Shown piece after piece: positions 1-44,502 of a stretch of 44,502 nt of DNA (position 1 is the first letter of the stretch; every line of letters begins with the position of its first letter). The notes beneath the pieces were generated by a model. It saw nothing but the letters and a program-made list of their open reading frames with translations. It ran no database searches and was not told the origin of the DNA. Origin of the DNA: a virus; IMG/VR virus record IMGVR_UViG_3300031669_000061, positions 1 to 44,502 of that record. The stretch is one strand, 5' to 3'. A program made the position numbers and the translations under genes.

Positions 1-2
1 GT

Positions 3-413
3 CCTCATACTCTACAAGTGACTGCCTCTATAGGTACAAGTCATCTTAGTGAGAACACTCTGTATTGTGATACGCTAGTTCGCTTGGATGTTCTTAATCT
101 ACTCTACAATAATGTCGATGCGACTTTATCAGTTATCATTGTAATTGGTGAAACCCTTGAAGAATACTCTCCAACAGACTATTCAATAAGCTTAACTGGT
201 GGAAATGTTCTTTGGACTAAAACTATGGATGAAACCCATGTAGATTATGGCACGAATCTCTTTAGAACTATTCGCTACACCACCTCTAACTCTCTATCAT
301 TCGGAGAACGCGGTTGTTCAACGAATAGACCACTACTCCTAGAGCTTACTCTTAGGTTTGATAGGGTGCCACACAACCATATCTGGTTGGAAGTTGCAGC
401 AGTAGCGAACTAA
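3..413 (+). CDS. Hypothetical protein, 5' end outside window
   Basis: The reading frame is open from the first bases of the window, so the true start probably lies upstream; an internal GTG at 18 is the first possible start inside the window. The visible 136 residues are rich in Thr, Leu and Ser and alternate hydrophobic and polar residues, which suggests a beta-rich fold. I see no catalytic motif, signal peptide or membrane segment. It ends 15 bases before the next gene, which has its own ribosome site. The function is not recognised; a structural or accessory phage protein is possible. Confidence 0.5.
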   Translation, partial: PHTLQVTASIGTSHLSENTLYCDTLVRLDVLNLLYNNVDATLSVIIVIGETLEEYSPTDYSISLTGGNVLWTKTMDETHVDYGTNLFRTIRYTTSNSLSFGERGCSTNRPLLLELTLRFDRVPHNHIWLEVAAVAN

Positions 414-428
414 AGAAGGAGGACAGCA

Positions 429-629
429 ATGAAGTGTAGAATATGTGAGCAAGAATTCGAGCAGTCTCGCTGTTGTGAGTCTGACATATGCCGATCTTGC
501 ACTGATATCCTATTTGAGTCAACAATAAGGGAAGGATCTCCTGATGATGTTGAGGTTACTACAGAGGAAGAAACAAGATTGCAGTATGAGGGATCTGAGT
601 GCAGAGCATATGAGACTAGAGGAGAATAA
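429..629 (+). CDS. Small Cys-rich zinc-finger-like protein
   Basis: This 66-residue protein starts at an ATG behind AAGAAGGAGGACAGCA. Its first 25 residues carry CRIC, two adjacent cysteines and a CRSC pair, a spacing that suggests one or two zinc knuckles. The rest is acidic with no other motif. The stop overlaps the next ATG (TAATG), so the two genes are translationally coupled. Function unknown. It belongs with the many CxxC mini-proteins of this phage. Confidence 0.6.
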   Translation: MKCRICEQEFEQSRCCESDICRSCTDILFESTIREGSPDDVEVTTEEETRLQYEGSECRAYETRGE

Positions 630-790
630 TGGCAAAAGTAGAGTATGATGTAACTATTGAAGAGACTAACCCCAGAGATCCTGAGAACCTTATCTTACAT
701 GAGGGCAAAGTAATCATTGAAGCTGAGCAGGATATCCTAGATGCTATCATAGAAGCTATAGTAGCTGTGCCCGAGATAAAGTTATACTAG
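629..790 (+). CDS. Small acidic hypothetical protein (53 aa)
   Basis: The ATG at 629 overlaps the stop of the preceding gene (TAATG) and the frame runs 53 codons to a TAG at 788-790. The product is acidic, with a C-terminal part rich in Ile, Ala and Glu that looks helical. The overlap and the strong ribosome site of the following gene directly after its stop support a real coding unit. No family is recognised. Confidence 0.5.
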   Translation: MAKVEYDVTIEETNPRDPENLILHEGKVIIEAEQDILDAIIEAIVAVPEIKLY

Positions 791-799
791 GAGGTAAAT

Positions 800-1084
800 A
801 TGGATGGACTAGGTAACTGTATAGTATGCGAAGATGACTTTGATACACCTGATGGTGAGATGGCCTTCTTTTATGATCCTGCACTGACCAGAAGAGAATT
901 TGTATGGACTGATAAAGAAGGAAACAAGCATAAGCTTTCGGCTATTGATGATTACTACCTAAATAATATCATCAACTTTCTGAAGCGTAAAGGTATAGAT
1001 ATATTTGAGGACACTATCAGGTTTCTTGAGAAGGAACTCAAACGGCGTGATAAGGAGAGACCAGATGCCAAAGTTATTTGTTGA
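800..1084 (+). CDS. Hypothetical protein with N-terminal CxxC
   Basis: A 94-residue protein preceded by AGGAGGTAAAT. The N-terminus has a CIVC pair followed by acidic residues (DDFDTPDGE). The middle is aromatic and the C-terminus is a charged helix rich in Lys, Arg and Glu. There are too few cysteines for a complete zinc site unless it dimerises or uses other ligands. Its 3' end overlaps the start of the RNase H-like gene by 20 bases, so the two are probably co-expressed. Function unknown. Confidence 0.55.
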   Translation: MDGLGNCIVCEDDFDTPDGEMAFFYDPALTRREFVWTDKEGNKHKLSAIDDYYLNNIINFLKRKGIDIFEDTIRFLEKELKRRDKERPDAKVIC

Positions 1085-1520
1085 TGCTAACCCAAGTTGT
1101 ATAGCTTATGTACTAGAAGATGGTGGTAGTGGTTATCAGTACCTGCAGTCTGGGCATACTAGCATGGAAGCAGAGTATCTAGCCATATCCTATGGGCTGA
1201 ATGAGTACTTCCTCAAATGGAACAAGGAGCTAGATGCTAGGCAATCAGAGATGGATGTGGAGAAGATGAGAGCAACAGGTGAAGTAGACTTTGCTGATGT
1301 AGCTTCTCCAGCAGACAGAACAAGGCGACCATTGCCGCCACCAGTGCTAGTATGTAGTGATAATGAAGTTATAGTAAAGCAACTTAGTCGGCAGTATCAT
1401 ATAGGTAATGATAGGCTGAGGAAGCTAGCACAGCAGATATGGCAGCAAATGCAGAATGTAGATGTTAAGTTTCAGTACGTGCCTAGAGGTGAAAACTTGG
1501 CAGGTAAGATGCTAAAATAA
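1065..1520 (+). CDS. RNase H-like fold protein, last catalytic Asp apparently lost
   Basis: This 151-residue protein resembles the reverse-transcriptase-like RNase H branch. It has an N-terminal FVDAN strand with the first Asp, a helix beginning SMEAEYLAI with the Glu, then CSDNEVIVKQL with the next Asp, and a C-terminal VPRGENLAGKML that matches the usual NxxADxLA ending. In that last motif the Asp expected after Ala is Gly, so the fourth metal-binding residue appears missing. RNase HI removes RNA from RNA-DNA hybrids, for example primers during replication, which fits the nearby polymerase. I chose the ATG at 1065, after GGAGAG, because the conserved fold begins there; a longer frame to 1005 has no homology-like sequence. 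Confidence 0.65.
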   Translation: MPKLFVDANPSCIAYVLEDGGSGYQYLQSGHTSMEAEYLAISYGLNEYFLKWNKELDARQSEMDVEKMRATGEVDFADVASPADRTRRPLPPPVLVCSDNEVIVKQLSRQYHIGNDRLRKLAQQIWQQMQNVDVKFQYVPRGENLAGKMLK

Positions 1521-1532
1521 AAGGAGGTCATA

Positions 1533-1679
1533 GTGATAATCACATTTGGTAGCAATGAGATAAAGATACGCTGGGGTGAGTACGATACTGATGAGACGAA
1601 GCAAATCATCCTATGCCTAGTAGAGTTAGCTAGGCTACTGGTAATGTTATCAGAAAGAACTAGAATGGAGGGTAAATGA
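1533..1679 (+). CDS. Small hypothetical protein, GTG start (48 aa)
   Basis: A GTG at 1533 follows a near-perfect ribosome site (AAAGGAGGTCATA). The 48-residue product has a polar first half (FGSNEIKIRWGEYDTDE) and a hydrophobic helical second half. The stop TGA overlaps the next ATG (ATGA), a coupling seen repeatedly in this phage. No family is recognised. Confidence 0.5.
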   Translation: MIITFGSNEIKIRWGEYDTDETKQIILCLVELARLLVMLSERTRMEGK

Positions 1680-2284
1680 GAGCTAACATAGAGAACAAGT
1701 CAGTAGACATGGAGGTAAGAGATATAAACTATATCTTGCCTGCATATATCTTCAACTACCTGTATGTGTCAAAGAATGAGGATCCAGACAAGATAGTCTT
1801 CCCTATGATTCCATCAGTGCCTCATCCTAGGAAGCCTGGAGTCATGATACCTATACAGTGGATATCTATAACAGATCCACTTGCTATTGATATTGCTGAG
1901 GATGGTAAGGATATACCAGAGATAACTCCAGTACAAGAGGCAGTATTAGATACTAAGGATAAGACAGCAACAGATGATGGAGGAGGTGGTGTGGTGGGTG
2001 GTTCTCAGCCGCATTCTAGCGAAGAAGAGACTAGTAGCGAGGAAGATACAGCCAAAGCAGCTGAGGTTAAAGTATCTCCTGCTAAAGCTGCTCTAGGTCG
2101 TAGCCAGATGGATAGAGCACCTAAGATGCCAGAAGGTGGAGACATAGGACCTGGTGCCAGACCAGATAACATGGGATCTAGGGATATCAAGCTAAACAGG
2201 CAGATAGTTGTAGACCTGAAGGATGAGGCAGATATTGATGAGAGTGCTGAGAAGCCAGCTGAAATAGAGAAGCCAAAGGAGTGA
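1676..2284 (+). CDS. Hypothetical protein with ordered N-terminus and acidic disordered tail
   Basis: The first 80 of 202 residues look folded, with aromatic and Ile-rich stretches and the segment PMIPSVPHPRKPGVMIPI. From about residue 90 the chain becomes low in complexity: a Gly run, then clusters of Ser and Glu, then Lys/Ala/Pro and Glu-rich sequence to the end. Such acidic tails occur on phage single-strand-binding and replication-accessory proteins, but I see no defining motif. It starts by ATGA overlap with the preceding small gene. Function unknown. Confidence 0.55.
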   Translation: MRANIENKSVDMEVRDINYILPAYIFNYLYVSKNEDPDKIVFPMIPSVPHPRKPGVMIPIQWISITDPLAIDIAEDGKDIPEITPVQEAVLDTKDKTATDDGGGGVVGGSQPHSSEEETSSEEDTAKAAEVKVSPAKAALGRSQMDRAPKMPEGGDIGPGARPDNMGSRDIKLNRQIVVDLKDEADIDESAEKPAEIEKPKE

Positions 2285-2285
2285 T

Positions 2286-2414
2286 ATGAAAGATTGGCAT
2301 AATAGTATGGGTCAATCTATTTTCTCACTCAATAAAGAATTCTACCATAGATGGAAAGCAATAATGCAAATTAGGCTACTACTATTAAAATTAGTATCCT
2401 ATATAAGTAGATGA
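2286..2414 (+). CDS. Small basic hypothetical protein (42 aa)
   Basis: An ATG two bases after the previous stop opens a 42-codon frame ending in TGA that overlaps the next ATG (ATGA at 2411-2414). The C-terminal half is Leu/Ile-rich with scattered Arg and Lys, an amphipathic helix or a weak membrane segment. The ribosome site is poor, so it probably depends on coupling. No family is recognised. Confidence 0.4.
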   Translation: MKDWHNSMGQSIFSLNKEFYHRWKAIMQIRLLLLKLVSYISR

Positions 2415-3235
2415 TTCTTCTTGATACTAGTGAGCCAGACAGCATACTCAAACTGCTACAGCAGTCAGTATCAGCAACTAAATCTCCGTTGAATCAGCAC
2501 AGTATTGCTGATTACTTCTTTGGTAACTATGAAGGAAAGAGGATTCAGTTTGGCAGGGTGCAGGCTGGAGAACTTGTAGGCAGTATAGACTCTATGGAAG
2601 ATGAGCTAAAGCGGTACTACAATAATGCTGATGAGACCAATCAGATTATAGAAGGACTGCTTAGCCCTGTCAAACTGTTTATGAAGGTAGGAAGTGCTAA
2701 AGTATCTGACCATTCCAATATCAGATTCACTAGCACCAGAGACCTTGGAGCAAAGATATTCACCTATCCAGTTCTGCCATCAGGCTTTATACAGCATGGA
2801 CATAGCTTCACTACAGTTAGAATGTCTGAGCTCTATGCTTGGATTTATAGGCTAGACCAACTTGGTGTTAGTACGTACCAAACTAACAACTGGGAAGAGA
2901 CTGCCAGATTTCTAATAACAGTATATAGGAATGAGCAGAAGCCACCTGATGAGCACACTACATTCAATAGAATATACAGACCTAAGATCCATATAAAGAC
3001 TGAAGATGATATGACTGAGGAAGAGGTCGAACATCTCAAACTCACCAAGTCTTTAATGTTCTTATCTAGTGCTTATGGGCTAGGTGTAGGAGAGGTCAAA
3101 GCCAAAGCACTTGCTGATAGATTCTGCAACATACTAGACATAGCTACAGCATCAGTAGGCGAGCTAATGGAAGTGGATGGAGTAGGCAAGAGAATGGCAG
3201 ATAAGATACTAAGTTCATTAGGAAGGAGTATATAA
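2411..3235 (+). CDS. ERCC4-like nuclease domain plus helix-hairpin-helix
   Basis: The 274-residue protein resembles phage members of the XPF/Mus81 (ERCC4) nuclease family. The N-terminus has a DTSEP segment where the family has DxRE, an IADYFFGNYEGKRI strand pair, then FGRVQAGEL aligned with the ERKxxxDL core, followed by a helix and YYNNADETNQIIEGL. The C-terminal 50 residues carry tandem helix-hairpin-helix motifs (YGLGVGEVKAKALADRF and MEVDGVGKRMADKIL) for binding structured DNA. The ERK core reads GRV here, so Glu and Lys are missing and the nuclease may be inactive or divergent. It lies in a replication cluster. ERCC4 enzymes cut branched DNA. Confidence 0.65.
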   Translation: MILLDTSEPDSILKLLQQSVSATKSPLNQHSIADYFFGNYEGKRIQFGRVQAGELVGSIDSMEDELKRYYNNADETNQIIEGLLSPVKLFMKVGSAKVSDHSNIRFTSTRDLGAKIFTYPVLPSGFIQHGHSFTTVRMSELYAWIYRLDQLGVSTYQTNNWEETARFLITVYRNEQKPPDEHTTFNRIYRPKIHIKTEDDMTEEEVEHLKLTKSLMFLSSAYGLGVGEVKAKALADRFCNILDIATASVGELMEVDGVGKRMADKILSSLGRSI

Positions 3236-3489
3236 TGACAAGACGGAAATACCTTATAACTGAGAAGGATATGACTAAGGGCAAGATAGTAGGAACACTA
3301 GGTCTGAGTGACTGCGGCAAGACAGTCAAGATACACTATACTAATCTTGGCTATGACTTCTCTGCAAGGATACAGATGGTTATCAAAGCACCCAGAGGAA
3401 CCCTAGTACTCTACGAAAGCAACCCTTGTAATGATGGAGTAAAAGGTGAAGCTATCAAAGCATTTATGGAGAAGTATAAGAATGAGTAA
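3235..3489 (+). CDS. Hypothetical protein (84 aa)
   Basis: The ATG overlaps the stop of the ERCC4-like gene (TAATG). The product is a basic, beta-rich 84-residue protein with GKIVGTLGLSDCGKTVKIHY near the middle. The SDCGKT piece only superficially recalls a P-loop and lacks the glycine spacing. Its end overlaps the methyltransferase start by 8 bases. No family is recognised. Confidence 0.5.
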   Translation: MTRRKYLITEKDMTKGKIVGTLGLSDCGKTVKIHYTNLGYDFSARIQMVIKAPRGTLVLYESNPCNDGVKGEAIKAFMEKYKNE

Positions 3490-4297
3490 ACAGTTTGCTC
3501 CTGAGTATCCTCGGACTGATGAGGAATGGGTGAGGTTTCCGACTGACTCTAATTACCGTAAAAGAATGTTTCCTGAGGAAGTTAACAAGCACCAAGCAAA
3601 GGCAAATGTTTACTTGATTCAGTCTATCATTGAGTATGTATCAGAAGCAGAGCAAGTGCTTCTTGACATTATGGCAGGAACTGGAACTTTGATGGTAGGC
3701 GCTCTCATTGGTAGGGAAGTTATCTGTGTAGAGATTGGCAATATGTACCACAACCTACAGCAGCAAGCATTAGTCAAGTTGGAGGAGATAGCGCCAGGCA
3801 TTAGTGAGCATATCATGCTTATCAATATGCCCTGTCAGCAGTATCTACCAATACCTAACCTAGCCGACCACATTATATTCTCACCGCCTTATGCTAGCAT
3901 AATGAGAGTAGGTAAGAAGCAATCAGGATTAGGTGAAGCTGCACTAGGCATAGATGCTTGGATGTATAGTGACCATCCTCTCAATCTGGGGCTAATGAAT
4001 GACTTCATCTGGGCTCAGGAGTTGGAGAAGATATATGCCAAGTGCTTTCAGACATTGAAGCTTGGTGGCACTATGACTCTAATTGTCAAAGACCATTATG
4101 AGAAGCAGAAGGATGGTACTCGTAAGAGGATACCTCTATCACAAGCAGCTAGAGATGCCTGCATTAGAATAGGCTTTACTGACCATAGTTGGTTCAAGTG
4201 GCTGGCTCCAGGCTCAACATTTACTAATATATTTAGGAGTAGAGGATGGGAAGTTGTCGATGATGAGGATATAATAATAGTTCAGAAAGGAGGTTAG
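3482..4297 (+). CDS. DNA methyltransferase (SPPY type, N4-C or N6-A)
   Basis: A 271-residue SAM-dependent DNA methyltransferase. Motifs run in the order X (NKHQAKANVYLIQSII, about 35-50), I (DIMAGTGT at 62-69, the SAM-binding loop) and IV (FSPPY at 133-137, the catalytic loop). SPPY is most typical of N4-cytosine enzymes, though some N6-adenine enzymes use it too. There is no obvious large target-recognition domain and no restriction enzyme next door, so a solitary protective or regulatory enzyme is likely. The ATG at 3482 overlaps the upstream gene; an in-frame start at 3446 would only add an extension made of the neighbour's sequence in another frame. Confidence 0.8.
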   Translation: MSKQFAPEYPRTDEEWVRFPTDSNYRKRMFPEEVNKHQAKANVYLIQSIIEYVSEAEQVLLDIMAGTGTLMVGALIGREVICVEIGNMYHNLQQQALVKLEEIAPGISEHIMLINMPCQQYLPIPNLADHIIFSPPYASIMRVGKKQSGLGEAALGIDAWMYSDHPLNLGLMNDFIWAQELEKIYAKCFQTLKLGGTMTLIVKDHYEKQKDGTRKRIPLSQAARDACIRIGFTDHSWFKWLAPGSTFTNIFRSRGWEVVDDEDIIIVQKGG

Positions 4298-4298
4298 T

Positions 4299-4694
4299 AT
4301 GAACAGACCAAATTGGGACAGATACTTCATAGATATCGCTAAGGAAGTAGCTCAAAGAGCTACCTGTCCAAGAGCAAAGGTAGGAGCAGTGATAGTCAAA
4401 GATCATAGAATCATATCTACTGGTTATAATGGAGCACCTGCTAATGAGCCTCACTGCTTAGATGCAGGATGTTTCATGGTAGACGAGCACTGTCAAAGAG
4501 CTATCCATGCTGAGACTAATGCTATAGCTCAGGCAGCAAAGTATGGGGTCTCAGTGGAAGGAGCTACATTATACTACTGGGATAGCAAAGGTAGATATGC
4601 TGAGAGTATAGAAGGCCTTATATACCATTGTCGAAAGTGTGGTCAGCTAGCTCAAGCATCAGGCATAGCTAGAGTATATGGAGGGACGATCTAA
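4299..4694 (+). CDS. Deoxycytidylate (dCMP) deaminase
   Basis: The 131-residue protein fits the ComEB/dCMP deaminase family: an N-terminal CPRAKVGAVIVKD strand, STGYNGAP, the zinc and proton-shuttle motif HAETNAI (His70, Glu72) and the second zinc site YHCRKCGQ (Cys111, Cys114). The enzyme converts dCMP to dUMP, feeding thymidylate synthesis. Length and motif spacing are normal for the family. It follows the methyltransferase by one base behind AAAGGAGGTTAGT and precedes the DNA polymerase, as in many phage nucleotide-metabolism cassettes. No thymidylate synthase is in this window. Confidence 0.9.
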   Translation: MNRPNWDRYFIDIAKEVAQRATCPRAKVGAVIVKDHRIISTGYNGAPANEPHCLDAGCFMVDEHCQRAIHAETNAIAQAAKYGVSVEGATLYYWDSKGRYAESIEGLIYHCRKCGQLAQASGIARVYGGTI

Positions 4695-4701
4695 AGTCTG
4701 A

Positions 4702-6360
4702 ATGATTACCTACCATGGCGACCATGCTAACGACAAGGAACATATCCTACATCTACTTAGCAATCCTCCAGAAGCTGTAGCAATAGATGTAGAAACTCCT
4801 ACCACAAAGGAGCGTATGCCTCTAGGATTCTCGATTGCTTTCTCTCCAGATGAGTCTATATACTTTCAAACTTATCCAGAGATGCCTAGAGAGCTGGAAC
4901 TGTTAAAGCCTATCCTCTTCAATCCTAATGTATGTAAGATTGCTCACTATGCTCTATTCGATTTGTCAGTACTGCCACTGATACCTCAACTAGTAGGATT
5001 TGATAGGAGCAACTTATTCGATACTAATACAGCAGCAAGATTATTGGGTAAGATTGAGACAGCTCTCACTACTCTAGCATATGAGATAGGTATAGATGTA
5101 GAGGATGTCAAGTCATTCTTAGCTAGACTTGGTGCTAAGACCATGATAGATGCACCAGTATCAGAGGTATGTAACAAGTGTCAGACGGATGCTAGAGCAG
5201 CTTATGCTTTATACTTACAGTACAAGCCACTTATAGAGTCTCAGTACAATGAGTACTTCAAAGTAGAGATGAAGGTTATACCGATACTAGTAGACCTTAG
5301 CATGAGAGGCATAGCTATAGACCAAACAGCCAGAGCAAACATGGAAGCTAAGTTGGAAGATGAGGTAGAGTTCTACCGCAGAGTACTAACAGATGCTGGG
5401 ATAGAGAAGCCAGGAAGTCCACAGCAGGTAGGCTACATACTAGGCAAGAGAGGTAACTTCCTTCCACTCACCAAAAGCAAGAAGCAGCTATCAACTCGTG
5501 AGGCTCAGCTAGAGTTCCTTGACGACCCATTAGCATCAGCAATTCTAGAGTTTAGAGGTAAGAGCAAGTTGCTCAGCACTTACATAAAGCCTATGAGCCA
5601 GCAGGATCGGTTCTACACCGAGTATTACTTGGATACTGTAGTTGGAAGACTCAACAGCAAAAACAGAAACATCCAGAACATTCCTCCTGAGTGCAGACAT
5701 ATCCTACTGCCTGATAATGGTTGCTTTACTAGTGGTGATTTCCAACGAGAACACCTCTACATTTTGGCTATGATGTCTGGAGACAGGGATATGCTTAGCA
5801 TCCTATATGACCCTGACCCAGAAAAGGCTGACATCCATCAGCATACAGCTGACAAGATGAGAGTGTCAAGGAAGTTAGCTAAGACACTCAACTTTGCGGT
5901 TGCTTATGGTGCTACTGCTAAGACCATATCCGAGCAAGCCAAGATCAAAGATGTAAGGTTCTGTGGCAAGTTGCTAGACGACTGGTTCATGACTTACAGG
6001 GATGTAGCAGACTGGGTAACTACTGTGCAAAGGTCATCTATGGCAAGTGGATGGTCTGAACCTACACTATTCGGCAGAAGGATAATTATACCTGAAGAGT
6101 ATAATCAGTGGGGAGCTCTCTATGTAGAAGGCATGAAGAGGAAGGCAGTCAACTATCCTGTACTTGGTAGTGATGGTGAGGTTATCAAGCGAGCAATAAT
6201 ACTATGCAATAGCAAAGGCTTAGGTCCTCCAGTAATGGCTATTACAGTTCATGATAGCATTGACCTAGACGGAGACCATAAGTTTCCAGTAGAGGAGCTA
6301 GAGCAAATACCTGGCTTTAGGATACCTTTCGATACTAAACAAACCTTACGTTGGGAGTAG
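4702..6360 (+). CDS. Family A DNA polymerase with 3'-5' exonuclease domain
   Basis: A 552-residue replicative polymerase of the Pol I type without the 5'-nuclease domain. Exonuclease motifs are AIDVET (Asp29, Glu31), AHYALFDLSVL (Asp87; the usual Asn is Tyr) and TDARAAYAL (Asp163; the usual Tyr four residues earlier is Lys). Polymerase motifs are RNIQNIP (322-328), motif A SGDFQREHL (Asp346), motif B RKLAKTLNFAVAYG (390-403) and motif C TVHDS (Asp518). Motif C normally reads HDE; here Glu is Ser. The protein is somewhat shorter than Klenow fragment. It is the last gene before the convergent boundary. The start has only a weak ribosome site and may be coupled to the deaminase gene. Confidence 0.93.
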   Translation: MITYHGDHANDKEHILHLLSNPPEAVAIDVETPTTKERMPLGFSIAFSPDESIYFQTYPEMPRELELLKPILFNPNVCKIAHYALFDLSVLPLIPQLVGFDRSNLFDTNTAARLLGKIETALTTLAYEIGIDVEDVKSFLARLGAKTMIDAPVSEVCNKCQTDARAAYALYLQYKPLIESQYNEYFKVEMKVIPILVDLSMRGIAIDQTARANMEAKLEDEVEFYRRVLTDAGIEKPGSPQQVGYILGKRGNFLPLTKSKKQLSTREAQLEFLDDPLASAILEFRGKSKLLSTYIKPMSQQDRFYTEYYLDTVVGRLNSKNRNIQNIPPECRHILLPDNGCFTSGDFQREHLYILAMMSGDRDMLSILYDPDPEKADIHQHTADKMRVSRKLAKTLNFAVAYGATAKTISEQAKIKDVRFCGKLLDDWFMTYRDVADWVTTVQRSSMASGWSEPTLFGRRIIIPEEYNQWGALYVEGMKRKAVNYPVLGSDGEVIKRAIILCNSKGLGPPVMAITVHDSIDLDGDHKFPVEELEQIPGFRIPFDTKQTLRWE

Positions 6361-6413
6361 GTATAACCAGTCAATAGTTACGTTCAGATCCAACGGACAG
6401 ACACAAAATGGAC

Positions 6414-6457
6414 AGGCAGGCTACTCAGCGGCAACTAGCTGAGCAACCCACCTGCCT
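6414..6457. terminator. Nested hairpin at convergent gene boundary, putative terminator
   Basis: AGGCAGG (6414-6420) pairs with CCTGCCT (6451-6457), and inside it CTCAGC (6424-6429) pairs with GCTGAG (6438-6443). The element lies in the 162-base gap between the convergent polymerase and structural operons. A short T-rich tract (ATTTT) follows on the minus strand, so it may end the late transcript; on the plus strand no T run follows. A second CCTGCC at 6474-6479 offers an alternative partner. The rest of the gap contains an AGGAGGT with no usable start after it, and no tRNA fold that I can draw. Confidence 0.45.
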
Positions 6458-6522
6458 CGTCAGGAAGGAGGTACCTGCCACTAGGCCCAATTCTAATAAC
6501 AGGTCCCTATCAAATAATCAGT

Positions 6523-7782
6523 TTAGCCAGGCATCTGTCTTATGCTGGATTGAGTGAAGTCACCGATATATTGAGTACGATCTCTCCAGATACTCCAAGC
6601 CTCATTCCTACGCTCAGTGGCTTGCTCTTGGAACTTGCCAGCTAGCGTCATATTGTTAGTAGCTATGTTGTTGTACTGCATAGAATCAGCAAGTCGCTGC
6701 TCAGCCTCATTGATGAAGGTCTTAGCTATATCGCCCCAAGCACCAGACTGCTCCATGTAGGATCTTAGGTTACTTAGGCGCTGAGCTGCCTCTTGAGCAT
6801 ATATCATAGCAGCATTAGTACGAGCAGTAGCATTCTGAGCTAGGAGTTCTCTATTCCTCTCATGAGGAGTTACTAGGGAATCTCTAACTGACCTAGCATA
6901 CTCCCTGTAAGATAGTGGAACTTCTGCTCCTTCACCACCATCTGCTATCTTGTTTAGTTGTAAAGCTCCATCAGTCAGATATTTCTTAACACTTGGTGCT
7001 GAGCTGTTGTCTACATAGGTAGCTAGATATGTATTAGCAGCATCAGCATCAGACAAGTCACCTGCTACAGCATCCAGGTAATCATTAGCACCATTCATTG
7101 CTGCTTCGGTAGCGCTCCTGAGATTTGCTATATCAGTTGTTATCTTAGTCAGCCAGAACACACTGTCCTCATCCTCATTATCCTCTAAGTAGGTAGCAAC
7201 CTTAGCTAGTGCAGTAGTAGCAGCTGTTAGGGCTGTTCTGGCCGAGCCGAAGTCAGTGTCTGCTTGGTGCATGAAGTTCAAGGCACGCTGGAACAGGGCA
7301 TAGGCAGATGCAGCTAAGAGTACAGTGTTATCCAGAAATGCTGGAGTAGTTCCTGGCTCATCATCGTCTGCCATGATGTGAGGAGCATCATAGTAGATAC
7401 GAAGAGTTTCCCCTTCAGCTAGTTGCGCTTGTCCTGAAGATTCTCCATGACCAGTGATTGTCAGTAGCTGGCCAAACAGGTTGAAGTTGCAGAATACCTG
7501 AGGTACTGAACCAGCAGGATACTCTACCTGCCGAACTCGGATGAATCCTGCCATACCATCTATAGCATCTATGTAGTTGGAGAGGTCTACCGTTACCTTG
7601 TCCTCTATGTTGTCAGAGTCCAGAACAATATCAAATGTTAGTTCTCGTGGAAGGAAGCGGCTAAGGTCTGCTATGGCTCGCTCTATTGCTCGCTCAAGTT
7701 CGGTGGCTAGCCATGCTCCTTCACTGATGTCGCTTAGGTCAGTTCTCAGGGCAGTTATTAGTGTAGTTAAATCTTTTCCCAT
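6523..7782 (-). CDS. Virion structural protein with long alpha-helical C-terminus
   Basis: A 419-residue protein at the end of the late operon. Residues 1-60 (TALRTDLSDISEGAWLATEL and onward) look like the helical start of phage head-tail connector or adaptor proteins. Residues 60-140 are beta-rich. From about 150 to the end the chain is Ala, Gln, Asn and Asp-rich with heptad-like helices, suggesting a long coiled coil. It starts behind TTAGGAGGCTACT. The order tail fibre, LamG protein, then this gene suggests a connector or a baseplate/tail component, but no specific family is certain. Confidence 0.6.
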   Translation of the reverse strand: MGKDLTTLITALRTDLSDISEGAWLATELERAIERAIADLSRFLPRELTFDIVLDSDNIEDKVTVDLSNYIDAIDGMAGFIRVRQVEYPAGSVPQVFCNFNLFGQLLTITGHGESSGQAQLAEGETLRIYYDAPHIMADDDEPGTTPAFLDNTVLLAASAYALFQRALNFMHQADTDFGSARTALTAATTALAKVATYLEDNEDEDSVFWLTKITTDIANLRSATEAAMNGANDYLDAVAGDLSDADAANTYLATYVDNSSAPSVKKYLTDGALQLNKIADGGEGAEVPLSYREYARSVRDSLVTPHERNRELLAQNATARTNAAMIYAQEAAQRLSNLRSYMEQSGAWGDIAKTFINEAEQRLADSMQYNNIATNNMTLAGKFQEQATERRNEAWSIWRDRTQYIGDFTQSSIRQMPG

Positions 7783-7803
7783 AGTAGCCTCCTAATTCTT
7801 GTC

Positions 7804-9165
7804 TTACATCATCATAAAAAATGATGCTTTCCTACTAGCAGCTATTGTCCAAAATGTCGCCTCGCTACTCCATAAACCTTCACCTTCACTATTCTGAAGT
7901 TGAGCCTCGTAGATGTGCTTTGTTTCAGGGGCAAGGCTTGATAAATCAGAGTAGAATGGGTCGTCTGTCGTGAGTCCGTTAGCAAATGCTGTTGTGGTTC
8001 GGTTGGCAAGGATACGGAAGTTGTCGATAAACACATACGCGTCACCCGCTATACCTCGCAGGCGGATTGTACCCGAATCGACTACACTGTCCCACATCTC
8101 GGCAGCAGCTACGACTAAATTACCGTCTAGGTACAGGTCAAAAGTTCCACCCGTCCAATCGAGGTCTCGGCATTCAATAAGATGCCATATATTTGCAGAT
8201 AACGCCTCGCCTGTGTCTATGCCAGTACCAACAGCATTGTTATAACCTAAGTTGAAGGTAGGGTGAACGAATGGGTAGAGTCTCTTTGTCCCGTTACCCC
8301 AAGAGAGATTCCACCGCCCTGTCCCATCGTGCCTTGCATAGAAGAAAGCAGTCTCGCCATCTGATACTACCCGTGAAATCAATGCGTTGGGGTTATTTGT
8401 CCCGTCTCGGTAAAGCTCTAATGACCTCGTTCCCAACTTGGCTTGGTCAGTTGTAATCTTGGCTGTTGAAGTACCTGCGACACTCTTTGTCCAAGTAATG
8501 CCCCCACCCGAAGTGTCAATATCATCACCGTCAGACCCCCACTCAAAGTCATCCTCTGTTTCTATCTTCCCCCATGAGAACCTACCCTCGCAGGATGCTC
8601 CGCCGTCATTCAGAACCTCGGCGTTTATCCTTGCCGAGGCAGAAGTGATAAGAGTCGCAGGTAGGATTGTAGTTGTGGGTGGTTCTGTGTAATAGACGGT
8701 AATCTTGTACCAGTAGACAGCCGCCTGAGAAGCGCCAGAACAACCTACCGACATTCTCGCCCCGAAGTTCGCGGAATTGACTATTGCTGGTGTGAGCGTT
8801 GCCCCCCACAGGTCGGCGGCTCCACCATAGCTTACTTCTTCAGCACCCACCCATGCCTGGTGGGTACGATGCTTTGAGTCTCCCGTGTTATTCCCATCGC
8901 CATCAACCAGATATAGCAGGGAGTTGGTAATAACACCCGATACCTCCAGTCGCTCCATATCTAGCTTGACGCCTAAAATGGTAGCATCAACTGGCACAGA
9001 AAACCCGAAGTCGCTGCCTCTCAGCCAATCACTGTATGTATCCGTACCCGACCATCCAGCATTGCCGCCCACTGCCTGAATAGCAATGGGGTTACTCCAC
9101 GCAGCGAGACCTGCTCGGTCTTCGTTTGACCCTAATCTTGGATAAGTTGCACCTGTATCTGCCAT
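7804..9165 (-). CDS. Receptor-binding/tail-fibre-like protein with LamG-type domain
   Basis: This 453-residue protein has three parts. Residues 1-165 match a beta-sandwich common in phage distal tail proteins (FGFSVPVDATILGVKLDMER, then DLWGATLTPAIVNSANFG, then ITVYYTEPP). Residues 166-200 begin a fibronectin-III-like domain (SARINAEVLNDGGASCEG). From about 200 to 375 lies a concanavalin-like LamG domain (LGTRSLELYRDG, IWHLIECRDLDW, GTFDLYLDGNLVV, YVFIDNFRI). Then the fibronectin-like domain resumes (NGLTTDDPFYSDLSSLAPET). The LamG unit is thus inserted in another domain. The DNA is richer in CpG and poorer in CTAG than neighbours, a sign of acquisition. Likely role: binding host surface sugars. 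Confidence 0.7.
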   Translation of the reverse strand: MADTGATYPRLGSNEDRAGLAAWSNPIAIQAVGGNAGWSGTDTYSDWLRGSDFGFSVPVDATILGVKLDMERLEVSGVITNSLLYLVDGDGNNTGDSKHRTHQAWVGAEEVSYGGAADLWGATLTPAIVNSANFGARMSVGCSGASQAAVYWYKITVYYTEPPTTTILPATLITSASARINAEVLNDGGASCEGRFSWGKIETEDDFEWGSDGDDIDTSGGGITWTKSVAGTSTAKITTDQAKLGTRSLELYRDGTNNPNALISRVVSDGETAFFYARHDGTGRWNLSWGNGTKRLYPFVHPTFNLGYNNAVGTGIDTGEALSANIWHLIECRDLDWTGGTFDLYLDGNLVVAAAEMWDSVVDSGTIRLRGIAGDAYVFIDNFRILANRTTTAFANGLTTDDPFYSDLSSLAPETKHIYEAQLQNSEGEGLWSSEATFWTIAASRKASFFMMM

Positions 9166-9166
9166 A

Positions 9167-11083
9167 TTATGCCTCTTGGTTTATCGCTACCATGTCCCAC
9201 TTAGAATCTGCCGAGTTGTATATGAACCCAACATACAAGGTTTTAGTTGCCACAGTCGTAGTTGGCAGAGCAAACTCCAATCTTCTATAGATAGCGTTCC
9301 AAGCCAAAATTCTAGCTGTCCCGTTGTCCTTTATCCTGATAATTAGCCTGTTGCCATTTGCAGGTGCCCCAGAAGGGACTGCAAAGGTAGCTGTTGCTTC
9401 TGCTAACGCCGTTATTGTGTAGAAGTTTCTCAGACTTCCACCTGTCGGAGTTGGTGTAGCAGATGATGCGTCAGTAGTGTATTCCTCTACCACATTGGTA
9501 GTGGCAATAAGAGTCTTATTTGTAAGTGTCTGCTCATTAGTAGTCCCAACGACTGCTCCAGTTGCTCCATGAGTTGCTGTTACTGCTGCATGGGTAGCAA
9601 TATAGCTAACTATGTCAGCCAAACCTGCAATAGTTCCTGCTACTCCATGTGTAGCAGTTAAAGCAGCATGAGTAGCAATATCAGCAGCCCAATTAAGCAA
9701 GGTCTTAACTTGAGCCAAGGTCTGCTTAATGAACACACTAGCACCAGAAGCCACAAGGAAGTCACTAACGGCAGTGGCTAGAGAATGCTTGATATACTGA
9801 GGATGGTCGTCATCTGCTAGTCCACCAAGAGAACCATGATCTGTAGCAAGAGAACTTGTAAATATAGCAGTCCAAGGATATGTGATTGTTAGTGTATCTG
9901 TACCTTGCTGACAGATAATCTTGGCTATGAGTACAGAGAAGCTGACTGCAATGTTAGGTAGTGAGGCAGGAACAACTGCTTCCTCTGCTTGATTGGCTGA
10001 ATAGTCGCCCTGTCCATAGACTACATGAATGTGTCCATCAAAGTCCATATAGACCCAGTGGACACCAAATCTATTGACAGTAAGATCATCTAGTCCTGCA
10101 GCTATATCATTATACTGAGTATTGCTAATTGCAGTAGAACCTAGAACTTCTACCCAGGCAGATCCATTATAATACCAGTAGGAGAATATATCTAAGTCAT
10201 AATTCTCTCCACTTACAAATATATCATCACGAAGAGTTAGTTCTCCAGCATCAACAAAGGCTGTTACCTCTGTATAGGTATCATCGGTAGTATTATGGAC
10301 TCTTTTAGCTACATCAGTCGCAGCAAACCCACCATCAGCATCATGTAACTTAAATGCTTCGGTAGCATCAGCAGTTCCACTGTTTGGTGTAGTGTAAGGC
10401 GGAGTGACTTTCCTATTTAACCCAAGATGGAGCACACCAGCAGTTACAGCGAGGTTGCGAGTCCCAGTTGCAGTAGTAACCATTCCACTTGTTCTTTCTG
10501 CTCCTTCCTCAACTCTCATCATGTGAGAGCGATTATCACCTTGTATGCCTATCTTGTCAGCTTGCAAGATATGAGTGTCATTCCCACTTCGGAATACTAC
10601 TCCAAGTAAGATATGGTCTTGTATGAAACCATAAGTTGCTAGGCTGGTAGCTACTACTATCTGTGGAGTGCCTGCATTGTAATCAAGATAGAGCAGGTTA
10701 GCTACCATATCAGTCAAAGCTATGGCAGCCTGACCAGCAAAGTTAAAGAACTTAGCTACTGCTATATCAGAATCAGACTCTTTGCACCAAGCAGTTCCAG
10801 AAGCTACAGCAACCGTTCCATTAGCAGGAGATGTAGGACTAATCACACATCCAGTCAGGAACGTTCTGTCTCCAAAGAAGTTTATGTAGTCCTGAACATC
10901 ATCATAGGTAGCTGTATCCAGTTCAGATACCTCTACATCTACAGCTTTTGGTCTTAAGGATGGATGAGGAGGTAGAGATGATGCTGGCGGAACAAACAGC
11001 CGCCTCTTCTCAAAATCCAGATCAACAGGATTGGTAAAGACTGGTCGGTCTTCTGGTCTTTTACCTGAGAATTTCCTAGCCAT
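9167..11083 (-). CDS. Tail fibre protein
   Basis: A 638-residue fibre-like protein. The central motif DHGSLGGLADDDHPQYI is a hallmark of phage tail fibres, and TNEQTLTNKTL is a common fibre repeat unit. Two copies of an ATHAxxTATHGxxG repeat (in DNA around 9560-9600 and 9646-9690) lie between them. The N-terminus is basic and Pro-rich (MARKFSGKRPEDRPVF) and probably attaches the fibre to the particle. The C-terminal 110 residues are beta-rich (PANGNRLIIRIKDNGTARIL). I chose the ATG at 11083, behind TTTAGGATATAAT; an upstream in-frame start at 11116 lies inside the previous gene. Confidence 0.8.
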   Translation of the reverse strand: MARKFSGKRPEDRPVFTNPVDLDFEKRRLFVPPASSLPPHPSLRPKAVDVEVSELDTATYDDVQDYINFFGDRTFLTGCVISPTSPANGTVAVASGTAWCKESDSDIAVAKFFNFAGQAAIALTDMVANLLYLDYNAGTPQIVVATSLATYGFIQDHILLGVVFRSGNDTHILQADKIGIQGDNRSHMMRVEEGAERTSGMVTTATGTRNLAVTAGVLHLGLNRKVTPPYTTPNSGTADATEAFKLHDADGGFAATDVAKRVHNTTDDTYTEVTAFVDAGELTLRDDIFVSGENYDLDIFSYWYYNGSAWVEVLGSTAISNTQYNDIAAGLDDLTVNRFGVHWVYMDFDGHIHVVYGQGDYSANQAEEAVVPASLPNIAVSFSVLIAKIICQQGTDTLTITYPWTAIFTSSLATDHGSLGGLADDDHPQYIKHSLATAVSDFLVASGASVFIKQTLAQVKTLLNWAADIATHAALTATHGVAGTIAGLADIVSYIATHAAVTATHGATGAVVGTTNEQTLTNKTLIATTNVVEEYTTDASSATPTPTGGSLRNFYTITALAEATATFAVPSGAPANGNRLIIRIKDNGTARILAWNAIYRRLEFALPTTTVATKTLYVGFIYNSADSKWDMVAINQEA

Positions 11084-11084
11084 A

Positions 11085-12665
11085 TTATATCCTAAACAAC
11101 CACTTGAAAGCTGCACTCATTGCTCCATATATCTTGTCAAGTCCTATTAACTCTATTATAGGCTTGTCCATTATTGGAGTTGGCTTGAGAGATGGCATAG
11201 GTGCAGGTGCAGTATACTTGCCTGATACAAGCGGAGGTTCAGGAAACATAGTCTCAAGCAGTTTGGTCCTCTCCTGTTCCTCAATAATCTTACTTATTAG
11301 CTCTTTTGTTGTTTCTTCAGGAGCTTCCTCTTCTGGTTTCTCAGGTTCTTTGACCTCATCAGGCACTCTTCTCATGGCAGCCTCTGACACATCTACATCA
11401 AAGCCTAGGTCGCCAAAAGCAACTTCCATACGGTAGAGGCCAGGCTTATAGATTCTACGGATGGATGATACTCTTATTGGACTATTTTCATCAGAAGGAT
11501 AAATTATTGGATCTAGCCCAAAGCAAGGGTAACCATAATTTGTTCCTGAGTGAATGACCCATATGTCTACAAAGTCCCAATCTACAGCAGTAAATGTAGT
11601 TTTGGTCTTCATCTGAGCAGTGGTCTTACCTGTTCCACCATCAGATGCAACTTGTCCTGAGTTTTCAACGTCCCAGAAACAGTTAGTAATGGTACCATAG
11701 TTATCTCCGCAAAAGCCACCTACAGACAGGCCACTCATAGCAACAACAGGACCAGATGAATAAGATTTGTCTATTGTTCTACTATTAGTACCTACAAAGC
11801 CTCCTACATACTGGTTACCTATAACAGCACCCATAGCATAACAGTTTAGTATATCAGCATTACTATCTCCGACTAGTCCTCCTACCTCATCAGCATCTGA
11901 TGCAGTTACATTACCAGTTGCGTAAGATTCCTCAATGGTCTTACCTTCAGACAAAGCAGCATAGCCAATAAGTCCCCCAATACCATAGTCTGTTGTTGTA
12001 CTTGTAATAGTGCAAGTACTCCAGCATTTAGAAATGTTACTATAAGCATACCCTGCTAAGCCTCCTACTCCGCCTCCACCTGCCTTACCATCCACTGTAC
12101 CAGTAGTAGAGCAATTCTCAATCTCACTATAGGCGTCACCAACTAATCCTCCAACCAGATAGTCTCCTGTAATATCGACACCTGTTAGTTTTATGTTCTT
12201 TACTATGCCGCCTGGTGTTTCAGCAGTTGGATAGGTAGCAGCGAACAGTCCCACAAAAGCTATATCTGGACGGTTGATATATAGACCAGAGATTGTATAT
12301 TCCTTACCATCAAACTGTCCAGCAAAGGGGTCAGTCTGCCAGTTTGTTCCGATAGGGTCAAAGCCTAAATGGTCACTAACACTGAGAGTAGTTCGAACCC
12401 AATATATACTATTAAAGCTACCGCCAGAGGTATGCGCTGTCTTACAATAGTAATCCTTGCCAGCGTTTGTTACAAAGTCGTTAACAATATACTCAGTAGC
12501 TGCTGCCCATGCACCTCTGTCAACTAATATATTCCAGCCTACTGTTCCGATAGCATCTATATCATTAGCAAGTTCATAGTAAGCTGTAAGATCATTCTCT
12601 ACAGCTTGAAGATCACTTACATTACTTATAATATAGGGGTCTTCTTGTGTTCCACTACCTGTCAT
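11085..12665 (-). CDS. GLUG-repeat virion protein, adhesin-like
   Basis: A 526-residue protein. From about residue 125 to 340 it carries six or so GLUG-type repeats (VGGLVGDAYSEIENCSTTG, VGGLAGYAYSNISKCWSTC, IGGLIGYAALSE, VGGLVGDSNADILNCYAMG, VGGFVGTNSRTIDKSYSSG, VGGFCGDNYGTITNCFWD). Each forms one turn of a beta-solenoid, as in bacterial surface adhesins. Before them is a FAGQFDGKEYTISGL segment typical of GLUG proteins. The tail is Pro/Glu-rich, then a helix ending in FKWLFRI. A role in host attachment or depolymerisation is inferred from its place beside tail fibres. The ATG at 12665 has GAGG nine bases upstream; a TTG seven codons earlier is less likely. Confidence 0.75.
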   Translation of the reverse strand: MTGSGTQEDPYIISNVSDLQAVENDLTAYYELANDIDAIGTVGWNILVDRGAWAAATEYIVNDFVTNAGKDYYCKTAHTSGGSFNSIYWVRTTLSVSDHLGFDPIGTNWQTDPFAGQFDGKEYTISGLYINRPDIAFVGLFAATYPTAETPGGIVKNIKLTGVDITGDYLVGGLVGDAYSEIENCSTTGTVDGKAGGGGVGGLAGYAYSNISKCWSTCTITSTTTDYGIGGLIGYAALSEGKTIEESYATGNVTASDADEVGGLVGDSNADILNCYAMGAVIGNQYVGGFVGTNSRTIDKSYSSGPVVAMSGLSVGGFCGDNYGTITNCFWDVENSGQVASDGGTGKTTAQMKTKTTFTAVDWDFVDIWVIHSGTNYGYPCFGLDPIIYPSDENSPIRVSSIRRIYKPGLYRMEVAFGDLGFDVDVSEAAMRRVPDEVKEPEKPEEEAPEETTKELISKIIEEQERTKLLETMFPEPPLVSGKYTAPAPMPSLKPTPIMDKPIIELIGLDKIYGAMSAAFKWLFRI

Positions 12666-12666
12666 T

Positions 12667-13716
12667 TTATAAGCCTCTACTATCAACTATTGATAGTTTG
12701 TCATACATCTCAACTTTGCCATTATGAGGAGCAACCATCATGCCTGCCATCTGCTCAAACTTAGCTCGGGCTAGTAGTGCTGATGCTCTAGCATTTACAT
12801 CTAACTGTTGAGTCAGTGGGCCTGACAGTACAATCCTGATAACATCAGCATAGCCAGCTATCTCATCTGCATCTTCAGCTTCACCAACTATGTAACTTGC
12901 CCAGAGACCATCTGCACCCTCATTCCCATATACTAAGAAGTGGTTAGGTATTAGCACATTCCTACGCTCTATGTATTCATAGAAGTAGGGAGCTGATCCC
13001 GAGTAGAATGTCATGTCAGCTGCATCAGCTTCTTGCGGATACTTAATCTCCCACTTCAGGTCATGTAAAGGCTTCAGGTAGCTAGCAGTCATATTCAATA
13101 GCCTATAGAGTATAGATGCTGCATACTCAAAAGGTTGAGCATTGATGTCGAACTGAGGTTGGAGTGAGTTGATGATACCATCATCTTCTACTAAAGCATT
13201 TAAAGTCATAGCTGGATCTATCTCACCAAGAATAATCCCAATGATAGTATAGATGGTATCAGTAGTATAGCTTGCAGTAAAGAGTGGTGGACTGCCTACA
13301 CGGATGAGTGATTCTCTCAGCTTGCTCCACATACCTTCTAACTCCAGCAATTCCCACAGTTTGCCACCAGCAGATACAGTTTGCTGATGCTTCACCCAGA
13401 GTCTAGGAGGAGCTGGCTCATTAGTACCATCACCTAGATATTCTTTGCCAGTAGTAGTTACATAGCCCCAGCCTATCTCTATCCAGTAGCCTTTCAGTAA
13501 TGGTATATCTTTATCTTTATTGCGAAAGATGATAGTAGCGTAGTCATTGTAAGGCTCTTCAACATGGTCTATCATCAGGATACGATTACCGTAAGTTGCA
13601 CTGTCGGATGATAGGTCAACAGTGGTAGCGTTGTGCTTGAATAGCAGCTTGAAGTATGGAGATTTAGAAGCCGCATTCTGAGCGGCTAGGTAGGTTGCCG
13701 ATACTGACCTAGCCAT
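12667..13716 (-). CDS. Virion structural protein, tail/baseplate type
   Basis: The 349-residue product begins MARSVSATYLAAQNAASKSP and has a beta-rich first half (ATIIFRNKDKDIPLLKGYWI, IEIGWGYVTTTGKEYL, PRLWVKHQQTV) and a mixed second half. The pattern of short strands around a GYWIEIGWGY core recalls phage tail-hub or baseplate proteins that fold as repeated barrels, but the match is not decisive. It starts behind TATGGAGACAGT and ends overlapping the leader of the GLUG gene. Location between accessory head genes and fibre genes supports a tail role. Confidence 0.6.
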   Translation of the reverse strand: MARSVSATYLAAQNAASKSPYFKLLFKHNATTVDLSSDSATYGNRILMIDHVEEPYNDYATIIFRNKDKDIPLLKGYWIEIGWGYVTTTGKEYLGDGTNEPAPPRLWVKHQQTVSAGGKLWELLELEGMWSKLRESLIRVGSPPLFTASYTTDTIYTIIGIILGEIDPAMTLNALVEDDGIINSLQPQFDINAQPFEYAASILYRLLNMTASYLKPLHDLKWEIKYPQEADAADMTFYSGSAPYFYEYIERRNVLIPNHFLVYGNEGADGLWASYIVGEAEDADEIAGYADVIRIVLSGPLTQQLDVNARASALLARAKFEQMAGMMVAPHNGKVEMYDKLSIVDSRGL

Positions 13717-13728
13717 ACTGTCTCCATA

Positions 13729-14085
13729 CTATATCGGATCCACGCCTCGGATGTAGAGAGTTCTAGCAAGTGTAGTCTGTGTTGCACCGAGAAGGACAGT
13801 CACAAACCTGGCACAGATGTCCTTAAAGACATTCATGCCAGCAGTTGTTCGAGCAGTGGTGGTATTCACAAAGTCGCCAGTAGCAGCATCATTGAAAGTA
13901 TAACCCTGGACTGCAGTGTCTGCAGTTAGTCGGCTAGGCTTGACTGTTATTGTAGCATTGTCTATTGCAGGAGCATACACCTGCACACTTCTGAACTCAG
14001 CTCCAAGATCAGTCTCAGCTGATACAGCAGGGTTTGCATCCTTAGCTATAGTTACTGTTTTCCAAGAACCTACTCTAAGTCCCAT
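13729..14085 (-). CDS. Small virion structural protein
   Basis: A 118-residue protein, Ala/Thr/Val-rich and predicted beta-rich (WKTVTIAKDANPAVSAETDL, VQVYAPAIDNATITVKPSR). Such short beta proteins between capsid and tail genes are often head-completion, stopper or fibre-adaptor proteins. The ATG at 14085 follows TAAGGAGATAATA; a longer frame to 14124 would overlap that ribosome site and was rejected. No family is certain. Confidence 0.55.
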   Translation of the reverse strand: MGLRVGSWKTVTIAKDANPAVSAETDLGAEFRSVQVYAPAIDNATITVKPSRLTADTAVQGYTFNDAATGDFVNTTTARTTAGMNVFKDICARFVTVLLGATQTTLARTLYIRGVDPI

Positions 14086-14095
14086 TATTATCTCC

Positions 14096-14293
14096 TTACA
14101 TCTGGGGTGCCACTGCACCACCATAGTTCAATTCTTTGCCAGTCTGCTTTCTGGCTATGTCATAGGCGATGGCAGCGCATTGTTTCTGCTCCTTCCCACC
14201 TTCATCCATGCACTGCTTAATAGATGCAGATATACGATCTTGTACTTCTGCATCAGTACTTTCTGGTGTTAATGCTTCGACTGGTAATGGCAT
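14096..14293 (-). CDS. Small conserved-type phage protein (65 aa)
   Basis: The product has the core ISASIKQCMDEGGKEQKQCA followed by AIAYDIARKQTG. This Cys-x(n)-EGGKEQKQC-x-AIAY pattern recurs in short phage proteins near capsid genes, but I cannot name a function. It begins behind ATAAGGAGGAATAAG, just after a strong intercistronic hairpin. The protein may be a helical accessory of the head or a regulator. Confidence 0.55.
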   Translation of the reverse strand: MPLPVEALTPESTDAEVQDRISASIKQCMDEGGKEQKQCAAIAYDIARKQTGKELNYGGAVAPQM

Positions 14294-14313
14294 CTTATTC
14301 CTCCTTATACAGT

Positions 14314-14347
14314 GCTGGCTGAGCTAGTCGCAGTTAGCTCAGCCAGC
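14314..14347 (-). other. Perfect 13-bp intercistronic hairpin
   Basis: GCTGGCTGAGCTA at 14314-14326 is exactly complementary to 14335-14347, with an 8-base loop. It lies in the 65-base gap between the 288-residue head protein gene and the 65-residue gene. No U run follows on the minus strand, so a simple intrinsic terminator is unlikely; transcript stabilisation, RNase processing or partial attenuation are more plausible. It ends 20 bases before the start codon, upstream of the ribosome site. Confidence 0.7.
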
Positions 14348-14358
14348 AAAGCTAGTTG

Positions 14359-15225
14359 CTATGGACAAATCTGGAGCATGAAGAATGGTGCTCCCTGGCC
14401 ACCAGCATTAGCATGAGCCAAGGTGAAGCCACCATGCTGCATCTCTAGACCTACAACCTCTGCTGAGTCAGCATCTTGCCCTAAAACTTCTCCAGTAGAC
14501 TGTAGTAGAACATTATGACGATCTGCAGCATTGCCAGGACCATTCCCTGTTGGTCCTAACCAACAAGGTCCCCAGGTCTGTAGCCAGAACCAGTGGTCGG
14601 CAGTAACCTTCTTATGAGCCACACCAATTACAGGTTCCTCAGTGTCTTGGTTCCACTCACAGCCCAGAGCCCAGTGAGCCATGCACTCAGCATGGTCAAC
14701 ATTAGGTGCCAAGGTGGCGTTTATCTCATCCTGTAGAGTCAGGGTCATCTCAGTATTCCCAGCCAGTATGGCAGCAGCAGTCATGACAGTATTCTCAAGA
14801 ATCCTGCAGACATGAGCATCGTCATCGTGCCCGAAGATTACTACGAAGCCACCAGCAAGTTCATTGACAGCAATGGCACCAGTCTTGGCTATACCATCAG
14901 TATTAGCGATATCTATTACTAGGGTCTTATCGCCAATAGCAGCAGCCACAGCAACAGTAGCATAGGCTATATGCTGACGGTAGCCATTCTTGATACCATA
15001 GTCGGTCTTGGGGATACCGACAGATGATGCCTTAGCATAGTAGAAGACCCTCTCACCATCCATCAGCTTAGTGCCAACAGGATACTTTTGAAGAGCATCC
15101 GAATCTCCAATGTCGTCAGGCACTGCCAGGTTGGTGATGCCTTCCTGTCCTCCCTTCCATGATGGCAGGATGATGTACCTGCCATCCTTGTTCAGTAATT
15201 TGTGTAGTACTCTAGTTGCAACCAT
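14359..15225 (-). CDS. Capsid-associated protein, possible decoration protein
   Basis: A 288-residue protein directly downstream of the major capsid gene. It contains GQEGITNLAVPDDIGDSDAL, a DKTLVIDIANTDGIAKTG segment and a Trp- and His-rich C-terminal part (WALGCEWNQ, WFWLQTWGPCWLGPTGNG). Genes in this position often encode decoration or head-stabilising proteins, and its beta-rich character fits; this is inference from position. It starts behind ATAAGGAGAAGAA. Confidence 0.5.
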   Translation of the reverse strand: MVATRVLHKLLNKDGRYIILPSWKGGQEGITNLAVPDDIGDSDALQKYPVGTKLMDGERVFYYAKASSVGIPKTDYGIKNGYRQHIAYATVAVAAAIGDKTLVIDIANTDGIAKTGAIAVNELAGGFVVIFGHDDDAHVCRILENTVMTAAAILAGNTEMTLTLQDEINATLAPNVDHAECMAHWALGCEWNQDTEEPVIGVAHKKVTADHWFWLQTWGPCWLGPTGNGPGNAADRHNVLLQSTGEVLGQDADSAEVVGLEMQHGGFTLAHANAGGQGAPFFMLQICP

Positions 15226-15242
15226 TTCTTCTCCTTATCCTA

Positions 15243-15269
15243 GAATCTTAGGTAGAACTGTTAAGATTC
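15243..15269 (-). other. 8-bp hairpin downstream of the major capsid gene
   Basis: GAATCTTA (15243-15250) and TAAGATTC (15262-15269) are perfect complements with an 11-base loop, in the 71-base gap after the major capsid gene. An overlapping GGTAG/CTACC pair could compete with it. No U run follows, so it is more likely a stabiliser or processing site that sets capsid mRNA levels than a full terminator. Confidence 0.5.
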
Positions 15270-15296
15270 CAGTCCTACCGCATCCACAGATTGCTA

Positions 15297-16358
15297 CTAT
15301 ATGGTTATTGCCAAGTCGGCGATGTCGGCGATCCTGCTCAGGCATAGCGAGGAGCCTAGCAGCACAGCTCCATAGTTCAGCATCCTGAGACCACCAGCAT
15401 CCCAGTTCTCAAGCTCAGGGAATCTCACCAGTTTGTAAAAGTCCCCAAAGCCTGAAGTTCCACCGAAGGCATAGGTTAGTCCGGGCTCCTGGTTCAGCAC
15501 ATTACCGTGCTTGACACCGAAGATGGAATATCCCTTCTCATTTACATAGAGTGTTCTGACATTAGCAGCAACGGCAGTCAGACCAGTATCCTGTTGCTCA
15601 CCCACTAGGAAGTCAGTCCTTATCATAGGCACCGCATCCCAGAAGAGTACTCTCTTGCCCAGCTCATTGTAGCCCAGAGTCAGGAAGCTCATAGTGCCAT
15701 GTGTCTGAGTAGTTCCGGACACAGTATACAGGAAACCCTTCTCCTGGTAGGCAGCATCAATCTGGCGGATAATCTCAAAGGGCGCCCAGATCTCATCCAC
15801 TCCCATCTTCATAGCGTCTATCATGATTCTGAGGTTTGCCAGGCTAAGTCCAAGACCTCCCTGGTCTATATTGAGATCGCCACTGGTCTGCCTTGCCCAG
15901 GCATGGACACCATCGAACTGCTTGGCAGAGGCATTTACATCTGCATAGATGAGACGAGCTCCGATCTTCCTCTTGAGAGCCTTCTCACATTCCAGAAGCA
16001 ACCTTGCCTCGTAGTTGTTGTAGGTGCCATAGATGCCCTCAACGAAGTGGTCAAGCTTTCTCTGGATGTAGCTCCTCTTCAGAGCAGATTCCTTCTCTTC
16101 GTAGTTTACATCCTCAGTCCAGGTGAGTCCTTCACCAATGTTTACCTCGGCTACAGCAGCCTCAAGAGCAGCAACATTGGCAGGTATCTCTCTCAACCAC
16201 TCAATTTTCAGTCCAGTACCGGATGCTTGGCCAACTGTTACCCTCTCTATAGGGTTGTTTCTTTTGATATCTTCTTCAAAGACACCAGGTATCTTTGTTG
16301 ACTGCGTTAGCTTTTGGAGCGCAGCCAAGTTTGCCCAATGTCCACCTGAATCAGTCAT
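15297..16358 (-). CDS. Major capsid protein (HK97-like fold, inferred)
   Basis: The 353-residue product lies immediately after the scaffold gene, the standard place for the major capsid protein. It has the expected size and pattern: an N-terminal helical arm, a long charged helix (NYEEKESALKRSYIQRKLDH), then alpha/beta sequence with MGVDEIWAPFEIIRQI, LGKRVLFWDAVPMIRTDF (the 'capsid protein finds its own name' pattern of metal-rich HK97 relatives) and a beta-rich C-terminus. It starts behind ATAAGGAGTAATTACT. The call rests on position and overall pattern, not on a single catalytic motif. Confidence 0.8.
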   Translation of the reverse strand: MTDSGGHWANLAALQKLTQSTKIPGVFEEDIKRNNPIERVTVGQASGTGLKIEWLREIPANVAALEAAVAEVNIGEGLTWTEDVNYEEKESALKRSYIQRKLDHFVEGIYGTYNNYEARLLLECEKALKRKIGARLIYADVNASAKQFDGVHAWARQTSGDLNIDQGGLGLSLANLRIMIDAMKMGVDEIWAPFEIIRQIDAAYQEKGFLYTVSGTTQTHGTMSFLTLGYNELGKRVLFWDAVPMIRTDFLVGEQQDTGLTAVAANVRTLYVNEKGYSIFGVKHGNVLNQEPGLTYAFGGTSGFGDFYKLVRFPELENWDAGGLRMLNYGAVLLGSSLCLSRIADIADLAITI

Positions 16359-16377
16359 AGTAATTACTCCTTATCAG

Positions 16378-17052
16378 TTATTTTGGTGTAGGTTCAGCAT
16401 TACGGACTCCACGTATAGGAGTTTCAGCTATGACTTTAGCAGCTCTCTCTCGTTGTGTCATGGGAGATGCTCCGCCAAGACTGCCTCCTAGTGCATAAGG
16501 TCCGGGACTGCCTCCCCTACTTGCTGTTACGGCCTTTAGGGCCTCTTCGAAAGAATCAAGCTCTACCATACTCTTGTTTGCTAAGTTTTCAGCAGGGATG
16601 GAGTACCTAGCAGCTATTAGTTCCCTGCGATAACCCAGAGACTTATCAGCTTCAGTCTGCAAAGTCCCTACCTTCAATAAGGCATTGTCTCGCTCCAGCT
16701 TGATTCCCGCAACATCTTCTCCAGAAGTTGCACCCGCCTGACGGGCCTGCTCTGCTACAGTTAGTTTAGCGTTTAGGTCGGCAACCGTCTGATTAGCAGC
16801 TGACAGCTCTAATTTGGAAGCGTCTATAGCTTCGTTATGAACTGTCTGAGCTCTCTCAAGCTGCCCTTCTAAACTTTGCTTGGCTGCCATGAGGTCAGAC
16901 TCTGCTACCATCTTCCTGCCATCTACCAAGATATGACCATCTTGCATTTCTACCTTGGGAGCTGTAGGAGTTGGTGTAGGAGCTGGCTCAGTGCTACCAG
17001 CAGCACCAGGATTAGGTGTAGTGTTAGGGGTCTGGTTCTCTACAGTTTCCAT
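16378..17052 (-). CDS. Capsid scaffolding protein
   Basis: This 224-residue protein has a Pro/Thr-rich disordered N-terminus (1-35), a central coiled coil (about 55-150, with repeated Ala, Leu, Glu and Gln heptads such as LELSAANQTVADLNAKLTVA) and a short basic Gly/Ser tail ending IRGVRNAEPTPK. That layout, directly upstream of the major capsid gene, is typical of scaffolds that guide prohead assembly through their C-terminus. It is the first gene after a strong promoter and starts behind ACGGAGGTAAT. Confidence 0.8.
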   Translation of the reverse strand: METVENQTPNTTPNPGAAGSTEPAPTPTPTAPKVEMQDGHILVDGRKMVAESDLMAAKQSLEGQLERAQTVHNEAIDASKLELSAANQTVADLNAKLTVAEQARQAGATSGEDVAGIKLERDNALLKVGTLQTEADKSLGYRRELIAARYSIPAENLANKSMVELDSFEEALKAVTASRGGSPGPYALGGSLGGASPMTQRERAAKVIAETPIRGVRNAEPTPK

Positions 17053-17071
17053 ATTACCTCCGTTCTATGCT

Positions 17072-17100
17072 AGTATAACATACGTGAGTATTGATGTCAA
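17072..17100 (-). promoter_or_regulatory. Late promoter P2 (scaffold-capsid operon)
   Basis: On the minus strand, TTGACA (17100-17095) is followed after exactly 17 bases by TATACT (17077-17072), with TG-T extended -10. The flanking bases ATCCTTGACA and TATGTTATACTA are identical to those of the promoter ahead of the small terminase gene. The scaffold ATG is 20 bases beyond the -10, leaving a short leader with an ACGGAGGT site. It would boost capsid and tail transcripts over read-through from the portal. Confidence 0.85.
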
Positions 17101-17102
17101 GG

Positions 17103-17122
17103 ATAACATTATCAGATGTTAT
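17103..17122. promoter_or_regulatory. 7-bp inverted repeat next to late promoter -35
   Basis: ATAACAT (17103-17109) and ATGTTAT (17116-17122) are perfect complements with a 6-base gap. The repeat lies between the stop of the giant gene and the -35 of promoter P2. It could be an operator or a weak hairpin at the end of the preceding gene; no strong U run follows it on the minus strand. Confidence 0.45.
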
Positions 17123-17123
17123 T

Positions 17124-20100
17124 TTATTTCGCTTCTCCTATCATTGCTGGGATGAGGAATTGCTTTCGCAGTCCTTCATATATTTCCTTAGCTTCAGCAG
17201 ACATGAACTTGTCTGTAGTACCGAAGAAGTTGAGCCAAGCATCTAGCTCAGAGTCAAGTAGACGTAGACGCTGTCTAGCTTCTCGTAGTCTGCTCTGATA
17301 TCCTGAGATAAGTTTGCCATCAGGTCCCATGACTTCCAGTAGCTGTTCTCGCTCATCTCCTCTAGCTACCTCAAATCTGCGGATGGTTTTGATCTGCTCA
17401 TCAGTATATTCTTTCAGTACTATGCTTCTGACGTTACGGTAGGGTCGGGCATAGGTTCTGCTAAACTCCCAGTATAGTATCTCCATAGGAGTCCAGTCAT
17501 TGTGGATTCTCTGTAGTAAGCGCTCTCCATGTGCAGGACTAAGTGTTTCTAGCAGGATATCTATATAGGCATAGTATGTATCAAAGTCCAACTCCATACG
17601 GTCAGATTCCCAGTTGTATTTGAGTTCAGGCTTCAGCTCGAAGTAGTAGTAGAGCAGCTCTTGGTCAGGAGTTTGGGTAGGAGTAACTATACCACGTTCC
17701 TCTAGCAGTATAGCCCTTTCCTCAAATGACTTAGGCACATCCTTGTAGGCAGGAGATTCACCAAGTATACGAGCTGCCTCACTCAGGCCGCCTTGGATAT
17801 TGCTACGCATACTTATCCATTGGCTGGGACCTATGATGCCTTCAACCAGTTGTCGGTTGACTTCTACTATGCTAGGCTGAGTTAGCTCACCGTCCTCATA
17901 TCTTCCATGATATCTGGCTTCAGTGAATACCTTATCCAGTTCTTGGTAGTAGTCGCTAATCTTTATGTCTAACGCTTGCCAGCTAGAAGGATACATAGGA
18001 GTAATTACGCCCTGATAGCGACGATAGGATTCCCACTGGTAGAGTAATGCCTGCTGCTGAACATCCAGATGGAAGTAATCACTGAACCGTTTGCCTGTTA
18101 CAGGATATGTCTTATCTATCCATTCCTGAGTTGATACAGGCACTCCAGTTGCTTCCTCTATAGCTAATCTCATTTCCTTACGGATTTGAGTGAACTCAGC
18201 AGGGCGGATTCTGAATAGTCCTGTCTGATTCATAAGGATTCCTTTGATGCCATCTACTTTGTTGACTGCTTTGAGCCAGAGTTTCTCTTCCTCTTCAGTT
18301 AGTACTATGTTCTGCTGCTTCTTCTTCCATATCTCATCAGCATCATAGCCCATACCACCGAGAGTTAGCATAGTTAGATAATCTCGGAAGCGGTCAGGAT
18401 AGACAACTTCTAGCACTGCTCCTATATGTTCAGGAGATAATGCTCGCAAGGCACTGAGTCCTGTCTTGACCCAGGCTGGAGCTAATTGTCCTAATTGAGG
18501 CTGCTTGCCACCAGCACCAAACATTACAATAGGTAGCATAACATGGATGCCTGGGAAGAATCCTGCTCTACCAATATAATCTAGAAACTCTATGCCTGGA
18601 GCAACATCATGGTATTCTGGAAAGTCTCGGAGATAGAAGCTTCTAAGTCCGCCCATCCAGACAGTGCCTCTGAGAGGATTTACCTGGAGGTCAGTGCCAG
18701 GTATAGGCATATAGCCCTGGTCAGAATTACCAGTAGGAAGTATACTACCCTCAGCCTCCATTATCCAAGTTCCAGAGGCTACAGAAGGACACCATACCTC
18801 ACCATCATACTGACAATCCTTGACTCTTCTCCAAGACTTATCCCCTCCTCTCAATGATAGATGCACAGAGTAACAAGTCCTATTATTACCTTTCTCTATT
18901 GATACTCGATAGCCTAAGAAATGGCTTAGCATAGTAAAAGCATCTAAGACTGGACCTGGCTGTTGACCCCAAGAGTGCCATGCTAATCTACCCTTAGAGT
19001 TACCCTCAGCACTCATCATAGATATCCACATAGCCTCAGCAGATTCCTTAGATAGATGAGACACTAGCTCTGGTAGCCCATCCTTACCTAAGTATACATC
19101 AGCAATCCTATCCATAGTATCTTGAGATACATAGAATACATACAACCCATCAGGTCTAATACTATATTTATCTACCAAATCCTTAATAATCTTGACGAAG
19201 CTAGGCTTCTTTTGAGTAATCTGGCCATATAGTTTTCCACCTCTAGTATGCCCTATGTATCCATCAGTCACTAACCATCCAAGTATAGCAGCATCGTAAG
19301 GAGACAGAGCACTCATACTAGGAAAGTCATCATGAGGAGTAATAGTAGGAATACTATAGTACTGATCAGTAATATTCTTAGCCTGCATCATAGATAGCTC
19401 TCCAAGCTTAGACCTTACAATCCAAGTATGCTCTGAAGTACACAAGATATGCTTATTGCCATAACTAGGTAGACTGAGCATTGGTCTATTAGACCGAGCA
19501 GGAAATATATTAACTGTCTTTATAGGCTCCCAATGAGTAGTAAGGACCTTAGGATTACATACTAGTATATCCTCACCTACTTTAAGCTCATGACAACTAC
19601 GCCACCCATTCCTAGTTAAAGCTTTGTAAGATGTAGGCACACAGTAATTCATATATCTGGCTACATTGGATAGAGCACCTGGTGTTCTCAGAGCAGTTCT
19701 AGGTAGCCACTTCCATCGAAAAAGTTCATAAGTGTTTCCTGTTGGTAGAATACAGCCATTGAAGTTAGCAAACCAAGTCCCATTAGCAGTTACAGGACAC
19801 CATACCTTACCAGTATAGTGCTCATGGCTCATTCGCCTACACTGCTTAGACTGATAAGGTTGTCTATTGTTTATAAAGTATATTTTGTCAAGACCATCAC
19901 TGCGCTTACTTACAGTTATGGCTTTACCTAACAGTATAGATAGCATCTGAAATGCTTCTGATACAGGTCCTGGCTGTTGGATCCAAACATCTACAGCAGT
20001 CCCATTATAAGCAGAACCAAAGCTACCTTCTCCTAGTAGCATAGATCTCCACATACTTTCAGCAGCATCTCTAGACAGCTGAGGTACTATAGCAGGAAGG

Positions 20101-23100
20101 TTATCTTTACTAGAATATACTTTCATTATCTCAGCTGTGTCATCTACACTGACTCTAATTACCATATTGTCTAGATCATTAAGTTTGCTTCTAGGATAAG
20201 CCTTAGTGCCAGTAGCAGCCTCTATCTCATCAATATAGTTATAACGACTTTGATAGATAATGAAGTAAGGTCGCTGAGTTTTAGGAGTGTTTAGGTAGCC
20301 TTCTGACACTACCCATCCTAGTATAGCAGCTAGTCTAGGAGACAATATAGACTCAGTAGGAAACTGATGAGGTAGTGCTCTAGGTATCATATCAGAGGCA
20401 TCAGTTAGTTCATAGCCTCTCTTAATCCTAGGCTGGTCACCATGACTGTTGATAACTAACCATCTATGATTAGGAGTAAACTTAATGTCCTTACCCTTAG
20501 CAGGTATGACCATCAAGTTATCATCGTAGTCAAACTCAGCTATCTTCTGTAGATGCTGCCACTCAGTTACTAGAGTGTTAGGATTAGTAGTCAGAACATC
20601 TTCTCCAATAGTTAACTGAGAATAGTGTTTCCAGCCAGTCTTAGTGAGTATCTTAGTATCTTCAGGAACGCACCAGAAGGGGAATAGTGCACGCATGGAT
20701 TCGTCTATGATGTTAGCATTGTCATAGGTTGGGTAGGCTAAGCTATGCATCTCACGAGCCTTGGTCATGGCTGATTCTTTCTTAGCCCACCAGTCAGGAG
20801 TACCGCCAACAGCAGCTACCTTAGCTGGAGCAATCTTAGCATAGTAGGTATCAAAGAATGATCTAACCTTATCTGGAATAGGTTTGCCAGTCATATAATC
20901 AGCAAACAGCTCACTCAGACCTTCCTCATATAAGGGTTTCTTCACTCCCCTCTTAATAGCAATTCCAGCTGCTGCCCCAAACTTATCTAGCATAGTATAA
21001 TCGCCACGCTTGATAGCATCAGATACTATACCATGCATGAACTCATGATAGAATTGTGCATCTGTGAAGTCTTTGCTTCTGACAATCATGGTTCCAGTAT
21101 CAGGCATAAACCTAGCTATAGCTTCTAGATCTGGATTTATCTCAAATCCTTTCAGAATAGCTTGTGCATCACTAGGCATACTAGATACAAGATCAGTTAA
21201 CCGTGTCTTAGTAGAAGCAGACACTCTTCCCTTCCAAGTAATTTTGAGAGCAGCAGGCTTGGCAGCCACTGTCTTAAATGCTAATGTCTCTCCTGCATCA
21301 TCTGCTATAGTATTGAAGTACTGTCTCCACTTGATAACATCAGATTCAGGAATCTTAACAGATGAGTAGAGCCTATGGAGTTCCTGTCTAATCTCTTCCA
21401 TCTGTAATACTGTAGGATGGTCAGGAGTCAGTATGCTAGGATTTATGCCTAGAGTCCTCCACATCTGGTCATACACTTCGCCTATAGCTTCATCAGTGAA
21501 GCCTATCTGCTCAGCTGTCTTGCCAAGCTTAGCAGCATAGGCAGAAGCATAATCCTTAGTATGGATGATGAAGTCTTCTCTAGGTCGGATAGTGATATGA
21601 TGCTGGACTCTGGTGAGTCCTCGGTATAGATCATCTCCAGTTACTCCATACAGGTAAGCTAGATGATTTGGAGTCAGATCTCCTACCACATCTGGTACGA
21701 AGTCAGCAACATACACAGACTTATCTACAGATGTTAGGAAGTTACGACTAGTGCTCAGTCTTGTAGTCTTAAGCTTTCTAGCTACAGTATCAAACTCTTC
21801 CCAGATGATAGACTTATCAGCTCGCTGCTTAGCCCAGAATGGAGCATTACGGAGTTTCTTAGGAGTTCTAGGAATGATAGCTTCTATGTCAGCTAGCTTG
21901 GTGCGAGTGGCTAGTACATTCTGAAACTCTAGACGGCTGATAGAGTCAAGGTCAGCCAGACGAGCTAGTTGAACATCATTCAGTCCAGCTAACTTAGCAT
22001 TCTTCATTAACTGATTCATCATTTTTGTTAGTTCAGTCTCTGATGTATCCATAAACTCTGCTAGCATCTTAGCTGAACCAACCTCAAAGTCGTCAAAGTC
22101 AGATGGGAGAAGTTGAGCTTTCCTGAGTTCAGTTATCTTTCTGAAGTCATGGATCCTCTCACCTATACTATCTGCTTGAGCAGTTATACTCTGCATATCA
22201 CCGAGGAACTCCTGTAAGTTCTTGGGAGGATTAGCTATAAAAGCATCTGTTTCTAGCTTCATAGCATCTATCTGATTTGCTAGGCTAGCTATGTTCAGCT
22301 CTCGTTCTGATGCTACCCAGGCAGCCATTCTGTCATCTATGCTGCCAACACCTTTCTCAAACATTCTACCATCCAGCACCTCATCTCTAATCCCTGTCTT
22401 AGTTATAGTATGGACATCAGTCATGTTATCCATTACTTGATTGATTTTCTTGCTAACCTGTCTTAACTGGAAAGTCGTAACATCCATGTCAGCAAGTAGT
22501 CTAAGACTATCAGGACCTCCGCCAATGAGTTCGAGAGTTATCTCTCGTCTTATGTCTGCAGCATCCTTCTTAGTTATGCTAGCTATATCATCCAGCATGG
22601 ATCTTGTTTTCACTTCCACTATCTCATGTATAGCCTTCATCTCGGTAGGAGCTATATCTTCTAGAGACTTCAGGAAGTGCACCTGCACATCATATGCAGT
22701 TATATCAGCAGTAAGCCTAGCCCACATATCGTACCAGTCTGTAGCGTCGCCTATAAAGAACTTCTGATTGCCTATGGTTAGTGTTTTACCAACCATCTTA
22801 CCACCGAAGAATGGAATCTTCTCAGGCACTCTTACATTCCTACTTACGAATGGTATTTTGCCGCCTCTGAATACAGCAGTATGGCCAGTCTTAGGGTCAA
22901 CTATAGCCTGGGTCAGTCTCACCTGCCCCTTCTCAAACATCGTGAGTTCATAAGGAGCATTGGATAATCCTCTAGCTAATCTGTTAGTTTCAGCAACTCC
23001 TCCGTATGCTTTAGGAAACATTATCTCTCCGCCACCAGCAAAGCTTCTTCCCATATTCTCAGCATAATTGTAAGGACCAAAGTTGGTGAAGAGTAGTTGC

Positions 23101-25277
23101 CATCTTGCCATAGGCATAACTACTCTACGCTCTAGTGCTACTAGCTGAGCTGAGTATAGTACTTTGTCTGCTACTCTACTATGCCATGATGCTGCTCTGC
23201 CAGCTTGCTGCATATGCTGGGTAAGAGGACTATGAAGATTACCATAGCGAGTTTCTTCTAGATGATTGTAGATATTCTTAACTACAGCATCGAACTTATC
23301 GCCCTTCACAGCGTTCATAGCCTTGCTACCAACAGTCTCCTTGAGCTTAGCTATCTTGGTGGCTAGAGTGCTGACTGATTGTTCAGTAGCCTCTACTCCC
23401 ATATCACCAAGCATTTTGCCTGCTGTTATTCTCTCGCCTTGTCCACTAAACGCATCAAGCAGACCACTATTAAATCTAGCTAGACGACCAGTATCGAAGG
23501 TTATATCGCCTACTATATCCTTCACAAACTTGGCTGCTGATGCTCCATCTAAATAGTTGAACTCTATCAGGTCTGCACCAGCCTTAACTAACGGATTGTT
23601 ACCTTCCATAGGAGTATCTAGTACTGCTCTCACACAGCGGCTGACAGTATCCATAGCATCCTGGCCAGTCAGTCCCTTTCCAAGAGTATTCCTTGATGAA
23701 CGGAAGGTTCTGCCAACTACTGAGTAGAAGTCCATCACTCCCTTCTTAGCAAAGTTTCTACTCATCTGAGTAAATGTAGCAGGTATAGTATATCCAGCAC
23801 CAGTTAGCCAGAATGCACTCTTAATAGGAGCAGCTACTACATGCATAGCGCCCTTAAATACCATGTCTGCACCAGAAGTATATCCTTGCTCAAATGCTAT
23901 CATTAGAGTGCCAACTCTAGTTCCTGCCCATTTGAGTCCTCTAGGCAAGGCAGCTGTAGTTAGCTTTCTGCCGACAGCAACTGCTCCTCCCCATCCTATC
24001 CAGTTCAGCGGATCATAGGCTGAGTCTAATATAGCCTTCTTCCACCAAGGAGCATCCCACTCGTTGAAGGCTTTAGCATAAGATGACCAGGCACTCTCAC
24101 CCATGCTTCTGTAGAACTCATAATGCTTTGTCAGTTCCTTATCTGTATCAGTCTCAAATGCAGCAAATAAGGCAGCGCCACTAACTGCACCTATTATACC
24201 ACCTACTATTGCTCCAACTCCTATTCCTATGGGACCTCCAAAAGCGCCTATTGTTGCTCCTGCTATGCCACCACCTACAATTCCTAGTGGAGCACCATGA
24301 GCAGCACCTGCTACTGGAGCTGGCAGATGCATTGTAAGAGCAGCTGATATAGGTCTGCTGATAGCATCCCACCACTTCTGCAGCAGCTCTAATGTAGCCA
24401 ACATAGGCTGAGTAACTATCATCAAAGTATATTCATCAGGAGTTAGTTCAGGAGTCTCAGCTAGTATTGTTCCTGCTCTAATCAGGCCCATTCTAGCAGA
24501 CTCTAACTCCCATTCTCTAGCCCGTTCAGATAGCCAATCACGCTGACTCTGCAACTCCTCATCAGACAAGTCTAGCTCACTGAGCAGGTTCCTGACATCT
24601 TCCTCAGTCATACCAGCAGGCAATGCGGCTACACTAAAAGCAAAGGATTTAGCTATCTCATCTACTGTTAGATGATGGACGCCTCTGAGTTCTAGCTTTG
24701 GAGCAGTCAGGATCTCATTTAGTACCTTAGACTGAGCATCCATGATGTCCCCAGTATAACCTTCAGGGAGCACATTAGACAGATGTGATAACTTCCCAAA
24801 TGTCTCATTCAGCCATGCAGTATCAGCATCTGTTAAGTCGAGACCAGGCGCTATGAACTTGAGCACATCTGCTGGATTCTGTAGTTCATATTGAGGGTCA
24901 GACATATAGATAGGCAGAACCTGCATAACTTCTGCCTTCCACTCAGCCGTCTGAAACTGCTGAGCAATAAGATCAAAATCAGCTTGTGCCCTTTCCATAG
25001 CTTCTTGTGTTACAAACTCTTTACCAAAGGGCAATTCAGCCTTAGGCACTGGAAGAAGAAACTGACCCCAGAACCCTGTAGGAGCCTCAGTTGTGGGTAC
25101 TAACCTAGATAGATCCTTTTCAGCTTTCTGAAGCTTATAATAAAGTTGGGACAGCTCAATCCCAATCTGCTCAAACTCCTGAACGAATCCAGTATAGTAT
25201 TCAGGTACTTCTACTGGAGGCGGAAGCTCAGGAACACCTTCCTGCCCATTTGTTAGTTCTATATTAGGTCCTGCCAT
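17124..25277 (-). CDS. Giant virion protein with zincin motif, interrupted by two inteins
   Basis: The precursor has 2717 residues; removing both inteins leaves about 2098. Residues 322-374 form a glycine-rich hydrophobic stretch (GIVGGGIAGATIGAF and so on) like a membrane-inserting glycine zipper. Long helical regions follow. A zinc metallopeptidase motif HEFMH starts at residue 1411 (21047-21033) with an EGLSELFADYM helix after it that could give the third ligand. Inteins occupy residues 1536-1848 and 1879-2184. The C-terminal 530 residues are helical and aromatic. Between portal and scaffold in a phage with no tape measure, it may be an internal or DNA-ejection protein with a peptidase; this is inference. 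The ATG at 25277 is behind TTGGAGGATAAT; a TTG four codons earlier is less likely. Confidence 0.75.
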   Translation of the reverse strand: MAGPNIELTNGQEGVPELPPPVEVPEYYTGFVQEFEQIGIELSQLYYKLQKAEKDLSRLVPTTEAPTGFWGQFLLPVPKAELPFGKEFVTQEAMERAQADFDLIAQQFQTAEWKAEVMQVLPIYMSDPQYELQNPADVLKFIAPGLDLTDADTAWLNETFGKLSHLSNVLPEGYTGDIMDAQSKVLNEILTAPKLELRGVHHLTVDEIAKSFAFSVAALPAGMTEEDVRNLLSELDLSDEELQSQRDWLSERAREWELESARMGLIRAGTILAETPELTPDEYTLMIVTQPMLATLELLQKWWDAISRPISAALTMHLPAPVAGAAHGAPLGIVGGGIAGATIGAFGGPIGIGVGAIVGGIIGAVSGAALFAAFETDTDKELTKHYEFYRSMGESAWSSYAKAFNEWDAPWWKKAILDSAYDPLNWIGWGGAVAVGRKLTTAALPRGLKWAGTRVGTLMIAFEQGYTSGADMVFKGAMHVVAAPIKSAFWLTGAGYTIPATFTQMSRNFAKKGVMDFYSVVGRTFRSSRNTLGKGLTGQDAMDTVSRCVRAVLDTPMEGNNPLVKAGADLIEFNYLDGASAAKFVKDIVGDITFDTGRLARFNSGLLDAFSGQGERITAGKMLGDMGVEATEQSVSTLATKIAKLKETVGSKAMNAVKGDKFDAVVKNIYNHLEETRYGNLHSPLTQHMQQAGRAASWHSRVADKVLYSAQLVALERRVVMPMARWQLLFTNFGPYNYAENMGRSFAGGGEIMFPKAYGGVAETNRLARGLSNAPYELTMFEKGQVRLTQAIVDPKTGHTAVFRGGKIPFVSRNVRVPEKIPFFGGKMVGKTLTIGNQKFFIGDATDWYDMWARLTADITAYDVQVHFLKSLEDIAPTEMKAIHEIVEVKTRSMLDDIASITKKDAADIRREITLELIGGGPDSLRLLADMDVTTFQLRQVSKKINQVMDNMTDVHTITKTGIRDEVLDGRMFEKGVGSIDDRMAAWVASERELNIASLANQIDAMKLETDAFIANPPKNLQEFLGDMQSITAQADSIGERIHDFRKITELRKAQLLPSDFDDFEVGSAKMLAEFMDTSETELTKMMNQLMKNAKLAGLNDVQLARLADLDSISRLEFQNVLATRTKLADIEAIIPRTPKKLRNAPFWAKQRADKSIIWEEFDTVARKLKTTRLSTSRNFLTSVDKSVYVADFVPDVVGDLTPNHLAYLYGVTGDDLYRGLTRVQHHITIRPREDFIIHTKDYASAYAAKLGKTAEQIGFTDEAIGEVYDQMWRTLGINPSILTPDHPTVLQMEEIRQELHRLYSSVKIPESDVIKWRQYFNTIADDAGETLAFKTVAAKPAALKITWKGRVSASTKTRLTDLVSSMPSDAQAILKGFEINPDLEAIARFMPDTGTMIVRSKDFTDAQFYHEFMHGIVSDAIKRGDYTMLDKFGAAAGIAIKRGVKKPLYEEGLSELFADYMTGKPIPDKVRSFFDTYYAKIAPAKVAAVGGTPDWWAKKESAMTKAREMHSLAYPTYDNANIIDESMRALFPFWCVPEDTKILTKTGWKHYSQLTIGEDVLTTNPNTLVTEWQHLQKIAEFDYDDNLMVIPAKGKDIKFTPNHRWLVINSHGDQPRIKRGYELTDASDMIPRALPHQFPTESILSPRLAAILGWVVSEGYLNTPKTQRPYFIIYQSRYNYIDEIEAATGTKAYPRSKLNDLDNMVIRVSVDDTAEIMKVYSSKDNLPAIVPQLSRDAAESMWRSMLLGEGSFGSAYNGTAVDVWIQQPGPVSEAFQMLSILLGKAITVSKRSDGLDKIYFINNRQPYQSKQCRRMSHEHYTGKVWCPVTANGTWFANFNGCILPTGNTYELFRWKWLPRTALRTPGALSNVARYMNYCVPTSYKALTRNGWRSCHELKVGEDILVCNPKVLTTHWEPIKTVNIFPARSNRPMLSLPSYGNKHILCTSEHTWIVRSKLGELSMMQAKNITDQYYSIPTITPHDDFPSMSALSPYDAAILGWLVTDGYIGHTRGGKLYGQITQKKPSFVKIIKDLVDKYSIRPDGLYVFYVSQDTMDRIADVYLGKDGLPELVSHLSKESAEAMWISMMSAEGNSKGRLAWHSWGQQPGPVLDAFTMLSHFLGYRVSIEKGNNRTCYSVHLSLRGGDKSWRRVKDCQYDGEVWCPSVASGTWIMEAEGSILPTGNSDQGYMPIPGTDLQVNPLRGTVWMGGLRSFYLRDFPEYHDVAPGIEFLDYIGRAGFFPGIHVMLPIVMFGAGGKQPQLGQLAPAWVKTGLSALRALSPEHIGAVLEVVYPDRFRDYLTMLTLGGMGYDADEIWKKKQQNIVLTEEEEKLWLKAVNKVDGIKGILMNQTGLFRIRPAEFTQIRKEMRLAIEEATGVPVSTQEWIDKTYPVTGKRFSDYFHLDVQQQALLYQWESYRRYQGVITPMYPSSWQALDIKISDYYQELDKVFTEARYHGRYEDGELTQPSIVEVNRQLVEGIIGPSQWISMRSNIQGGLSEAARILGESPAYKDVPKSFEERAILLEERGIVTPTQTPDQELLYYYFELKPELKYNWESDRMELDFDTYYAYIDILLETLSPAHGERLLQRIHNDWTPMEILYWEFSRTYARPYRNVRSIVLKEYTDEQIKTIRRFEVARGDEREQLLEVMGPDGKLISGYQSRLREARQRLRLLDSELDAWLNFFGTTDKFMSAEAKEIYEGLRKQFLIPAMIGEAK
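18726..19643 (-). mobile_element. Intein 2 with LAGLIDADG homing endonuclease
   Basis: A 306-residue intein from Cys1 (19643) to the final Asn (18726). Block A is CVPTSYKALTRNGW, block B has CTSEHTWIV, and the C-terminal blocks are VWCPSVASGTWIMEAEG and SILPTGN. The downstream nucleophile is Ser (SDQGYMP). Two LAGLIDADG-type motifs are present, AAILGWLVTDGYIG and AMWISMMSAEGNS, both with their acidic residue. The residue before the last Asn is Gly instead of the usual His. It is clearly related to intein 1 (shared QQPGPV and LSxExAExMW segments). Intact splice motifs suggest active protein splicing. Confidence 0.9.
19734..20672 (-). mobile_element. Intein 1 with LAGLIDADG homing endonuclease
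   Basis: A 313-residue intein from Cys1 (20672) to the final Asn (19734), 125 residues after the HEFMH motif of its host protein. Block A is CVPEDTKILTKTGW, block B is FTPNHRWLV, and the end is VWCPVTANGTWFANFNG followed by CILPTGN. The next extein residue is Thr, a usable nucleophile. LAGLIDADG motifs are AAILGWVVSEGYL and SMWRSMLLGEGSFG. The penultimate residue is Gly rather than His. Only 30 extein residues (19733-19644) separate it from intein 2. Confidence 0.9.
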
Positions 25278-25278
25278 A

Positions 25279-27045
25279 TTATCCTCCAAGCTCAGATGCT
25301 CTCATACGCTGACCACTAGGTAACTGTGGCGATGCTTCAGGTCTGCCAAGACCAGTTGTAGGTCTAGCAGCTTGTGGTTCAGGCTGTGCTGGTTGCAGCA
25401 TCTGTATAGCCATGTCTGCTGCCATCTCATATAGCTTAGCTCCTTCTGAATCTCCTATCTTAGATAGGTAAGCTGCCTGCTGTCTATAGTACTGAATCAG
25501 AGCAATCACGCTGTTGCTAGGATGAAGTTCAGCTTTGTCTGCTCTAACCTGAGCCCTCTCTTGCAGAGTATCTCCAATATCAGGGAACAGCTTTCCTATT
25601 ACATAGCTGTAGCTCAATACAAAGTCAGGATTCAGCATCCTAGCATTGGTAGCTCTCTGCACTAGGTCGCCAGGAATCTCCACCTCATACTCAGCAGATA
25701 CCATGACATTATCTGGCAGTTTGCTCGGATACTTCCAACCATAAGGCCTAATGCCTCTTTCCCTTATATCTGCCAGATCATCATTGTCCATGTCTGATAG
25801 TGCATCTATGATTGCTTGATGGAAAGGCTTCATTACTTGATTAGCTGATGCAGCTATTTGACTCATAACATAGGAGCTTACTTGACCAGCAAGCGAACCG
25901 TGCATAGCCCAGCTGACTCCACCTCTCTGCATCATAGCTTCAAGGTCAAGCTGAGTACTTCTGAGCTCTAGAGGTATAGGCGGAGTGCCTATGAACTCAA
26001 CAGCATCGTCAGGCCCACCACGAAAGATTGCTCCTCGCCTGAACACATCTTGAGGCTGCACTATAGCCTTACCACTCCTGCTCTTCTCAAATATCCTAGG
26101 CTGAGCAGTGTCTCTTAGTAGCTGTAGACTAAAGCTCCACCACTTATTCCAAGTGCGATAGATATTCTCATTGGTGGCTATGATGGCTTGACCTATCTCA
26201 GCCTTCCAACGCTCAGCAGTTATTTCCTGAGTCTGAAGCTTCAGAGTAGATGAGTATGTTGGCATTACTCCTTCTGACAAGCTGCCCATATCAGGTAGTC
26301 CGCCAACTGGAGCTACATAGATAGGAATCCTCTTAAACCTTGTTTGCCCGAACTTTACTAAGTCTCTACCTATGACTATAGCATTCCAGATGGCTAGGGT
26401 GAAAGGAAACTCATCTGCTACCTCAGTCCACCAGTAGTCATAAACAGGCACATCTGTTCCAGCTGATGCCCTCCACTGTGGGTAAGGACTATTGAAAGCC
26501 CAGTTATTCTTCTTGGCCATATTGATAGCTTGCTTAGAACTAATCTTGTAGATGCGAGCTACCTCATCTAATCCTAGCATTCCATCCCACATAGGATATA
26601 CTTCCATAGGATTCAGAGGCTCCTTGTAAGTTCTGCTACCATCATCAGAGTTGATGCTGAACATAGCATACCAGCCAGTAGCTAACATAAAGCCTATGAA
26701 AGTTGCCATCATGCTCTGTCTAGGATTAGAACGGCGGAAGTTATTCTTAGCATCTTTCCAGCTAACCTTGAAGTAGCGGCTAACTTCTGCTACTGCACTA
26801 GATACTTCAAGGTCAGCTATGTCATAGTCCTTGACTCTGTGAGGTATGTTGGTGTCAAGGAGATGAGATACTAGATTGTATAGAGCTCTCGGGTCATTAC
26901 CTACAAATGATTCCATCTTGTCTGTCTTGAGCTCATCAATCATCTCAATCATCCTGTACCACCGCTTCATAGCATCATTTCTGGGCGCCCAGTAAGTTCG
27001 TAGCTCTTTGCAACGACTGATTACTATTTCAGCTTTATCTGCCAT
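25279..27045 (-). CDS. Portal protein
   Basis: A 588-residue protein two genes downstream of the large terminase region and directly upstream of the giant gene. The sequence has the portal pattern: a helical N-terminus, NPMEVYPMWDG wing strand, clip-like beta region, and a long helical C-terminal part (LRSTQLDLEAMMQRGGVSWA, SSYVMSQIAASANQVMKPFH) resembling the stem and crown of short-tailed phage portals. It ends with a Pro/Gln-rich tail. Portals form the dodecameric DNA entry ring at one capsid vertex. It starts behind AAGGCGGTGTTTC and overlaps the upstream 78-residue gene by 11 bases. Confidence 0.8.
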   Translation of the reverse strand: MADKAEIVISRCKELRTYWAPRNDAMKRWYRMIEMIDELKTDKMESFVGNDPRALYNLVSHLLDTNIPHRVKDYDIADLEVSSAVAEVSRYFKVSWKDAKNNFRRSNPRQSMMATFIGFMLATGWYAMFSINSDDGSRTYKEPLNPMEVYPMWDGMLGLDEVARIYKISSKQAINMAKKNNWAFNSPYPQWRASAGTDVPVYDYWWTEVADEFPFTLAIWNAIVIGRDLVKFGQTRFKRIPIYVAPVGGLPDMGSLSEGVMPTYSSTLKLQTQEITAERWKAEIGQAIIATNENIYRTWNKWWSFSLQLLRDTAQPRIFEKSRSGKAIVQPQDVFRRGAIFRGGPDDAVEFIGTPPIPLELRSTQLDLEAMMQRGGVSWAMHGSLAGQVSSYVMSQIAASANQVMKPFHQAIIDALSDMDNDDLADIRERGIRPYGWKYPSKLPDNVMVSAEYEVEIPGDLVQRATNARMLNPDFVLSYSYVIGKLFPDIGDTLQERAQVRADKAELHPSNSVIALIQYYRQQAAYLSKIGDSEGAKLYEMAADMAIQMLQPAQPEPQAARPTTGLGRPEASPQLPSGQRMRASELGG

Positions 27046-27271
27046 GAAACACCGCCTTGATTAGAATGACTATTGTAATTATGCCTATGCCTCGCCCTAT
27101 GTTATAGTAGTGATATTCTTTGCTCATTTCCTTCTTTGCATATACTGTTATAGGAAACCGAGATGGGATAGATAAGCAGACCATCTCAGCCCAGCCAATC
27201 CAGAAGGAGTGCCACTCTCGGCAAACCTGCTCAGGCTCTTTGCCAGTTAAGTAAGCTATCCACTCAAACAT
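27035..27271 (-). CDS. Small membrane protein (78 aa)
   Basis: The product has an N-terminal amphipathic part with several Trp residues (FWIGWAEMVCL) and a C-terminal hydrophobic helix (GIGIITIVILIKAVF) that should span the membrane. There is no clear family. It starts two bases after the stop of the upstream gene with a poor ribosome site, so translation is likely coupled, and it overlaps the portal gene start. Together with other small membrane proteins nearby it could serve lysis or membrane interaction. Confidence 0.5.
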   Translation of the reverse strand: MFEWIAYLTGKEPEQVCREWHSFWIGWAEMVCLSIPSRFPITVYAKKEMSKEYHYYNIGRGIGIITIVILIKAVFHGR

Positions 27272-27272
27272 T

Positions 27273-27734
27273 CTAGCCGCACAGTAACATTAGCTTCCAC
27301 TCATCTGGAACATCGTAAATCTCATCTGTCTGAGGCTCAATGATCTTTACCTCTCCATCTTTGTAGTAGCTTATGATAGCATGGCCTCCTTCAAGCATTG
27401 AGACCCAAGTGATGAAGATTGGCATAGCAGCCGTCTCTGGATTCTGATGGAACACGCCCATAAGGTTGAAAGTGAAATCATCACAGTCATACCATTCAGT
27501 CTCATAGTCCTCTCTGTCGCCGAGGTCAGCATCCAAAATCATCTCAATTAGCTCTTCGTCTGCTTCTTTGTAGTAGGCATCTGCAAACTGGAACTCTGAG
27601 GCAAATCCAAACACTCGTTGTAGCCACTGTAGCCAGCCTGCATCTGACATACCAAAGGCTTTTCTGTAAGCTGACTCTATAGTGGAGTAAAGGATTTCAC
27701 CTCTAACTGTATTTTCTGGCTTCAATCTTACCAT
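27273..27734 (-). CDS. Cysteine peptidase/transglutaminase-like protein
   Basis: The 153-residue product has the motif pattern of the papain/transglutaminase-like fold: a DCDDFTFNLMG helix with the candidate nucleophile Cys, then a GGHAIISYYKDG strand with the candidate His, and a following IIEPQTDEIYDVP strand that could supply the acidic residue. Proteins with DCDDFA, GHA and EPQT are known from phages and bacteria, with largely unproven function; cleaving peptides or amide links is plausible. It sits beside holin-like genes, so a lysis or entry role is possible. It starts behind TAAAGGAGGACGA. Confidence 0.55.
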   Translation of the reverse strand: MVRLKPENTVRGEILYSTIESAYRKAFGMSDAGWLQWLQRVFGFASEFQFADAYYKEADEELIEMILDADLGDREDYETEWYDCDDFTFNLMGVFHQNPETAAMPIFITWVSMLEGGHAIISYYKDGEVKIIEPQTDEIYDVPDEWKLMLLCG

Positions 27735-27744
27735 TCGTCCTCCT

Positions 27745-27882
27745 TTAACAATCTAGTAGCAATTCCACTAACTTAATAAGTGCTGTTCCTATCACAACAT
27801 ATGCTACTGCAATAGTGATTATAAACAGTAGAATATAACAGAATAGGCAAGCTGTATCAATCTTGTTTCCTTTCTTGAACAT
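27745..27882 (-). CDS. Small single-span membrane peptide (45 aa)
   Basis: An ATG at 27882, inside the end of the holin-like gene, opens 45 codons to a TAA at 27745. After a basic start (MFKKGNKIDT) the peptide has a long hydrophobic helix (ACLFCYILLFIITIAVAYVV), then a short amphipathic end. It lies ten bases before the next start. Its layout fits a small holin-associated or antiholin-like peptide; this is a guess from topology. Confidence 0.5.
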   Translation of the reverse strand: MFKKGNKIDTACLFCYILLFIITIAVAYVVIGTALIKLVELLLDC

Positions 27883-28057
27883 GAGTAACTGCCCTCTCAA
27901 CGAACCACCAACTTATTATTGGGATTGCTAAAGACAAGAACCATGTAGGCGGTTCAATACCTTCAACTACAATCTGAGCAATCACAGCAGCAAATATGGC
28001 GGTTACTATTGGACGAGTAACGGCTCGTACTATCCCTGCAAATTGACTATCATTCAT
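27857..28057 (-). CDS. Holin-like protein, two membrane segments
   Basis: The 66-residue product shows two hydrophobic helices (IVTAIFAAVIAQIVV and FLSLAIPIISWWFV) joined by a short EGIEPPT turn, with a charged C-terminus (RAVTHVQERKQD). Size, topology and the charged tail fit class II holins. It follows the large terminase gene and overlaps another membrane peptide. Starts behind GGGGGAGACAGA. Holins form the lethal membrane lesions that release endolysin, but no clear endolysin is in this window. Confidence 0.6.
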   Translation of the reverse strand: MNDSQFAGIVRAVTRPIVTAIFAAVIAQIVVEGIEPPTWFLSLAIPIISWWFVERAVTHVQERKQD

Positions 28058-28075
28058 TCTGTCTCCCCCAGCTTA

Positions 28076-29746
28076 TTATTTACCCCAAGAGTCATCCCAG
28101 CCTGCCGAGCCAACATAACCTCTCTGTATTGGTTGAGCGCTCCTACAAACTATAGCTATTGCTCCACAGTCATGATGATCATCTGCACCTACTACTATTA
28201 TACCACTCTTGACCGAGTTATTTCGGCGGATGTTCTTGCACTGGCTCCAGAATCTGATATCCTGACAATCCATATCGTCCATGTGTCTATTGACTTCTGT
28301 TATCATGTAAGGCTTAGTAGACAGGTTAGTCTGCCAGCCTACAGATCTGACTAGCTTACCTGTTCTGACATCCTCTCGCCAGTAGAGGTCAGGATAATCC
28401 CTAAGATGGCTAACAATATCTAGATTGTCTTCTGGTGCTATTACTCCATGATTGTAATAGTGAGCTACTACTTTCATATACTCAGCCATCTCCCACTCAT
28501 CATAGAAGCCAGCTAATGTAGCACAGTGCTGCATGATGGGAGGGATCTCTTTGCCATCCTTATCCTTATAGCCATCAGCAAAAGTCCACACCTGCCCTAC
28601 AGATTCAGATATCTTACCTTTGCCTGGGTCAATAGGAATGATGTAGCCTTTGCCTTCCTCCACATCATGCCAGATGTCTAGTGTAGCTGAGGTGCTATTC
28701 TTAACATTTATTATGTTCTTTTGAATAGGAGCTGGAATACACTGTCTAACCTTATCAGATATGATGTCAGAACTATAGGCTTGGTCTCCAGCTACCAAGA
28801 AACAAGTCTCGTCGTCCTCAGGAAACTCCTGCTCCATCAATAAAACTGTATCTCCACTTCTGCGTAGGCTGGCCATCTCAGCTCTCTTGTATCTCCTCCA
28901 TCTGAGCTTAGCCATTGCCTCATGCTCTTCGAAGCCATAGGATGCTAAGAACAGTCTCATCAGCAGAACCTCACTAGATTGTAGATTAGGCAGTGGATCC
29001 ACATTATCTCCATCAAGACAGAATGGATCCTCAGGATACATTACATACTCAGGATGTATGAACCAAGGATAGAAGTGATGCCGGTAAACTGACTTAGCTA
29101 CTACTGTTCCTTCCTTAGCTGCCCTATATATCTCACAGTGAGGATTATCCTCTCCGTTAGCTGTAGACTGTATTCTGATCTTAGTACCAAGTTTTGTAGG
29201 TACTCGCTGAACTGCTGAGCTAAATACTAATTCATGAGTACCTATTAGCCAGAATCCATACTCATCTAGCAGCAGATTATGTATTGCTTCTCCCCTACCA
29301 AGTGTATAACTTCTAGATGTAAAGATATACATGACAGAGTAGAAATTAGTATCCTTATCCTCCCATGTTAGTTCTTCAGCACCCTTATGCTCCAGCTTAG
29401 GAATTGATGGAATCTTTCTGGATAAGAACTGGTGAAATCGCTTGGCTTTCAGAATTAGCCGCTTAGCACTAGTCTCATCATAGCTGATGATAACTGAAAC
29501 AGTTCCACTGATAGTGATATTGTCTAGATAGAAGTCAGCTAGATGATAGGATGTGGCTCCTACCTGAGCAGGCTTTACATAGACATCTCTAGGCCCTGAT
29601 GTCTCCAGCATATCAAGTTGAATAGGATTGAGAATGAAAGGCACAAGCTTACGCTCCTTATTCTCTATCTGGAGCATTGTCTCCATCATAAGTCTACGAT
29701 TGGAGAATAAAGCTCTTAAGGCATCATCATGAGTTGCAACTGCCAT
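28076..29746 (-). CDS. Terminase large subunit (TerL)
   Basis: A 556-residue packaging motor and nuclease. The ATPase part has a deviant Walker A, VYVKPAQVGATS (55-66), with the lysine upstream of the glycine loop as in lambda gpA, and Walker B HNLLLDEYGF (Asp161, Glu162). The C-terminal RNase H-like nuclease has IPIDPGKGK (Asp373), IAPEDNLDI (Glu439) and a final DDHHDCGAIAI acidic motif. Length and motif order are normal for TerL. It cuts concatemers and drives DNA into proheads through the portal. It follows a small membrane protein gene and has a weak ribosome site (AAGAAGT), so translation may be coupled. Confidence 0.92.
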   Translation of the reverse strand: MAVATHDDALRALFSNRRLMMETMLQIENKERKLVPFILNPIQLDMLETSGPRDVYVKPAQVGATSYHLADFYLDNITISGTVSVIISYDETSAKRLILKAKRFHQFLSRKIPSIPKLEHKGAEELTWEDKDTNFYSVMYIFTSRSYTLGRGEAIHNLLLDEYGFWLIGTHELVFSSAVQRVPTKLGTKIRIQSTANGEDNPHCEIYRAAKEGTVVAKSVYRHHFYPWFIHPEYVMYPEDPFCLDGDNVDPLPNLQSSEVLLMRLFLASYGFEEHEAMAKLRWRRYKRAEMASLRRSGDTVLLMEQEFPEDDETCFLVAGDQAYSSDIISDKVRQCIPAPIQKNIINVKNSTSATLDIWHDVEEGKGYIIPIDPGKGKISESVGQVWTFADGYKDKDGKEIPPIMQHCATLAGFYDEWEMAEYMKVVAHYYNHGVIAPEDNLDIVSHLRDYPDLYWREDVRTGKLVRSVGWQTNLSTKPYMITEVNRHMDDMDCQDIRFWSQCKNIRRNNSVKSGIIVVGADDHHDCGAIAIVCRSAQPIQRGYVGSAGWDDSWGK

Positions 29747-29748
29747 AG

Positions 29749-29991
29749 TTACTTCTTACCGTTCATTCTTTCTAGGACTGTAGTTAATCCTACAAGAGCC
29801 GCCGTATTATCCTTACGACCTATCTGGTCTTCCTTGATAATGCCGCTTAGTCTGTCCTCCATGAATATCCTATCCTCACGAAGTCGGTTCTCACTAGACT
29901 GTCTATCCTTCCTATACATTATAAAGATTAGCGCTGCAAGTGCTCCGCCTACACCAAGACTACAAACAGCTTCTACTAATCCAAAATCCAT
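29749..29991 (-). CDS. Membrane-anchored coiled-coil peptide (80 aa)
   Basis: The product begins with one hydrophobic helix (VCSLGVGGALAALIFIMYR) and continues as a highly charged helix (KDRQSSENRLREDRIFMEDR) to the end. This is the layout of small holin/UviB-like or spanin-like phage peptides. It sits between the terminase subunits and starts behind ACAAGGAGTAGATA. A role in lysis or membrane anchoring is inferred from topology only. Confidence 0.55.
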   Translation of the reverse strand: MDFGLVEAVCSLGVGGALAALIFIMYRKDRQSSENRLREDRIFMEDRLSGIIKEDQIGRKDNTAALVGLTTVLERMNGKK

Positions 29992-30179
29992 TATCTACTC
30001 CTTGTCCTTACTGCTAGCTTTGCTCTACTAGCAATAGGCGGTTTGCTATATCTTTGGCGACTTCTGGTTACCCTGCCCACACTGCGAGTCTCTCTGATAC
30101 CGACACGACTCAGTTGAGCTCTTTGGATATTCCTACGAGAAGCATTTAATACTTTAGCTGTTACTGGTCTTCTCGCCAA
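29991..30179 (-). CDS. Arg-rich basic peptide (62 aa), TTG start
   Basis: The product is extremely basic: about a quarter of its 62 residues are Arg, with scattered Ser, Val and Thr and only one acidic residue. It looks like a nucleic-acid-binding or DNA-condensing peptide, similar in composition to a protamine. It starts at a TTG behind AAGAAGGAGATCA and overlaps the small terminase gene by 26 bases. A role in packaging is inferred from its place between TerS and TerL. Confidence 0.5.
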   Translation of the reverse strand: MARRPVTAKVLNASRRNIQRAQLSRVGIRETRSVGRVTRSRQRYSKPPIASRAKLAVRTRSR

Positions 30180-30771
30180 TGATCTCCTTCTTGTCCAGCC
30201 TGCCTGTTAGCCTCATTGTATCAGTCCTACTGAACTCAATTCCAGATGATGCTATAGCTGCTTGATTCTCCGCTACAAACTTAGCAAAGTTGAATCCTGC
30301 ATCTCCTACTCCTCGCATGACTTGCTCTAGTATCTGCAACTGTTGTGGAGTGTAGGCTGAGCGCATCTTGAGCAGGTATTGATGATCTTGACCAGACATC
30401 ATAACTGAGCCATCAAAATCTGGACTAGAACTATCCATTCCTAGTGCTGTTCTCAGTATTCTATAATCCTTCTCCAGTACCATCCTGAAATTGCGGAAGA
30501 AGTCCAGCTCAATGTATTCTCTGCATAGCTCCTTGCGTATCTCTGGCACCTTAAGCTCAAACACGGAGAAGTCGTCATCTTGTCTCTGCTCCTCTAGCCA
30601 GTCAATCCTCAGCCCTAACATATAGAGAGATTCTTCAACATTAAAGCCGCAAGCTAGATAGCCTAGATACTTTGCTCGGTTATCATCTTTCCTCCAAGGA
30701 ATCAGTGTAGTAGCAATGCTAACTTGTTTAGGTGTATCAGAGTTAGGAGGCAGTACTTCAGGATCGCTCAT
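30154..30771 (-). CDS. Putative terminase small subunit (TerS)
   Basis: A 205-residue protein, first gene of the late block and two genes before TerL. Residues 35-65 (YLGYLACGFNVEESLYMLGL and onward) look like a helix-turn-helix that could recognise the packaging site. The centre is helical (FFRNFRMVLEKDYRILRTAL, YTPQQLQILEQVMRGVG) as in TerS oligomerisation domains. Family cannot be fixed by eye, so the call leans on position. Its ATG is six bases downstream of a -10 box, so its mRNA is probably leaderless. Confidence 0.65.
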   Translation of the reverse strand: MSDPEVLPPNSDTPKQVSIATTLIPWRKDDNRAKYLGYLACGFNVEESLYMLGLRIDWLEEQRQDDDFSVFELKVPEIRKELCREYIELDFFRNFRMVLEKDYRILRTALGMDSSSPDFDGSVMMSGQDHQYLLKMRSAYTPQQLQILEQVMRGVGDAGFNFAKFVAENQAAIASSGIEFSRTDTMRLTGRLDKKEIIGEKTSNS

Positions 30772-30777
30772 ACTAGT

Positions 30778-30806
30778 AGTATAACATATTGAAGTAGCGG
30801 TGTCAA
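30778..30806 (-). promoter_or_regulatory. Late promoter P1, leaderless (TerS operon)
   Basis: On the minus strand TTGACA (30806-30801), 17 bases, then TATACT (30783-30778) with TG-T extended -10. Only six bases (ACTAGT) lie between the -10 and the TerS ATG at 30771, so transcription would start at or beside the A of the start codon. There is no ribosome site. Bases ATCCTTGACA and TATGTTATACTA are identical to promoter P2. Confidence 0.8.
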
Positions 30807-30852
30807 GGATATTATGACATACAATTATTTATTTACATAGTGCATAAGCCAG

Positions 30853-30881
30853 TTGACAATAGATGCTGGATGTGATATAAT
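30853..30881 (+). promoter_or_regulatory. Divergent promoter for the small-gene operon
   Basis: TTGACA (30853-30858), exactly 17 bases, then TATAAT (30876-30881), with TG-A extended -10: a full consensus sigma-70-type site. It points away from promoter P1; 46 bases of A+T-rich DNA separate the two -35 boxes, a natural place for a regulator. The first gene starts 31 bases downstream behind AAGGAGGTTAATTAAG. Confidence 0.88.
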
Positions 30882-30912
30882 AGGGTGTAATCAAATAAGG
30901 AGGTTAATTAAG

Positions 30913-31092
30913 ATGATAAAGAATAGATACGAGGATTGCAAGCTAGCCTGTGCCAACTGTGGAGATGCAAAACATCTAATGCAAGTAGCTCATAGAAACG
31001 ATGATGATTCTGTAGTTGGTTATGTGTTCCTTTGCAAAGAATGCTTACCTATCATCGAAGGCAAATACAGCGTATATCTTAAGAAGGAATAG
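30913..31092 (+). CDS. Zinc-ribbon mini-protein (59 aa)
   Basis: Starts with an ATG behind AAGGAGGTTAATTAAG; an apparent upstream extension lies in the promoter and is not real. The product has CANCGDAKHLMQVAH and FLCKECLPI, so two CxxC pairs 23 residues apart form a likely zinc ribbon. The rest is charged. First gene after a consensus promoter, so probably expressed early. Function unknown; DNA or protein binding is plausible. Confidence 0.65.
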   Translation: MIKNRYEDCKLACANCGDAKHLMQVAHRNDDDSVVGYVFLCKECLPIIEGKYSVYLKKE

Positions 31093-31095
31093 TCC

Positions 31096-31182
31096 ATGAA
31101 TGGCAGCAGAAGATGTAGCAACAGCCAGCGTGCCATGAACCTCATTAGACTCCATATTAGAATTCAGATAATAATGGGATGA
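31096..31182 (+). CDS. Very small basic reading frame (28 aa), doubtful
   Basis: An ATG four bases after the previous stop, with AAGGAA upstream, opens 28 codons rich in Arg, Ser and Ile. There is no motif. The position and weak ribosome site allow translation, but chance cannot be excluded. Between 31093 and 31351 this and the amber-interrupted frame are the only coding signals I see. Confidence 0.25.
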   Translation: MNGSRRCSNSQRAMNLIRLHIRIQIIMG

Positions 31183-31197
31183 GGAGATAATACACTC

Positions 31198-31362
31198 ATG
31201 ATAGCGAGCCCTAATGACCCAGTTGAGAAGGTACCAGAACTATCCTGGTATGAGATGGATGGAGTTCCTAAGTTTAATGTGATATAGACTGAGATACCTA
31301 GGCATCCCATAAAGACCTGCTATGAGTGGGCTAAGGAGTTAGGAATATCTTATGAAATGTGA
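31198..31362 (+). pseudogene. Small gene interrupted by in-frame TAG
   Basis: From an ATG behind GAGGAGATAATACACTC the frame reads protein-like sequence ending FNVI, meets TAG at 31285-31287, then continues in the same frame as TEIPRHPIKTCYEWAKELGI to a TGA at 31362 that overlaps the next gene. Both halves look coding, with the second one overlapping the following start as is usual here. This suggests a nonsense mutation splitting a 54-codon gene, or two short genes. Other genes end normally with TAG, so general recoding is unlikely. Confidence 0.4.
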
Positions 31363-31552
31363 GATATGTGCTAGAGATAATCTAACTGCTCAAGAGCTAG
31401 CAGTACATAGGAAGTACTTCCATGGTCAAGTACCACAAAGACAGCAAGCACAGAAGGTTGTAGCTGGAGTCTGTCCAGAATGTGGTGTAACACTGATGTA
31501 TCAAGAAGGCTGTGTAAACTGCCCATCCTGCGGATTCAGTAGGTGCGGATAA
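31352..31552 (+). CDS. Zinc protein: C2H2 finger plus ribonucleotide-reductase-tail-like ribbon
   Basis: A 66-residue protein. Residues 1-25 hold CEICARDNLTAQELAVHRKYFH, a classical C2H2 finger spacing, cut here into two cysteines and two histidines. Residues 40-66 hold CPECGVTLMYQEGCVNC followed by PSCGFSRCG. That second ribbon strongly resembles the C-terminal zinc domain of class II ribonucleotide reductases, which carries the thiols that re-reduce the active site. Whether it works alone or binds DNA is unknown. Confidence 0.65.
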   Translation: MKCEICARDNLTAQELAVHRKYFHGQVPQRQQAQKVVAGVCPECGVTLMYQEGCVNCPSCGFSRCG

Positions 31553-31554
31553 GC

Positions 31555-31743
31555 ATGAGTGATAGACTAGAAAGTACAATTACCCTTCGTCAGCACTATA
31601 TGCTATTCTCCAAGCTAAGAGTGAAGGATATAAAGTATGAGGACATACCACTCGAAGTAGACGGCATGGAGATAGATATGCAGGCATTCTTCAGTGTATT
31701 ACAGAAGGAGATCTATGCTCATTCAGCAATATGGGTGAACTAA
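31555..31743 (+). CDS. Hypothetical protein (62 aa)
   Basis: I take the ATG at 31555, two bases after the previous stop; a GTG at 31543 would overlap the zinc protein and has no better ribosome site. The product is an alpha/beta mix (HYMLFSKLRVKDIKYEDIPL, EVDGMEIDMQAFFSVLQKEI) without cysteine or catalytic motif. No family is recognised. Confidence 0.5.
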   Translation: MSDRLESTITLRQHYMLFSKLRVKDIKYEDIPLEVDGMEIDMQAFFSVLQKEIYAHSAIWVN

Positions 31744-31744
31744 A

Positions 31745-32203
31745 ATGGATATCTGGCTAACAACTTGTCGTAAGACTGTTCCTGCTTGCTCCCATTGCAA
31801 AGAGCCTATTAAACTAGGCGAAGTTATGGTAGTAGGCAAGTCATGGTTCAGATCCTCACAGGAAGGAGGTGAAGTAAAAAGATGGGTAACGAACTTTCGC
31901 TGGCATGCTCAGAAGCAGCCCAACAATCTGTGCTGTTGGCTGGTATCAGGACTAGAGTATCTAACAGCCCACCCATACATAGAGACAAGAGGAAGAAGTC
32001 GACTACAGCTATCACAAGAGCAAAGAGATGCTCGACTAAAGCTTCTCCGTCAAAGAGCAAGACTGGTGCAAAATCTAAAGTATCTAATGGAAGCGCCTCT
32101 AAACGACAAGGATCTCGACAGCATGATAAGAATAGGAAGCAAGATAGAGGAGCTAAAGGAAAAGATAAAACCATTGGGAGGAGTTCCGCAGAGTTGGGAA
32201 TAG
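31745..32203 (+). CDS. Hypothetical Cys/His-containing protein (152 aa)
   Basis: Residues 1-75 carry CSHCKEPIKLGE, WHAQKQPNNLCCWL and a second His, a set that could bind zinc; the pattern resembles PARP-type or phage zinc-ribbon proteins where C-x-x-C is followed by H-x(n)-C. The C-terminal half is a charged helix rich in Arg, Leu and Gln (QEQRDARLKLLRQRARLVQN). Its downstream 320 bases are overlapped by another apparently coding frame. Function unknown. Confidence 0.6.
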   Translation: MDIWLTTCRKTVPACSHCKEPIKLGEVMVVGKSWFRSSQEGGEVKRWVTNFRWHAQKQPNNLCCWLVSGLEYLTAHPYIETRGRSRLQLSQEQRDARLKLLRQRARLVQNLKYLMEAPLNDKDLDSMIRIGSKIEELKEKIKPLGGVPQSWE

Positions 32204-32553
32204 AATGGGTCGGTAGTTATTGTCCTGACGGGTCACCTCACTTCTTCATAAGCAACCGCAATATCTATGAGGGCAGTTTGTTTAAGTGTCAGAAGTGTTC
32301 TAAGCATAAGTGGCTTCCTATGCAGTTCAATGAGGCTGTTGTGCTAGAAAGCTTAATGAACAGACATGGTACTGCAACTGGCTATTGTAAGTATCTTGAT
32401 GAACATAGAGAGGCTAAGATACTAGTATCTAAGTTGCAAGATCTCTGGTATGCTAGAAAGCGTATCAGTAATGATAAGGATTTCCTTAAGCTAGTTGTAT
32501 CAATTATGGAGGATAAAGAATACGATAAGGAGGCAACAAATGCAATACCATGA
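31882..32553 (+). CDS. Overprinted basic N-terminus plus zinc-containing C-terminal domain (223 aa)
   Basis: The C-terminal half (about residues 110-223: GSYCPDGSPHFFIS, FKCQKCSKHKWLPMQF, then a helical end) is clearly protein-like and has CxxC zinc ligands. The N-terminal 107 residues lie in another frame over the 152-residue gene and are Lys/Arg/Ser-rich (RGAKGKDKTIG, KSKTGAKSKVSNGSASKR). An AAGGAGGT stands 11 bases before the ATG at 31882, which supports the long form. The alternative is a TTG near 32193 behind GGGAGGAG, giving only the zinc domain. Both forms could be made. Confidence 0.5.
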   Translation: MGNELSLACSEAAQQSVLLAGIRTRVSNSPPIHRDKRKKSTTAITRAKRCSTKASPSKSKTGAKSKVSNGSASKRQGSRQHDKNRKQDRGAKGKDKTIGRSSAELGIEWVGSYCPDGSPHFFISNRNIYEGSLFKCQKCSKHKWLPMQFNEAVVLESLMNRHGTATGYCKYLDEHREAKILVSKLQDLWYARKRISNDKDFLKLVVSIMEDKEYDKEATNAIP

Positions 32554-32770
32554 TGCACTAATCTTAGTAGTAGAAGAGTATGGTAGAGCTTCTACAAAGT
32601 TTGGGCCAATGCTATCTCCTCATGAAGGATTAGCAATCATACAGGAAGAGTTCGAGGAGCTGAAGGCAGAGGTATTCAAGAGCTTTGATGTCAGAGACAA
32701 AGAATGTATGAGAAAGGAAGCTTGGCAGTTAGCAGCAATGGCTCTAAGATTCATGGTTGATTTGTGCTAA
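32540..32770 (+). CDS. MazG-like nucleotide pyrophosphohydrolase
   Basis: A 76-residue protein matching the small all-alpha NTP pyrophosphatase pattern: SPHEGLAIIQEEFEELKAEV (EExxE metal-binding helix), then EAWQLAAMALRFMVDL, where the E...A..A..F..D spacing supplies the next acidic ligands. Such enzymes hydrolyse (d)NTPs or ppGpp to monophosphates and are common in phages. The ATG at 32540 follows AAGGAGGCAACAA. It is short for a MazG, but within the range of phage single-domain forms. Confidence 0.65.
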   Translation: MQYHDALILVVEEYGRASTKFGPMLSPHEGLAIIQEEFEELKAEVFKSFDVRDKECMRKEAWQLAAMALRFMVDLC

Positions 32771-32784
32771 GGAGGATAAAGAAT

Positions 32785-32973
32785 ATGAGCTGCAAACATG
32801 ACTGGCTAGTAAAACCTAGTTACGGTAAAAAGCATTGTTCTAAATGCGGCAAGACTGAGAAACTTCCCAGGTGCCCGACTTGTGGTAGTTTGAACATCAT
32901 TAAGACTGGTGTCTATACTACAAGTTTTCGCAAGTGTCTTGCCTGCGGTGAAGAATGGCAAAGGCAGTTTTAG
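32785..32973 (+). CDS. Double zinc-ribbon mini-protein (62 aa)
   Basis: The product has CKHDW, KKHCSKCGKTEKLPRCPTC and KCLACGEEWQ: seven cysteines in three groups, enough for one or two zinc ribbons. The RCPTCGSLNIIKTG segment resembles rubredoxin-like or TFIIS-type ribbons. I chose the ATG at 32785 behind AAGGAGGATAAAGAAT. Function unknown; it is one of many zinc mini-proteins in this segment. Confidence 0.65.
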   Translation: MSCKHDWLVKPSYGKKHCSKCGKTEKLPRCPTCGSLNIIKTGVYTTSFRKCLACGEEWQRQF

Positions 32974-32982
32974 ATAAGTTGA

Positions 32983-33022
32983 GTTTTACAAAATCAGTAA
33001 TCTGCATCTGAGGAGTATTATG
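32983..33022 (+). repeat. Intercistronic element, copy 1
   Basis: Reads TTTTACAAAATCAGTAATCT then GCATCTGAGGAGTATTATG up to the next start codon. It shares the core TAATCTGC-TC and the preceding T/A-rich TTTACaaaa with two later copies (33250-33290 and 33791-33823). It is the most divergent of the three. Confidence 0.5.
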
Positions 33023-33262
33023 AAAGGATTAGTTATAGCTGGAAGCTATGAAGAATTCAGGCAGGAGTGCTTACTAGCAAAGATAAAGTATTCTGACTAT
33101 GAGTACTTAAGCACATCTAGCAGAATTCGAGGGTGTGCGGATACTACTCTATATCTTCTTGGCCGCCACTGGAATCACTCTGACTTCATACGCAACAGAT
33201 CTAGAATAATAGACCACTGCGAAACTCACAACATCAGAATAAGTCAAAGTTTACTGGATTGA
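33020..33262 (+). CDS. Hypothetical protein (80 aa), phage type
   Basis: Starts MKGLVIAGSYEEFRQECLLA, a beta strand followed by Gly-Ser and a helix, reminiscent of a Rossmann-type half-fold. The middle has YLSTSSRIRGCAD, then a His- and Arg-rich C-terminus. It starts behind GAGGAGTATT. I cannot name a family; nucleotide binding is possible. Confidence 0.55.
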   Translation: MKGLVIAGSYEEFRQECLLAKIKYSDYEYLSTSSRIRGCADTTLYLLGRHWNHSDFIRNRSRIIDHCETHNIRISQSLLD

Positions 33263-33290
33263 TAATCTGCGTCCTCCAAGGAGGATAATG
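33250..33290 (+). repeat. Intercistronic element, copy 2
   Basis: Contains TTTACTGGATTGATAATCTG then CGTCCTCCAAGGAGGATAATG, ending in the start codon of the methyltransferase. The core GATAATCTGCGTC is identical to copy 3. Its CCTCC/GGAGG pair forms a short hairpin that would hide the ribosome site, so it may control translation. Confidence 0.6.
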
Positions 33291-33788
33291 CCTAAGCCAG
33301 TATCAATGATGAAAGGACACACTGATTTATACTACACACCATCCTATGCTATAGATATACTACTTCCATACTTAGATAAATCATGGACTATATGGGAACC
33401 TGCCTGCGGACTTAATAACATAACTCAATATCTTAAAGATAATGGATATACTGTAGTATCATCCGACATAGAAGAGGATTTCATGACTACTAAGAAGAGT
33501 TGTGATGCCATCGTAACTAACCCTCCATACTCAATAAAAGACTTATTCCTAAGACGTTGCTACGAGATAGGACTTTCATTTGCTATGCTACTCCCACTAA
33601 CAGCATTAGAGAGTGAGAATAGGCAATGGCTATACAGAGAGTTTGGATTACAGCTTATTATACCAAATAAGCGGGTTAACTTTATAACATCAGATGGAAG
33701 TGGCTCAGGCAGCTGGTTTGCTACAGCATGGTTTACTATGGGACTCAATCTGCCATCCGACTTAACTTTCGTAATACTGAATAAGTAA
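33288..33788 (+). CDS. Small SAM-dependent DNA methyltransferase (NPPY)
   Basis: The 166-residue product has YYTPSYAIDILLPYL at the N-terminus (motif X), WEPACGLNNITQYL (motif I, SAM binding), VVSSDIEED (motif II) and TNPPYSIKDLFLRR (motif IV, catalytic). NPPY marks N6-adenine enzymes. It is short: a compact domain of the type found in phages, with no visible target-recognition domain. The IVTNPPYS helix and the C-terminal region SGSWFATAWFT complete the fold. It may shield phage DNA from restriction or modify single sites. Confidence 0.75.
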   Translation: MPKPVSMMKGHTDLYYTPSYAIDILLPYLDKSWTIWEPACGLNNITQYLKDNGYTVVSSDIEEDFMTTKKSCDAIVTNPPYSIKDLFLRRCYEIGLSFAMLLPLTALESENRQWLYREFGLQLIIPNKRVNFITSDGSGSGSWFATAWFTMGLNLPSDLTFVILNK

Positions 33789-33790
33789 GG

Positions 33791-33823
33791 ATTTGTAAAA
33801 CTGATAATCTGCGTCTTCCGATA
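33791..33823 (+). repeat. Intercistronic element, copy 3
   Basis: ATTTGTAAAACTGATAATCT then GCGTCTTCCGATAGATAG, at the start of the non-coding segment after the methyltransferase gene. Core identical to copy 2 (GATAATCTGCGTC). No gene follows it directly. Confidence 0.6.
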
Positions 33824-34193
33824 GATAGAACATTAACATAGCAAATAGTACTGACCGTATAGGCGACCTTGTTCTTATCTGACATAGTACTATGCTATCC
33901 AGGTGCGTCCTCAAATATATTATGGGAGTGTATGCTATATGTTTGTGTCGTGTGCTATGTACTCATGTATGAGATAATACTATGGCATATAGTCGCATCA
34001 ATCAACATACTATAAGCATGTATACTATAGCACATACGCAACTATGATTCAGTCCACTATGATTGAACTGTCGAGCATGATTCTGCCAGCATGAATCAAA
34101 GCACATGATATCCAACTCATGAATAAGGAATCATGATTGCAACTGCATCAGTCCAATCGTCAGGAATTTTCTCGATATTATGTCCAGAATGTA
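33824..34193. other. Non-coding segment with palindromes and iterons, putative origin
   Basis: No credible gene occupies this A+T-rich stretch. It has a 12-bp palindrome CATAGTACTATG (33883-33894), an inverted repeat CTCAT-GT-ATGAG (33962-33973), many CATA/CATG/CTATAG elements between 33960 and 34040, and the 14-bp iteron array at 34076-34150. Such dense short repeats between operons fit a replication origin, partition site or regulator array. The helicase gene lies 5 kb away. Confidence 0.5.
34043..34150 (+). repeat. CATGA iteron array, 14-bp spacing
   Basis: CATGA occurs at 34076, 34090, 34104, 34118 and 34132, each exactly 14 bases apart, always followed by an A/T pair, and CATCA follows at 34146 in the same register. 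Two related TATGATT copies precede at 34043 and 34058 with looser spacing. The intervening nine bases are not conserved. This regularity suggests a protein-binding iteron array. Confidence 0.7.
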
Positions 34194-34222
34194 TTGACAA
34201 CGAGAACGTAGCATGATATGAT
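34194..34222 (+). promoter_or_regulatory. Promoter of the 189-residue protein gene
   Basis: TTGACA (34194-34199), 17 bases, TATGAT (34217-34222) with TG-A extended -10. The 10-bp sequence ATCGTCAGGA occurs on both sides of the promoter (34156-34165 and 34229-34238), which could form paired operators. The transcript would have a leader of about 125 bases. Confidence 0.75.
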
Positions 34223-34229
34223 ATGTGTA

Positions 34230-34354
34230 TCGTCAGGATAACAATCACAATCCTGCGAGGACTGGGAAGTGGTAACAGTCCAGTACTTTAACAAATGAAT
34301 AGTGAATCGTTCTCGATTGAACGATAATCAAAACGCTATTCCATAAGGAGAACG
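34230..34354 (+). promoter_or_regulatory. Structured 5' leader with three hairpins
   Basis: Between promoter and gene lie CAGGAT/ATCCTG (34234-34239 with 34250-34255), GGACTG/CAGTCC (34259-34264 with 34276-34281) and ATCGTTC/GAACGAT (34306-34312 with 34319-34325), then TAAGGAGAACG before the ATG. The leader may protect the message or bind a regulator; no known riboswitch is recognised. Confidence 0.5.
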
Positions 34355-34924
34355 ATGGCTAAAGACAAGCCCACAACGCAATCAGTCGTTGAGGAATCAG
34401 TCGCAGATGCACCAGTCGTTGAAGCGCCAATGACACAAGGACAACTCATGGCATCCCTGCAGTCAGCGCTTGACAAGGCCGACTTCAAAGCAGTGGCACA
34501 AATCAGTCGCAAGATTGACACGTTGACCAGAGCCACCGAGAAGGCAGAACTGGACGCCAAGCGGGCAGTACTCGACTCCATGATTGACGAAGTTAAGAAC
34601 GTCATAACGGATGCAGTAACGCCACTGGTAGCATCAGGCAAACTGGATGCAGCAGACGGAATATGGTTCTCATATGACTTTGGCGAACAAGCACCAGTTG
34701 TCCGTCTCATGAGAACTGCCGCCAGAGCCGCCAGAACCAGCACAGGCGCCGCAGGTACAGGGCGAAAGTTCGACATCAGCACCGATGCTATGCTTGCAAA
34801 GTTCGGGGCAGAAGAATACAAAGAAGGCATGACGTACCAGCAAGCATACGAAGGCAACACTGACAAGAACTGGCGCTACAGCATCCGCCAGAAGTTGCTG
34901 AAACTCGAAGGCATCATCTCGTAG
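34355..34924 (+). CDS. Hypothetical protein, isolated, strongly expressed transcription unit (189 aa)
   Basis: Residues 1-25 are acidic and disordered; 26-85 form helices with coiled-coil character (ADFKAVAQISRKIDTLTRAT); a GIWFSYDFGEQAPVVRLMRT strand region and a basic linker AARAARTSTGAAGTGRKF follow; the end (FDISTDAMLAKFGAEEYKEG, NTDKNWRYSIRQKLLK) looks like a compact helical DNA-binding domain. Such oligomerisation-linker-binding layouts occur in nucleoid-associated proteins, but the function is unproven. It has its own promoter, long leader and terminator. Its codons are richer in C and G and contain no CTAG, unlike neighbours, so it may be acquired or codon-adapted for high expression. 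Confidence 0.7.
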   Translation: MAKDKPTTQSVVEESVADAPVVEAPMTQGQLMASLQSALDKADFKAVAQISRKIDTLTRATEKAELDAKRAVLDSMIDEVKNVITDAVTPLVASGKLDAADGIWFSYDFGEQAPVVRLMRTAARAARTSTGAAGTGRKFDISTDAMLAKFGAEEYKEGMTYQQAYEGNTDKNWRYSIRQKLLKLEGIIS

Positions 34925-34935
34925 GCACCAAGAAT

Positions 34936-34967
34936 AGGGACTGTTAGTTACCGCAGTCCCTTTTCTT
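34936..34967 (+). terminator. Intrinsic terminator
   Basis: AGGGACTG (34936-34943) pairs with CAGTCCCT (34954-34961) across a 10-base loop, followed by TTTTCTT. This is a textbook rho-independent terminator 12 bases after the stop codon. Its stem sequence GGACTG/CAGTCC also forms the second hairpin of the same gene's leader. Confidence 0.92.
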
Positions 34968-35076
34968 ATGCTCAGGTTCTAGAAGTAAGGCAGTAAGTAC
35001 TTAGTTGCTTGTTGCATGGCGCAACAGATGAGTTGGCATATTCGGATAGTTGAGGATATAATTTTGCAACAGACGG

Positions 35077-35105
35077 TTGACATAAGTTGGTGTATATGAT
35101 ATAAT
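35077..35105 (+). promoter_or_regulatory. Leaderless promoter
   Basis: TTGACA (35077-35082), 17 bases, TATAAT (35100-35105), with TG-A extended -10. The next ATG (35112) is only six bases after the -10, so the transcript would begin at the start codon; there is no ribosome site. The 34968-35076 gap before it holds no gene that I can support. Confidence 0.85.
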
Positions 35106-35111
35106 AGTAGC

Positions 35112-35306
35112 ATGATTAAAATCAGATGCCCGAACTGCAACAAGGCACACAAGAAGTTGCCTACGTCATGCGTGTCAGACCCTGACATGAAGTGCAGTCC
35201 AGGAGATATGGCAAAGTATCTCAAAGATGCAGGGTTCTGGCAGGAGTTCTGTCAGGAGGCAGATGGACTGCGGCAGGCACTCATAGATGCAGGCAGAAGG
35301 AGGTAG
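35112..35306 (+). CDS. Zinc-finger-like mini-protein (64 aa), leaderless
   Basis: The N-terminus has CPNCNKAHKKLPTSC and a further Cys at position 28, a possible zinc ribbon; the second half is a helix (GDMAKYLKDAGFWQEF, ADGLRQALIDAGRR). Its ATG lies at the predicted transcription start, so it depends on leaderless initiation. The stop precedes the next gene's start by two bases. Function unknown. Confidence 0.6.
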   Translation: MIKIRCPNCNKAHKKLPTSCVSDPDMKCSPGDMAKYLKDAGFWQEFCQEADGLRQALIDAGRRR

Positions 35307-35308
35307 CA

Positions 35309-35527
35309 ATGCTAAAGCAACTGAAAGATGTTAAGTATCCAGATGACTTTAAGTGTCCCAGGGTGTCAGTAGTATCAGATGTTGGTATAAACGAACTTCT
35401 CAATACACTACCGATAAGTGCAGATGAGTTTGTTGGCACTGGCAATACCTTAGTTGTACTGACATCAACAGGATATTTAGAGGTATATATCAAGATAGCA
35501 GAATGCGAAGTCGAAGTACCCTGGTAG
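35309..35527 (+). CDS. Hypothetical protein (72 aa)
   Basis: The ATG at 35309 follows GAAGGAGGTAGCA, which overlaps the end of the preceding gene; a longer frame from 35192 is in the shadow of that gene. The product is beta-rich and acidic (YPDDFKCPRVSVVSDVGINE, TLVVLTSTGYLEVYIKIAEC). No family is recognised. Confidence 0.55.
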   Translation: MLKQLKDVKYPDDFKCPRVSVVSDVGINELLNTLPISADEFVGTGNTLVVLTSTGYLEVYIKIAECEVEVPW

Positions 35528-35541
35528 AAGGAGGTAGCACA

Positions 35542-35616
35542 ATGAGAAGCAAACTATATAGATTGTACCTATACTTAAAGGATGTATGGTACACTATCAC
35601 TCGCCAGAATATGTAG
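35542..35616 (+). CDS. Tiny aromatic peptide (24 aa)
   Basis: A perfect AAGGAGGTAGCACA site precedes the ATG of a 24-codon frame rich in Tyr, Leu and Arg. The ribosome site decides the call; the sequence alone would not. No function is known. Confidence 0.4.
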   Translation: MRSKLYRLYLYLKDVWYTITRQNM

Positions 35617-35633
35617 TAAAGGAGACAGTTAGT

Positions 35634-35933
35634 ATGTCAATCAGACAAGTCTTAACAAACAGTGATAGGCAGCACCTTAGCCAGTCAGACCACTCATACC
35701 TCAAGCGGAAGATTCATGAGGGATGCTTGCTAAGTGAACTCATCCACAAGCCCTACAACAAGCACCTGTTAGCAGAACTGTTATGTATTCTGGACAAGAA
35801 GTCATTGCCTGGACGGGAGACAGGACGGTTCATGATGAGGCAGGTCAGCAGGTTAACAGACGGTATCAGGCATCCCTGTTGCAGGCGTAAGATGACAGCA
35901 GAAGAGATGGTAAAGTATGGAGTAAGGGGGTAA
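35634..35933 (+). CDS. Basic hypothetical protein (99 aa)
   Basis: Starts behind AAAGGAGACAGTTAGT. The product is helical and basic, with His and Cys residues near the end (IRHPCCRRKMTAEEMVKYG). A RNA- or DNA-binding role is possible from charge alone. A longer in-frame start at 35586 overlaps the tiny peptide gene and lacks a ribosome site. Confidence 0.5.
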   Translation: MSIRQVLTNSDRQHLSQSDHSYLKRKIHEGCLLSELIHKPYNKHLLAELLCILDKKSLPGRETGRFMMRQVSRLTDGIRHPCCRRKMTAEEMVKYGVRG

Positions 35934-35939
35934 GCAACT

Positions 35940-36059
35940 ATGATGATAGGATGTTCAGTATGCGGGGAAGTCATTATGACTTGCGAAGACCTGAGCGGTG
36001 AAGAGGTCGAGTACTACATATGCCCGAGCTGTAAAGAAGAAGGTAAGGAGACTGAATGA
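35940..36059 (+). CDS. Zinc-ribbon micro-protein (39 aa)
   Basis: The 39 residues contain CSVC, a single Cys, and CPSC: two CxxC pairs 24 residues apart, enough for one zinc ribbon. It ends ATGA, overlapping the next gene by four bases. There is a weak GGGGGT upstream. Function unknown. Confidence 0.5.
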   Translation: MMIGCSVCGEVIMTCEDLSGEEVEYYICPSCKEEGKETE

Positions 36060-36307
36060 ATACTTACCGATTTGATAGAGAACTAGTCAGTCGTCAGATT
36101 ATCCAGAACTTGAGAGATGCAGGCATGGACATACCAACTGCTGATACTCGAGAGTACATGGATAATCTTGGCAGTTTAGATTCAAAGGACTTGCTAGTAG
36201 TCCTGCTAGAATCACACAATAAGAAGGAGCAGGTGCTTGGCAAGAATATACCAATGACAGAGACAGAGTTATACTTCTTAGAGACAAGGTGTATCAATCT
36301 TAACTGA
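36056..36307 (+). CDS. Hypothetical protein (83 aa)
   Basis: The ATG overlaps the previous stop (ATGA) and follows AAGGTAAGGAGACTGA. The product is helical and acidic-to-neutral (RELVSRQIIQNLRDAGMDIP, SKDLLVVLLESHNKKEQVLG). No family is recognised. Confidence 0.5.
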   Translation: MNTYRFDRELVSRQIIQNLRDAGMDIPTADTREYMDNLGSLDSKDLLVVLLESHNKKEQVLGKNIPMTETELYFLETRCINLN

Positions 36308-36318
36308 GGAGGTATTAT

Positions 36319-36711
36319 ATGTGTTTAGATAAGTTAGCAAAGTTCGAGCCCTGCGAGGTTGGGTACAAGGTCATGAAGATAGATTTTGTAGGTGATCTTC
36401 ATGGAGAGTTCTACAATGGAGAAGTTGTGCCACAGAATGTCTGGCTAGATGAGAAGAAGTTCCGACTTGGCTATTATAGTAAAAGAAGGAGAATTGTAAA
36501 TCCTTGCTGGAATTGTAGCTACCCCTTTGGCTTCCATATCTATCACTACAAGAAGGATGCACTAAGTTGGTGGGCAGATGCATCTTACCAGGTTTGTGTC
36601 AAGGTAGCCATAAAAGAACCAAGAGCAGTCGGCTACCAGAACAACAGGAGAATTACTGTAGCCAAGCAAATCAAGGTCCTCAGCATAGTAAAGCAAGCCA
36701 GCAAATCATGA
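36319..36711 (+). CDS. Conserved-type phage protein beginning MCLDK (130 aa)
   Basis: Starts behind GAGGAGGTATTAT. The sequence MCLDKLAKFEPCEVGYKVMK, then a GEFYNGEVVP strand and PFGFHIYHYKKDALSWWADA resembles a small family of phage proteins of unknown function that share MCLDK, GYKV and GFHI elements. It is alpha/beta with several Trp and Cys. It overlaps the HNH gene start by four bases. Confidence 0.55.
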   Translation: MCLDKLAKFEPCEVGYKVMKIDFVGDLHGEFYNGEVVPQNVWLDEKKFRLGYYSKRRRIVNPCWNCSYPFGFHIYHYKKDALSWWADASYQVCVKVAIKEPRAVGYQNNRRITVAKQIKVLSIVKQASKS

Positions 36712-36974
36712 GCGTTAAGTTATCGCAAGAGAAGCAGCGGCTCAAGTACTTCCTCTTCCGCATGATAGAGAAGTATCAGCCTAACTGTATCATCTGCAAT
36801 AAGCCTTTTGTGAGAGAGGACATACTACCACCAAGAGGTACTGATAACTTAACCGAGCACCATGCTGATGGAGACCATATGAATATGAGTCCTGATAACT
36901 GTGGACTGGCTCACAGGAAGTGCCATAAGTCCTATCATACTAAAGATAATATCAACAAGAAGGAGAAGGTATAA
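36708..36974 (+). CDS. HNH endonuclease
   Basis: An 88-residue HNH nuclease: zinc pair CIICNKPF (Cys27, Cys30), catalytic LTEHHADGDH (His51, His52), SPDNCGLAH (Asn64, His69) and HRKCHKSYH with a further Cys and His. Free-standing phage HNH proteins act as homing enzymes or help terminase cut packaging sites. This copy lies far from terminase and among small genes, so homing or nicking is more likely. The ATG at 36708 overlaps the stop of the preceding gene. Confidence 0.8.
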   Translation: MSVKLSQEKQRLKYFLFRMIEKYQPNCIICNKPFVREDILPPRGTDNLTEHHADGDHMNMSPDNCGLAHRKCHKSYHTKDNINKKEKV

Positions 36975-37057
36975 TGGATATAATCTTTATCATACTAAGT
37001 TTTGCATTTGGCTTTGGAGTAGCAGTAGGAATTACTCAATACTTAACAGAGGTGTAG
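36974..37057 (+). CDS. Small single-span membrane peptide (27 aa)
   Basis: The ATG overlaps the HNH stop (TAATG). The 27 residues are almost one hydrophobic helix (IIFIILSFAFGFGVAVGI) that could span the membrane. It is followed by AGAAGGAGGT for the next gene. Function unknown. Confidence 0.4.
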   Translation: MDIIFIILSFAFGFGVAVGITQYLTEV

Positions 37058-37073
37058 AAGGAGGTAAGTAGTA

Positions 37074-37283
37074 ATGGCTGATCCAACTAAGAAAACATCT
37101 AAGATAGAAGATCTCATAGATGCCACCAACCCATCAGGCAGGAAGCGGATCGAATCTATCGAGTCAGATATCTGTAACTGGTGTGGTAAGCCCGCCACTG
37201 AGTTTAGAGACAGCTTAAGCAGGCAGGAATACACTATCTCAGGATTCTGTCAAGAGTGCCAAGATAAGACTTTTGGAGTGTAA
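37074..37283 (+). CDS. Zinc-ribbon mini-protein (69 aa)
   Basis: Starts behind GAAGGAGGTAAGTAGTA. A basic N-terminus (ADPTKKTSKIEDL) is followed by ICNWCGKPATEF and FCQECQDK, two CxxC pairs that probably bind zinc. Function unknown. Confidence 0.6.
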   Translation: MADPTKKTSKIEDLIDATNPSGRKRIESIESDICNWCGKPATEFRDSLSRQEYTISGFCQECQDKTFGV

Positions 37284-37285
37284 GT

Positions 37286-37498
37286 ATGAATCGACTTCAA
37301 CACTACTGCCATAACTGTAACTCCTGGCTCTGGGATGCTAACATCCACCTACCAAATGGTAAGGTAGTATTCCCTGGTCACTGTGGGTTATACTCTGCTA
37401 TCTGTATCAATGCTATAACTGGCGGTGATACAACTCCGCCTGACTTCTTATCTATAGATGAAGTATATCAGGAGGAGCAAAGTGCCGGAAAGGCCTAA
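37286..37498 (+). CDS. Zinc-containing mini-protein (70 aa)
   Basis: The product contains CHNCNSWLWDANIH and GHCGLYSAIC, giving four cysteines and two histidines. The C-terminus is acidic. It starts two bases after the previous stop with a weak ribosome site (GTAAG), and its end overlaps the next gene. Function unknown. Confidence 0.5.
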   Translation: MNRLQHYCHNCNSWLWDANIHLPNGKVVFPGHCGLYSAICINAITGGDTTPPDFLSIDEVYQEEQSAGKA

Positions 37499-37616
37499 AT
37501 GTTTCTGGTGCCATAAGTCTATCTCAAAGCAAAAGAGCTACATCACTCTATACTATGCACTGAAGGAAAGGAGACACAATGATTTGCCCAATGAAGTTCA
37601 ACTCCCAAACTCTTAG
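37482..37616 (+). CDS. Overlapping small protein (44 aa), GTG start
   Basis: A GTG at 37482 lies behind AGGAGGAGCAAA, inside the end of the preceding gene. The product has CFWCHK and a basic helix (SKQKSYITLYYALKERRH). It overlaps the following gene by 38 bases. The good ribosome site supports it; short length leaves doubt. Confidence 0.45.
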   Translation: MPERPKCFWCHKSISKQKSYITLYYALKERRHNDLPNEVQLPNS

Positions 37617-37770
37617 TGTCGATAGCGTACTACTGAAAGGTACTGGCCAGTGTGAGAGATCTGAGTGTGCTTGGTGGAATGGACGCTTTGGCATATGCTC
37701 CATAACACTAGATGCTTACTTAAAGACAGCTGACCACGAACAAGAAGTGAAACATAGGAAGTCATTATGA
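37579..37770 (+). CDS. Cys-rich mini-protein (63 aa)
   Basis: Behind AAAGGAGACACA. Contains ICPMKF, CERSECAWWNGRFGIC, so four or five cysteines in a pattern (C..C.WW......C) that recurs in phage proteins of unknown function. The C-terminus is charged and ends by ATGA overlap with the next gene. Confidence 0.5.
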   Translation: MICPMKFNSQTLSVDSVLLKGTGQCERSECAWWNGRFGICSITLDAYLKTADHEQEVKHRKSL

Positions 37771-37967
37771 AGAGCCAAAAGCGCCTATCTTATAGCTGGC
37801 AATTACCACCTACTGCCAAGCAGAGCAGTGCTATAACTAGACTAGCACAAGCACTTGGCATCAGAGAGTACATAGAAGATACTCCCTCCAACAGATGGGA
37901 AGCTAGACGACTAATCAATGATCTAAGGAATAAGATAAAATTGAATGAACAGAAGAAAGGTAAGTAG
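37767..37967 (+). CDS. Small basic hypothetical protein (66 aa)
   Basis: Overlaps the previous gene by four bases (ATGA). The sequence YSWQLPPTAKQSSAITRLAQ, then ALGIREYIEDTPSNRWEARR resembles short phage helical proteins; helix-rich and strongly basic, so nucleic-acid binding is plausible. No catalytic motif. Confidence 0.5.
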   Translation: MKSQKRLSYSWQLPPTAKQSSAITRLAQALGIREYIEDTPSNRWEARRLINDLRNKIKLNEQKKGK

Positions 37968-37969
37968 CT

Positions 37970-38203
37970 ATGTCCTTTGATGTAGTTCCTATGCCACTCG
38001 GCAAGATAATACCTGACCTGACAAGCAGCTACAATCATAATGATGAAGGTACTCCTGACTGGATGGTAGTCCTATGTCCCAACTGCAACTCAGACCATGT
38101 ATGCTGCTTAGATCCAGAACACAACAGAGATCTAGATGAGCCAGCAGGCCGATGGTTCTGTATCAGCTGCCATGATAGTTGGGAGTATAAGAGAGATGAA
38201 TAA
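37970..38203 (+). CDS. Zinc-ribbon protein (77 aa)
   Basis: Starts behind AAAGGTAAGTAGCT. Contains VLCPNCNSDHVCCL and WFCISCHDSW, a classical CxxC...CxxC ribbon with an intervening acidic loop (DPEHNRDLDE). Probably binds DNA, RNA or a protein partner. Function unknown. Confidence 0.6.
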   Translation: MSFDVVPMPLGKIIPDLTSSYNHNDEGTPDWMVVLCPNCNSDHVCCLDPEHNRDLDEPAGRWFCISCHDSWEYKRDE

Positions 38204-38214
38204 GGAGGTGAGCA

Positions 38215-38424
38215 ATGTATCATATTATTGCTAAGTTACCAAAGGATGGAGAGTGTGGCTGGACTGACATACTAGTTGACGGCAAGATTACTATGACTGC
38301 CTTCGGTACTGTTACCGTCTGCATCGGGCTGCTACAGAAGGACAGATGGGAGATAGACGTAAGGATGGAGAACAATCTATGTGTACTCCTCTTCTATGCA
38401 GATGCCATAATAAGGAATGACTAA
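38215..38424 (+). CDS. Hypothetical protein (69 aa)
   Basis: Behind AAGGAGGTGAGCA. The product is beta-rich (YHIIAKLPKDGECGWTDILV, GKITMTAFGTVTVCIGLLQK) with no metal or catalytic motif. No family is recognised. Confidence 0.55.
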   Translation: MYHIIAKLPKDGECGWTDILVDGKITMTAFGTVTVCIGLLQKDRWEIDVRMENNLCVLLFYADAIIRND

Positions 38425-38730
38425 TTGACTGACATATCCACTATCAAACTCAGGCATCAGATCCTTAAGGATCGAGGACTAGTTCCTCCCAAGCCTAAGA
38501 AGATCAAGCTGCCTATCACCCAGCCTGAAGAGTGGATACCTGCCGAAGAGATACATCTACTTCCCAAGATGAAGTACATTGAAGCTAAGTATAATGTAAA
38601 GATAAAGATAGACATATTCATAGGCAGTCTCAATGACGTCTGTATGCGCTATAGATGGGAGGTAGATCGTAGTACTATCTCTCGCTGGCGTAAGTATATG
38701 AGACAATTCTTAATGGAGGCAATAAGATAA
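38425..38730 (+). CDS. Small helix-turn-helix-like protein (101 aa), TTG start
   Basis: The frame opens with a TTG directly after the previous stop, behind AAGGAATGACTAA. The N-terminal half is basic and Pro/Lys-rich; the C-terminal segment CMRYRWEVDRSTISRWRKYM resembles the recognition helix of helix-turn-helix proteins (VDRSTISRW). It could be a transcription factor for this operon or the iteron array. It overlaps the next ATG by one base. Confidence 0.55.
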   Translation: MTDISTIKLRHQILKDRGLVPPKPKKIKLPITQPEEWIPAEEIHLLPKMKYIEAKYNVKIKIDIFIGSLNDVCMRYRWEVDRSTISRWRKYMRQFLMEAIR

Positions 38731-38885
38731 TGGCACAATCAGTATTTAATTGGGTAGTTGTATTTGAAAACTGGGAGGACAATAAGGAAGTAAAGTACTA
38801 TACCTGCACCTGGGACGAACTTCTGGAGCAGTTGTCCACTGAGCGGGAGGTAGTGTCTATAGTCCGAACAGGGCTGAAGTGGTAG
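38730..38885 (+). CDS. Small hypothetical protein (51 aa)
   Basis: The ATG overlaps the preceding stop (TAATG). The product has several Trp residues and an acidic centre (VVVFENWEDNKEVKYY, TCTWDELLEQ). It ends at 38885 with TAG. No family is recognised. Confidence 0.45.
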   Translation: MAQSVFNWVVVFENWEDNKEVKYYTCTWDELLEQLSTEREVVSIVRTGLKW

Positions 38886-38928
38886 TATCAAAAGCAGAAG
38901 ATCAAAGGTATAATGCAAGGGAGGTGAG

Positions 38929-39102
38929 ATGAACTATATATGTATGGACTGTCAAGTATGGTTCTGTGATACAGACCAGAACATATCACAGCAGAAGTTC
39001 AAGCAATGTCCTGCTTGTGGATCAGAAGATATAAAGGAGAAAAGAGAGTATTATGAGTACATTCACTGCCAAGCACTACAAAATTATAGCACAAGCGATT
39101 GA
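38929..39102 (+). CDS. Zinc-ribbon mini-protein (57 aa)
   Basis: The ATG follows AGGGAGGTGAG. Contains CMDCQVWFC and QCPACGSED, so two CxxC pairs 19 residues apart, as in many phage ribbons, then a charged tail. It overlaps the following gene by 50 bases in another frame; only the first 40 residues look conserved in character. Confidence 0.5.
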   Translation: MNYICMDCQVWFCDTDQNISQQKFKQCPACGSEDIKEKREYYEYIHCQALQNYSTSD

Positions 39103-39253
39103 CCACAGCAGATCTCCGTCCAAAGCACCGTTCATATCTGCTAAGTATCTAGTTGACTACCTAACCTACTGCTTCAAGCTAGACAATCCTAGATTCAATG
39201 AGAGTACCTTCCGTACTGCTTGTGGAGAGGATATCAGGTCAGAGCAGAGCTGA
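39053..39253 (+). CDS. Hypothetical phage protein (66 aa)
   Basis: Starts MSTFTAKHYKIIAQAIDHSR, a helix, with a second helix SAKYLVDYLTYCFKLDNPRF. The ribosome site is AAAGGAGAAAAGAGAGTATT. Similar short proteins with an initial KxYxxIA helix occur in phage early regions; their role is unknown. Basic in the second half. Confidence 0.5.
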   Translation: MSTFTAKHYKIIAQAIDHSRSPSKAPFISAKYLVDYLTYCFKLDNPRFNESTFRTACGEDIRSEQS

Positions 39254-39262
39254 ACACTAGGG

Positions 39263-39311
39263 TTGACAACTTAGTCTACTTTGTGTTATAATATAATACG
39301 GCTTACAGCCG
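39263..39311 (+). promoter_or_regulatory. Promoter with hairpin at transcription start
   Basis: TTGACA (39263-39268), 18 bases, TATAAT (39287-39292) with TG-T extended -10; a second TATAAT overlaps five bases later. A CGGCT-TAC-AGCCG hairpin (39299-39311) covers the expected start of the transcript and may stabilise it. Confidence 0.75.
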
Positions 39312-39323
39312 CATGGAGGTGAT

Positions 39324-39590
39324 ATGCCTAAAGTACTAAACAGGAAAATAGATGAGATACCTGCTGATGCTATCTATGTAGGCAGACCTAGTAAGTGGGG
39401 AAATCCCTACAGGATAGGCAGAGACGGTTCAAGAACTGAGATTATTGAGTTATACAGACACTACCTTGCTATGGCTAATCTTAATCACTGCACTTTAGAT
39501 TTACATGAACTAAGAGGAAAAGACCTAGTATGTTGGTGTGCTCCATTGCCCTGTCATGCTGATGTACTGTTAGAGTTAGCAAATAGATAG
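39324..39590 (+). CDS. DUF4326 protein
   Basis: The 88-residue product matches DUF4326: IYVGRPSKWGNPYRIGRDGS at the N-terminus and LRGKDLVCWCAPLPCHADVL at the C-terminus, with the WCAPLPCHAD signature. The family is widespread in phages and bacteria; its function is not proven, but sequence suggests a small nucleotide-derivative-binding or enzyme-like fold. Starts behind GGAGGTGAT, first gene after its own promoter. Confidence 0.85.
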   Translation: MPKVLNRKIDEIPADAIYVGRPSKWGNPYRIGRDGSRTEIIELYRHYLAMANLNHCTLDLHELRGKDLVCWCAPLPCHADVLLELANR

Positions 39591-39602
39591 TAGGACATTC
39601 TA

Positions 39603-40562
39603 TTGTCAAGTCCAATACATGATAAGGATAAGCAACTCTACACCATCTCTGACCTGTTAGACTGGACACCTCCTTACCATACTCGGATCATATCTGCTGG
39701 CATCCTCAATGCTAAGAACAGAATGATAATCTTCGGAGATGAGGGTAGTTGGAAGTCTATCCTAGCAGTCCATACTGGCCATTGCATAGCTAGAGGTAGT
39801 AACTGGCTAGGCTTCCGTACTTATCCTGCCAATATACTCCGAGTTCAGGTTGAACTGCCCATGTATATTGACAGGGCAAGGACAGAGAAATACTGTATCG
39901 GTAGTAAACAGATATTCTTATCCAAAGACCTCCACATGGAAGTAACATCTGCTGAACTTGATAGGCTAGATAGCATATCTACTGCATATGCTTACCCTAG
40001 CAACTACATCACTCGTACTGAACAGTTCCTTCATATAGACTCCTCCATTGGATGGGAGTCCTTACTACGGAACATTCGGCTCTGTATTGCTGAGATGCCA
40101 CCAGGCCCCATCGTAGTTATACTCGACCCTCTATACAAGATGTTTAGCAGAAACCTGAACGAAGCTACTGATGTATCACCAATGCTAGACAAGATAGACA
40201 TAGCTATGGAAGATATAGGTAACCTATCCTTCATAATAATCCATCATACTCGTAAGTCTATGACTGATGAGAAAGGTCAAGCCGTCCCTCTTGGTAGTCA
40301 AGATGCTACAGGCTGGCGTGGATTGCTACGCTGGGCAGATACATTACTTCGTATAGACCCTGACCCTACTGACAGAACTATGACTAAGGTTACTGCAACC
40401 TTCACCAAGCACCGTAATGCAGAGGATGTGCTGCCTGTTATCCGACTCAGATGGAATAGAGATACTCTTCATCCTCAAATACTCCAGCGCATAATGCCTA
40501 AGTATGAAGATGAAGAGGAACTAGAGTTAAGAGGTGAGATGGATATCTCCCAGCTTGAATAG
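39603..40562 (+). CDS. RepA-like hexameric helicase/ATPase (AAA_25 type)
   Basis: A 319-residue RecA-fold ATPase. Walker A is FGDEGSWKS (44-52), Walker B is VVILDPLY (Asp175), and IIIHHTRKS (His214, His215) is a strand-4 sensor as in RepA and DnaB-like helicases. The N-terminus (YTISDLLDWTPPYHTRIISA) resembles that of phage RepA-like proteins. It likely unwinds or primes replication and could act at the origin-like segment. The start is a TTG at 39603 with a weak AGGA, close to the upstream gene; no closer in-frame start exists. Confidence 0.8.
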   Translation: MSSPIHDKDKQLYTISDLLDWTPPYHTRIISAGILNAKNRMIIFGDEGSWKSILAVHTGHCIARGSNWLGFRTYPANILRVQVELPMYIDRARTEKYCIGSKQIFLSKDLHMEVTSAELDRLDSISTAYAYPSNYITRTEQFLHIDSSIGWESLLRNIRLCIAEMPPGPIVVILDPLYKMFSRNLNEATDVSPMLDKIDIAMEDIGNLSFIIIHHTRKSMTDEKGQAVPLGSQDATGWRGLLRWADTLLRIDPDPTDRTMTKVTATFTKHRNAEDVLPVIRLRWNRDTLHPQILQRIMPKYEDEEELELRGEMDISQLE

Positions 40563-40581
40563 CAAAACGACATAATATAAT
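40554..40581 (+). promoter_or_regulatory. Weak candidate promoter
   Basis: TATAAT at 40576-40581 with a poor -35 (CTTGAA, 40554-40559) 16 bases upstream, in the 64-base gap after the helicase gene. The -35 lies inside that gene. Kept only because the -10 is perfect. Confidence 0.3.
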
Positions 40582-40626
40582 CCACATATTAAAGGGTAAT
40601 ATACATGATTATTAACAGGAGGCAGC

Positions 40627-41457
40627 ATGGATAAACTAGAATACGAAAGATACCTAGCACTACATAGCATGAAGTACAAGCGGCCTCGCCCAGAACTTAT
40701 TACACTACCGAAAGACCATCCATTCTACTGTATGACCTACAAAGGGCGAGTTGCTAAAGCAAGAATACTGATGGCAGAGCACTTAGGCAGACCACTAACC
40801 AGAAATGAGATAGTATGCTACAAAGACGACTTTCCTCTCAATACTGATATTAGCAATCTAGAGCTAAGAGACAGACAATACATCTGGGAAGATGCAATAG
40901 AATGGGGCTTAGATTCTGATGCTCAAGACTCTGAAGCATACCGACTAGGTAAGGTAGAGGAGGAAAGAATAGCAACTCACCTAGCTAGCCTTAGTTATCA
41001 TGTAACTGACATAAGCAAATCTAGACACTACAACTCAGACGGTACTGTCATCTACTCTCCATATGACATCTATGCTTGGTCAGAGAACTATTCCTTCCTT
41101 GCAGATATTAAGTATAGAAGCTCCATAGGCGATATATACTTCAAAGACCAACTTATGAACCTGTACCTATCCTACTGGAATCAGCTCCAGGTAAGTAGCA
41201 AGATAATCATCGTAGCTACTCCTAATCTAGATGACTCTTTCATAGACATAGCAGACATCATCTGCTCAGGCAACCAGTGTATAATAGAGAGATGGAAGAC
41301 TCAACCTATCACTCTTCTTGGAATAAGGAAGGAAGATGGCTACTTATCAAATCACAAGCTCAGATTCCTTCATATGGAACCTTGTCAAGATAGTCCATCT
41401 GGATACAAAGTACTTGGAACATTCCCATATCCTCAGTCTAAGTTAGATAATGGATAA
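40627..41457 (+). CDS. Degenerate HNH domain fused to PD-(D/E)XK-like domain
   Basis: The 276-residue product has two parts. Residues 42-80 (KARILMAEHLGRPLTRNEIV then CYKDDFPLNTDISNLEL) match the HNH family (HRLVMEQHLGRPL, VHHKDGNPLNNDISNLEL), but the catalytic HH pair is Cys-Tyr, so this domain is inactive and may only bind DNA. Residues 120-200 contain SPYDIYAWSENYSFLADIKY, a D...DxK pattern of restriction-endonuclease-like nucleases (Asp147, Asp160, Lys162). The architecture suggests a targeted DNA nuclease. It sits between helicase and the SSB-Cas4-Sak4 genes, behind AGGAGGCAGC. The gap after it (41458-41640) holds only the next promoter. Confidence 0.65.
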   Translation: MDKLEYERYLALHSMKYKRPRPELITLPKDHPFYCMTYKGRVAKARILMAEHLGRPLTRNEIVCYKDDFPLNTDISNLELRDRQYIWEDAIEWGLDSDAQDSEAYRLGKVEEERIATHLASLSYHVTDISKSRHYNSDGTVIYSPYDIYAWSENYSFLADIKYRSSIGDIYFKDQLMNLYLSYWNQLQVSSKIIIVATPNLDDSFIDIADIICSGNQCIIERWKTQPITLLGIRKEDGYLSNHKLRFLHMEPCQDSPSGYKVLGTFPYPQSKLDNG

Positions 41458-41569
41458 TTGTGTGTTATTATACCTTTAATATGTGTATTTCATTTTACGC
41501 ATTTACTTAACCAGTCTAACAATGAATCAAGGCATGAGAGAATGGTAAGCATTTTGAAGTTACTTACGA

Positions 41570-41598
41570 TTGACATCTATTTACTAATGTGATATAAT
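41570..41598 (+). promoter_or_regulatory. Promoter of the SSB-Cas4-Sak4 operon
   Basis: TTGACA (41570-41575), 17 bases, TATAAT (41593-41598) with TG-A extended -10. The first gene starts at 41641 behind GGAAGGAGGTATCAA, so the leader is about 36 bases. It probably drives the recombination genes downstream. Confidence 0.88.
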
Positions 41599-41640
41599 TA
41601 CATATCAAGCTGAAACGGACATAAGGGAAGGAGGTATCAA

Positions 41641-41832
41641 GTGTCATCAGAACAATGTGAAGCATCAAACCCAATAGCTACCGAGGAGCATAAGGCTGTA
41701 TCCATACACAAACGCATAGAGGAGCTAGAAGCAATCTGCTCAGATAAGAGCAATCAAATTACAATGCTCAAAGATCTGATTGCTAAGCTACATGATGTAG
41801 CAACCAGGAAATCACCCTCAGGAGGTGTCTAG
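41641..41832 (+). CDS. Small coiled-coil protein (63 aa), GTG start
   Basis: A GTG behind GGAAGGAGGTATCAA. The product has a heptad-rich helix (KRIEELEAICSDKSNQITML, KDLIAKLHDVATRK) typical of a short dimeric coiled coil. First gene after a strong promoter. It could be a regulator or scaffold; function unknown. Confidence 0.5.
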   Translation: MSSEQCEASNPIATEEHKAVSIHKRIEELEAICSDKSNQITMLKDLIAKLHDVATRKSPSGGV

Positions 41833-41922
41833 ATTGAAGAAACTATAATCATATTTCTCATAGTCCTGTTTGCATCAGTCCCTATCATAGCAGCCAAAAT
41901 CATATTCAGTGAAAGGAGATAA
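41833..41922 (+). CDS. Tiny membrane peptide (29 aa), ATT start
   Basis: Behind AGGAGGTGTCTAG the frame ATT GAA GAA encodes 29 residues with one hydrophobic helix (IIIFLIVLFASVPIIAAKII). No ATG, GTG or TTG starts this frame, so ATT would be used; the well-placed ribosome site is the main support. It overlaps nothing and ends just before the next gene. Plausible but uncertain. Confidence 0.3.
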   Translation: MEETIIIFLIVLFASVPIIAAKIIFSERR

Positions 41923-41926
41923 CATA

Positions 41927-42688
41927 ATGAGTGAAGAAGCAAGAACAACTACCAGAAACCTGATTGACTTTGACATAGGTCCTTTGAGGAGGTTCAAGGG
42001 TGTGCTGGACAGTATGCCTAAAAAACCTCAGACCTACACAGGTAGTCAAGGTGAAGTTGCCAAGACCAGCACTAGGCAGATTTCCAACTTCAAAGAGCTG
42101 GATGTGTTAGAGGCAATAGAGCCCTATCACTTCCCAACATTTACTTTCCATATGACTTTGTCCAACAGGAAGAAGAGCAGATGGGGAGTATATGCTGAGT
42201 CCTTCAATGAAGTGGCAGACAGCCAGTACACACCCGAGCAGATGGACCCATCTAATCCTAACTACATCAAGCCATCAGACAGACTAGACATTGAGGACTG
42301 CATAGGCAAGGTGTTTGGCATAGTACTGGCTGATGGAGAGGACGGCAGACCTGCAATGCCTGAACTGTTCGATGGCAGAGCAACAGATGCTACGCATCCA
42401 AAAGGACAGGATATGCCAACTGTCGCCTGGATGGTCTATGAGATAGAAGGTGTAGGAGTAGCTGGTGGTCAGGGAGTCAGCTCCAGTGACTTGGCTGCAG
42501 CACTGCTAGATGGCAAGACCTTGGCTGAGTTCAATAAGGAGGCTCTAGCTAATCCTATTATCAGAAATGACTCCGCACTGCTCCAGTCAATCTCATTACC
42601 GGCGACTGCGGCAGGCTCCTTTGCTAATGCCTTGGTGAAGGTAGGTGCATTTACCAAGGACGCACAAGGAGTGTTCCACAAGACGTAA
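41927..42688 (+). CDS. Putative single-strand DNA-binding protein (253 aa)
   Basis: Starts behind AAAGGAGATAACATA. The protein is beta-rich from about 60 to 180 (FTFHMTLSNRKKSRWGVYAE, DCIGKVFGIVLADGEDG, TVAWMVYEIEGVGVAGGQG), compatible with an OB fold, with an acidic linker and helical C-terminus. It precedes the Cas4-like and Sak4-like genes; Sak4 recombinases usually pair with a phage SSB. The call comes from fold impression and context, not a signature motif. A codon-rich C-terminal tail (AGSFANALVKVGAFTKDAQG) is not acidic as in bacterial SSBs. Confidence 0.5.
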   Translation: MSEEARTTTRNLIDFDIGPLRRFKGVLDSMPKKPQTYTGSQGEVAKTSTRQISNFKELDVLEAIEPYHFPTFTFHMTLSNRKKSRWGVYAESFNEVADSQYTPEQMDPSNPNYIKPSDRLDIEDCIGKVFGIVLADGEDGRPAMPELFDGRATDATHPKGQDMPTVAWMVYEIEGVGVAGGQGVSSSDLAAALLDGKTLAEFNKEALANPIIRNDSALLQSISLPATAAGSFANALVKVGAFTKDAQGVFHKT

Positions 42689-42709
42689 GCCCAACCTCAT
42701 TTAGAGTGC

Positions 42710-42817
42710 TGGTACCTCATCTGTGGGACAGCCCATACACCCTAGACTGTGGCTTGCTGTGGATGAGATAGTAATTCGGATGGTGACAAGTGTCTAGGCC
42801 TAACCGAGCCAGTACCA
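42710..42817 (+). ncRNA. Structured intergenic RNA element, possible pseudoknot
   Basis: In the 147-base gap before the next gene, TGGTAC (42710-42715) can pair with GTACCA (42812-42817) to close the element; CTCATC (42716-42721) pairs with GATGAG (42762-42767); TGTGGG/CCCATA forms a tight hairpin (42722-42727 with 42732-42737); and CCTAGAC (42741-42747) pairs with GTCTAGG (42792-42798), crossing the CTCATC stem as a pseudoknot. It ends 18 bases before the start of the 42836 gene. It may be a cis-regulatory RNA; no known class is recognised. Confidence 0.5.
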
Positions 42818-42835
42818 AACCTAATAAGGAATCAG

Positions 42836-43024
42836 ATGATAAAACTAAGAATAACACCTTGGTATAGACGCATCTACTATAGAGAGTCAGGGCTTATTGG
42901 GAAACTACTCTGTCTATTTGGACAGCACTTGTGGACAGATAACTGTAATGGATGGACTGAGACTACATGGACAGAATGTATGCGCTGCCAAAAGACAACG
43001 AACTTTATGAAGGTGATAAGATGA
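42836..43024 (+). CDS. Small Cys/His-containing protein (62 aa)
   Basis: Starts at 42836 behind AATAAGGAATCAG. The product has a basic, aromatic N-terminus, then GQHLWTDNCNGWTETTWTEC and CMRCQKT, with a CxxC and further His and Cys that may bind zinc. It overlaps the exonuclease start by four bases (ATGA), so the two are coupled. Function unknown. Confidence 0.5.
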   Translation: MIKLRITPWYRRIYYRESGLIGKLLCLFGQHLWTDNCNGWTETTWTECMRCQKTTNFMKVIR

Positions 43025-43752
43025 GAAGAGTAGACAACCCCGAACTGAAGCGCAAGGTGTTAGACCATCTCGCCAACCTATATGGGATTAGGGAAGTTAG
43101 AGAGCCTAACCATCTTAGCAGTTATGTCTACTGCAGAACCAAAAGCTTCTTAGATCAGAAGGCAACAGCACTGCCTAATGATGATGAGGTGTTGATGTTT
43201 GCTTTGGGCTATGGGCTACAAGATGTGCTAACTCCAAAGGATGCTAATACTCCACTAGTTAATAAGTATGGCATCATCTACAGACCTGACATGAGTTTCA
43301 CTGTTAAAGACCCAGCAATGTCTAGTCCTAGTATTATAACTACTGCCCCTCTAGCTACTATGCATGAACTGGAACAACTAGTTGAAATCAAGACTACTCG
43401 CAGGTCAGCCAAGAATCACTACATGGATGAGTATATACCTCAGACTTGGTTGGACTACATGATGGGCGGCTGTACTATGATAGAGACAAATGAGTATGAT
43501 CTTATCGTTTTATACTTAATGGGCAACTATTCGCCTCCATTTCCTCAAATCTACTGTGATACATTCTACTTTAACTCAGAAGAGTTAGAAGCTAACTGGG
43601 CAAAGATATTGGAGCGTAAGGAAGTGCTAGATAAATCATTGGAGACAGGTAAGCCGCCTACTTCATTCCAGAACTGTTATGACTGGGAGTGCGACTACTG
43701 TCGCTATGTCCTAGTCTGCAATACACTAGTAACTGTTCTAGAGGAGGTATAA
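43021..43752 (+). CDS. Cas4-like PD-(D/E)XK exonuclease with iron-sulfur cysteines
   Basis: A 243-residue nuclease. The catalytic core is YRPDMSF (Asp90), VEIKTTR (Glu122, Lys124) and PQTWLDYM (Gln141). Cysteines C38 (YVYCRTKSF), C224, C227 and C233 (CDYCRYVLVC) match the 4Fe-4S cluster of Cas4 and AddB-type nucleases. Phage Cas4-like enzymes process DNA ends for recombination and sit with Sak4 ATPases, as here. The ATG at 43021 overlaps the preceding gene; a longer frame at 42967 is the shadow of that gene. Confidence 0.85.
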   Translation: MRRVDNPELKRKVLDHLANLYGIREVREPNHLSSYVYCRTKSFLDQKATALPNDDEVLMFALGYGLQDVLTPKDANTPLVNKYGIIYRPDMSFTVKDPAMSSPSIITTAPLATMHELEQLVEIKTTRRSAKNHYMDEYIPQTWLDYMMGGCTMIETNEYDLIVLYLMGNYSPPFPQIYCDTFYFNSEELEANWAKILERKEVLDKSLETGKPPTSFQNCYDWECDYCRYVLVCNTLVTVLEEV

Positions 43753-44502
43753 ATGACAGAAGATGACTTCATCGGTATCGTAGCCATCTGCGGAGAAGAG
43801 GGAACTTGTAAGACTACAATGGCTCTTACATTTCCTAAGGTCCTATCGCACCTAGATATAGATGTTGGAGGATTCAAGAGAGCAGCTTGGCGACTAGATG
43901 TATCAGGAGTGGAATCGCACAGTTTTCCTAAGCCACTAACAGATGCAGATATTGCCAAGATGAAAGGGATAGTAACCACCAACCCTCAAGCATCTACCAG
44001 AGCACTAGCTATCCCCAAGAAGATAGAGGGCATGAAGGAGTTATGGCAGACTATCATAAATCAGATAGTTAAGGATGCCCTCAACCCTGAACTGAAGACC
44101 ATAGTTATAGACTCTGCTACCATGCACTACAAGGCAGGCTGTGAAGCCTACTTACAGGAGCTGCAGGAGAAGCAGTTGATGAAGTGGACTAATGACCCTA
44201 AGACTCGCAGTATCCCTTTTAATGAGAATGACTATAGAGAGAAGCTTCTGCCTATCGAATATGGCACAGTGTATGATAGATTACAGAGGATATATCATAC
44301 CTGTAGGTCATATAAGAAGAACCTAATCCTTATACACTATCCTACTGAAGAGTATGGAACTGTTTCAGATGCTAAAGGCAACATGGTAGAAGGCAAAACT
44401 GGCAAGGTCATTATGGATGGGTATAAGGATACTCCTAAGTTTGCTGACTTGATAATGTGGCTTAGTATCAAGGAAGTTGTAGCTGGTGGGAAGAAGGATA
44501 AG
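43753..44502 (+). CDS. Sak4-like RecA-fold ATPase, 3' end outside window
   Basis: The frame opens at an ATG behind GAGGAGGTATAA and is still open after 250 codons at the window end. Walker A is GEEGTCKTT (14-22) and Walker B is TIVIDSAT (116-123); NLILIHYPTEE is a further RecA-type strand. The core and the neighbouring Cas4-like exonuclease match Sak4 single-strand-annealing recombinases of phages. It is the last gene of the 41570 promoter's operon in this window. Confidence 0.8.
   Translation, partial: MTEDDFIGIVAICGEEGTCKTTMALTFPKVLSHLDIDVGGFKRAAWRLDVSGVESHSFPKPLTDADIAKMKGIVTTNPQASTRALAIPKKIEGMKELWQTIINQIVKDALNPELKTIVIDSATMHYKAGCEAYLQELQEKQLMKWTNDPKTRSIPFNENDYREKLLPIEYGTVYDRLQRIYHTCRSYKKNLILIHYPTEEYGTVSDAKGNMVEGKTGKVIMDGYKDTPKFADLIMWLSIKEVVAGGKKDK

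Follow-up and report, generated by a model that had tools for sequence, protein, structure and literature searches.

Two mobile LAGLIDADG inteins of a widespread phage family, marked by Cys1, a Cys at block F:4 and a Gly-Asn end, very probably occupy neighbouring homing sites in one giant gene of the window, the whole 44,502-nucleotide stretch of viral DNA analysed here. The window is a tailed-phage contig, TerL being taken as context. The host gene lies between the TerL and capsid genes of this 44.5-kb contig, and going by gene position alone its product would be a virion protein. Stop codons are absent between 25289 and 17124 on the minus strand, and double splicing is predicted to yield a mature protein of 2102 aa, about 236 kDa. 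An HEFMH motif that may be a zincin is found 125 residues ahead of site 1; HExxH conservation was not found near this position in the sampled relatives. Comparison of the extein with named phages gave no match, and comparison with genomes of 84,980 species gave no match that could be confirmed. The host gene and its context are as follows:

17124..25289, minus strand: host gene, 2721-aa ORF with a TTG start as listed, carrying both inteins
28076..29746, minus strand: terminase large subunit (TerL), tailed-phage context
15297..16358, minus strand: major capsid protein, context
21033..21047, minus strand: N-extein motif HEFMH, zincin-like and lineage-specific

On the minus strand, the interval 18726-20672 begins with the first base of intein 1 and ends with the last base of intein 2, and an extein spacer of exactly 30 residues separates the two. 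The original prediction placed two inteins here, which holds, and its coordinates and spacer were exact. The junctions (marked by slashes) read FPFW/CVPEDT...ILPTGN/TYEL for intein 1 and RYMNY/CVPTSY...ILPTGN/SDQG for intein 2, and the spacer TYELFRWKWLPRTALRTPGALSNVARYMNY aligns ungapped with intein-free alleles. Cys1, TxxH (block B), a terminal Asn and a Thr or Ser nucleophile at +1 are present in both inteins, as are the two LAGLIDADG motifs that had been described in each. The alignment of the two inteins to each other, which had been proposed as a check, is full-length, with 36% identity and a BLASTP E value of 1e-60, far beyond chance.

19734..20672, minus strand: intein 1 (site 1), 313 aa, 35.4 kDa, W/C...GN/T
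19644..19733, minus strand: extein spacer
18726..19643, minus strand: intein 2 (site 2), 306 aa, 34.4 kDa, Y/C...GN/S

Structural models of both inteins were obtained with AlphaFold (pLDDT 92.8 for intein 1 and 90.6 for intein 2), and they match intein-homing-endonuclease structures over their whole length. Fold matches in the PDB were TliVMA, PI-PfuI, PI-SceI and I-DmoI for intein 1 and TliVMA, PI-PfuI and I-DmoI for intein 2, and both models show a predicted HINT fold. Profile searches matched PI-PkoII in the splicing part and in the endonuclease part. With Pfam PF14890, intein 1 scored below the cut-off and intein 2 was unmatched; family libraries barely detect the two inteins, so routine annotation would overlook them. 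When the complete record was searched with a profile for a third intein, only these two came up.

All four occupancy states have been sequenced for this gene. Intein-free alleles with exact in-frame junctions at both sites exist in many related viral contigs, as the original prediction had proposed to look for, and most relatives carry full-length genes without either segment. Alleles with an intein at site 1 only were found in 9 contigs (L002, L004, L005, L013, L016, L018, L019, L154, and L160) and at site 2 only in L112, while both sites are occupied in the window alone, 1 of 69 alleles. On the extein tree, the 11 occupied site-1 alleles require 11 changes and the 2 site-2 alleles require 2 changes. 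A scan with intein 2 as single query returned nothing, and L112 surfaced only through the extein search; a scan for more site-2 inteins with both known members as queries recovered L112 and, at greater distance, L177 from another gene, and no others.

The histories of inteins and exteins disagree, as homing would predict. Intein identity far exceeds extein identity between the window and L004 (58% versus 28%) and between the window and L018 (58% versus 32%), and falls below it between the window and L154 (44% versus 68%) and between L016 and L160 (38% versus 62%). Intein 1 shares 81% identity with its site-1 counterpart in another virus; intein 2 shares 52% with the site-2 intein of a third virus and only 36% with intein 1. 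The paralogy of the two inteins is therefore real but old, and the window's two inteins were probably acquired separately. In a tree that also includes 29 other viral inteins, those of site 1 and site 2 group in a clade of their own (100/99). Site-2 inteins, sampled from the window and one other virus, are nested within the site-1 lineage, and a single site-1 clade is rejected (AU p=0.026). The most plausible reading is that the site-1 lineage gave rise to the site-2 lineage.

The two inteins might instead have been acquired independently from outside, being similar merely through membership in the same broad phage intein family. This is unlikely, though it is consistent with the fact that each window intein is more closely related to inteins of other viruses than to the one beside it, and with the behaviour of the L177 intein from a different giant ORF. 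When added to the tree, L177 joins the clade close to both sites (98/81), and the node pairing site 1 with site 2 drops to 87/62; because of this value, an origin of intein 2 inside the gene is likely, not firm. Against outside acquisition stand the exclusive clade itself and the level of identity, which is mostly 20-28% for outside inteins as opposed to 32-41%, setting L160 aside, when site-2 inteins are compared with those of site 1. The L177 extein showed no significant similarity to the host gene (hhalign probability 1.3). The L177 intein is inserted at a similar PFY/TF motif.

Each intein has two LAGLIDADG helices with a terminal acid, as listed below:

20295..20333, minus strand: intein 1 motif 1, LAAILGWVVSEGY, acidic residue Glu124
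20022..20063, minus strand: intein 1 motif 2, AESMWRSMLLGEGS, acidic residue Glu215
19257..19295, minus strand: intein 2 motif 1, DAAILGWLVTDGY, Asp127
18999..19037, minus strand: intein 2 motif 2, EAMWISMMSAEGN, Glu213

The endonuclease of intein 1 might be weakened, because it has Glu/Glu where most relatives, like intein 2, have Asp/Glu; in L160 the second acid is replaced by Lys. These substitutions would fit degenerate, immobile inteins with dead endonucleases, retained solely through splicing. Such a state is quite improbable, since dN/dS is about 0.13-0.18 in splicing and endonuclease domains alike (0.17 and 0.16, respectively, between the window and L013), indicating purifying selection on both. 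The patchy occupancy and discordant histories also argue against it. Moreover, Glu at this LAGLIDADG position is functional in I-DmoI, and the structure of an I-DmoI E117A mutant is among the PDB fold matches listed for intein 1.

A recent duplication of intein 1 into site 2 within the window's own lineage is suggested by the adjacency of the inteins and by common stretches such as QQPGPV. It is nevertheless very improbable: the identity is only 36%, another virus holds a site-2-only allele, and in the tree the two inteins split before the window's copies diverged from their counterparts in L112, L154, and L019. The original prediction, that one intein arose from the other and homed into a nearby site, thus holds for the paralogy and for derivation of site 2 from site 1, but not for a recent local copy, given the 36% identity and the closer kin elsewhere. 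That both segments are fixed virion-protein domains and not mobile inteins, as the open ORF and weak library matches could suggest, is scarcely conceivable, since the two segments are missing, with exact junctions, from most relatives, their histories depart from that of the gene, and the full set of splicing motifs is present together with a whole endonuclease fold; the original prediction had named fixed domains in related phages, with no intein-free alleles, as one refutation, and intein-free alleles exist.

In one relative, L003, the site-1 intein lies nine bases (three codons) farther downstream; the old +1 position still holds Asn, and the new +1 residue is Cys. This shifted insertion is new beyond the earlier finding. 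A pattern scan of viral contigs for a second shift of this type recovered L003 alone, apart from a chance match in L175, which was rejected because its reading frame runs into stops. Compared with its nearest empty relative, L131, similarity is lower beside the L003 intein than farther off (Fisher p=0.002); a co-conversion footprint was rejected, as empty-versus-empty controls dip likewise in the same stretch. The first 20 residues of the L003 intein match inteins 1 and 2 equally and the rest is mostly similar to intein 1; whether it is recombinant in origin is undecided.

The Trp-Cys-Thr (WCT) triplet of class 3 inteins (B:12, F:4, G:5) is present in both window inteins and in 23 of 47 family rows:

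20460..20462, minus strand: intein 1, single-codon feature listed with the WCT residues
19797..19799, minus strand: intein 1 Cys292, block F:4, C of the triplet
19740..19742, minus strand: intein 1 Thr311, block G:5, T of the triplet, then Gly312-Asn313
19422..19424, minus strand: intein 2 Trp74, block B:12
18789..18791, minus strand: intein 2 Cys285, block F:4
18732..18734, minus strand: intein 2 Thr304, block G:5, then Gly305-Asn306

All 23 WCT rows have a nucleophile at position 1 (Cys1 or Ser1), where class 3 has none. Cys1, a possible first nucleophile as in class 1, is found in both window inteins, and they are not filed as class 3 because of it. The co-occurrence of Cys1 and the full triplet in both inteins is new beyond the earlier finding. 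The Gly-Asn C-terminus had been pointed out as departing from His-Asn. The ending itself is correct, but it is no oddity: it is found in 46 of 47 members, a hallmark of the family, and a phage intein with a penultimate Gly splices well (PMC5050341).

From these data we infer a course of splicing, DNA cleavage and acquisition. The acyl shift at the N-terminal junction would proceed via Cys1 or Cys-F:4, and transfer to Thr+1 or Ser+1, Asn cyclisation and ligation would then give the 2102-residue protein. Each endonuclease would cut its own site in alleles that lack the intein, and repair would copy the intein in. The site-2 lineage would have arisen by ancient transposition from the site-1 lineage inside this gene family, after which both lineages may have spread separately among viruses and the window's virus received both.

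The founding of a new insertion site by an intein, as opposed to a return to its old one, is rarely caught in the act. The four occupancy states, together with the three-codon-shifted allele of a close relative, offer natural sequences for testing how targets are recognised, how neighbours compete and how far a +1 nucleophile is required, and this gene is a good natural case for the spread of parasitic elements within one gene. Cys1 with the full class 3 triplet is relevant to the debate over how class 3 inteins arose and to the question of which cysteine starts splicing. More speculatively, and with considerable doubt, it is possible that three modes of movement are represented (homing; ancient transposition 30 residues off; and the nine-base shift in L003, using Cys+1 where Asn at +1 is unable to splice) and that Cys1/WCT inteins are present-day representatives of the phage progenitor proposed for class 3.

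Phage inteins had been described in the original prediction as usual in replication or terminase genes, which is too narrow, as precedents exist in portal, TerL and tape-measure genes, and in PORT (PMC5050341). Inteins in structural or packaging genes include those of Gordonia phage Woes (portal), GordTnk2 (TerL) and Mcklovin (tape measure), and mycobacteriophage inteins are found in TerL, PORT, NT and RDF (PMC5050341). These class 1 inteins share Cys1, TxxH, Cys F:4 and a LAGLIDADG domain with the window's, and most end in Gly-Asn with Thr or Ser at +1; however, they are 20-27% identical to the window's and occupy other host genes, with one family intein per named gene. Haloarchaeal MCM-a/MCM-d (PMC10643990) likewise has two independently homing inteins with double, single and empty alleles, but in an archaeal helicase gene, whereas the window's sites are 30 residues apart, its inteins are paralogous and the double allele occurs in 1 of 69. 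Mycobacteriophage TerL1-a/TerL1-b (PMC5050341), one residue apart, are likewise insertion points that almost coincide within a phage gene; those are two site groups in the P-loop, whereas in L003 an intein of the same lineage sits three codons away from its position in close relatives. Class 3 Msm and Mch DnaB-1 (PMC5222942, PMC7664689) share Trp B:12, Cys F:4, Thr G:5, His B:10 and Asn G:7 with the window inteins, the Cys-F:4 to Asn spacing of 21 is the same in Msm DnaB-1, and class 3 inteins also have Ser or Thr at +1. Unlike class 3, the window inteins additionally carry Cys1 and Thr B:7, which are class 1 features, and have Gly, not His, at G:6.

Two inteins interrupt one giant gene on the minus strand of the window, a complete IMG/VR virus record of 44,502 bases:

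17124-25289, minus strand: ORF of 2721 codons (giant gene)
20672-19734, minus strand: intein 1 (site 1), 313 aa, 35.4 kDa, inside this ORF
19643-18726, minus strand: intein 2 (site 2), 306 aa, 34.4 kDa, inside this ORF

As originally predicted, the pair spans exactly 18726-20672, and the inserts are separated by exactly 30 residues. Cys at position 1, TxxH in block B, and two LAGLIDADG-type motifs can be seen in each, and both end in Gly-Asn, with Thr (intein 1) or Ser (intein 2) as the next residue. Their identity is 36% over a full-length alignment (E=1e-60), and the protein without them is computed at 2102 residues, about 236 kDa. AlphaFold models from 24-row alignments were confident (pLDDT 92.8 for intein 1 and 90.6 for intein 2); on model comparison, the closest solved structures over the whole length are intein-homing-endonucleases (the TliVMA and PhoVMA inteins, PI-PfuI, PI-PkoII, and PI-SceI), with I-DmoI matching the endonuclease part alone. 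PI-PkoII was also matched by sequence profile in both the splicing and the endonuclease parts. In Pfam and NCBIfam, intein 1 fell below the cut-offs and intein 2 had no score; therefore, ordinary annotation would miss both.

The first three of the following genes mark the virus as a tailed phage:

28076-29746, minus strand: TerL
15297-16358, minus strand: major capsid protein
4702-6360: family A DNA polymerase
2411-3235, plus strand: ORF with a weak HNH endonuclease match
40627-41457, plus strand: ORF with a weak HNH endonuclease match
11085-12686, minus strand: tail-fibre-like protein bearing GLUG repeats plus a carbohydrate-binding module

The giant gene is located between those for TerL and the capsid protein and adjoins an unassigned 588-aa ORF at the usual portal position; this location suggests that its product is a virion protein, to which a weak tape-measure match in a hydrophobic stretch adds little. 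The zincin motif attributed to this protein, HEFMH, is present in the window but was not found at the corresponding place in the relatives examined. The giant gene had no match in named phages, and a search of genomes from 84,980 species indicated no host.

When 2.9 million viral contigs were queried with the inteins and the C-extein (the part after the inteins), about 70 distinct alleles of the giant gene emerged. Most carry neither insert and are continuous across both sites, as in L006 (FPFW-NYELFRWKW at site 1, RYVEY-TDSGY at site 2), and these intein-free alleles, sought as a check on the original prediction, refute the reading of the inserts as fixed domains. Nine contigs (L002, L004, L005, L013, L016, L018, L019, L154, and L160) carry an intein at the usual point of site 1 and none at site 2. 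In L112, site 1 is uninterrupted and the single intein, at site 2, shares 52% identity with intein 2 and 36% with intein 1. The window alone carries both. The allelic evidence for the paired inteins is unusually complete. A further intein-like element was seen in a separate 895-aa ORF in the record of L101 (G009:C1:16083-17066, minus strand), a virus whose own giant gene lacks an intein at either site.

Mapped onto a tree of 69 C-exteins, occupancy of site 1 (11 alleles, including the window and the shifted allele L003) required 11 changes of state, and that of site 2 (two alleles) required two. Intein and extein similarities are discordant in both directions, as repeated horizontal homing predicts: compared with the window, inteins and exteins are respectively 58% and 28% identical in L004, 58% and 32% in L018, and 44% and 68% in L154, with 38% and 62% between L016 and L160. 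The dN/dS of intein 1 against L013, L002, and L003 is 0.13-0.18, with similar values in the splicing and endonuclease domains, so endonuclease activity is likely under selection, even though the LAGLIDADG acidic positions are Glu/Glu in intein 1 versus Asp/Glu in most relatives.

In a 42-row intein tree, the site-1 and site-2 inteins of the giant gene form one clade (100/99), in which L160 (site 1) is outermost, followed by the site-2 pair and then the other site-1 inteins. A single site-1 clade was rejected (AU p=0.026, for a group chosen after seeing the tree), from which it follows that site 1 was the source and site 2 the recipient. Adding L177, an intein of another giant phage ORF, placed it within this clade and left 87/62 support for the node joining site 1 and site 2; an in-gene origin of the site-2 inteins is therefore probable rather than certain. 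That intein (L177 4001-4891) is 33% identical to intein 2 and lies at PFY|TF, a site resembling site 1, with extein homology to the giant gene not significant. The duplication is old on sequence comparison, since intein 1 shares 81% identity with the site-1 intein of L013, and intein 2 is closest to that of L112. The proposal that one intein arose from the other and entered a nearby site agrees with the tree in paralogy, but the split is old, and the window genome most likely gained its two inteins separately, from two established homing lineages.

Both inteins combine Cys1 and Thr B:7, features of class 1, with the class-3 positions Trp B:12, Cys F:4, Thr G:5, and His B:10, and share with Msm DnaB-1 a Cys-to-Asn spacing of 21 residues (PMC5222942). 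Among 47 family inteins, 46 begin with Cys and one with Ser, and Cys F:4 is universal (47/47); the full Trp-Cys-Thr triplet occurs in 23 of the 47, all 23 with a position-1 nucleophile. Because class 3 is defined by the absence of that nucleophile (PMC3196547, PMC7891396), the window inteins are not filed there. The mixture may be incidental, since Cys ranks second in frequency among the residues that inteins have at F:4 (PMC4031507). Natural inteins with both feature sets would make it possible to test directly which cysteine starts splicing. Tori and Perler reportedly looked at a few inteins with mixed motifs in 2011. The Gly-Asn end, correctly noted, is a family feature, as it occurs in 46 of 47 rows and a Gly-to-His change at the penultimate position slowed splicing of a phage RDF intein (PMC5050341). 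Two site-1 inteins are atypical. That of L160 (261-1178) has Ser rather than Cys at position 1, and Lys replaces its second LAGLIDADG acid, so the endonuclease has probably lost activity while splicing may persist. That of L154 (6975-7910) ends in LLSKN (Ser G:5, Lys G:6) and has Val at B:7.

The L003 intein is of site-1 type, 74% identical to intein 1 and adjoining it in the tree. It interrupts the extein between FPFWNYE and CFRWRW, nine bases downstream from the usual point; no extein residue is duplicated or lost. Its extein is close to that of the intein-free L131 (branches 0.018 and 0.019; 90% downstream DNA identity). In intein-free alleles the site-1 +1 residue is mostly Asn in the window's subgroup and mostly Thr in the wider family; alleles with an intein at the usual site have Thr. 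Splicing chemistry requires Cys, Ser, or Thr at +1, so an intein inserted before Asn could not finish splicing. L003 retains Asn in the N-extein, and its +1 residue is a new Cys at a position occupied by Leu, Ile, or Met in relatives; from this one contig, it is reasonable to suggest that the shift may restore a +1 nucleophile. A pattern scan of the viral contigs found no second shift of this type. Another viral gene (motif LVTHHAF(E/D)YEW(Y/I)GA(T)GKIHN) offers a further natural series of shifts, with same-family inteins at closely spaced registers after HHAF, after HHAFEY, and after YGA (L027, L032, L051, L053, L054, L059, L065, L068, and L075). The mycobacteriophage TerL1-a and -b sites are one residue apart, so near-coincident sites are not unheard of (PMC5050341).

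In Gordonia phages, inteins of the window's family interrupt portal, TerL, and tape-measure genes, and portal inteins are reported in mycobacteriophages (PMC5050341); therefore, intein-bearing structural genes are not new. The haloarchaeal MCM gene likewise has several inteins, with single and double alleles as in the giant gene, and inteins at adjacent sites there hinder one another's homing (PMC10643990). Beyond this, the giant gene adds a spacing of only 30 residues between sites, occupants that are paralogous, and a register shift.
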